A stretch of DNA of 64,000 nucleotides from Lampris incognitus (Eukaryota; Chordata; Actinopteri; Lampriformes; Lampridae): assembly GCF_029633865.1 (NCBI RefSeq), contig NC_079215.1, positions 50,822,897 through 50,886,896 on the forward strand, in the 5' to 3' direction. Below, one piece after another: positions 1-64,000 of this stretch. Each line of letters starts with the position of its first letter. Position 1 is the stretch's first letter. The position numbers and the translations under genes were made by a program. The notes under the pieces are model-generated. The model was not told the DNA's origin. It ran no database searches and worked only from the letters and a program-made list of their open reading frames with translations.

Positions 1-475
1 CCGCACCCACTACCGTCCATGCAGTGTCTTCGTCTTTGCTTGATGGCGGAGAGAGCTGGCGCTGGCTCGGCTGGGAGAGCTTGCTCTGCTTCGTGCTGTG
101 GGCCCAGGGACCACGGCCCAGCCTGGAGCTGCGCCCGAAGATAAAACACCGAGGGTGGCCCGACAGGACGCGGAAGCTGGGCAGGCTAAGCTAACTGCTA
201 GCCCATACAGACCGACAGTTCCGACAGTCATCCTGGCTGGCGTTTGTTCTACTGGATAGTAATTTTTTTTGTTTTGTTTTGTTTCTTTGGTTTAGATATA
301 TGTGTTAGTTTGGATATATATGTTCTTGTAGTTGTTGTAGTTTTTGAATATGTGTTTTTGTGTTTGTGTTGCACTGCCGTGGGCTGGAGGAAACAATGTT
401 TCGTTTCATTTCATGTGCGCAAGTGCATGAAATGAAATAACAAATAAAGTGTTTCTGATTCTGATTCTGATTTAT
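1..475 (+). repeat. dispersed repeat R1 with (TTCTGA)n-type 3' tail, copy 1
   Basis: Sequence such as GGGCAGGCTAAGCTAACTGC, the GGGCTGG block and the tail AAGTGTTTCTGATTCTGATT recur at 2660-3496. The short tandem tail and dispersed copies point to a retroposed element. The left end lies off the window. It sits in a kit intron just before the exon at 504. Confidence 0.7.
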
Positions 476-503
476 GAGACTGTGCAATTCTGTTGTGCTC
501 CAG

Positions 504-15360
<14,857 letters not shown>

Positions 15361-15471
15361 CACACAAACTCAGATACTGTGTGTGTCCAGGGTCAAGACA
15401 TGCAGGTCCTTGCACACGCATACACACACAATGCTCTGAATTGTCTGTCACTTGTGATCATTGTCTACCTT

Positions 15472-15477
15472 ATTAAA
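15472..15477 (+). terminator. proximal poly(A) signal of kit
   Basis: ATTAAA about 112 bases after the kit TGA, in an otherwise noncoding stretch. A second candidate is AATAAA at 16500-16505. Confidence 0.5.
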
Positions 15478-15875
15478 GAACCAAACTAAAAGAGCCGACC
15501 GGACACTGAAAAACAGCTAACAACATGTGCCGCCCCACCGGAAACCATGTAGCCACCCCTCGCCCTCTTACACCAACAGAACTCTATCGGCTTTTCTGCG
15601 ACAAGTATATTTGGTGTGTGTCTGTTCAGACACACTAAACATCCATCACTGTTCACCGTCAGATCTGTCACGAGCCATCAAGAGCACGCGAGAGTTCCGG
15701 TTTGCAGTCGGCCAAAGATTATATTTTAAGATGCTTTGGGGAGGAGGGGGGGGGGACAGAATCTGCGCTAGCGAGAAGGAAAATCCTGACCTTGGGAGGT
15801 CACGTGGGACTGGGGAATAGATAAACAAGAGATTAGTGCTGGTGGTTGTTTGTGTCTTACATTCAAAATATGGTA

Positions 15876-15878
<3 letters not shown>

Positions 15879-15910
<32 letters not shown>
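15879..15910. repeat. (TC)n tract downstream of kit
   Basis: Perfect TC run within the kit 3' flank. Confidence 0.9.
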
Positions 15911-15913
<3 letters not shown>

Positions 15914-16638
15914 GCATTTACAATGCTTGCAAATCCCTCTGGTAGGAGTTTTTCGTTTAGCTCGCCGTCGAGGTGATTTAAATCGGCCTTTAAAGAAGAC
16001 AAATCCAGATCTTCTCCTGCTGTATCTCTGGTGAGACGCATGACCAAAGCGGTGTTGAATATGTACCATACCCAAAATGGCGTGCACCAAAACCCTCGTT
16101 ATGCTATGGCTTTGGAAACTGTGACTTACAAAAGACAAAAAAAACAAAACAAAAAAAATCAGTTTACCATTGTATCGCGGGGTTTAGCCTTAGACGTAAT
16201 AGTCTTGTGTTCATGTGGGGGGGGGGGTCTACCCGGGCTGCTAGGGCTGCCGGGAGACACCTTTCTCTTCCGGTTGTGGAGGATGTGTGCGTTGTAAATA
16301 CACTGTTAGCTGTGCCTTTAGCGGTTACGCACGACACTGAGCGCGCTCGTGCGACTGTCCCGTCAGTAACCGTCTGCCCTCCTGGCAGTTACTGACGGGC
16401 TGTACTGACGTGCTGCACGCACACAAGAGCTCGTGTAAAGTTAGGCTGTCACACAAGGTTTTGAAGTTTATGCCGTTTTGATACAGTTGGTTGACTTGTA
16501 ATAAAAGAATTTACCCATAACGGTGGAACTCCCTGGATTGTGTGATCCGTGTGTGTGTGTGTCCAATTTCAATCAAGAGAAGAAAAAAAAACCCAGAAAT
16601 GCAGAAACGGTGTTAATCGTATAATGTTTGCAATTGGT

Positions 16639-16644
16639 TTTATT
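16639..16644 (-). terminator. candidate poly(A) signal of clock
   Basis: TTTATT on the plus strand reads AATAAA for the minus-strand clock transcript. It is the last such hexamer before the kit 3' region, 134 bases beyond the distal kit signal. Confidence 0.35.
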
Positions 16645-16910
16645 TTCAAATTGACCAAGGAAGGGGCAGGAAGGGGCAAGGATTTATAATAATAGCAAAT
16701 ATTTCACGGTAAGATGTTCATTATTATGTTTTGACTTCGGGGTAGATAAAAGGAGCACAATTTCATGAGCAGAAAAAGGGATTATACATACATAAACGTA
16801 CAGTAAAGCATAGCACCATTTCACACGGAATACTAATATTGTTGGTCTGGCGTATGTGTGTAGTATTATAACAGAAGTATGTTCTCTATGAACCACGGCA
16901 GTGGAGCAAA

Positions 16911-16913
<3 letters not shown>

Positions 16914-16953
<40 letters not shown>

Positions 16954-16990
16954 GTGTGTGTACGTGCGTGTGTGTGTGCGTGTGTGTGTA
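16914..16990. repeat. (GT)n microsatellite with GC interruptions
   Basis: GT array with several TGCG interruptions, in the putative clock 3'UTR. Confidence 0.93.
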
Positions 16991-17695
16991 AGGGGTGCCG
17001 TTACTTCACTTCTCTTGTCAATGGCATTTCATTCCAAATAACCTACACCCAAAATGTTTTGAAATTGTTTCTCAAATCAAACTTTTTCATGCTTCTCTCC
17101 CCCCCCCCCCCGCCCGCCCCCCGCATTTTTGCAAAGACAAACATGTTGAAAACATAAACTGGTTTGTTGTAGCATCGGTGAAACATTCAGAGGGCTTGAA
17201 AACGTTTAAAAAAATAAAATAAAATGCAATGCCAATGAACAAATTTGAATATTGAATACCGGATTGCATTTGTTGGATCGCTGCGGGGAGAAATGTGGCG
17301 TTCTTTTTAAAAGCCTGTCCTTCCTTCATTATAAATCCTTTCAAAGGGTCCTTTTTCTTCTATATTCAACATTTACAACCTCCATTAGTCTCTTTAAAAC
17401 ACCTTTACATTCTTTGGGCTGGGTATCAGTGGCAGTTTACTCACAATATTAACAATTCAACATCACTCTTTAGAGCAATACTTTACACACAAGCTACAGA
17501 GCGGGGGATCTGGATTTGAGGTGGGATGGGTTTTTTTTAAAACCTGGATCAAATAGTAGGTTCCTCACTGCACACCATCTTTACTTGTCCCATTTTGACA
17601 CCCCCCCCACCCCCCAATAGATCCCAGGGGAAAAGTCTCCATTTCCAAATATTACAGTGCATGCTGAGCTAAATTTACCAAAAAAATTTATGTAG

Positions 17696-17890
17696 CAGAG
17701 GTGGCAAATCCAGGTCCAGAAAGTAAAAATCCTGCCCACGTATTTGCTCCACCCAAGTGCTAAACCAATTGATTCTAATCAACCCCACTCTTCAGCTTGA
17801 TAGGGTAATGAAATCAGCTGATTTAGTACACGGGTGGAAGAAATACATGGTTCGGATTTGTACTTCCTGGACCTGGCTTTGCCATCTCTG
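17696..17890. mobile_element. MITE-like palindromic element
   Basis: The ends CAGAGGTGGCAAATCCAGGT and, inverted, CAGAGATGGCAAAGCCAGGT form terminal inverted repeats of about 37 bases with few mismatches. Length 195 bases, no coding capacity. Probably a non-autonomous DNA transposon. Confidence 0.7.
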
Positions 17891-20287
17891 GTAGGAGGAA
17901 TGCTGATACTATTTGAAGCTGGTCAAATTGGTGTGAGTATTTTTGGGCAGCTAGTCTGTGTAAAACAAAACAAAAAACAAAAAAACAAAAAATAATTTTT
18001 TTTTTAGGCAGACGGGTGACCTACGCTCTGAATCGCCGAACATCTTTGTGTCTCCAGTCAAGAATCTACGTCCATATGAAAATAAAATGGGTTACAGTAA
18101 TTCCATCTACGTACACACATAACATACACGCTTACTTACACATGCTCTCAAACAAATACGTATTCAAGTTGAGCTGTCCCACACCGGGGCATTCACAATA
18201 ATCGGCCCGACCAGAGAGGAAGTTTCTTGAATATTACAAATTTCGTTTTTTCTTTTTACTGCAACGTGAGAACTGATTGGCTATCGCCAGGGGAAACCAT
18301 TACTAACCCCTGTGTGATACAAGAAATAAAATCAACAAGGAGAGACAATAAACTTGCAACAAACACAATTACGCAAAGTGTACACACACACTCGTAACAC
18401 AGAAACACACACACACACACACGCTTGCTCGCTTCCACAACACTGAGACAAAGCAACACATTCCAAATACTCCTTTTCCTGATACACTTCCTCCATTTCC
18501 GAGACGTTCCGGTTTGATATGGCTTTTAACTGTAGAGCACACGGGTGGAGCCCAGTTCCATTTCTACTCAACGGTGTGAAATTAAAATGGACCGGGGCCC
18601 AGCCCTGGTTTGAACTGCAGACTGAGAACTGAGCGGGAGCTGAACTTTACTGCATGTGAGGGCTGCTGAGGTTAAGAAAGAGAGGAAAGGATGAGACACT
18701 GCTGACACGAGAGACCGCCAGGGGTTTGCCGAGACCATAAATTAACTGTTCTAGTTACTCTTTTCGTGTACATCGGTCACGTTTGGGGAGGGGTTCTTGC
18801 ATATCTGAACGACACATTTTCCCTGTGGCCGAATGGAGGTGGGTGGGGGGGGATTAGCTTTCCTTGGGAGGAGTTTCCCCTCCAAAAAGGTTTAAACGAA
18901 GAGGGCACCGTAGAAATCTGGGTCAAACACGAGCCATTGACTGCGCCTGGTGTGACTGATTCCTTTCTACGCCTGAGGTCTCTGCATCATCACTGTCCAA
19001 CCCTTCATGGTCTGGTTCTAGGCTGAGGCAGAAGCGAACCTTTCTACATTCCTGAGAATACGAGTACCATTCAGCAAACTTCAAATTCTTACTAAGTCAA
19101 TTATTGTAAGACACAAGGGGCAAACACATACACACACACACACACACGCGCACACACTCCGACGCTTCCCCATGCACACAAAAGGGTGAATTCTCAAAAA
19201 CACACACGCACACCAAAATCACACACGAGGACTTTACAAATAACTAGGTCTAGATAGTGATTTACTGTACACAACCACATTAAGTGCTATAATATTAGGG
19301 GGTTGGAGATACTATAATGTTTGTCACTCATAGGGCTCTCTGACTTTCAAAAAATAATCCCTACTATATACACAAACACATCCTTTATTAGGGGTACTAT
19401 CTTGTTGGAAAATATATACTCATATGAATAGCCTTCAGGAAAAAAAAATCAATTGACATTAATGTTGTTATTGGCACTTGGAATCACTAAACCCGTTACA
19501 CGTACAGTGATCATCCTGCAAAGCATTATTTTAAACTATCTTGTTTCCTGTCGAACATGATTTGTACTTAAAAAGTTACAAAGAGTCATTTTTGTCTCTG
19601 AGACAGTGTTTAAAAACACGACTTCCACAAAACACCCAAGCCCAACCATTTTTTAAAACGAACTCTGAAGTGACTTTAAAGCCTCGTTCTGGACTTTAAC
19701 AGGAGGGTGACATAAGAGGTCTGAGAGGGCCAATCATTGCTCCGTGTTTAACCAGAAAACACTAAAAGTAAAAAGTCATTTTTCAAAAGCGACTAATAAA
19801 AGCTTACACAGTTATTTTTTCCATGCAATCATATAAAATACTACATTTCTGTTTTTCTGTTAAGCTATACTGGATATTTACAAGTTTTTATCATACAGTA
19901 AATTTGTACAGCACCAGTCCGATGTGACACACCTTTGAATGAGTCTCTTGTTACCGTGGTGATAAGGTGTCTCTAAGCAGTCTTGTCAGGTTTTCCAGGG
20001 AGGCAGTGGTGCTCCCACTCGCCTGCGGGCTGAAAAAAACAGGTGGTTCTGGTCCGTGCCGTTGCCATGGTGACACGAGTTCCTCGTCAGCTCAAAGCCT
20101 TTCCTCTTTCCTATGGTTTCATTGTTTCAGGTGCAGGATGGGAGGACAACATCTTGGGAAGATAGCAAGTTTGTGACAGCCACACAAGCGAAACGAAATC
20201 CACGCAACAACCCTTTAGACTTTAGATTTTTAGCAGTGTCCCCAGAGGATTTTGAATGGATGCTTCATTCCCCAGAGCTCATGGCGG

Positions 20288-20581
20288 TCAGGTGCCAACG
20301 CTGTCAGTCCTGTGCGAGGGCAGGGCTCTCTGCTGTCTCTGGGTCTGCAGTCTCAGCTGCTGCCACCGCTGCTGCTGGTGCCTCTGATGGTGAGATTGTT
20401 GTTGCGGTCGTTGCTATTGCCTCTGCTGTTGCTGCTGCTGTTGCTGTTGCTGTGGTTGTTGCTGCTGCTGCTGTTGTTGCTGTTGGTGTGTTGCCTGGGT
20501 GAAGGTGCCCTGCTGTTGGAGAGGGAAAGCTGCCTGCAGAATCAGCTGGGTGGACTGGTTACCATGGAGAAGACGGGTACC
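20288..20581 (-). CDS. clock: last clock exon, with early TAG and in-frame extension
   Basis: The exon opens [20 protein letters not shown] and runs into a second polyQ tract, then ...QQRQ-TAG at 20416-20414. The same frame then continues for 41 codons to TGA at 20290-20288 and contains ALPSHRTDSVGT, the counterpart of the HRTDS motif near the end of vertebrate CLOCK. The TAG lies between two CAA codons in a Gln-rich run, so a C-to-T change of a CAG codon explains it. The annotated stop is the TAG; the extension is marked as probable former coding sequence. Confidence 0.88.
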
Positions 20582-23500
20582 CTAGCAACATTACAGTGCA
20601 GCAGCAGGAGAGAACCAAGCAATGCACAGTAATGAGCCTTTTTCCGTTTAGAGCCATCACAACCCATTATAACATATTACCAAATGTAGGAAGAATTCCC
20701 AAGAATGCTCCCAGAAAAAGCTCTTAAAAATCTACTACAGATGAGACACTAGAATCTGACAGTATCTCTGCAAGTCATTTACAGAAACAACTATTTTCAC
20801 GGTTTTTTTTTTAGACAACTCAGTATCACACTAGGAAAGCAGTAATGTCAACCGATTCAAAGACAGAATAGCCTGATGACCTGACAATGCATTCATAAGG
20901 GCTAGAGTAGTGACACTCAATTACGTGCCATGGAGGGCCATGGCGTTTCTCTTCCCAACCCAACACTATACCAGCTGATTTCGCCTATTAATCCCCCTCT
21001 GTCTGGTTGAAGATGTGTTAATCAATGAAACCAGTTGGTGTCGTGCTGGGTTGGAAAGAAAACCCGTAACACATGGCCCTCCATTTGCCTAGTGTTGTAT
21101 TTAAAACCATTTGGTCTTTGCTGCCCTCCATTGTTACCTGTAGGAATTGCTGCTGTTGCTGCTGCCCCTGCTGGCCACTTGATGCCACTACAGTTGTCTG
21201 GTTTTGGGTTTCAGACTGACCTTGGGGTGGCTGGGCAGGTTGCAGGGTCAAAGTCTGGGTCTGCCCTCCCTGCTGAAAGAACAGAAAGATTAAAAAGGCT
21301 GAACTAATCCCCAACCCAAACCCTAAGCACTGAGATGTTCTTGAAAAATCAAGCCCAGAGTACCAACTGCTGTCCAAGCAATGCACTTGTTTCAATCTCA
21401 TTAGAACAGTTTGATTTCCATCCACTAGTAAAGTAGCTCCCAACTTATTCTGAGTGATTTTACTTTTCAATAAAGTTCAGGACTAGGAAGAGAAAATAAG
21501 TTAGGGGAACTTGAGTAACTGCCAACCTTACAATAAGGTTAATGCGACATAAAATTGATTTTTTTGGGGGGACAAAGTGTATTTGAAAACAGCTACAGAA
21601 AAAACAAGTACACAATTTCATCTTCTCTGGCCGTACCTTTTGAGAATGGAGAAACACTGCTTTACCCTTCCATATGTGGTATTCTCCCAGTCAATTTTCT
21701 TCCTCATGTATATAAAAATCATTAATGAATTAAAAACATTTTTAAAACCGCTTATTTATCTATGCAATATTAGCTTCAAATTCAAGCAGGTGCACACATT
21801 TTCTGCTGAGCGCTCCCCCAGTACGTTCATAGTATCCTCTCGGGCATTCACAACTGCTGCATTTTAGTAGTTGTCAACTACTCCCAAAAAGTAGTCAAGT
21901 AGTTGATTAATCGCAGGAGATATTTTTTTTCACCCAATAACAACGATCAAATCTTTTCAAAAAGGTCTCAGGTACAACCATTAAAGAGGTACCTAATGTA
22001 GGCGGGACCAACCTGGGGGTAGATGAAATAGCAGAGTCCTCGATTGGCTCTGACAGGCTGTTTACAAATGAGCCACAATCTGATTGGACTACTCCCCCAG
22101 CAGGCTTGAGCCAGAGCACTTGACTGCAGTAACAATGCGACTGCTGTCTTGCAAATGTTTCGGTTTAACTAGTGAACACTAGCGTCAACTAGTGGTTTTG
22201 ATAGTCAACTATTCTGTGAAACCCCTTGTATCCCCTAATGTTGGGACTGAAAAGCTCCAGTGGAAAAGCCAAGCACTCCACACAAGAACACCTTGAAATG
22301 GATGGGCCAACTGAGAATGGTGCAGATTGTTCACGTGTGTCATATGGCATCTCCCTTACCTGTTGCCCTCCAAATGGGTTGTATGCAGTGACCACTTGTC
22401 CCATGAACATTGAAGTGGGAACCATGACCGCACCACATGCCATCGGAGCAGTTACCAGCTTCGTCACCAGCTGCTGTCCTGCTGGGAACCTAGAGTGGAG
22501 TGAACAAGTGGAGAAGGAAAAAAAGAAATTGAACGAGACAAGCAGAAAAAGGTGTGAGTGACAAAGCTATAAAAAACAAAATGGAAAAAATACTAAATGG
22601 TAGCAAGGTACATAAACAGTGTAAATAGAAACTATAATGTGGCTAATACAGTCAATGGTGCAAAATTACTTCTTTTGGCAACTGGAAACAACATTGTTCT
22701 CACCAACTGTTAACCTGCTGGAGTGTGTGTCTTTGTTTTCCTACTAGTCTATCCTGAAATTATGCGTCACACTTGTTGTGCCCATACCGGATCTGTCGGT
22801 CCTGCGTAAATGTGGCCACAGCTGTGCCTTGCTGTGTGTTGTTCTGTGGCAGGCTGGTGCTGATCTGCAGCAGATTGGTCGGTCCGGGTTGGGAGATCAT
22901 CATGGTGTTGTAGAGCGGTGCGGTCACTGATCCCTGGGCCTGGGCTGACTGCTGAGGCTGACGCTGGGGCTACAAAAGGGCATGGCAGAAGACAAGAGGG
23001 GGAAAAAAATGGAGGGACAGAGAGACAGACAGACAGAGGCAAGAATTGCTTCAATTAAATGGATAGTGAGAGAATTCAAATAATGGGAGGTTTAACTGTT
23101 CACTTGAATACTAGGAATCACTAAAAATAACCCTGTGACCGATTGCTTAAGGTAATTTAGTTTTAAAAAGTCCATTACTAAAAAAAAAAAACTCATTTAA
23201 GACTGTATTGACAGACCAATAAAATGTTGCTGGTGGGGGGGGGGGTGGGAGAGAGAGAGATGCTTAGGGGTGAAGCTGGTGTTGAAACACAAATGTTTTT
23301 AACAATTTCAACTCTATTAAACACAATTTCCTGGGTCGTGGAGCTTTTCCTATCATCTGAACAGGGGGTAGTGTTGATGGGGGGATTAATCTGAACGGTA
23401 CTTGCTTTGTGCAGCTAGAGGAATTTCTGAAAACCTTTTACATACACTGCTCTGCAGACTATCCCCCCCCTTTTTTTTCTCCCCAATTGTACTTGGTCGA

Positions 23501-25572
23501 TTATCCCACCCTCCAAGCCGCTGCTCCACCCCCTCTACCGAGCCGGGGAGGGCTGCAGACTACCACATGCGTCCTCCGATACATGTGGAGTCGCCAGCCG
23601 CTTCTTTTCACCTGACAGTGAGGAGTTTCAACAGGGGGACGTAGCGCATGGGAGGATCACGCTATTACCCCCAGTTCCCCCTCCCCCCCGAACAGGCACC
23701 CCGACCGATCAGAGGAGGCGCTAGTGCAACGACCAGGACACATACCCACATCCGGCTTCCCACCCGTAGACACGGCCAATTGTGTCTGTAGGGATGCCCG
23801 ACCAAGCCGGAGGTAACACGGGGATTCAAACCGGCGATCCTTGTGTTGGTAGTAGGGGTGTCACAAACATTAAATAATCGCCTGATCGCAATTATTTGGC
23901 CTGACCGCGATCATTTTGCATAATCATTAGAATCGTTTCCATTCATTTGTATAGCAACAGCTGAATGAAACTAACAGAAATGTCATATTTCCATCACTAT
24001 TTCCATGTCGTTTTCCACCGTTTGTTGTTTGACTGGCGCTCCTTTAATGACATCATCTTGTCCACCCTGGCACATGAGCGGCAAAAAAAAAAAAAAGCGC
24101 TAACAAACTGTTTATCTTGAGATGCTTATTCTATAATATTCGGTGACAGCATTTCAAAGAGCATCTGTTGACATTAACATCATGGACGTAGTTGCAAAGC
24201 CAAACACCACAGCAGCGCTGTGGGCACATTTAGGCTTTAAGCCAAATGAAAAAGGAGAGCCTAATAACTTGGAGGAGGCAATTTGTCGGATTTGAAGCAA
24301 AAAGGTCACGGTCAAAAGCGTTAATACCATGAATTTAAAACACCATCTACGGATCCACCACCACACCCAATTCGCCGAACTTGGAAAGACAGCCACTGCC
24401 GCAGTAAACGTGACAATACCAGATGGCACACGTTAACAGTACCAGACAGAACCAGATGGCACACGTGAGTGTGACGCGGTATATAGCCAAAGAAATGCAG
24501 CCGTTCAATACAGTTGGAAAAACCAGCATCTAAAGAACTGCTGCAAAAGTTTGACACGCAGTACGAATTACCAGGAAAAACATACACCTCCAAAACTGCA
24601 ATCCCCAATTTATACAACCAAGTGAAGGATGATATCATCATGGATTTAAAAGAAATTGACTTTTACTCAGCCCCTACAGACATGTGGTCAAGCTCAAATA
24701 TGACCCCATACATCAGCTTAACAATACATTACCTCACCACTGACTGGACTCTACAGTCCAAGTGTTAAGAAACAAGATATACACCAGAGAACCACACAGC
24801 TGATACACTTGCAGAATGCCTTCAGTCTGCTTTGGCAGATTGGGCATTAGATGAGCAGAAAGTGTCCTGCAGAACACAGATACTGGTTCTAACATTGTGG
24901 CTACAATAGGCAAACTTGGTTGGCCACGGCTAAATTGATTTGGCCATAATCTCCATTTAGCTGTCAAAAATGCCATAGCAAGTGAGAAGGAATGCACAGC
25001 TCGCGCCTTGGGATTGTGTAGAAGTTTGGTCAACACTTGTGGGTGTGGGTATGTGTCCTGGTCGTTGCACTAGCATCTCCTCTGGTCAGTCAGGGCGCCT
25101 GTTCAGGGGCGGGGGGAGAAACTGGGGAGAATAGCGTGATCCTCCCACACACTACGTCCCTCTGGCGAAACTCCTCACTGCCAGGTGAAAAGAAGCGGCT
25201 GGCGACTCCACATGTATCAGAGGAAGCATGTGGTAGTCTGCAGCCAAACCCAGATTGGCAGTGGGGGTGGAGCAGCGACCAGGATGGCTCAGAAAATAGG
25301 GTAATTGGCCAAGTACAATTGGGGAGAAAAAAAGGGGGAAAAGCCACGATTAAATCGTTAATCGCAATTATTTGTATGACAATTAATCGTCAGCTAAAAT
25401 TTCATGATCCTGACAGCCCTAGTTGGTAGGCAACGGAATAGACCACCACACTACCCAGACGCCCTACTCTGCAGACTATTTAAACCCAGATAACAATGAG
25501 CAATTCTGTGCCTCCAATCAAAGACAAGACAAAGTCGAACATGCGGAAGAGCCTCTACAGAGGTTTGCGTTT

Positions 25573-25628
<56 letters not shown>

Positions 25629-28600
25629 CATACCTGTTGGGTGTTGGGCTGCTGCTGCAGGTTTTGCTGTGTTGAAGCAGGCTGCTGTTGGATGGTGAGC
25701 TGCTGAGTTCCTGTATGGGCGGGATTTAGTGCCGTCTGCTGGACCTGATTGGTCAGTGTTGTTGTCTGCTGAACTGACCCCACTTGAGGCAACTGGACAT
25801 TCATTGTGCCACCCGGCTGCTGCAGGAACATCTGTTACCATGGAGACAACAACATTGTCCAGTCCCATTGCTGCGGGTGTGTTTAATCTTCATCACAAGC
25901 TGTCGTGTGTGTGTGTGTGTGTGTGTGTCTGCGCACACGTGCGTACACACACGCGTGTACACACACGCATATATGTTTTAGTGTTAAAATGGAAGTAGAC
26001 AACTTTTCAACTTTTACCCCCCTAGTGTTTCCAAGTGGTATCATTGTTTGCACCACTGTCGCAAAGACAAACGAATCGCTTTCCATTTATTAGCAGCCTG
26101 GCTACTGTCCAAAGCAAGAAACAACCGTAAGAATCCCAATTTGAACTAGAAACCCTCATCTCAGTGCTATGATAAAGGTAGAGTAAAACATCCGGTAGTG
26201 TTAATAAGTTGGCAGGGTGTGTTACTAATGTCAACTGAAAGTTGGTTTGGAACCCTCTCAAGTCCCGGAGCTCCCTCCATCGAGTGAATGCCTGTCCAAA
26301 GTTCACTCTTGTTTTATCTCGTCTTCCATCTTTCTCCCTCTTCGCCTTCTTTCCTTTCTCCATCAACTGGGTTCTTTTTCTTTTGCTGGGTGGTTTCCAC
26401 AGTTACTTCGGTTGTTCCACCATCTGCCATTGCCTAGCCCACTACTGGGTGGTTGACGCACTTCCTGTGCCATAAATCGATTTGCTGGGGAAAAATTGTG
26501 CCCGGTGAAAGACATAATTGCATAGTGAAAGCAAGACTTATAGAGAACCAATCTTATTGCCGATGGTGTCAATATTCTATAGCCATTACACTGTGCAACC
26601 AGCATTTACTTCATAATGATAATTTAAAGAAAAATTGTCTACTTCCACTTAAGCAGAATGCCTTTCCTATGACTACATGTTTATCAAAATATGGGTCAAA
26701 AGTTTGGGTACTTTTTTATTTTTATTTTGATATACTTTATTAATCCCATGGGGAATTATGCTCTGCATTTAACCCATCCTAGCTGTGCAGCTAGGAGCAG
26801 TGGGCAGCCGCCTTGCAGTGCCCGGGGACCAAATCCAGTTCGTCTTGCCATGCCTCAGTCAGGGGCACAGACGAGAATATTAACCCTAACATGCATGTCT
26901 TTTTTGATGGTGAGGGAATCCAGAGCACCTGGAGAAAACCTACCGCAGACACAGAGAGAACGCGCAAACTCCACACAGAGGATGACCTAGGATGACTCCC
27001 AAAGCTGGACATCCCTGGGATTAATACTCAGGACCTTCTTGCTGTGAGGCGACAGCACTAACCACTTGGCCACCGTGCCGCCCATTACACTTGCTGTAAT
27101 TGTGTTTTATTTCAAAAATAACAATATCTAACCCTTTTGAAAACCAAAGACATGAGTCCAGACATGAGAAAATAAAGCAATGTTAATTCTATTCTTAATT
27201 TGTTTTGGGGTTTTTTTTTTCCTCTTAAAAAGAGTGACAAAAAGAACTGATAAGAGTAGCGTTAAAGTACCGGATCGATAAGCAGTATCAGTAAGAGTAG
27301 TAGTGTGATTAAAATCATAACGATACCCATCCCTAGTACTAGAGAGCTTTGTGTATCAACAACTTTTGACCCATGTAGAGGAAAACTATCTATATCAACC
27401 TTTTCAATCGACTTTCAGGGCCTGTCCAGAGTGGTGAACAATCTTGCTATGGACTCTTGATTTTGCCCCTGTGCTTCTACCGCTGGAACTAAGTGCATTC
27501 TTTGACACCATTGATCACTGTAAACTATTAGACAGAATAAATTGTAATTTGGTGTCTCTGGCTTAGCTCTCTCTTGGCTTAAGTCCTACTTATCTGGAAG
27601 AACACAGTGTGTCTGCTATAATATTATCTCGAAAATCTCTGACGTTAAATATGGCGTACCTCAGGACTCAGTTCTTGGCCGTCTACTTTTCTCTCTTTAT
27701 ATTTCACCCCTTGGCCAAAGTATAAACAGTCATGGAATAAATTTCAATTGCTATGCGGATGATACCCAGCTGTATGTGCCTATAAGGGCTGATGATAGTA
27801 CTCAAATGACTAATTTAGACGCCTGCTTAGCTGCTCTGAAAAATTTGATGTCACTAAATTTCCTGCTTTTCAATTCAGATAAAACTGAGATGCTGGTTGT
27901 TGGCCCTGCTAGACACAGTCACTAATTTGATCAAGTAACAATAAAAACTGACAAATCTGATTTCACAAAGTGTGGCAGCCAAAAATCTTGGCGTTGCGTT
28001 TGATCCCAGCCTTTCCTTTGATAAGCACATTGAAGGAATCACCGACTGCCTTTTTTTCTCATTTACGTAACATAGCTAAAATTCAGTCTTTCCTGTCTAT
28101 GGCTGACGCAAAGACTCTAATACAAGCATTTGTTTCATCCAGACTTAATTACTGTAATGTTTTGTTTTCAGGTCTGCCACATGCTAGTACCAAAAGTTTT
28201 CAGATAGTTCAAAATGTTGCAGCTAGAATCCTAACTCTTCTTCTTCTGCCTTATTCCCTGTTTCTCTGGGTTCACAACAGTGGATTATACAGTTTCCACC
28301 GGTACCCTGTGAGGGCACAGCACCAATGGCAGCCTTGACCAACCCGGTATGCAGCCTCGACCGACCCGGTATGGTCTTGTCAATCCGCATACTGAATTGG
28401 CAAAATTTTTACGTCGGATGCCCTTCCTGACACAACCACTAACCCTATGGACAGGGGCACAGGTAAAGCACTGGATGCCATCCCAGCATTCATGGACTTG
28501 CGCCCATGCCTGTCGCAAGCTAGAATCCTAATCAAAACAAGAAAATTTGACCATATTACACTATATAACTGTTCTCTTCTCTCACGTCTTCTCTCTCTCT

Positions 28601-29421
28601 GAATGGTGTCTTCTCCATTCTCTTCTCCTGTATATAGTGGGATATGAATGGTGTGATGTGAGTTTCCCCCATGTACGGGTAGTCTGTGCTCCTCCCCAGG
28701 TCTCCATGGGGATGGTGGCTGCAACCTGGACACTGCTTGGCATCCACCTCAACACATGTTTTATATAGCTTATAAATCCATATAATTTTTTTATCCTGTT
28801 GCAGTGTTATATCCTTATCTCACTCCAATGTGTGACTAATGTTTTTTCTTGCCTCTTCCATGTATGTGAATGGTGTGATGGGAATCTCTCCTGTGCGCAT
28901 GTGTAGTCTGTCCTCCTGCCAGGTCTACATGATGATGGTGGTGGTTGCGTGGGTCAGGTCCTCGGCTGTTCTGGTGGCATCCGGACACTGCTTGGCATCT
29001 GCCTCATCATATTCTTCATATATCTTATAATTCCATTATAATTCTGTCATCCTCTTTCAATGTTGTATTCTGTAAATTGTGTTTTATTCTGTACACACAA
29101 CATCCATTGCACATCTGTCCATCCCTACCAACTTGTATCATTGTTTAACCTCCCTTGCCCACAATTTTTGCTTTTGCTGTTATTGTGTATTTTATATTGT
29201 GTATTGTTGATCCATGTGAGTCGAACCAAGACAAATTCCTTCTATATGGAAACATGATTGGCCAATAAATCTGAATCTTATGTAAGGAAATTCCTGTTGT
29301 ACCTATCCACAGAGAGGAGTCAGTGCCTTGCTCAAAAGAAAACTTCAGAGGAAGCCATTTGCTGTCACAGGATTCCAGAACACATTACACCATTCTGTTG
29401 CCCTGCCTATTCTAGTGTTAT

Positions 29422-29496
<75 letters not shown>

Positions 29497-30514
29497 ATCT
29501 ATCTCTGTGAGGAAAGTTCGAGTTTTTAACCATCAGAGTGAGGACATTTTGGCTGGTCCTCACTTCTTTAAGGGTCTGTTTTAGGCTTGGGACTTGGGCT
29601 TAAGTTTAAAGTTAGAATTAGGATTAGGTTAAAGTTAAGGTCAAGGTTAGGGTTAGGCTTGTAGCTCTGATGGTTAAGGTTAGGGTTAAGGACTAGGGAA
29701 TGAATTTAGTCAATGAGGGGTCCTCACAAAAATCTAAGTACAAACATGTGTGTGTGTGTATGTGTGCGTGCACATGTAGATGCCCTCCCTGTCCTCTTAC
29801 CTGTATGCCTTGACCCTGAACTCTCTGCAGTTGTTCCTGGATGTGTCTGAGCTCTTCCTGCTGCCGCTGGATGTTGGCCTGGATCATCCTGGTCCTCTGC
29901 TCCAGCTGCTCCTTTAAGTGCTGCATGGCGTTCACTTGGGCTGAAAACTCCATCACCGGCTGTGGGGAGGCAGGCAGGGTTTACAAAACAGGTTAGAGGG
30001 AGGGCTCACATTAGGAAAACAATTAGGAGTTTTCAGTATAAATGTTATCCTTTTACTTTCTCAGCAGTCATCCACCGACTTGTAAGATGGACCAACTTCA
30101 CCAGATTCAAGGGTCTGGTATCAATTTCTTTAAGTGGTAATAATTAACAATTCATTCAATGAAATTAATCATAGCTTACTAAGTAGTGACAACTTGGTCT
30201 GCCATTTGCTGTTTTCAGAATAATAATCAACAGACCGACATCTGTATTTTAAAATGCAAACACTTTCAGAAGCACAGGCTTCATGAACTCAGATTGAACT
30301 GAACAATTGTTTTATCATAGTTGGCGATAGATGGTTACAAAATGGATAGTCATATGAAAATGTTCGAGATTAATTCGGTGAGTCTACTTTGACTAACCTG
30401 TTCCATGTCTGTATGCTTTATTCAATACCTGTATGCTGAATAAAACTTATCTGAACAAAGTGTAACCTGTGTAAGGCTAACCTTTCCTCAACAGCAGATA
30501 GAAAAAAATGCAAC

Positions 30515-30587
<73 letters not shown>

Positions 30588-31391
30588 GGGAAAATAATCT
30601 TGAAAGTTTGTGTAACCAAGCAAGCCTGGACTTGCGGAAAGTTTGCAAACAGTGAACTGGAAATCAACCCAGTTGAATAAAACCCAAAATGCCAATGGTG
30701 ACAATACTCAAGTTGGGTAAATAAAATAAGAGAATGATAAAAAATGGCTAAAAAGCAAATAGGTTGTACTAAAGGAATACTACTAGGCACCACTGAGCAT
30801 CACGCAACTAAACCTTGGTTAAAATTGTGAATATTAGTTGGCACCCTCTTTCTTCTTTCCTTAACTCCTAACTCCCTTGCAAGGTGGATAAAAATGGTGA
30901 AGGTAATAATTTTCGTAATAGTAAGAAAATGTTGACCCTAATCCTAATGAGCAAACCAGAAGCCTCGCAGCTTGGGTAAAAAAAACAAAAAACATTTCAT
31001 CTTCCCTCAGTAGAAGCTGCATTTCACTGGCTTGCTTCCTCAACATGTTTGAAACCCATCTCACTTAATGTGTGAAAAGTAAATATACATCCTCACACTA
31101 TAATAAGATTTAAAATCCCATGTCCCATTTGTCAAGCCAGTTAATAAAGTTAAAGCGCCTTGGCACAGCATACAAATTTGATTAGAGAGAGACAGTCATG
31201 GAGGCGGGGCCTGTGGACTGCAAGTTATCCATTGATGCAGAAATAAACACTACCTGCCCCCCCAGGTAACGCCCGAAAAAAAAGAGGACGGACCAAGTCT
31301 GTACCAACTGTCATGAATTCTCACCTGTACATTTGTTTGCAGTTGCTGTGGTTGTTGTTGCTGTGATTGTTGTTGCTGTTGTTGTTGTTGC

Positions 31392-31426
<35 letters not shown>

Positions 31427-33985
31427 GTGCTGCTGCTGCTGTTGTTGTTGTTGTTGTTGTTGTTGTTGCTGCTGCTGCTGTTGTTGTTGGCCAATTAACC
31501 CTGGAGTAACACTCTGGCCAGTAGTCTGAGAGCTCATAGACTACAAACATTGGAGAGAAAAAAAAGGTCAGTGCTTGAGAATAACAGACAGTAGGGCTGC
31601 ACCACCTGCTTTGCATAGTGGATTAATTATGTGGAACGGTAACATCGTTTTGGCCGTTTTACAGTTTGGAACAAGCCGGCTGGGAATCTACCCACTACAA
31701 GCAACATTTTTCACAATTCTTCCCTGGCTGTTGCACCTCCAGCAAAAAAGCTGGCCCAGAATGCATCGAGTGCACTGAGGCGACATCGGCGGAGAGCAAT
31801 ACAAGATTGACCTGGGGCACAGCAGCCCAAAGTACAAAAACCAAGTCCATAAACAAACAATTGTTGCACATCATTTCTTAGGGAGAACACAATACCCAAA
31901 ATCCATATTTTTTCCTTCAACCAACATGAGAAATAATCAAAACAAGACAAAGGTTTGGTCTGATAATGACTCAATGATAGTCACTCATATCGGGTGTAGT
32001 CAGGACAAGTTGAAGATATAACAACGGGTATTTTGAAACAGCAATATTTAAAAGAAATAAATTGATCCACACTAGTATCCACATTCTAGGTCATATTGTA
32101 GGTGCTCATGGTTGGTAAGTGTTGAAGACTTGGAAGAATCACATCATTTACCCTGTAATACTCTCTTTCTGTACTTTATTTTCTGTCTTTACTGTTATGC
32201 GCTGCAATGCAAGCATAAGACGTTGCAAAAGAATAATGTGAAGTAGTAATTTGTCTTTGGAAGGGGGAGGGGGGGATGCGTTTGAGATTATGTTGACAGG
32301 GGGATGATGTTCATATCAGTGGTAAAAGGAGAGTGTATAAACTGCACCCCCTTTTTTACCCCCCCCCACCCATTTAGTGTAGTTATACATTTATCTTTTT
32401 GGGGGGGGGTTCCCCCTTTTCTCCCAATTGTACTTGGCCAATTACCCCACTCTTCTGAGCCATCCCAGACGCTGCTCCACCCCCTCTGCTGATCCGGGTA
32501 GGGCTGCAGACTACCACGTCTCCTCCGATACATGTGGAGTCGCCAGCTGCTTCTTTTCACCAGACAGTGAGGCGTTTCACCAGGGGGATGTAGCACATGG
32601 GAGGCTCACACTATTCCCCCCAGTTCCCCCTCCCCCCTGAACAGGTGTCCCAACCAACCAGAGGAGGCGTTTTGCTGACTGCCCCTCTAAAACGGTACAG
32701 GTTTTCAATGTAATGTATCCTCAAAAGTGCATCATATGCCGTAAACCATTAAGAAACAGACCACATGACATCATTGTTTTCTAATTCTTTCCACTTTGAC
32801 CAATCAAAGTCTCACCTGACTGCTGATAGATGAGCGACGATGTGATGTCATTTCCACAGTGGAGGCCAACGATTGCCGAGGGGGCGTGGCCGTGTCCATG
32901 TGTAGCTTGGAAGCTGTTGCTATTGAAAAAAAAAAATTACCAATGAGTCACGTCTTGACTAAAAATACCCACATACCATATTCACACAAGGCTTAGTCAT
33001 TGCATTCATATTTAATACCATTGTAACGATGATCCCCTCCAGCTGGTAAGGGTGTGTCAGAAAAGACTGAGGTGGTGCACACAACTAATTGTAGTACCGG
33101 GCAATAAAACGATAGATAATTATCTTGAATAAATTTTTCCCCCATTTTAGGCAGCTCCATTACTTTCAATAATCACTAATTGAATTCATCAGCGTGTTGA
33201 GGAATGATAACAGGACAGCTGATCAGTTTTATAACATAATCTCCTTACCATTAATATCTGCATTCCCACTACAAGTGACCATAAAAAACATTTGTGATAC
33301 CAGAGCTTTTATTCGCAACTTCCGTATTCATTTAAAAAAAAAGCTTGATGGAAAAGCAGCTACAGTTACCTACCAGACAAAAGCTGTGAAACCAGAGATG
33401 GCTGACTGTCTCTGTCTTCCTTTTAGCTTGTGAAGTTATCGTTTGAAAAGCACATCTGTGTTTTCCAAACGATAACTGCACAATTTTTTTACACATTTTT
33501 TTACAACATTTGCCACTTTTGTAAATAGGATTTGTAAAAGTATCTAGCATCTGATTTTACATTTAAGATTTTACTCCATCAATTACAGACAACTACAACA
33601 CAAACATCTATTGTGTTTGCTGAAGGAGTAGGTAGCCAAATCTTTTAAACAAAATTTTGTTGTTTTATTAACCTATTATTATTTTAAGATGGCTGCTATG
33701 TAAAAACAAACAAAAAAAGAAGGATAAAAGTACTAAATTAGGGTTAATTGTCTCGAATTTACTCTTCATTGTTCTGCATCAATTGCAGTAATCATGCACA
33801 GATTTGGGACATAACATAATCTGGCATTCAAATTTTCATTCAGGGAGCAAAATTAAACCTTTAAATTTGACAGAAACAGGGATTTTGTAAAAAAAAAAAA
33901 AAACAACTTATGATGCATTATGGGAATGGTAATAACATTTTCAGCCATATAGCCCAGTACTAGCTACATCTGTGCATAAGTGTCT

Positions 33986-34045
<60 letters not shown>

Positions 34046-37000
34046 TTACAGGTGCAGGTGTTGTCAGAGACATGCGAGGAGGACTTGCGGGAGCTGCGTG
34101 AGGAGGTAGAGGGCGTATGGCTGCGGTCAAAGCGCTCCAGCGCCTCCTTCAGGCTGGATGTGTTCAGCTGGGACTCTGAACCAGAGTCCTGGCTCTGAAA
34201 ACATCCAATCAAGGATAAAAAAAATATAAATACAAGATAAACTGCCTCGTTTCCCTAAAACACTTATATTTTTAAAGCAACTTCTTATGGCTAGTGTATT
34301 GTGAGGATGACAAGGAGAATTGTGTGACATTACACAACAAAGGCCTTCAGAGAGAATTCAAACAACTACCTCACAAGAACATGACATGTGCCAAAGCTTG
34401 CTATGTCACTAGGAAACATCATTTCATAGTTGACTTTAACTAGTTAACCTAAGGGGTTAATTTAACTGGGATAACACTCTTATGGAGTGCAAGAGTGAAC
34501 AATTACAGTCCTAAATATTACAATCCTAAACATTCTTCAATCTGTGAGAAAATTCCAAGCATAGTTTAAATTCTGACACAACACCCTCCCTTGAACCCTT
34601 CTTGATGCAGTTATAGATATAAGCTGCTTCCCTTTACTTTAGGTTTGCTCAGTAAACAATATTGATCATCAGGGATTTTCAGATGGTGTCGCAAATAAGA
34701 TGTTAACAGGCAGTATTGACTTGTTGACAGCAGTAAATGGATAATAGATTTGAAAAAAAAACGCTGTCTCCTCCGCCTATTGCATGTGACGTTCATTATT
34801 TCCAAGAGCTATAACAGCTTTATGTTTAAGTTGTCTAAGGGACTGACTGGAAAATAATAATAATTCTATAGCCCCAAACAACCGAGTTTTCATAATTTTC
34901 CATCTGCCTACATATTGTAATTTTCTTGTTTGCTGTGATAATGATTTGACAAATTTCGTACTTTGTCCACAGTAACCTCTGGAGGAGACTCTTCAATGCC
35001 CATCTCTCTGCGCTGTTCTGCCCTCACCTCTGCATAGCTGGAAACACACACACACAAAAAAAAAAAAAGGATTGGTGAGAGAAAAATGATAATTCAGCAC
35101 CAACAGTGGCTAAAAGGAGTCCCACATAGATAGACACAGTAATCTAAGTGGACGTGAGGGACCTATGGTCATCACACAGACTGCTGTCACGTTGTCTGCC
35201 AATATCTAAACAATGCTCAGGATTATAAGGTAACTTCTTGAGGAGCACTTATTGGTAAAAAGGAACAGAAGTTTAAGATCTGGTGACCTTACCTGACAAC
35301 AGTGTGCGTACAAACAATGAACTCAGGCCTGGAGTTCCACTGGTGGTAGGTGATATAGTAGTGGGTTTGGAGCCAGATCCATTGTTGACCCTTAGTCAGG
35401 AAACGGTAATAGCACGACTTCCCTTTACCAAACTGCATCACTGGAAAGGAACATGACAGATTATTATAAAACAACAGCGGCGTTAAATCCAACAACCAGG
35501 CAAAGACGTTTTACAAAGTTGTTTGTTTTAGATGTTTTAGATCCAGATCCATCCATATTTCAAGTCCATGGAAAAATGCATAGGAGTGTAAAAAGACTAC
35601 CTCCAACTACATCCAGCAGTATTTGAGGACAATTTTGCTTTCGAAAAGTAAGAAAAAAAGTTTAACCATCTCTGGTAATACCAAGTTTAGCATAATTCAA
35701 TATCACCATTTCACGTGAGTCCCTGATGACTCTATCCTCCGATGTTATTCTGTTCTGGGATATCATGGCAGTGGTGATTGTGTATATTTTATCTATTTCT
35801 TAAGATGTAAACAGAAGCACTGACAGGGTTGAACACAACATTTCTATCTGGACATGTAAAAATAAATGAATCTTGTTGAAGCCACATCACAGGCTCGGTC
35901 AGGTCCAGCTTTGAGAGGAATAACAGGTTTGGAAGACGCAACATCTGCACCATGCCAGCACAATGAAGTCATTAAATAAACAAAATAAATGCCCCTTGTG
36001 TCATCTAGACAGATGGGCCATGTTTTAATTAATGTATTTTTGCTAGCTGGTATAGCTGATATGAGGTGCACTGTATTTACAATGCCTTAACAATCCAATA
36101 ACAATAATAATAATAACAATAACAACAACAATAATAATAATAATAGCTCAATAATCCGGGTTAAAAAAAAAATCTAAGAAAGTTGAATCAGTTCATCTGG
36201 ACACATTTATTGAGAGAAACGTATCATCACTCATCTAAGTGACCTCTTTAGTCTAAACAGACCTCTTTAGACTGCAGGTATCCCCACCCTTATATACAAT
36301 ACAGTGGCATAACGACCAAAACCAACGACCGGTTTCATACGCAAATAGGTGTGACCATTAACTAGAGTTACAATGGCCATGTGTACTATTCACAGAGGAT
36401 TCGTGAATGTTTGCAATCACAGCATTGTAAGTTGGCGACAGACGTACTCTTAGCCCCCCGGTTCAGGGATGGTCGTTTCCGTTTCACATAAATGGCCACA
36501 GTTTGACTCTCATCATCCACTGGAACACAAATTAGGAGCCATCAGAACGCTGTAACACCGAGCTGACAACATCCCCACCGACACAGTGGCCGGGGAAGGG
36601 GAGAAATCCCACATTAAACAGGCCCTGGTTAAGTGTGGTTATCCTAACCGGGCATTTGTCGAAGCCAGGAAGACGCCCAAACAGTGCACCAGCCAAATCG
36701 AAGAGAGAAGGACAACAGCTTCCAAAGCGTAAACCAGTGGCGATTCTGTATGTGGCGGGAGTGTTGGAAAAGTCGAGATGCGTATTTTCCAAACATCGCG
36801 TCCATTTATTGACAGAAATGTTTCATCACTCATCTAAGTGACCTCTTCAGTCTAAACTGACTGCAGGTATATCAAACTGAGACTCACTGCATCTCAGTTG
36901 CTTTCAAACCCCAAAAAACGCTGCGCCAAAAATAGTTCCACCGCAAGGATCGGGTCCCCCGACACAAACAGAGCAATATAGTGTACACTGTTAAGTGCCA

Positions 37001-40000
37001 GGAGGACTTCTTTTTTTTTTTTCCCTCCCTTTTCTCCCCAATTGTACTTGGCCAATCACCCCACTCTCCGAGCTGTCCCAGTCGCTGCTCCACCCCCTCT
37101 GCCGATCCGGGTAGGGCTGCAGACTACCACATGCCTCCTCTGATACATGTGGAGTCGCCAGCCGCTTCTTTTCACCTGACAGTGAGGAGTTTTGTTAGAG
37201 GGATGAAGGGTCACGCTATCCCCCCCCCCCCCAAACAGGCACCTCAACCAACCAGAAGAGAGGGAGAGGAGGCACTAGTGCAGCGATCAGAACACATACC
37301 CACACCTGGCTTCCCACCCAGAAGACACGGTCAATTTTGTCTGTAGGGATGCTCGACCAAGCCGGAGGTAACACAGGGATTCGAACAGGCGATCCCCGAG
37401 TTGGTAGCCAATGGATTGCCATGCTACTCGGAAGCCCAAGTGCCGAGAGGATTGCTGTGACTTGTACACTGGGGAAACTAAACAGACACTGGCCAAGAGA
37501 ATGGCACAACACAGAAGAGCTAACATGTCAGGCCAGGACTCCGCAGTCTACACCCATCTACAGGCTAGTGACCACTCTATTAAGGATAAGGATGTGCGCA
37601 TCCTCGATAGGGAGGAACACTAGTTTGAATGGGGAGTCAAAGTAGCCATTTATGTGAAGAGGGAACAACCATCCCTGAACCGAGGGGGGTGGGGCTAAGA
37701 GTACATCTGTCATCATCTTACAATGCTGTGATTGCAGCTATTCCCAAATCCTCTATTAACAGTACACATGGCCATTGAAATTCTAGTTTATGGTCACGCC
37801 CTATTTGTATATGAGACTGGTCGTTGTTTTCAGTCGTTATGCAACTGTATTATTTATAAGGGTGGGGATACCTGCAGTCAGTTTAGACTGAGGAGGTCAC
37901 TTAGATGAGTGATGAAACATTTCTCTCAATAAACGTGTCTAGATGAACTGATTCAACCTTCTGACTGTATTTACAATTTACAAATATCCTCCCACAAGTG
38001 ACTGACTTGCTGTCAATCAAACCTGTCAAACAAACATTCCCACACTTCTCAAGAGCACTCCTTGATGTGATGAATTTCAAAATCTAGTCAATGGAAGTAC
38101 TGGTACTGGTAAAAGTGTGTGTGTGGGTTTGTTTTTTTTTTTTATTTGTAGTACATTCATGCGTTTTCCAGACAATTTCGGATAATGTCTGACAACACTT
38201 TGAGGGGTCTGTAAATTTTCAGCCAAAAAAAAAAAAAAAAAGTTTAAACATTTTCACAGGGTTCTTGTATTCATGTAGAGCGATATAATATTTCCAACCA
38301 CTTGAGAGAGTGTATGCATCAGTCAGAGGAGGACTCACGGTGTTCATGACACTTCGCTAGTGTTTCCAAGTCGTCCACATGGTAATAGTCATACCCCGAT
38401 GTTCCCAGAACTTCAAAAGGCAGGTAACCTATGATTGGTGGAGCCCTGACAGGAGGAAATGTTTTTTGTTTTTTTTTAAACCCACGCAGAGGAGAAAAAT
38501 ATAGCAGGTCAAAACGACACAAAACTGGATCTCACAAACCAATAGTAGTGACCTACATCAAGTCTGTAGCGCTTCAACTTTAATTTAAATGTTTACCTAT
38601 CAGTAGACACCAGCATATTTAATAGCACATTAACAAAACGGTTTGTCTGTAAATCCTGCAAGGTCCAACAGGAAGTTGAATGTATGTTTACATATGTACT
38701 TACCTGTGGTCTAGGAAAAGGAACTTCCATTCGAGGCTATGTCTAGATGTGAACTCTTCATTGGGTTCCTCTACTGTGCACATCTCCTGAAGAGTAAGGC
38801 ACACAGAAGAAAACAATGCGTTTACAAACCATTTTATGTCTAAAAGAACAAATGCCAAGCCACCCGAGAGCAGTCTCTTGAAGCCAGATTATTGAGTTAG
38901 TGAGCTAACTTTAGGTTTAAGCCAAGGTTTTTTATTTTTTGGCCAATGTGAGTAAATTCTATGCCGGGTAAAGGGCCATGGCAACAGAAACATGATTTTT
39001 GCTCAAACATCTGTGCATTCACCAGTGTGTGTTCGTTCGCTTGACGCTGATGCACGTAGGCGTTTTTCCTACATACTTGCTCGTAACGCTCAGATGTGCC
39101 AAAGACAGCAGCTATCATGCTTACAAAACCAAAGTTTATACACGAAAAGCCAAAGAAATTTATAAGCATACAAGAAATATGAACCAAACGACAAAGTAGA
39201 GCACCTAAAACTTTGTACATCCATTTTGTTAAACAAAGCTGTAGTGCTGCATTGTTTTGCATCGAGCAATCAATGAATATGGAGAATTCCAGGTTTGCAT
39301 TAAACCGCAATACAAGTTCACATGCTGCATGAGAGGCTGATGAAGTTTCACTCAAAAGTACCAGATATTCATGTGCTACCAATTGGTATGACCCATACAT
39401 GCCTATGGGTCGTATCGGTATGACAAATAGGTCACGTTAGGTGTGCTACTGAGATTTCAAAAGGGCATACATAGCGGGGGGGTTCAGCCCAGTGTATCTC
39501 GACAAGACTCACCCACAACTGCTTGTAATTGGACAAAGGTTAAATTTAGGCAGGAAAGGTTAGGAAGCAAGGGCAAGTGACGGTTGCCAGATAGATGGCT
39601 GACTTGACTGACCAATCCCAGTATTACAAGTGTGTCTTGCCCAAACCTGGGGCAGTGGGAAAAAAACCAAAACAAACATGTATGCACATCTGCGTCTCTG
39701 CAAGCCTTTGCGAGCCATGGTTACCACCCAGAGACAGCTATTTTGCATCAAAGTGCAGACATTTACATGCACCTTTGCAGAAACATGTTTTGGCTCTTAC
39801 ATTAAACAACTTGCCTGACCCACAGCAGTTATGTTCATGATGTTTCAACATAAAAACATCCAAGGATTCAAACATATACAAACAACTCCCTTTTATAAAT
39901 CGATCTCAGGAACTTGCGGGACTTGAGTGCACATATGTGAACAAAGATAAATGCTAGTTTTCCTTTCTAGTCAGTTATTTCTTCATTCTGCATGAATATT

Positions 40001-43000
40001 ATATAGATAAATTCAGATTTTTGAACCCCACCACAAAAACCTTATTGCTCATAGTCTCTGGAAAGAGATCAACTGTTTGCAACCTATTGAATTTCTTCAA
40101 AAAAATACAATATAGTGTAATACCAATTTCTGCCGCACACATTATGTTGATGGATAATTAAGGTTTCCTTTTTATATTCTAGTTCTTCATCATCTTTTTA
40201 GAATAAAATCTTTTTTAATTTAAGTACTTGCATTTGTATTAAGTATTTTATCCTGTTGGCTGGTATTTTTGTATTTAGTTCAGTATTTATGTAGATTTTT
40301 TTTTTAATTTATTTCTGATTTTCCCCTTTTTTCTCCCAATTTAGTGGCCAATCGATCCCTATTTTAGTTCAAACACCCACCCTCGTACTGCATGCGTTCG
40401 CCAACTGCATCTCTTCGGCCGGCAGTCTCGAAGGAGACGCCTCGCCACTTTCATGACAAGGCGACTGCACGCTGAACCACTGCTTTTTCTGACACACAGA
40501 GAAGCATTTATGTGACGAACACAAGCCGACTTCGCCCCCCCTCCCGAAGACAGCGTTGCCAATTATTGCTGCTTCATCGAGTCCGGCCATAGTCGGATCT
40601 GACGAGACTGGGGCGCGAACCCCGGGCCCCAGTGGGCAACTGCATCGACACAAAGCCGATGCTTAGACCACTACACCACCGCGGACCCCGTATTTATGTA
40701 GATTTTTAAAATTGGGATAACATAATTAAACTGCACACGTTCCACAGTAAAAAAAAAAAGTTGAATAAAGACTCTCAGGTACACAGATAACAAGGTTCCT
40801 TTACTGTCGAGGTTGTTTACAAACCATTCTGCTTTTTCTGATGTGTTTTATTGGGGGTTTTTTTGGGGGGAGGGAGTTCCCCCTTTTTCTCCCCAACTGT
40901 ACTTGGCTAATTACCCCATTCTTGCGAGCCGTCCCGGTTGCTGCTCCACCCCCTCTGCCGATCCGGGGAGGGCTGCAGACTACCACATGCGTCCTCCGAT
41001 ACATGTGGAGTTGCCAGCCGCTTCTTTTCACCTGACAGTGAGGAGTTTTGCCAGGGGGACGTAGCAAGTGGGAGGATCACGCTATTCCCCCCAGTTCCCC
41101 CTCAACCCCTGAACAGGTGCCCCGACCGACCAGAGGAGGCGCTAGTGTAGCAACCAGGACACATACCTACATCCAGCTTCCCGCCTGCAGACACAACTAA
41201 TTATACGAATACACTGCTATGCTACCCGGACGCCTCTGATGCGTTTGTTAAGACAGACACTCCATAGGCAAGTCTTTGCATCCTTCTGTAACCTTGCATT
41301 GTTAATCTAACTTGTCATATCCATGCACATTAATGACTGGGCGGTGATAAGACTATTAATTTACTCTTTTACACTATCTGCAATTTCCTCCACTGAAGCA
41401 AGGAATAACTCTACTCACTAAGTTGTGTGTACAGTTATGTGTGTGTGTGTGTGTGTGTGTATATATCTGTGCATGTGTGTGTGTGTGTGTGTGCGCATAT
41501 GTTACCTTGATAAACTGAGGCTTGGCTAGCCGGACTGTGGCTACAAAACAGACCTGGTCATCAAAGGCGGGCTGTAACGATCGCTGTAACACCCCTGCCA
41601 AACCATTCCTGGTCACATTGGGAACTATGGGGCAGAAAAGGGGCAAAATGAAATGGATGTTTTCAACTCAAAGTCTCGACCAAATGAAAAACTATGATTA
41701 AAAAAAAAAATCGTGCCTCAGATCAATTAGTTTATGTTTTGAAACTACATACCATTACTGAGTGACTTGAAGTTACCAATGAACTTCACATATTCATAAA
41801 CGGGGGGCTCCTTTGGGTTAATGGTCCCTCGCAGCATGTGACAGCAGAACTCCATCTGGTTTTTCGCTGTAGACAAAATGAAAGTAATTACAGGATTCAT
41901 ACTGTGAAAAAAAAACTTCCAGCTATATTTGGCATTTTTGAATTTACTTATGGGTAATATTGTTTCATGTGTCCAAAATTATTTCATGGCCCTGGCATCG
42001 GACCAAGACAAACAACTGATAAAGCATTGCAAAGCTACTATTTTTCTGTGGAAAAGCTTCCCTTCGCCACCCCCCATCAGCTCAGAAAGACAAAATATGA
42101 ACACAGCACCACTGTAATCGTCTTACTGGTTTATACTGGTTTTCCATAGCGACAGATATCCCAGTGATCTAAACAGGAGGTTTTTCTAATGCTGGCCATC
42201 ACCTATTCTATGCTTTTTTCTTAATAAATGATTTTTATGCTTTTACTACAGTGCAACCTCTCATCCTATAGTCTTACAAACACCTAACAGGGTAACAAAA
42301 GGGCAAGAAGATATCTAGAGAACAGCAAATACTGCGAAAATTGGTATGTTGGTACTGACTCTTAAGGTAATCCGTGCCAAGGCTCTCAGGGACAGTGGGA
42401 TGTGTGGACAGAGCCTTGTACACGTCAGAGTGCTCCCCCAGTGGCAAGAAGTTTAACAAGTTCTGGTCCACCAGGTCCGCCTAAGGGTGCAAACACAGAT
42501 AAAAAATAAGTACACGGCGATGGCAAACAGACTTATTTTAACTTAGCCTCACGAATGACCCGCCTTGACCTGTTTCTATCACACAACAGGTGACTAACTC
42601 ATACAACACCGGAGCAAGACTCGCTGTTACTCACCGGGAGGTGCTCTAGCAACGAGGTGACACTCTCAGAGACATAGAGGATGTTACCATCAGTCATTAT
42701 TGCTATGAAAAAACCATCCAGAGCCTGACAAAAAGAAAACAATAGGACACACTTAAATCTGGGGTTTATAGAAGTATAATAAGTTGGAGAATGCCATCAA
42801 TTTCTTTTGTTGAATCAAGAGGTATCTTAACCTTTAAATAGTATCTAAAAATAAAACTGAATTAATATTTCTGAACCATGCAGACTTTTCTTTTAACTAT
42901 GAAAAAAGTCAGATAAAACTGAGTGGCTTGGAGTTAGAGCTGTCTACAGCCCTGGCTGCAAAATTTACAGCAATAGTAAAGCAACAGTGGCCATCATAAT

Positions 43001-45851
43001 TAAACTGGTGCCCGAAAGAGAGTAAGAGGTATCAGCGGTGAGGCTTCCTACCTCCAGCATAAGTTGGGTGAACTCCTCATTGCTCAGGAATGGAGGCTTC
43101 CAGTCCTGTCTGATCTCGCTGGACTCTGACTGGGCAGCTATCTCTGATAGAGGATGGACAGAGGAAGAATGTGTAAAGTTCAACTCACTTGTAATGTAAC
43201 AGGCACCGCAACAAAGAAACTATTAACGTAAGGAAATAAAAGCACAAGACAAAACAGAGCAATAAAATAACATAGAAAAACAATTCAGTTATGGGTCAAG
43301 TGTTAAATGATAATAAAAACATGATGCACACGGTTCACTACATGAGCTATAAGGACAAGAGAAAATAAACCCACAGAACAGTGTTCAGAGGGTTAAGAGA
43401 TAAACATAAATGCAACCTCCAAAAGAACAAATTCATTTCACGAAGCAGTTAATCTAAACACAGGAAATGAGGTAAAGAGGTGTGAGCCCTGACCTTTGTG
43501 TTTGCACAGGAAGTCGATGCTTTTCTGCAAGATGGTGGACTTGTCCATCTTCCTGGTGTTGCCCGGCAACATCGTGCCGAGCTCCTTGATGAGGACATTG
43601 AACTGGTCTCTCCGTTTCTTCTCGGACTTATTACGGGACACGCTGCAATTCAAATTTCAAGTACAAATTCAATATTTACCCCCAACAAAATGTATTTTCC
43701 CCAATTAATTTTTCAGTAAACTTTTCCTCCTACTAACGTTTGTCAAAACACTCTACTTTGACAAAACGCTGCTTTGACGTCTACATTATATGTAAGATTC
43801 CAGCCGTTATGTGATTTTGTGAATGACTCCAAAAATGCTGCATTGAGACTGCAGGGTAGTATAGATGTTGAGTATAACACATGAATGACCAGCTCCTTCT
43901 CACAAGGAACTTAAGGGTTAGTTAGTAAAAACATTTTTCAATGTTATTTTAGATTAATTCAACATTAGTCTGACCCATCGGATGTAAACCGCATAAACCC
44001 GCCATTGTCCAACCATTTCAGTCAGACTTCTCCTTCCCTTCCGCTATCTGCGTGTTACCGTTTTCAAAGTCCCCGTCGCTACGTGAAACAACAACCTCCG
44101 AGCTAGCAACCTACACGCTGAAAATGACAAGTTCCCCACCTGACACTATTTTACAAGGGCACCGTCGTTGCATCCTGGGGTTAGCGCCGCCAAAGACGAT
44201 TGTGATTGGTTTGAAGGGATACAAAGAAGCCAGAGCGAGGCGCTAAAACGAAGTGTGGAGTTCGGTCTGGCTATGCGAGACTAATTAAACATGAGTAAAG
44301 GCTGAACTGGAGCCAGCGTCTGCAATCACTACATCACTCTTTGCGAACGGATTTGCTGAGCTTATGTGGCCAATAGTGTAATTAGCATCACTCAAGAGGG
44401 TTCATCTATCCATTTATCTTACCGTTTAGCTTTGTCCTTCTCATCCTCTTCCATCAACCCATCAAAAATGCTACAATCTTCCCTGGGGGATGAAGAGACA
44501 GATAGAAATATTTACAGACTCACTGAGTACCAAGCGCACTTTTCGTGTGTGTACTTTTCTCAGCAGCCTGAAAGCTGATGTGAATTTTATGTAGACCAAT
44601 GATGAACTAAGGCACTCTACCAGATGAAGATTAAAATGTCTTGATTTTTTTTTGGTCATGTTCAAAATCAAACCACTGAACTAATAAAAAAAAACCACCT
44701 TTGGTGCCCACATTAGGGACTCCATCAAGGATTCACATCCCATTTGTGGTTTCACTTATTTTAATGTATCAGTTTTGAATATGACCAATAAAAAAAGCAA
44801 TTATAAACTATTTGCTTAAAGAGAAAATTCACACATTTTCAACTTTATCTTTGTCTATCTGTAACAGGGATAGCACATGAAAAATAACTGCAGTTGTTCC
44901 TGATCATTTCTGCATCTCTGGAGGCAGTGAATGAGATTTTTTTCTGGCCACCGAGTGACGTATTGTGACATCAGTTGGTGGCCAGAAAAACTACTGCCTA
45001 GAAGGTTTTTTTTTAATCTACTCTAAACATGCTGTTCAAAAAATACATCTTGACTAAGCTACATTTCCGATGGTGGAAATGACGTCCCACAACACTAGCA
45101 CACAAGATTTTATGTACGACAATACAGAAGCTTATGCGTAATGCATTCTGGTACATGTAGGCGCTGTGGGAAAGACTGTGTGAGCAGGACAACACCGATT
45201 ACTCCCGTCAATATTATATGCAGAGGGGACTTAATTGCTTCAACTGACTGCATTGCTCATGAGTACTAATCGCACATCCATAAAACCATCGGTGAAATTT
45301 CCCTTTAGGTGCCTTGGTTCATCTTCAGTCTGAATGCACGGTTAAAATCCCTGTCAAGGAGAGCGGTCCAAAGTTTTTTCTTTACTTGTAAACTCAAGAA
45401 GCCCTCCGAGTTGTTTATTATGTATGTTTTTTTTTCTATTTTAGCAGAAATGCGTTGTTTATAATACCAGATGGCCAGTTACTACAGAAGAAGATTCTTA
45501 CATGCAAGGAGGTTTATTTTTGGGTCAGACCAAATGAAAAAAAAAGAGAGGTAAGGAATGAACTGGAAGAGAGAAGGAATGGATTGTGCTTGCCACGGAA
45601 GTTATGACTGTATTGGTGACGCTGGCCTGTTTTAAGGGTGTGCACGTGTGTCTGCGCATGAGTGCATTTGAGTGTGTTGTAAAATACCCAATGCTACTTG
45701 TCATGATGGCTGTTGATCAGGGCTGTAGCTGCAGTGATTGGCTCTTTAGTCGTGAGGTAGGCATTTGGAAAAGCACCTGGGTGGGGGAGGAAAGGTCACT
45801 GGATAAGATGTCATTCCCAATACATCTACAATTGCATGTTAGCAGAGACAT

Positions 45852-45927
<76 letters not shown>

Positions 45928-47040
45928 CATATTTGACAAGACGAACTTGTTCACCAAACTCCTGACAAACATACATTGACCAGATTTAAATGAGAAAAAA
46001 AATTAAATAGACTGATATACTTTATAACTACATACAAATATTGGACTTTACTTGTTAAACCATGCATTAAATAACATTTAATACAACTGTATGCATTTTT
46101 ATACCCTGAATAAGCTTTTTACTCAGTGCTTCTTTGTGAGGCACTAATAAAATGGCCTACCTCTTTCAGGGTACACACAACTGTTTTATTGTACTTTGTT
46201 ATTATTGGCGCAATATACAGTAATGCAATTTAAAAAGATGTTAATAAATACATGTCTGAAGTTTTAATCATAAAACAAATGTCTAAAGAGAACATCATAA
46301 AAAATCGTTACTGGTCAATGACGAATGAAAATGCAGAGTAAATTGATTTGTTATGGTAGATAAGATGTTGTAGATTCAACTAAATGTTATCACATTTTTC
46401 TTGTTATAGACAGAAAAGTCAACAAAGAAAATCTACACACTATCTCATAAGCTAACGTGTGCACAAACAACCCAGCATGTGTGTGTGTGTGTACATGCTC
46501 TGTCTATCCTCATGGGGACTCTGGCTTCATAAAAATAACAAAATCAGAAACCACCTACCTCATGGGGACCTAGGTCCTCATGAGGAAAAGGGTTATTACT
46601 GGTCAAGGGGTTAGGTTTAGGGCTAGTTACAACTGGGATTAAGTTTAGGCTTAGGGTCTAGTATTAGTTAGTAGTCTAACTTTAGTTAGGCCTTAGAATA
46701 AGGCTCAGGGGGAGGTTAAGTTTAAATTTGGGTTATTTTTGGATCATCTTCGGGTTAAGATTAGGGTAATGGTTAGGGATAAGGATAGTGTTAGGGATGG
46801 GGTTAACGTTAGGGTTAATTTTGGGGTCTAACATCAGTCAAAATACTACTTCCCTAACGAAAATGTCTGGTCCCCATGAGGATAGAACACCAGCTGTGTG
46901 CATATGTTCCTGTGTGAAGAAGTCACTTCTTACCCCACTGCAGCTTGCGTGTTCAGTTAATTACAAGTCTTTTCTTGGGGGTCGATTAAGGGGTTTGGGG
47001 AAAAGGTGGACTGTATAGAAAAAGTTGACTCTGAGGTCAT
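20414..47040 (-). CDS. clock: CLOCK circadian bHLH-PAS transcription factor
   Basis: Positive arm of the circadian oscillator: in the nucleus it pairs with BMAL proteins and activates E-box genes such as per and cry. Minus-strand exons: 44423-44482, 43494-43642, 43052-43143, 42635-42724, 42360-42480, 41753-41866, 41506-41624, 38704-38786, 38339-38445, 35293-35440, 34962-35037, 34050-34194, 32816-32919, 31325-31540, 29801-29959, 25634-25831, 22788-22969, 22360-22489, 21138-21272 and 20414-20581. A weaker start exon lies near 47030-47093. Phases join without an internal stop. The order is bHLH, PAS-A, PAS-B with PAC, a serine-rich segment, a polyQ exon, the exon-19 coiled coil and a glutamine-rich activation domain. 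About 868 residues are read to TAG. Odd points are a long mid-protein polyQ tract and an early stop in the last exon. The clocka or clockb paralogue is undecided. Confidence 0.95.
20931..21083. mobile_element. MITE-like palindromic element in last clock intron
   Basis: The ends TGGAGGGCCA and TGGCCCTCCA are perfect inverted repeats, with further partial pairing inward (CCCAACCCAACAC against GTGCTGGGTTGG). Length 153 bases. Confidence 0.7.
21138..25831 (-). CDS. clock: clock glutamine-rich activation-domain exons
   Basis: Exons 25634-25831 ([18 protein letters not shown]), 22788-22969 ([29 protein letters not shown]), 22360-22489 ([35 protein letters not shown]) and 21138-21272 ([12 protein letters not shown]). 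The invariant motifs [10 protein letters not shown] and LVTKLVTAP identify the CLOCK/NPAS2 C-terminal half. The intron between 22969 and 25634 holds a SINE/hAT nest. Confidence 0.93.
21850..22215. mobile_element. possible hAT-derived relic in a clock intron
   Basis: The region is bounded by TAGTTGTCAACTACT and TAGTTTAGTCAACTA-like stretches (ACTAGTGGTTTTGATAGTCA at the right). Such ACTAGT-rich ends are typical of fish hAT relics. Internal coding is not recognisable. Confidence 0.35.
23853..25421 (+). mobile_element. hAT-family DNA transposon, inactive
   Basis: Imperfect terminal inverted repeats TAGGGGTGTCACAA and TAGGGCTGTCAGGA (right end, inverted), with an exact 8-base target duplication GTTGGTAG (23845-23852 and 25422-25429). 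The plus frames encode a BED-finger start ([20 protein letters not shown], later [10 protein letters not shown]) and transposase pieces such as [15 protein letters not shown] and [19 protein letters not shown] lies where the second zinc-ligand Cys of the BED finger is expected, and other stops follow, so it is dead. A family A SINE lies inside. Confidence 0.87.
25044..25345 (+). mobile_element. tRNA-derived SINE, family A, copy 4 (5'-truncated, inside hAT)
   Basis: Starts mid-body at GTGGGTATGTGTCCTGG and ends AAGTACAATTGGGGAGAAAA. Plus orientation, opposite to the SINE that hosts the hAT element. No clear target duplication was seen. Confidence 0.8.
25577..25626. repeat. (GT)n microsatellite at clock donor
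   Basis: Lies about 8 bases downstream, in clock orientation, of the donor of exon 25634-25831. Confidence 0.95.
25902..25975. repeat. (GT)n and CA/GT mixed repeat
   Basis: GT array followed by alternating CACACG/GTACAC purine-pyrimidine sequence. Confidence 0.85.
26730..27085 (-). mobile_element. tRNA-like SINE, family B, copy 2
   Basis: Minus orientation: the plus strand reads TTTATTAATCCCATGGGGAA at the tail end and CTTGCTGTGAGGCGACAGCA ... CCACCGTGCCGCCCAT at the head. Same family as 11753-12116. Confidence 0.75.
27415..28565 (+). mobile_element. L2/CR1-like LINE reverse transcriptase remnant
   Basis: The plus frame holds the RT catalytic motif [14 protein letters not shown] (about 27750), then [20 protein letters not shown] and [11 protein letters not shown]. 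Stops and shifts are present. A 284-base SINE-like sequence interrupts it at 28235-28518. Lies in a clock intron, antisense to clock. Confidence 0.78.
28235..28518 (+). mobile_element. SINE-like insertion inside LINE
   Basis: Flanked by a perfect 13-base direct repeat GCTAGAATCCTAA (28222-28234 and 28519-28531). Contains TTTTTACGTCGGATGCCCTTCCTGAC-type sequence common in fish SINE 3' parts (shown here only in part). The LINE frame resumes after it (TRKFDHI). Confidence 0.75.
28575..29260 (+). repeat. dispersed repeat R2, copy 1
   Basis: Shares GAATGGTGT...TGTATAT and the blocks ...TCTCC(A/G)TGG(G/T)GATGGTGG, GGACACTGCTTGGCATC and TCATATTCTTC with 55790-56160. The inner part is itself repeated (28600-28790 and 28855-29040). 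No coding is recognised. Confidence 0.6.
29424..29494. repeat. (GT)n microsatellite
   Basis: GT array in a clock intron, next to a GGTTAG-rich element. Confidence 0.95.
29535..29735. repeat. GGTTAG-rich element with GTCCTCAC arms
   Basis: Arms GTGAGGAC and GTCCTCAC bracket degenerate TTAGGG/TTAAGG-like units. Resembles the element at 46504-46885. Probably a non-autonomous repeat, not a telomere. Confidence 0.55.
29801..29959 (-). CDS. clock: clock exon 19 equivalent (coiled coil)
   Basis: The 159-bp exon encodes 53 residues, including [20 protein letters not shown] and [18 protein letters not shown]. It corresponds to the exon skipped in the mouse Clock-delta19 mutant, a coiled coil needed for full transactivation and CIPC binding. 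The exon is in phase at both ends, so skipping it would keep the reading frame. Confidence 0.95.
30517..30587. repeat. (TTGA)n tetranucleotide array
   Basis: About 17 units of TTGA/GATT in a clock intron. Confidence 0.95.
31325..31540 (-). CDS. clock: clock polyglutamine exon
   Basis: This 216-bp, in-phase exon begins [17 protein letters not shown] and then has two glutamine runs of about 20 and 16, separated by HQQQH, before [14 protein letters not shown]. The codons are mixed CAA and CAG, on the plus strand a TTG/CTG array. Human CLOCK has a non-repetitive Gln/Ser stretch here. The acceptor (ttgtag) and donor (CAG|gtgag) are both good, so the tract is predicted to be translated. Confidence 0.92.
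32400..32668 (-). mobile_element. tRNA-derived SINE, family A, copy 5 (truncated)
   Basis: Minus orientation. It begins CTCCCAATTGTACTTGGCCA and stops at CCAGAGGAGGCG; the tRNA-like head is missing. It lies about 150 bases 3' of exon 32816-32919. Confidence 0.82.
32816..34194 (-). CDS. clock: clock serine-rich linker exons
   Basis: Exon 34050-34194 encodes [20 protein letters not shown] followed by a Ser/Arg-rich stretch ([11 protein letters not shown]). Exon 32816-32919 encodes [20 protein letters not shown] and SSISSQ. In mammals this region carries phosphorylation sites and a nuclear localisation signal. The first exon's donor is followed within 10 bases by a (CA)n array on the coding strand, the 33990-34043 (GT)n of the plus strand. 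Confidence 0.92.
33990..34043. repeat. (GT)n microsatellite at clock donor
   Basis: Lies about 5-6 bases past the donor of exon 34050-34194 in clock orientation. Confidence 0.95.
34962..38786 (-). CDS. clock: clock PAS-B and PAC exons
   Basis: Exons 38704-38786 ([20 protein letters not shown]), 38339-38445 ([20 protein letters not shown]), 35293-35440 ([20 protein letters not shown]) and 34962-35037 ([20 protein letters not shown]). These are nearly identical to vertebrate CLOCK and are the most conserved coding block in the window. A Penelope-like element of about 1.8 kb sits in the intron between 35440 and 38339. Confidence 0.96.
36176..37975 (+). mobile_element. Penelope-like retroelement remnant with GIY-YIG domain
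   Basis: The 3' ORF encodes a GIY-YIG-type endonuclease module: [40 protein letters not shown] and [13 protein letters not shown]. Upstream is the linker ([15 protein letters not shown]). Terminal sequence (GTTGAATCAGTTCATCTGG, TCACTCATCTAAGTGACCTC) occurs inverted at 36180-36300 and forward at 37880-37965, with a third piece at 36795-36865. 36176-36535 is an inverted partial copy of the 3' region. Stops are present and most of the RT is missing. A family A SINE interrupts it. Lies in a clock intron. Confidence 0.8.
37008..37437 (-). mobile_element. tRNA-derived SINE, family A, copy 6, inside Penelope-like element
   Basis: Minus orientation. The tail is at about 37008 (TTTTTTTTTTCCCTCC) and the tRNA-like head near 37437 (GGTAGCCAATGGATTGCC). 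An imperfect target duplication, AAGTGCC..GAGGA, flanks it (from 36993 and from 37438). It splits the Cys-rich region of the GIY-YIG ORF. Confidence 0.82.
40296..40689 (-). mobile_element. tRNA-like SINE, family C
   Basis: On the minus strand the head is GGTCCGCGGTGGTGTAGTGG with CTAAGCATCGGC and a B-box-like GGGTTCGCGCCC. The tail is T-rich on the plus strand. It is distinct from families A and B. Lies in a clock intron. Confidence 0.65.
40849..41234 (-). mobile_element. tRNA-derived SINE, family A, copy 7
   Basis: Minus orientation, with tail CCCCCTTTTTCTCCCC at the left and head GCTATGCTACCCGGACGCC at the right. Near-perfect target duplication TCTGATG(T/C)GTTT (40837-40848 and 41235-41246). 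Part of the head is deleted. Confidence 0.85.
41438..41494. repeat. (GT)n microsatellite with TATATATC interruption
   Basis: Two GT runs about 10 bases from the donor of clock exon 41506-41624. Confidence 0.92.
41506..43143 (-). CDS. clock: clock PAS-A exons
   Basis: Five exons (43052-43143, 42635-42724, 42360-42480, 41753-41866, 41506-41624) encode [60 protein letters not shown] and the PAS-A to PAS-B linker ending [14 protein letters not shown]. The phases are all consistent. PAS-A mediates pairing with BMAL1. Confidence 0.95.
43494..44482 (-). CDS. clock: clock bHLH exons
   Basis: Exon 44423-44482 encodes [16 protein letters not shown]. Exon 43494-43642 encodes the basic region and helix-loop-helix: [20 protein letters not shown], then [20 protein letters not shown]. 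The DNA-contacting basic residues are intact. The second helix ends SIDFLCKHK, with Cys where human and zebrafish CLOCK, as I recall them, have Arg. Confidence 0.96.
44483..46480. other. clock 5' intron, little recognised
   Basis: About 2 kb of AT-rich DNA before the TIR element. Apart from the CA array at 45853-45926 I see no gene or named element. Confidence 0.5.
45853..45926. repeat. (CA)n microsatellite
   Basis: Perfect CA array in the first clock introns. Confidence 0.95.
46504..46885. mobile_element. TTAGGG-rich element with 16-base inverted termini
   Basis: CTATCCTCATGGGGAC (46504-46519) is the exact inverse of GTCCCCATGAGGATAG (46870-46885). Between them lie many GGGTTAGG/TTTAGG units. 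This is a widespread type of fish repeat and probably a non-autonomous DNA transposon. Confidence 0.7.
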
Positions 47041-47093
47041 TGGGGTCGTGAAAGTGCACTGGACCATGAGCAGAACATGGTGGTCAAGCCAAC
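47030..47093 (-). CDS. clock: candidate clock start exon (5'UTR end plus MTS...)
   Basis: On the minus strand a good acceptor (tttctgttgcag) precedes position 47093. ATG at 47040-47038 begins M-T-S. If the donor is the gt at 47029-47028, the two leftover bases join the next exon in phase and give [12 protein letters not shown], resembling the MTSS...SIFDG start of fish CLOCK. That donor (GA|gtcaac) is poor. A second phase-compatible gt follows 18 bases later. An earlier out-of-frame ATG at 47078 would be an upstream ORF. An alternative initiator is the in-frame ATG within exon 44423-44482 ([10 protein letters not shown]). Confidence 0.45.
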
Positions 47094-48706
47094 CTGCAAC
47101 AGAAACCACAGCACAAACAGAGGTCACTGAGGGTCAGAAGGTCACTGGGGGAGTCAGCTATTAGGGTGATTTTCCACCATATTATTTAGTGTTAAGGGAG
47201 TCAAAGGAGGGAAACCTCAACCTGATTTGGATGAGAACATAAACAGAATAGGGCAGCCATATTCTCAGGGGCTTCTTGAAGCTACAGTAAATGCTGAGGA
47301 TGTCTAATATATTGCCTGTTTTAACACAGGTCTTATAGTTGATGAAACTAAAATAAATGATTAAGGAAGAAAGAGGAGTAAGTCTAACATGTTGAAAGTG
47401 CATAAACAACAGGACAACCTGAAATCAGAAAATTACCAGGGTTACGTTAAGTTATACTACAAAAACTCTATTGGAGCACTGTGACCCAATTGTGAGGCGA
47501 CGTTGGCAAGATGAGTGAAACTTATTTGGGATTTGTCTTTGTGCGCAAATCTATTCTGCTATGTTCAACGCCTTCAATAAACTGACAATTTAGGTCCTGT
47601 AATGGAAAAGACCCTAATTTACACATACACACCCAGATTTAACCACATACCAAAGCCTAAGCTACCTTCACAGCAACAACAATGCATCTACGTTGACATG
47701 GGCGCTGCCTGTGATGCTTTACGAATCTATATAAATAGACTTGTTGGTAGAAGTAGGATATAACTGGAATAGGCCTACATGGTGTATACGATTAGCCAAA
47801 CATACAAGACTTAGTGCCCGTGGTTCATTATTTTTGACCAAATTACATTGTGACCTTTCCTAGGGCCAATCTGCCCTATTCAAACGCACAATTCAAAGAC
47901 ATTGCTGTTATAAACAATAACATATTCGTCAATTTGCATTATCACAGAGCACAAAAAACACCTGGCTGGGCACAGAGAGCGAAAAAAGAATGAATGTAAC
48001 GCTACCATTCGGAGCCACAGGTGTTCGTTATACAACCGAAAAGAGAGCAAGCGATGTAGCTAAGCTAGCAGGCTAACTAAGCTGTCCGCCGACCGTGGCC
48101 GGGTCAGTCACAGATGCGGTCCATTCACTGGCCTTGTCCCGTTACTGAACACACTCGGCCGGGTCACACCGTCGGAGGTGGGGGAAGCGTCGTCAACGCA
48201 CTGGCCGCTGAAAAACATGAAGATCCCCCGTCCACCGCTCGCAGGCTGCCGCCAGTCCGACGCTGTCACGCAACGGCTGACATAAACCCGAAATAATCTC
48301 CAAAATGTACCGACGACAAACCTCAACGTCGGCGCGGAAGATAAGACTGCTCCGTACAAGAAGTCAAACAGACAATAAACTGCGATGGTCGAAACGTTTT
48401 CGCGGCAGATGTATACACACACACGTTCCCACACGCGCACACACAAACACATATACACGCGCGCGCACACACACACACACAGTGGCACATATTCACATGC
48501 TCGCCCACTCGTACACATAGACACTCGCTGCTCTGAATGTGGGTCACTAGGCCTTGCTCTCCCTCGAGTGTGCGGAAACACTTCCAAAGCCTCCTTCTGC
48601 AGTCCGATCGCTTCCGCACGCTAAAACACTATTTACCCGCACGAGCGCTGCGCTATAACGCAATAAGTAATCCTTTTTGACACTGTGTAATTATTTCAAG
48701 TCTTAC

Positions 48707-48800
48707 CTTTCCGAATAGTCGACTGCGGGCTTCGTATTTGGCTTATTTAGACGTTGCATGAGGGGGGGGGGGGGGAGACCGGACTCCGGGTTGGGGAGAA
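48707..48800 (-). promoter_or_regulatory. candidate noncoding first exon and promoter of clock
   Basis: A strong minus-strand donor, GGAAAG|gtaaga, lies at 48707/48706. The flanking 48.0-49.1 kb is clearly richer in CG dinucleotides than its surroundings, as expected for a CpG-type promoter. No coding frame is evident. I did not find a perfect CACGTG E-box. The transcription start and exon 5' edge are not defined by the sequence. Confidence 0.35.
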
Positions 48801-50066
48801 AAACAGGAGGCCTACTTCATATTACGACGTACAGTCATGCGCAATGGAGACAGTAGGGCGCACTATTTTGCAAGAACAGTACAAGCAAGAGGATCGCTCG
48901 GTAATCTTCCAGGGGGGGTGGGGGGGTGGCAAAATTGTTTTTTGGCCATTTCATAGCGAGGCTAGCCAGTCGACGCGAGCGTCACCTCGATTTTGCCTGA
49001 ACATGAAATACTGCGACGATCGATATCCATTTCAACCCCGAATGAATTAGTGGCTAAAGAGAATGTGGCGAACGTAGCGACGGATTCTATTAGTTTGTCT
49101 AAACCTTGTATGAGGTCTTGTGTAAGATTTTGCTTTCACCAGAATAGCACGTATCGATCTACATATATTTCTTTAACATATTTCATCGTTGTCTACCCGT
49201 TGGTATAAATCTAATTTTTAAAGGTAACTTTGATACAAATTGATATTTCCTATTATTTCCGGGTCCCAGCTATTAGTGGACTTTGTTGAACTAAAAGGAT
49301 TTGTTCCCGGGGGTAGACAGTTGAGTGCCGCCAAACCGTGCTGTATATGACTACTGTGTATAACCTTATGGGATGGCCCCATCGAGGAAGGGCTTCCCTC
49401 TTTCATCGGCATCCAATCACATTCTGCATGTGGCTGTGACGTCATCGCTGTAATGAGTTGAGGTTCCCCTTTCTTGATTTCACAATATGGCCTGCTCCAA
49501 CACATAACTCTGAGTAGGGTTTTTTTTTCTTTCTTCAACGCGCACTTTTTAAACACTCAAATTATATAGAGATGTTTGTTTAACGGGCGTATGTTTCCCC
49601 CCCATTTCCATTGTTAGATCTATTTTCAATGAAACGGATCACTTCCAGGAATGTGATTTTACTGAAAACAGAATGTAAAATTAAATACATAAAGTAAACA
49701 AGCGAGTCTCTAAAAGTAGTTGCTTTACAAAACACTTATCTCACCAAAAGGAATGTCATCCAAAAATAACTTAGTTGCAGCAACTTTTGGTAATTCAAGT
49801 TTCTTTGGAAAATTGCTGACCAGTGAATGAACACTCTGATAACCATGCCTATCTTGAGACTTAACTTTCTCGATATGTGTGTTAAAAGCCCATTTCAGAC
49901 GCTACGCCACCACCAAGCTATAAAAAAGGCCTACTTGTCACCAGGGTTACCAATGTAATGGGTAGGACTGATTTGGTCAATTCGTCAAAGTCCCTGTCAT
50001 GATGGTTACTATATAGACTGTTTCTGTAGTTACTGTAGCTACAGTCCCATTTATCCTCCTGATCAC
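48801..50066. other. intergenic, clock upstream region
   Basis: The first 300 bases are CG-rich and contain G-runs (48763-48775, 48911-48930). Beyond about 49.1 kb the DNA is AT-rich, with no coding signal or repeat that I recognise. Confidence 0.5.
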
Positions 50067-51689
50067 CTAACTGGAAATGTTTGTCTCGTACACATCAGCA
50101 TAGCTGTCAACAACAAATGCACCAGAAGAGGACAGCATCCACATCAGCTCTGAGGAGAAAGGAGATAGGGAAATGTAAAAAAAAAGAAAAAGGAAAAAGG
50201 TTTTACTGTAATATTTTCTGCAACCTAGAAATATTGTCTTTTTTATGATCCACAAGTGTCGGCAAAAAGCTAAGAGTGCTTTTAAATCATTGTTTAGATC
50301 ACTGTAATTCCCTCTGTTCCTGTTAGGTTCCTTTGCACCTGGTGCAAAATGCAGCAGCAAGACTGTTAACCGAATCAAGGAGATGGGACACCACACAACC
50401 TCTGTTTTAGCTGCTTTGCATTCACTGCCTGTTGTTTTCAGATCTGATTTAGAATTTTATTAAAGGTTCTACTTGATCTGGTTCCCAGCTGCACATTACG
50501 CCTTTAAAACCCTTTGGAGACCCCAGTGCAGTTTGAGGTCCTCTGACAGAGAACGTGTTGGCTTTTCCAAAGACTCGTCTTATATCAAAAGGTGATCAGG
50601 CATTCTCTATCAGTGCTATACTCTACAACGCCCAGAAAGAACACAGAACTGAGTGTCATTTTTTAAAACACATCCTAAAATAAAAAAAGCAAAAGTTTTT
50701 ACTGTTCTACACGTCTCTTTGGTTGTGTTACTCGGGCCTCATGAATGATGGCTTTAACCACTTGCGTAACGAAATCAAAAATAACTAGAAATGATATGTC
50801 AGTTCTACTCGTGTGTGCATGAATGTGTTTACGTGCACATGTATGTGTGTGGGGCGTGTCTGTTTATTCGAGTGTGAGTTTGTTAAAAGAGGGATTTTCT
50901 TCTGTGATTTTGTATTTTTATGTGAGCTTCAGCTTGAGTACACCAAATAAATGTACAACTTCCACTTTTCCTCCACATTACCTTCCTCCAGCACCTCTCT
51001 GCCTACACGCTGGGCCTCTCCTGTTAGTCTGTCCAGGATACGTCCAGAAAGATATATATGTACATGGTGGGCAGGTGGCTGTCTGGGTAATTGGGAATGC
51101 ACTCCGTTGACAAAATCTTCAGGAACTTGGTCCGTGGGAAGTTGCGTGCCAGACGAGTCAGGTGAACCTCGATTAGGTTGCACATAGAGATGGTGAGGAA
51201 GGGATGCGAGGGAGGAAGTCAAAAAAGAGCTCCAGAAAAAAACCCATCATTAGGGCTGATGGAGAAGTGCAGCTGCAAAAAACTCGTATACATATATTAT
51301 CTTATACTTGATACAATGGCTTCTGCACCTTATTTTTCTTATTAGTCACATGTCGAGGCAGAATGAAATAAAAAAAATAAAAAAATAATGAATCAGAGCA
51401 AGGTTTCCAGAGAAATATTTCTTTCGGGGTGGCCCAGATTGGCCGTTAAGATTGCAGCGGGTATCCATACAGTACTGTAGTACTGTTATTAATTTTAATG
51501 AGCCTGGCTCCCTGGGTGAGACTGAATCCATTGGATCTGGCTAATTTGCTGAGAAACAAATGCTCCAGGTTGAATATGGCTCTGGCTGTCTGGGCCACGA
51601 CTAAACCGACTCGCCTGTTTTTATAGAGAAATAGCACCACTGTGACCCACCCTGGGGCACAGGTCACCTCCCTGATGAACTCATCTGCC
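50067..51689 (-). pseudogene. pdcl2: phosducin-like (pdcl2-like) gene, apparently damaged
   Basis: Phosducin-like proteins are thioredoxin-fold co-chaperones of the CCT chaperonin. Three minus-strand exon pieces fit the family. 51615-51689 gives DEFIREVTCAPGWVTVVLFL (compare vertebrate EVT...VWVIIHLY). 50982-51192 gives ISMCNLIEVHLTRLARNFP, TKFLKILSTECIPNYPDSHL and then YLSGRI. 50067-50149 gives ELMWMLSSSGAF and a stop. The leftover phases fit across the last junction. Signs of decay: a 2-base shift in a TA run (near 51054-51059) moves from PTMYIY to the frame carrying LSGRI; the first donor is GC; and the next exon has no AG acceptor where the alignment needs one. N-terminal exons were not found. 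The position beside clock matches human PDCL2. Sequencing error in the TA run is a competing explanation. Confidence 0.65.
50220..50700 (+). mobile_element. L2/CR1-like LINE 3'-ORF remnant
   Basis: The plus reading contains (with shifts) the LHLVQNAAARLL-type segment (CACCTGGTGCAAAATGCAGC) and LAALHSLPVVFRSDLEF. It lies between the two last pdcl2-like exons, antisense to them. Confidence 0.6.
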
Positions 51690-51699
51690 CTGATCAAAT

Positions 51700-51835
51700 G
51701 AGGTTGAATCAGTTCATCTGGATACAGATGAACTGGCAGATTCATTTCTGGCAGATTCATTTCATCACTCACATAAGTGACCACTCCAGTCTACACTGAC
51801 TGCAGGTACCCCCACCCTCATAAACAATACAGCTG
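51700..51835 (-). mobile_element. Penelope-like element terminal fragment
   Basis: Contains GTTGAATCAGTTCATCTGGA, TCATCACTCACATAAGTGAC and ACTGCAGGTACCCCCACCCT, as in the element at 36-38 kb. Its left edge is only about 15 bases from the acceptor of the pdcl2-like exon 51615-51689. Confidence 0.7.
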
Positions 51836-51950
51836 GGCGTCTGGGTAGCGTAACGGTCTGTTCCACTGCCCTTCAACACGAGGATCGGCGGTTCAAATCC
51901 CCGTGTTACCTCCAGCTTGGTCGGGCGTCCCTACAGACGCAATTGATTGA
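51836..51950 (+). mobile_element. tRNA-derived SINE, family A, copy 8 (head only)
   Basis: TGGGCGTCTGGGTAGCGTAA, GGCGGTTCAAATCCCCG and GGTCGGGCGTCCCTACAGAC match the family A head; the body is missing after about 110 bases. Confidence 0.75.
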
Positions 51951-52259
51951 GCCAATCTGACCACGTCCCGTCCGGTGAGTTCACTGTAATGCCCTCAGGC
52001 CGGCCCTATAAAGCGCCCCCTAGGACAAGGAATCGCTATTCTGGGTCCTTCATTCCTTCTGCTACCAGGCTGTAAAATGCTGAGGTTAGTCATTTTAAAT
52101 AAATGCTTTATATTGTTGTAAACCACAGCAGCTGGGTTACACCTTGTTTGTTTTTCGCATGGCTTGTGGGCCTGTACGTTCACTGACTATAGTGGGGGAA
52201 TGTAACAGGCAATGCTTCATTTATTTATTTATTATTCTATTCTTTTAACTTATATGAAT

Positions 52260-52690
52260 TTTTGCCCTCCTCCTGGTCCTGGTGTGAGTCTGCATGCAGG
52301 GCCACATGAGGGTGACAGTGTGCATCTCTTGCCCTTCAGTCGTTCTGCCCCCCGCCTGTGGAGCGCTCTCCCACAAGACATTCACAACACTGACTCTCTT
52401 TCAACCTTCACATCCCATCTCAGAACGTACCTTTACAAACTGGCATATTCAGTCTGATCCAGGCTTCATTGAGTTTTGTGCAGATGTTGATTTTATACTT
52501 ATCTGTTGTGTTAACTTTTTATTGTCTACCCTGTTTTGTTTTGATTTTATGCTGTCTGATACAGTGCTGCTTGTTTTTTTTACTGTGTTCTGTAAGGTGT
52601 CCTTGAGTGTTTTGAAAGGCGCCCACAAATAAAATGCATCATTATTGTTATTATTATTATTATTATTATTATTGTTATTATTAGTTAGAA
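52260..52690 (+). mobile_element. L2-like LINE 3' end with (ATT)n tail
   Basis: The frame SRSAPRLWSALPQDIHNTDS, then FTSHLRTYLYKLAY, matches the last residues of fish L2/CR1 ORF2. It is followed by a short 3'UTR and GTTATTATTATT. Confidence 0.75.
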
Positions 52691-52898
52691 ATGTGGCATC
52701 TGTTGTTTTACAGGTTACGCCATATCTCTGTCTACATTAGTCCTCCAAAATCAGTGGGTATCTATCTGGGGTTGTAACATTCTGTTATTGGGCTTTAGGC
52801 TGCTCTTTCTCAAACCTAAATGTGCTAAATTGGCACATTTGGTTAATTTAATTTGTCACTGGCCACACATGGAAGACCAAGGCAAATTTTCTGTCTTC

Positions 52899-54036
52899 CT
52901 ACCTAAGATCATAACAGGCTCCCTCCTCTTCATCCTCACCCTTCTCAACCTCATCCTCCCAGTTTTCAAAATCCATCAATCCATCCATTATCTAAACCTC
53001 TTATCCTGCTGTCAGGGTCGCGGAGATGCTGGAGCCTATCCCAGCAGTCATTGGGTGGCAGGCAGGGAGACACTCTGGACAGGCCGCCAGTCCATCACAG
53101 GGCCAGTTTTCAAAATCCAACAACCAAAATGCATCTTGTGTGCCACAAAATGCGGGTTCTTCAAAAGCTCTCTGAAAGCCATCTTTCTCTAAGCTCCAGT
53201 TACTCTCATCCACACTGTCGTCTTCCCCTCGACCTTCTTCATGTGCACCATCCATGTCCTGCACCTTTTCATAAACTCCTCTCTCCCCCACTCTCTTCTT
53301 GCATTTTTCCTTCTCTCTGTTGAGATTTTCACCAGGGAGTCTTTTCAGCGTGCTCTCCCTTGTCTCCATCCGTTCTTTTCCCCTATCCCCATTATCTACA
53401 TTTCCACCTTCTGGTATCTTGTAGAATCAACTTTCCAACTTTCTTTTCTCATAGTGCCTTTTTTTCTTTCTGTTCCTCTTCTGTTTCTTTTTCTTCTGCC
53501 CCTCATGGACATTTTGGTGCTCATTATTTTTACCCCAGTCTGCCTTTCCAGCCCCCACTGTGTCTTCCCCCCTCACGGCTATCTTTTTTTTTTAAGTAGC
53601 CTCTTAAAATTCTTCCTCTCCATACCTCGCCCACTTGTTGAGACTATTTTCTCCAGCCTTTTCTCCTCTTCACTAGCCAAGTCTTCTTCAAACTGAACGA
53701 CCAGCTGAACATATTCCTCCACATCCTCCTCAGCATCTTCCTCTCCCTCGTTCTCCAGCTCCTTCTTCCTCTTCCCAACATTGTGCAGCTCTCCCTCCTC
53801 ATCTTGTCCAGTTCCCTCTACTTTTACCATCTCCTTCACCATTGCGTCAATGTTCAAGCGCTCTTTATCACGCACGCTACCCTCTCTTCCTTTATTGCAA
53901 TGGCGCACACATTCTCCTCTTCCTCCTCACAACCAAGCTGACGTGCATCCGCCTTCCTAATGTCAACCCCTGACCCCCATGGTGACCTCTTGTGCCTCCA
54001 CCCACCTACTGACCCACTTTGAAACTCTGGAGACAA
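52899..54036 (-). other. unrecognised acidic minus-strand reading frames
   Basis: On the minus strand this purine-rich 1.1 kb reads as charged protein in pieces: 53854-54036, 53579-53908 (GEEDAEEDVEEYVQLVVQFE) and 53001-53369 (KDGFQRAFEEPAFCGTQDAF). If the 127-base SINE is removed, the last piece continues FENWEDEVEKGEDEEEGACY to a stop at 52899. I do not recognise a family, and the frames do not join without shifts. It could be an old gene, a retroelement ORF, or a by-product of a purine-rich strand. Confidence 0.3.
52976..53102. mobile_element. short SINE-like insertion
   Basis: A perfect 17-base direct repeat CCAGTTTTCAAAATCCA flanks it (52959-52975 and 53103-53119). The 127-base insert contains ATCCATCCATTATCTAAACC and GGAGCCTATCCCAGCAGTCA, a common fish repeat. 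It splits an older minus-strand reading frame. Confidence 0.8.
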
Positions 54037-54059
54037 AGTTTGTCGGTAGGTGGGCGGAT

Positions 54060-55690
54060 ACAGGTGGGTATTCGTAATGTTAACATCCTGAACTTTGGTG
54101 TGTTATTGTCCCTCGCCGAGGTCCACTTAGTACCTTAGAAATGGCTTGTTAGCATTGTTAGTGTTACACAGTTATATAGGCTATCTAGTTGTGCGCTGCC
54201 AAAGCTGACACTTTACTGAAACCTGTCTCCCGCATTGAAACATTTCAGTTGAAGTAAAACTGACAACTGTTTTCATGATGTCAAGGTTTACCTTAATATC
54301 CAGCACAATTATCATGTTGACTCAACCTCAAATTTCCTTTATATGTATAATTGTCTGGTCCACTGTTGTGGCAATTATTTCATTCCACTCTGACATTAAA
54401 TGAAGAAGTCTTCATGATTTATTTATTAAATTAATAATATGTAAAAATAACGTTCAAATTTAAATTTTTATTTTATTTATTATATTATATATTATTATAT
54501 GAATTTGCTATCTATTTTAATGAATAATTCTAATAATGAATTTGTAAATTGCCCTCACATCCACTGCGTCCATTTCATTTGTGCTGTTGTGTAACCTACC
54601 TTGACAATTGTCCTCATGTTGTATAGTCAAAAATGTTCCATGCTCCTTCCGTCTCCTTCATCCGCCATTTAATCAGGTTGGTGCAAAGTGCACGTGCAGT
54701 GTAAAGCAGCGTATTTTGATTGCCCTGATTTCAGTGTTTTAGTAATGTGGTTTCATAGCACCCAACAGCAATTTTCGAGACCGCTCACTTGCATTTTTCC
54801 GCAAAACATCTCAGGTCATTGATTACATGAACGCTCGCAAACCAGCATCGACAACTTTTGTTTGTTTAGCTCTGGGGACATTAAAATCACAATAGTCTTC
54901 CACACCAAATGGGACTTTTATGCTTGTTTACCGCACAGCAACCATTCCATCGAAAGTCACGGATAGAGTCGTGGGGAGTGTTGGTATCGCTGACGTGTGT
55001 TTTCAGCGACCTCTGAATGCCAGACAGTCTGCAGATACTCTAATGCGCACAGCACGGGTAGAATGGGGCCAAGGTTTACCGCAAACAATGGCGATGGCCC
55101 TCATGTGATATTCATGAGATTCAACACTTTTATGCTTCTCTTCCTCCCTTCTTCCTGTGCGGCCTCTCATCTTTCCATCTCAGATGTAAAAAGCCTTTCC
55201 AGAAAACACCCACAAAAAAACAAAAACACACACAAAAAAAAAAACCCATCATCAACAAGAAGGACAGCGGAGCACTTAGCCGCAGAGACACCCGTCTTTG
55301 TTATTCGGAAATGTGACAAATCTAATGGAAGCCGCACAATTTCCTGCGTGCAAATCGCATCAGGCCCTTGATCGTGTTCCCACAAATGTAATTTGACCCG
55401 GGACCAGCAATTCCATGCCTTTTTTAACCTACATTTCACTATTTGAAACTAATGAACACAGCTGCAAGAGCAAGTGTGCTTCGGTACTCCCTCCCTGTCG
55501 AGGCATCTGGTAACTGCATTGTGTTGCGAGGGAAAGTGAAATATAAAGTAACGTCTTTTTTCTGCGCTCGTAAAACTGTCTCCATATAAGTGCTTCACCC
55601 CACTTGTATCTCTGCTCAGAGATTAAATTACAGTTGGATAATGGAAACGGGGAGAGTGCTATGGGACATCCTTTTCTCCCACAACAAACA
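54060..55690. other. intergenic, nothing recognised
   Basis: AT-rich DNA with short A/T runs. No convincing exon, repeat family or RNA gene was seen. Confidence 0.5.
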
Positions 55691-55789
55691 TTTAATCACA
55701 GGGAAGTGTTGGGCAGCGTGCCACCTCACATAGCTCTCTATGTCTCCCTCCCTCTCTCTCTTTACTTACATATGTGATATAGGTGTGTG

Positions 55790-56395
55790 TGTGTGTCTCT
55801 GAATGATGTCTTCTCCTTCTCTTTTTCTGTATATGAATGGTGTCATGTGAGTCTCCCTTGTATGCACGTGCAGTCGGTTCTCCTCCCAGGTCTCCGTGGT
55901 GATGGTGGTCGCCGCCTGGATGCCGCTTGGCATTCCCCTCGTCACATTTTCTTTTTATATATCTTATAAATCCATATGATTTTTTTTTTAACATGATGAT
56001 GCTGGTCGCGTAGCTTGGGCCCTGGACTGTTCCGGTAGCTTCTGGACACTGCTTGGCATCCTGCTCATCATATTCTTCGTAAATTTTATAAGTCCATTAT
56101 AATTCTGTTTATCCTCTTTCAATGTTGTACTGTGTAAATTGTGTGCACACAATATCCATCACACACTGTCTGTCTTGGGAGAGTGATCCCTCCTCTGTTG
56201 CTCTCCATGAGGTTTCTTCCTATTTTTTCTCCCTGTTAAAGGTTGGGTTTTTTTTAGGACATTGTTCCTTATTTGATGAGAGGGTCTAAGGACGGGATGT
56301 TGTGTTGCCGTAAAGCCCACTGAGGCAAATTTGTAATTCGTGATATTGGGCTATACAAATAAAATTGACTTGACTTGACTTGACGTGTGTGTGTG
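55790..56395 (+). repeat. dispersed repeat R2, copy 2, with LINE-type 3' end
   Basis: Shares its 5' blocks with 28575-29260. It continues into a 3' end with GTAAAGCCCACTGAGGCAAA, GATATTGGGCTATACAAATA and a (TTGACT)n tail, a hallmark of fish LINE 3' ends. Confidence 0.65.
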
Positions 56396-56724
56396 TGTGT
56401 GTTTTGTGTTGTGAGGGAACATAATCCCATAGATACATTCACATTCCACCGCTATTCTATTCTATTCTATTCCAATCCACTCATCTTCATGTGCTACTAT
56501 AATGAAACTCAGCTCTTATTAAGTCCCTGAAATTAATGAAATCGAAATGTGCCAAAGGTATCTATGGATTACTAGAAAATGATCTGACCAACATAATAGT
56601 TTAAAAACTGACAATAGTTCAGGCAATCCTTATTTAAGATTTAGTTATTTTGTTGTTATTTTATGTTTTATTCTGCTTAATTGATTTGTTTTATGGTTAT
56701 TTTATGTTTTAGTCTGTTTAATTG

Positions 56725-57345
56725 ATGTATTTTAACCCACCAAGATGGAGATTTCAACAAAAATGGCTACAGGACCCCGAGTTAATTTCTTTTCTTGGAA
56801 AACAGATTGATCAACATTTTGCTGTTAAAACTTCTGAAACATCTGCAAGCACCAGATGGGCAGCTTTTAAAGCTTGTGTTAGGGGTCAGATTATTAATTT
56901 CACGAGTTCCAAATCTAAAAAAGCCAAACAAATATTAATATTACTAATATTATTATTATTATCAAATTTCATATTATTAAGACCATGGAGCACAAACACT
57001 TTAAGAATCCCTGTCCTAAGCTACATCAAGATCTTTCACTATTAAAAGCAAAATATAATGAAATTTCTGCCTCTAAAGCAGCAGCAAATCTACTAAAACT
57101 TAAACAGAACATCTCTGATCAAGGGGAGATGCCTGGTAGGATTCTGACATGGCATATTAAACAACTTCAAATTGAGAGAATGATTGCTGTGTTAAAAATT
57201 TACCTATTTTATGCCGTTTTGTATGGTTTGTGTACAAGTTTTACATCGCTTGTGGTGTCTGCTCATTCAATGCTTTCATTCTAGAGGAGGAAACGTTGTC
57301 AATTGTAATGTTTGCCTTAATTTTGTAAATTTATCGTTTGAATTT
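56725..57345 (+). mobile_element. L1-clade LINE ORF2 fragment
   Basis: The plus frames WRFQQKWLQDPELISFLGKQ and SASTRWAAFKACVRGQIINF, then, after a shift, SKAAANLLKLKQNISDQGEM and WHIKQLQIERMI, fit the region before the RT in fish L1 ORF2. Shifted and truncated. Confidence 0.75.
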
Positions 57346-57872
57346 AAAAAATAAACAAAACGTCACCTCTATTCTGTACCTCAGAGGAATTCCACAGCAT
57401 TAAACACAAATCTAATGGGGTGGAATCCATATTTTGAAAGAAACCTTAATCAATACTGGGATCACGGACCAGCAGCCAGTTTCAGGACATCATAATGGGG
57501 CTTAATTGAAGTCATGACAGGGCTGACTGAAGAGGAAAATGGTATTTGATTGCCAGCTCTCTGCTAGATAAATCCCTCCGGGCCGAGTTGGTATAAGAAG
57601 TATCATAGCAATAAATCACGACATGGATCATCATCCCTGTCGATTTCCATGCATGCGAGGGTGTTGTGGATGTTACAGACTGGGAGCTCACACCACACAC
57701 AGCTTCATACCTCTACCCTCCCAGCAGACCTGAGGCAGCACCGCTAGCACTCTCGCATCACAGTCAGGCTTTAACCTCAATTTGCCATCTTTATCCTTTT
57801 TTGGGGAAGGGGAGTAATTTCTCACTTCATTGTAAGCAACTGTTTTGGGTTTTTTTCTTGCTCACTCCAGTG

Positions 57873-59302
57873 ATGTCGTCCCTTCTGAAGGAGGAAATGC
57901 AGAGGGTGATATTTCGACCTGAGAAACAGAGGCTGGTGGAGTTCATCGAGATCTTCGAGCCGTCAAGAGGAAGGCATTTTCTCTGTGTCTCAGGTATACG
58001 ATTTTCAGCTTCAGATTTTTTTTCTCCATCACCCTCTGGGTTGATCTCTGATAACCTTCAGAATAATTTTTGTTCATTTGATAAATTTAAAAGTCATAAG
58101 TTCAGCATGGTAAAAATGATTGGGGGTGTACTGAAGACATTTTTCTTTAATACATTTCTTTTTTTTTTGGATTATGGTAGCCAAAAATCATTCTCTGTGT
58201 AGAAAATGCTACCTGATAAGAGTTTTTTAATGGCATTGGGATGTTGTTACATGGAATCCTTCCATATGAAATAATACTCAGACTAACATGAGGTTGAAAT
58301 TATTTTTGATGGGACCCGTTAGGTTCTTTATGCTGATTAAATTTCTGTTGCCACACTGCAGTAGTTTTCTTAGTTGTTTGGTGTTGTTGGGCCATTGGTC
58401 TGCAGTTATGAAGAGCGAAGTGGTACAACTATGTATCGTGAGATGTCAGAAGTCTCAGAAGTCCTTTAAATCTGCATCCAAGAGGTCCTACACCCATCGT
58501 ACTGGTTTTCAAGATTCATACAAGAAGACAGAAATCTGGTCACTTCAAGACCTGACTCTCATTGACGGACGGGATCCTGATAAGGCAAGAGAATCAACTT
58601 AAATTCTATTCCATTCCATTTTCTGTTTTCCAATATAATGCGTAGAACAATAATAGTATCATATTCGGCAAAAAACAAAAAAACCCCAGTATACTTCATT
58701 TCAAATTACAAAGAATTGTTAGGAAAATAGCTCTTATGCTATGAATGGATCATTTGTTTTGTCCTTTGATACTGTGATTCACTGAGACGATATGTTGTAA
58801 CACTAATTTTATGTTAATTATTCATCGAAGTTGACTTTTATGATGACTTATCTGAAGAAATTATTACTGCTCCACATGGTTTTCTGGTTGTGTTACTTGG
58901 ACCTTTGGAACGCAAAGTAATAATCTCTTGTGTGATTACATTAGAAATAAGATGAGAAAAATATTTTCGTCTGGTATCTGCTCTGCAAACACCTCAACGA
59001 CTTCCTCTAATTGGGGCTGTCTTCTCTTTCACCAGGATGACCCTTGTTTCCTGATGCACTTTGACAAGGTGCGCACAGTTACGGCTATCAGCTGCTCGGC
59101 CAAGTACTCTCTGGTGCGGACGCTGGTTACTCTCTCTGATCAGCACTGTCAGCAGCCCCTGAACTTGAAGAATTTCGAGTTGGCCTACATCAAGCCCACC
59201 TCCTTCTACTCCAGCAGGGGAGACTGTGTTGTTTTAACACAGATCTGCTTTTATGCATTTAATTTGGTGTGTCTGTCCATGTGCCCAGTGCCTTTGGACT
59301 GA
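57873..59302 (+). CDS. exoc1l: Exocyst complex component 1-like protein
   Basis: A short protein resembling the N-terminal PH-like part of exocyst subunit Sec3/EXOC1; its cellular role is little known. Exons are 57873-57993 (MSSLLKEEMQRVIFRPEKQR, LVEFIEIFEPS), 58406-58584 (SEVVQLCIVRCQKS, WSLQDLTLIDGRDPDK) and 59036-59302 (DDPCFLMHFDKVRTVTAISC, FELAYIKPTS), 188 residues in all. The ATG sits two bases after a plausible acceptor (ctcactccag), so an upstream noncoding exon is likely. Intron 2 has a GC donor (AAG|gcaaga), and phases are consistent only with that site. The C-terminal 30 or so residues after SSRGD are hydrophobic and unlike EXOC1. AATAAA at 59626-59631 is a good poly(A) signal. Human EXOC1L also lies near CLOCK and PDCL2. 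Confidence 0.85.
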
Positions 59303-59319
59303 GAGTGGACAAAACTAGT

Positions 59320-59451
<132 letters not shown>

Positions 59452-59625
59452 TTGCTTGCTTGCTTGCTTGCTTATTGATCAGGTTGTTTTTGTTTGGGTT
59501 TTTTTTCCTGTGCACTTTTTGTTTGTATATGTTTTGAGGTTATATCAATATACAGCGGGTTCGGTACTGATAGACAGGTTGTGTGGATATGCTTGTGTCC
59601 CATCAGGTTTCTTTTGTATCTTAAA

Positions 59626-59631
59626 AATAAA
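59626..59631 (+). terminator. poly(A) signal of exoc1l
   Basis: AATAAA about 325 bases after the exoc1l stop. The 3'UTR would include the (GT)n array at 59323-59449. Confidence 0.6.
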
Positions 59632-60034
59632 ATCTGAATGTGAAGGATCCCATGTACCAAATAGGCTATTTGGTTACATCTTCAGTTATTCAAACCCTGA
59701 ATGAATCAAAACGATTTCAAAACAGTATGATGGTAGTTTTTTTCTTTATTATTTTGAATTTTCCTTATAAGTAAGTGTAATTTTATTAAGAACTAAGGGG
59801 AGACACACAAGACCCCTCTCAAGTAGACTCGCCTCTCATAAAGCAGTATGTGACATGTTTTCACATCATTCTCCTCATGATCAGAAAAAAAACTTTAGTT
59901 TTGATAAGGTTCTCTTTTGTGGAATTAAGTCGCCAAGGAAGTCGGTGAAATAGTTAAATTTGGCGACATACTCGACAAGTTATCAACAGCTGCTAGCGAA
60001 TATAGAATATTGGTTTTTTGTTTTTATAGCTAAT

Positions 60035-60365
60035 CTCTCTACTACTACTTTCGGCTGCTCCCGTTAGGGGGCGCCACAGCGGATCATCCGTTTCCATTTC
60101 TTCCTGTCTTCTGCATCTTCCCCTGTCACACCAGCCACCTGCATGTCTCCCTTCACCACGTCCATAAACCTCCTCTTTGGCCTTCCTCTCCCCTGGCAGC
60201 TCCATATTCAGCATCCTTCTCCCTGTATACCCAGCATCTCTCCTCCACACATGTCTAAACCATCTCAATCTTGCCTCTCTTGCTTTGTCTCCAAACCGTC
60301 CAATTTGAGCTGTCCCTCTAATATAATCGTTCCTAATGCTGTCCTTCTTCGTAACTCCCAGTGAA
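60035..60365 (-). mobile_element. LINE ORF2 C-terminal remnant (RTE-like)
   Basis: The minus frame LGVTKKDSIRNDYIRGTAQI, ARLRWFRHVWRRDAGYTGRR and MLNMELPGERKAKEEV fits the C-terminal RIRNDYIRG...RLRW.GHV.RR..EY.GRR pattern of fish LINE proteins. The exact clade is uncertain. The frame is interrupted near the end. Confidence 0.65.
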
Positions 60366-60519
60366 AAAGCTAATATATAATGCCCCCCCACAGTATTTTA
60401 TTGATGTCACTGTTCTTTGTTTAATGGGACACCATTATTATTATTATTATTATTGCTTTTAACATCCGGGTTTCTTTTTCGCTTGTCTTCGGTATTTTTA
60501 TTGCTTTACTTTCTTCGCT

Positions 60520-60558
60520 TACAAACACACGCACGCACGCACGCACGCACGCACGCAC
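60520..60558. repeat. (CGCA)n microsatellite
   Basis: About eight CGCA/GCAC units; such alternating sequence can adopt Z-DNA. Confidence 0.9.
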
Positions 60559-61288
60559 AAACAAATTAATTTCATTTTTTCCACTATTTTTCTTATTTTA
60601 TTCCATTTTTACTTTCCATCATTACTATATTTTTTTTACTCATTGACAAGGTAAGTCTGAGTAAGGCATACTCTCATGTGTAAAAAAAGTTTATTAATGA
60701 GATTGCATAGATTGAGCACCAGAGAGGGGGCAGGATATTATAAGTAGGAACTTCCTCCTGCTCCTTTTCGAACATGTAATCGTTTGTTTGTTTGCTGTGT
60801 TTAAAATAATTTCATTTTGCTTTTTCTATGTTTGAAATAAAGACCTACCCACCTACCTACCTACCGACCTAATGTATTATAACTTCTTGCCAAGAGATGG
60901 CGTCAAAGCCCGTAACGTGCAAGGGATCTTTAGTGGTCTAATATATTGCCTGACGAGACTAACACAAATTACATATTCGGTTAGTCCTGTCAAAGTATAT
61001 TAGTTAAAAAAAATCAGAGAAACTCAAGTTGTATTTTTTTGGTTTCTTTTGTTTTACCTTTGCGAATATATACACAACCAACATAATATTTGAATCCCTT
61101 TTTCCGTTGGCATTATAATGGGACGGCTGAGCGGCACCGTACCTGGCGCCAAAATTCAAGTTCGAAAACATTACGCTTGTCAGTGCTAGTGTCATTACTA
61201 GCTTTCCGGCTAAAGGCCCTTTCAGAAATTTTGTTTTCGGTTTGAAATTCCCAAATTCTTACATTTTGGGAGGAAAAGCTGGCCAGGG

Positions 61289-62971
61289 ATGCACATCAAA
61301 TCTGTTATTATCGAGGGATTCAAATCCTATGCACAGAGGACAGAGATCAACGGATTTGATCCACTATTCAACGCGATCACCGGACTGAATGGCAGCGGAA
61401 AATCCAACATTTTGGACTCGATATGCTTTCTTTTAGGCATAAGCAATCTTACTCAGGTAAGCGCCTTCCTACATATTAACCTGTTAGAAAGGCTGAATCG
61501 TGATAGCTAATCACATTACTGTTGTTCTTCGGTGCTGTAAACCAGTGGTTCTCAAGGTGGGGTCCGCGAAATAATTTGCTATAAATTATGCTTCATAATT
61601 AAAAAGCGCATATCTACAGATGGGGACCATTTGCGTGCATAAGTGGTATTAGTATGAAACCGAAATGTGTTTCTGTTTATCACTGTGAAACAGGTCTGAA
61701 GTATTTAGGCTGGAACGTTTTAGAATACAAACAGTTCCAGCATCTGAGAGTACAAATGGTTGCAAGCATGTGTTTAATCAGTGTTACGATTATGAGGGGG
61801 TCCTTGGAAAAGTTTCTCCTCGGTAAGGGGTCCATGGCCCCAAAAAGTTTGAGAGCCTCTGCTATAAACAACCATGACACCGCTGAGTAGTTAAACCGTT
61901 CGTTTGCAACGTTTTATATCCTCTTACTTTATCACAATATCCTGAAATTACATCGCACAAATGCATTCTCATGAAATGTGGATGTCTCTCTTTCAAATAA
62001 AGGTACGAGCCTCCAATCTCCAGGATTTGGTGTACAAAAATGGGCAGGCTGGTATCACCAAGGCCACAGTGTCCATTACGTTTGATAACTCCAATAAAAG
62101 TCAGAGCCCTTTTGGGTTTGAAACTCATGATGAGATTACAATCACCAGACAGGTTGGCAAAACTACATCAATAAGCACGATTTATAAAATATATGTGAGT
62201 TCTGTCACAGGGCACATAAAATGGATATTTTATAGTGTCATAGTAATATTCATTGCTTTTTCCCCCTTCTAAGGTGGTGCTTGGTGGCAGAAATAAGTAC
62301 CTAATCAATGGGGTTAATGCCAACAACACCAGGGTACAGGACCTGTTCTGCTCTGTTGGCCTCAATGTCAACAACCCGCATTTCCTTATCATGCAGGTCA
62401 GAATGCCATTTGTCACCATATGACATTGTGATTGCAATCATATAGGACAAATGGATCCCAATCATATGACAACTGGTTCTTTCTTGTTGTGATCCTAATC
62501 ATGTCTTTAATGTGCACAGAGACTTACTGAGTTTCATGCGGTTTCTGTATTTTAGGGAAGGATCACCAAGGTCCTAAATATGAAGCCACCAGAGGTAAAA
62601 CATACAATCTACATTCTCACCCTCGTCTTTTCTACCTTTCAATTTGTTGGTAGTCCTCATTTTCTCTCCTCAGATTCTTTCCATGATTGAGGAGGCAGCC
62701 GGCACCAGGATGTATGAGTGCAAGAAGATCACTGCTCAGAAAACTATTGAGAAAAAGGAGGCCAAGCTGAATGAGATTCAGACTGTATGTCCAACTTCCT
62801 AATTGATACTATATTGTCACTTGTGTTTCTTCTATGTTAATTCAGCAGTGATAAGTCACTACAAGGGGAAAATTTCCACCACTGTTTAAGATATTTTTAT
62901 AATTTCTGCCCATTTTTCTCCTATAGATTTTGGATGAAGAAATTACACCCACCATGTTGAAGTTAAAAGAG
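61289..62971 (+). CDS. smc2: SMC2, condensin core ATPase (5' part; continues past window)
   Basis: Structural maintenance of chromosomes 2 pairs with SMC4 in condensin I and II and compacts mitotic chromosomes. Six exons are read: 61289-61456, 62003-62152, 62274-62396, 62556-62594, 62674-62784 and 62927-62971, all in phase 0. The start ATG opens [20 protein letters not shown]; the Walker A motif GLNGSGKSN is at residues 32-40. Then come [54 protein letters not shown] and [18 protein letters not shown], and the coiled coil begins in [12 protein letters not shown]. This is near-identical to human SMC2. The donor of exon 2 (CAG|gttggc) is weaker than the rest. The rest of the gene lies off the right edge; the current intron contains an L2/CR1 LINE. 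Confidence 0.96.
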
Positions 62972-63064
62972 GTAGGCTGGGGAGGAGGCATTTATGTGAA
63001 AAGAAATTGTTAAACTGCTGTAGGTTTTTCTTTACTCTCCTACGAGAAGCATTATCTTTAAAAT

Positions 63065-63189
63065 GGTTAGGCCTGAACATTTTGATTCTTCGAAGAAAGT
63101 TGAATCAGTTCATCTGGCCATCTTGATGCATGCTCAATAATCCAAGTAAGAAAATCAAAGAAGGTTGAATCAGTTCATCTGGATACAGC
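63065..63189. mobile_element. Penelope-like terminal fragments, tandem
   Basis: AGTTGAATCAGTTCATCTGG occurs twice (about 63097 and 63160), followed by ATACAGCGTTTATTG. Same terminal sequence as at 36-38 kb and 51.7 kb. Confidence 0.65.
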
Positions 63190-64000
63190 GTTTATTGGCA
63201 ACATTCAAAATCACGATGTGCTCCACCATTTTTATGCTGACGACACTCAGTTACACATGCCACTAAAACCCACAGATCCTAGCGCGCTAACAAATCTCAC
63301 AACTTGCCTGTCTGACATTAAATCCTGGATGTCCAAAAATTTTCTCATTTAATGATAAGTCTGAGCTCATTCTGTTCAGACCCAAAAATTTCATCAGCCC
63401 TTTTGTTACTGATCTTGGTGGTCTGTCAGGTAGTCTTAAGCAGGCTGCTAGAAATCTTGGGGTAATATTCGATGCTAACCTCAGTTTTGATAATCAAATC
63501 AAATATGTTCAGTCATGCTTTTTCCAGCTCAAGCTAATCTCCAAAATTAGGTCATTTTTATCAATTGCCGATCTGCGAAAAGTTGTATGGGCTTTTATCT
63601 TTTCTCAGCTTGACTATTGTAAGGAAATTTATTCTGGTATCAGCAAGGGCTCCCTCCACCGCCTGCAGCTGGTACAAAATGCCGCTGCTCGGCTCATTAG
63701 CAGGACAAGGAGGTATGACCATATCACTCCTGTGCTTGCCTCCCTACACTGGCTTCCTGTTATAATTCAAATTGATTTCAAAATTTTACTGCTCACTTTT
63801 AAGGCTTTAAACGGTTTTGCGCCTTCATACAATTGTGGTTTATTAACTTGGTATATGCCCCCTCGACCACCAGTTGGAGCCCTGCTAGTTATTCCCAGGT
63901 CTCGGTTTGTTACAAAGGGTGCTCGGGTTTCTGCTGTTAGAGCCCCCACACTTTGGAACTCTCTTCCTGTTGAACTAAGACAAACCAAGTCTCGAGCTTC
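63190..64000 (+). mobile_element. L2/CR1-like LINE in smc2 intron
   Basis: The RT motif DDTQLHMPLKP (about 63240) is followed by NLGVIFDANLSFDNQIKYVQ, FIFSQLDYCKEIYSGISKGS, LHRLQLVQNAAARLISRTRR, YDHITPVLASLHWLPV and APTLWNSLPVELRQTKSRA. One frameshift lies near 63350. Same orientation as smc2; continues past the window edge. Confidence 0.82.

Follow-up and report, generated by a model that had tools for sequence, protein, structure and literature searches.

The window analysed here, a stretch of 64,000 nucleotides of Lampris incognitus, is part of C6 in a genome of 1.48 Gb and 537 contigs, and it contains on the minus strand a gene of 20 located coding exons (44482-20288; Table 1). When joined, the exons give a frame of 907 codons, in which a TAG is the sole internal stop and a TGA is the last codon, with 20 AG acceptors and 19 GT donors at the splice sites; the exon borders were picked by eye from the sequence, and the located set starts downstream of the first coding exon, which bears the ATG. 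The solved CLOCK chains are the best match to the N-terminal 409 residues, with an E value of 1.4e-221, and HLH, PAS and PAS_11 score above the cut-off in the product. By its frame, chain matches and domains this is a real clock gene, as a sequence-only reading of the window had claimed. With the TAG as its single internal stop, a frame of 907 codons over 20 exons with usable splice sites resembles neither a general pseudogene nor a poorly assembled region; a general pseudogene is rejected, since the 20 located exons share one open frame except for the TAG.

Table 1. Positions of the clock gene, of the parts of its last exon and of the neighbouring gene pieces in the window.
Feature	Position	Strand	Remarks
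Clock gene, 20 located coding exons, without the ATG exon	20288..44482	-	Joined frame; CLOCK chains, E 1.4e-221; HLH, PAS
Last coding exon of clock	20288..20581	-	98 codons, counting TAG and TGA; ...GCTAG acceptor ahead of 20581; in frame with previous exon; 69/84 first nt as in ohnolog
In-frame TAG within polyglutamine tract	20414..20416	-	Codon 56/98 of the exon; codon 865/907 of the joined frame
Polyglutamine tract upstream of the stop	20417..20485	-	CAA/CAG in 21/23 codons
Gln-rich stretch after the stop	20324..20413	-	CAA/CAG in 14/30 codons; no counterpart in ohnolog
LPSHRTDS block, homologous to ohnolog LASHRADS	20300..20323	-	19/24 nt identical; codon positions 1/2/3: 6, 8, 5 of 8
VGT and the closing TGA; 4-nt frameshift possible against ohnolog end LSDRSTTQPH	20288..20299	-	MAFFT gap; weak
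Pieces of tyrosine kinase downstream of clock, resembling kit by eye	8038-11175	+	Pfam cut-off passed by two of the three
SMC-type gene pieces, SMC2-like by eye	61214-62269	+	Pfam comparison

Among the five kinase and SMC-type pieces around the gene, three pass the Pfam cut-off for a named family and two fall below it. Tight linkage of clock to kita is reported in PMC3161366, and, based on this linkage and on the kinase pieces nearby, the window gene is probably clocka (Clock1), with the kit identity of the kinase being assigned by eye. One PAS exon, used as a query against the genome, had five matches: the window gene, a copy on C11 and a copy on C3 at 98% each, together with two weak ones at 37-39%. 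The C3 copy is the clock ohnolog (sister copy) of the window gene, and the 79.2 kb surrounding it gave no match to the kinase or SMC pieces. The C11 gene, which has 98% identity to the window clock over one PAS exon and 36-96% over 13 pieces detected with E values of at most 1, is more distant over the other exons and looks like a putative NPAS2. Its tail was tried as a comparator: an HRTDS-like pattern sought on its strand in the first 36 kb gave one match, HRTES, lying shortly past a stop codon, which was judged by eye to be unrelated. When the genome was searched for the last exon, one exact copy was found, and among the best 40 of 161 candidates scored no second near-identical exon copy or haplotype copy was seen in other contigs. 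Prokaryote contigs were also scanned for fish sequence that could supply relatives, and none of the 323 pattern matches was a relative.

In the last exon (20581-20288, minus strand) the codons CAG AGG CAA TAG CAA CGA are read directly, with the TAG at 20416-20414. Beyond it the frame continues as ...ALPSHRTDSVGT until the TGA at 20290-20288, which closes 41 open codons with SHRTDSV among them; the premature TAG and the intact codons after it are thus present just as the sequence-only reading described them. Its explanation of the stop, a single C-to-T change of a glutamine codon, stands as the simplest origin; we infer that step and an ancestral CAG from the context, and the ohnolog tract has 10 Gln with no codon opposite the TAG. 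Since the TAG precedes it, the HRTDS-type tail is outside the main frame of the window clock, and the ohnolog has SHRADS at its end. Such a C-terminal tail is often conserved in vertebrate CLOCK and is not a defining feature; the window clock is a truncated CLOCK member rather than a non-member. Splicing around the stop was judged unlikely by eye, the upstream GT sites lying in or before a conserved protein segment.

The last exon of the C3 ohnolog is open, reading Q10-LASHRADSLSDRSTTQPH* with a normal end; the reading of the ohnolog frame covers this last exon. The first 84 nt of the window exon match it at 69 nt, with 26, 27 and 16 of 28 matches at the first, second and third codon positions, respectively, and the block CTGCCCTCGCACAGGACTGACAGC, which codes for LPSHRTDS after the stop, matches it at 19 of 24 nt; in both the pre-stop and the post-stop blocks the third positions carry more mismatches. 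The highest ungapped match over 24 nt in the 3' flank is 13/24. The protein score of the tail against the ohnolog tail was equalled by 145 of 20000 codon shuffles and by 73 of 20000 base shuffles, and a chance explanation of the similarity appears unlikely. From these comparisons, the frame past the TAG ends in a genuine CLOCK tail, with a coding pattern kept since the duplication. As to homology of the 41-codon extension, on which the sequence-only reading depends, it holds, when checked against the sister gene of the same genome only, for the last conserved eight codons, and it does not hold for the 30 codons between the stop and the block, which are without counterpart. Because the similarity after the stop is about the same as that before it, and the mismatches in both lean to the third positions, the stop probably arose long after the duplication, and the post-stop block has probably been under translation during most of the interval.

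By contrast, if the truncation were old and fixed in the lineage, the sequence after the stop would have been left untranslated and drifting. The smaller number of Gln codons after the stop and a possible shift of 4 nt in the last codons are what such a loss could leave behind; the conservation of the block with its third-position bias, as compared with at most 13/24 in the 3' flank, makes it very improbable. Conservation of the block also weighs against the nonsense allele favoured below, since it is not expected under a stop fixed long ago and would equally follow from an assembly error or from readthrough. Non-Gln codons make up 16 of the 30 codons after the stop versus 2 of the 23 before it (Fisher p 0.001), and this excess suggests weak constraint beyond the tract, in keeping with relaxed selection, although a mixed composition of greater age would give the same picture and the Gln-poorer stretch may be old and functional instead of decayed. 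After HRTDS the frame of the window ends as VGT*, whereas the ohnolog runs on as LSDRSTTQPH; MAFFT opens a 4-nt gap there and then pairs CTGACCGC with CTGATCGC, an end alignment that 337 of 5000 shuffles matched, and a frameshift at the very end of the window clock is only suggestive.

The individual could also have a sense codon at this site, with the TAG arising from a miscall or mis-collapse in the CAG/CAA repeat. The site is indeed within a repetitive tract and the tail block is conserved as though translation continues, but neither a stop nor a frame break occurs elsewhere in the 907-codon frame, even in the longer CAA/CAG tract at 31540-31325. Moreover, errors in repeats are mostly of length, substitution being less usual, and the TAG would be a substitution, so that such a consensus error is considered unlikely.

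A further case, absent from the sequence-only reading, is partial readthrough of the UAG, in which insertion of glutamine or some other residue would yield a long CLOCK beside the short one. The stop lies in the context CAA UAG CAA CGA, where CAACGA fits CARNBA, which after UAG is a readthrough context in yeast, and misses CARYYA, at one of six positions; in a human-cell test of CARYYA all six positions appeared to matter (both from PMC4132726). The likeness to these known UAG-CARYYA and UAG-CARNBA stops is seen here from the sequence alone. In the joined frame including its post-stop part, CARNBA follows 7 of the 183 Gln codons, or 4 of the 114 CAG codons, which together with the coding pattern retained in the post-stop block speaks for readthrough. 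The motif was, however, looked up once the site was known, and it is not rare in the window: CARTAGCARNBA was found once in the 64 kb with 0.52 expected, and 41 of 100 shuffles contain one. The RNA after the stop gives no signal of structure, its fold being ordinary (z 0.37), the post-stop stretch is less pure in Gln, and the very end is possibly frameshifted. Partial readthrough is therefore held to be quite improbable, and a functional leaky stop, by which use of the tail would be a translational setting in one ohnolog with the long form carrying HRTDS, slightly more so.

The explanation that we favour, and regard as likely, is that one of the two clock ohnologs carries a genuine nonsense allele, the TAG of its terminal exon, as read from one assembled haplotype. 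The TAG would have been created inside an expanded polyglutamine tract by a base substitution, C to T in a CAG being the simplest, presumably in that direction and probably recently. Single-base changes could produce a stop upstream of the TAG in 376 ways, and C>T in a Gln codon accounts for 169 of them, so that the Gln codons constitute a large nonsense target. Stops in a terminal exon are not expected to elicit nonsense-mediated decay, and the mRNA, where expressed, should thus escape it. The product would be a CLOCK that is complete except for its end: it would stop in the polyglutamine tract and miss about 41 residues, the conserved L[PA]SHR[TA]DS tail among them. If the allele is real, it leaves a core circadian activator naturally truncated at its C-terminus next to an open-tailed duplicate in the same animal, so that the role of the tail could be compared without mutagenesis, and it illustrates how broad a target a glutamine-rich tract offers to nonsense changes; were it segregating, it would be a ready marker for timing traits. 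The finding is modest and, as a sequence event, ordinary, with the last few percent of one duplicated clock protein being lost.

The serine of HRTDS, which probably corresponds to Ser845 of mouse CLOCK, would fall in the removed tail. The AKT consensus includes an Arg five residues before the serine; both fish copies have Ser there instead, and the consensus is thus incomplete even in the ohnolog. In mammals AKT phosphorylates CLOCK at Ser845, which is reported to affect nuclear entry and the resetting of the clock (PMC11216939 and PMC13042505). The literature, as covered by titles and the beginnings of abstracts, with most subscription journals lying outside the search, yielded no fish clock gene whose tail is interrupted by a nonsense codon. 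A close known system is that of the polyglutamine length variants of salmonid Clock1a and Clock1b, which belong to the same gene family and in which the Gln tract varies between duplicated clock genes; in PMC3161366 those variants are length changes in the tract of exon 15, whereas here a nonsense codon lies in another tract, in the last exon. By eye, the salmonid exon 15 tract probably corresponds to the window exon at 31540-31325.

Note also that this exon (31540-31325, minus strand), with its longer CAA/CAG tract, is open throughout and has about 47 Gln in its last 55 residues, together with His, Ser, Pro and others, and that it resembles, by eye, the published salmonid Clock1b primer adjoining the variable PolyQ exon. 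The two ohnologs appear to differ by an intron, the C3 ohnolog (L002, 1759-2094, minus strand) having one open exon where the window clock has two, preceding the last exon. Finally, we note that on the plus strand of the window the open stretches at 24137-24436, 27548-28340 and 63104-63998 are, by eye, like hAT/BED transposase and LINE reverse transcriptase, and that the one at 37408-37645 is, likewise by eye, like a GIY-YIG type retroelement domain.
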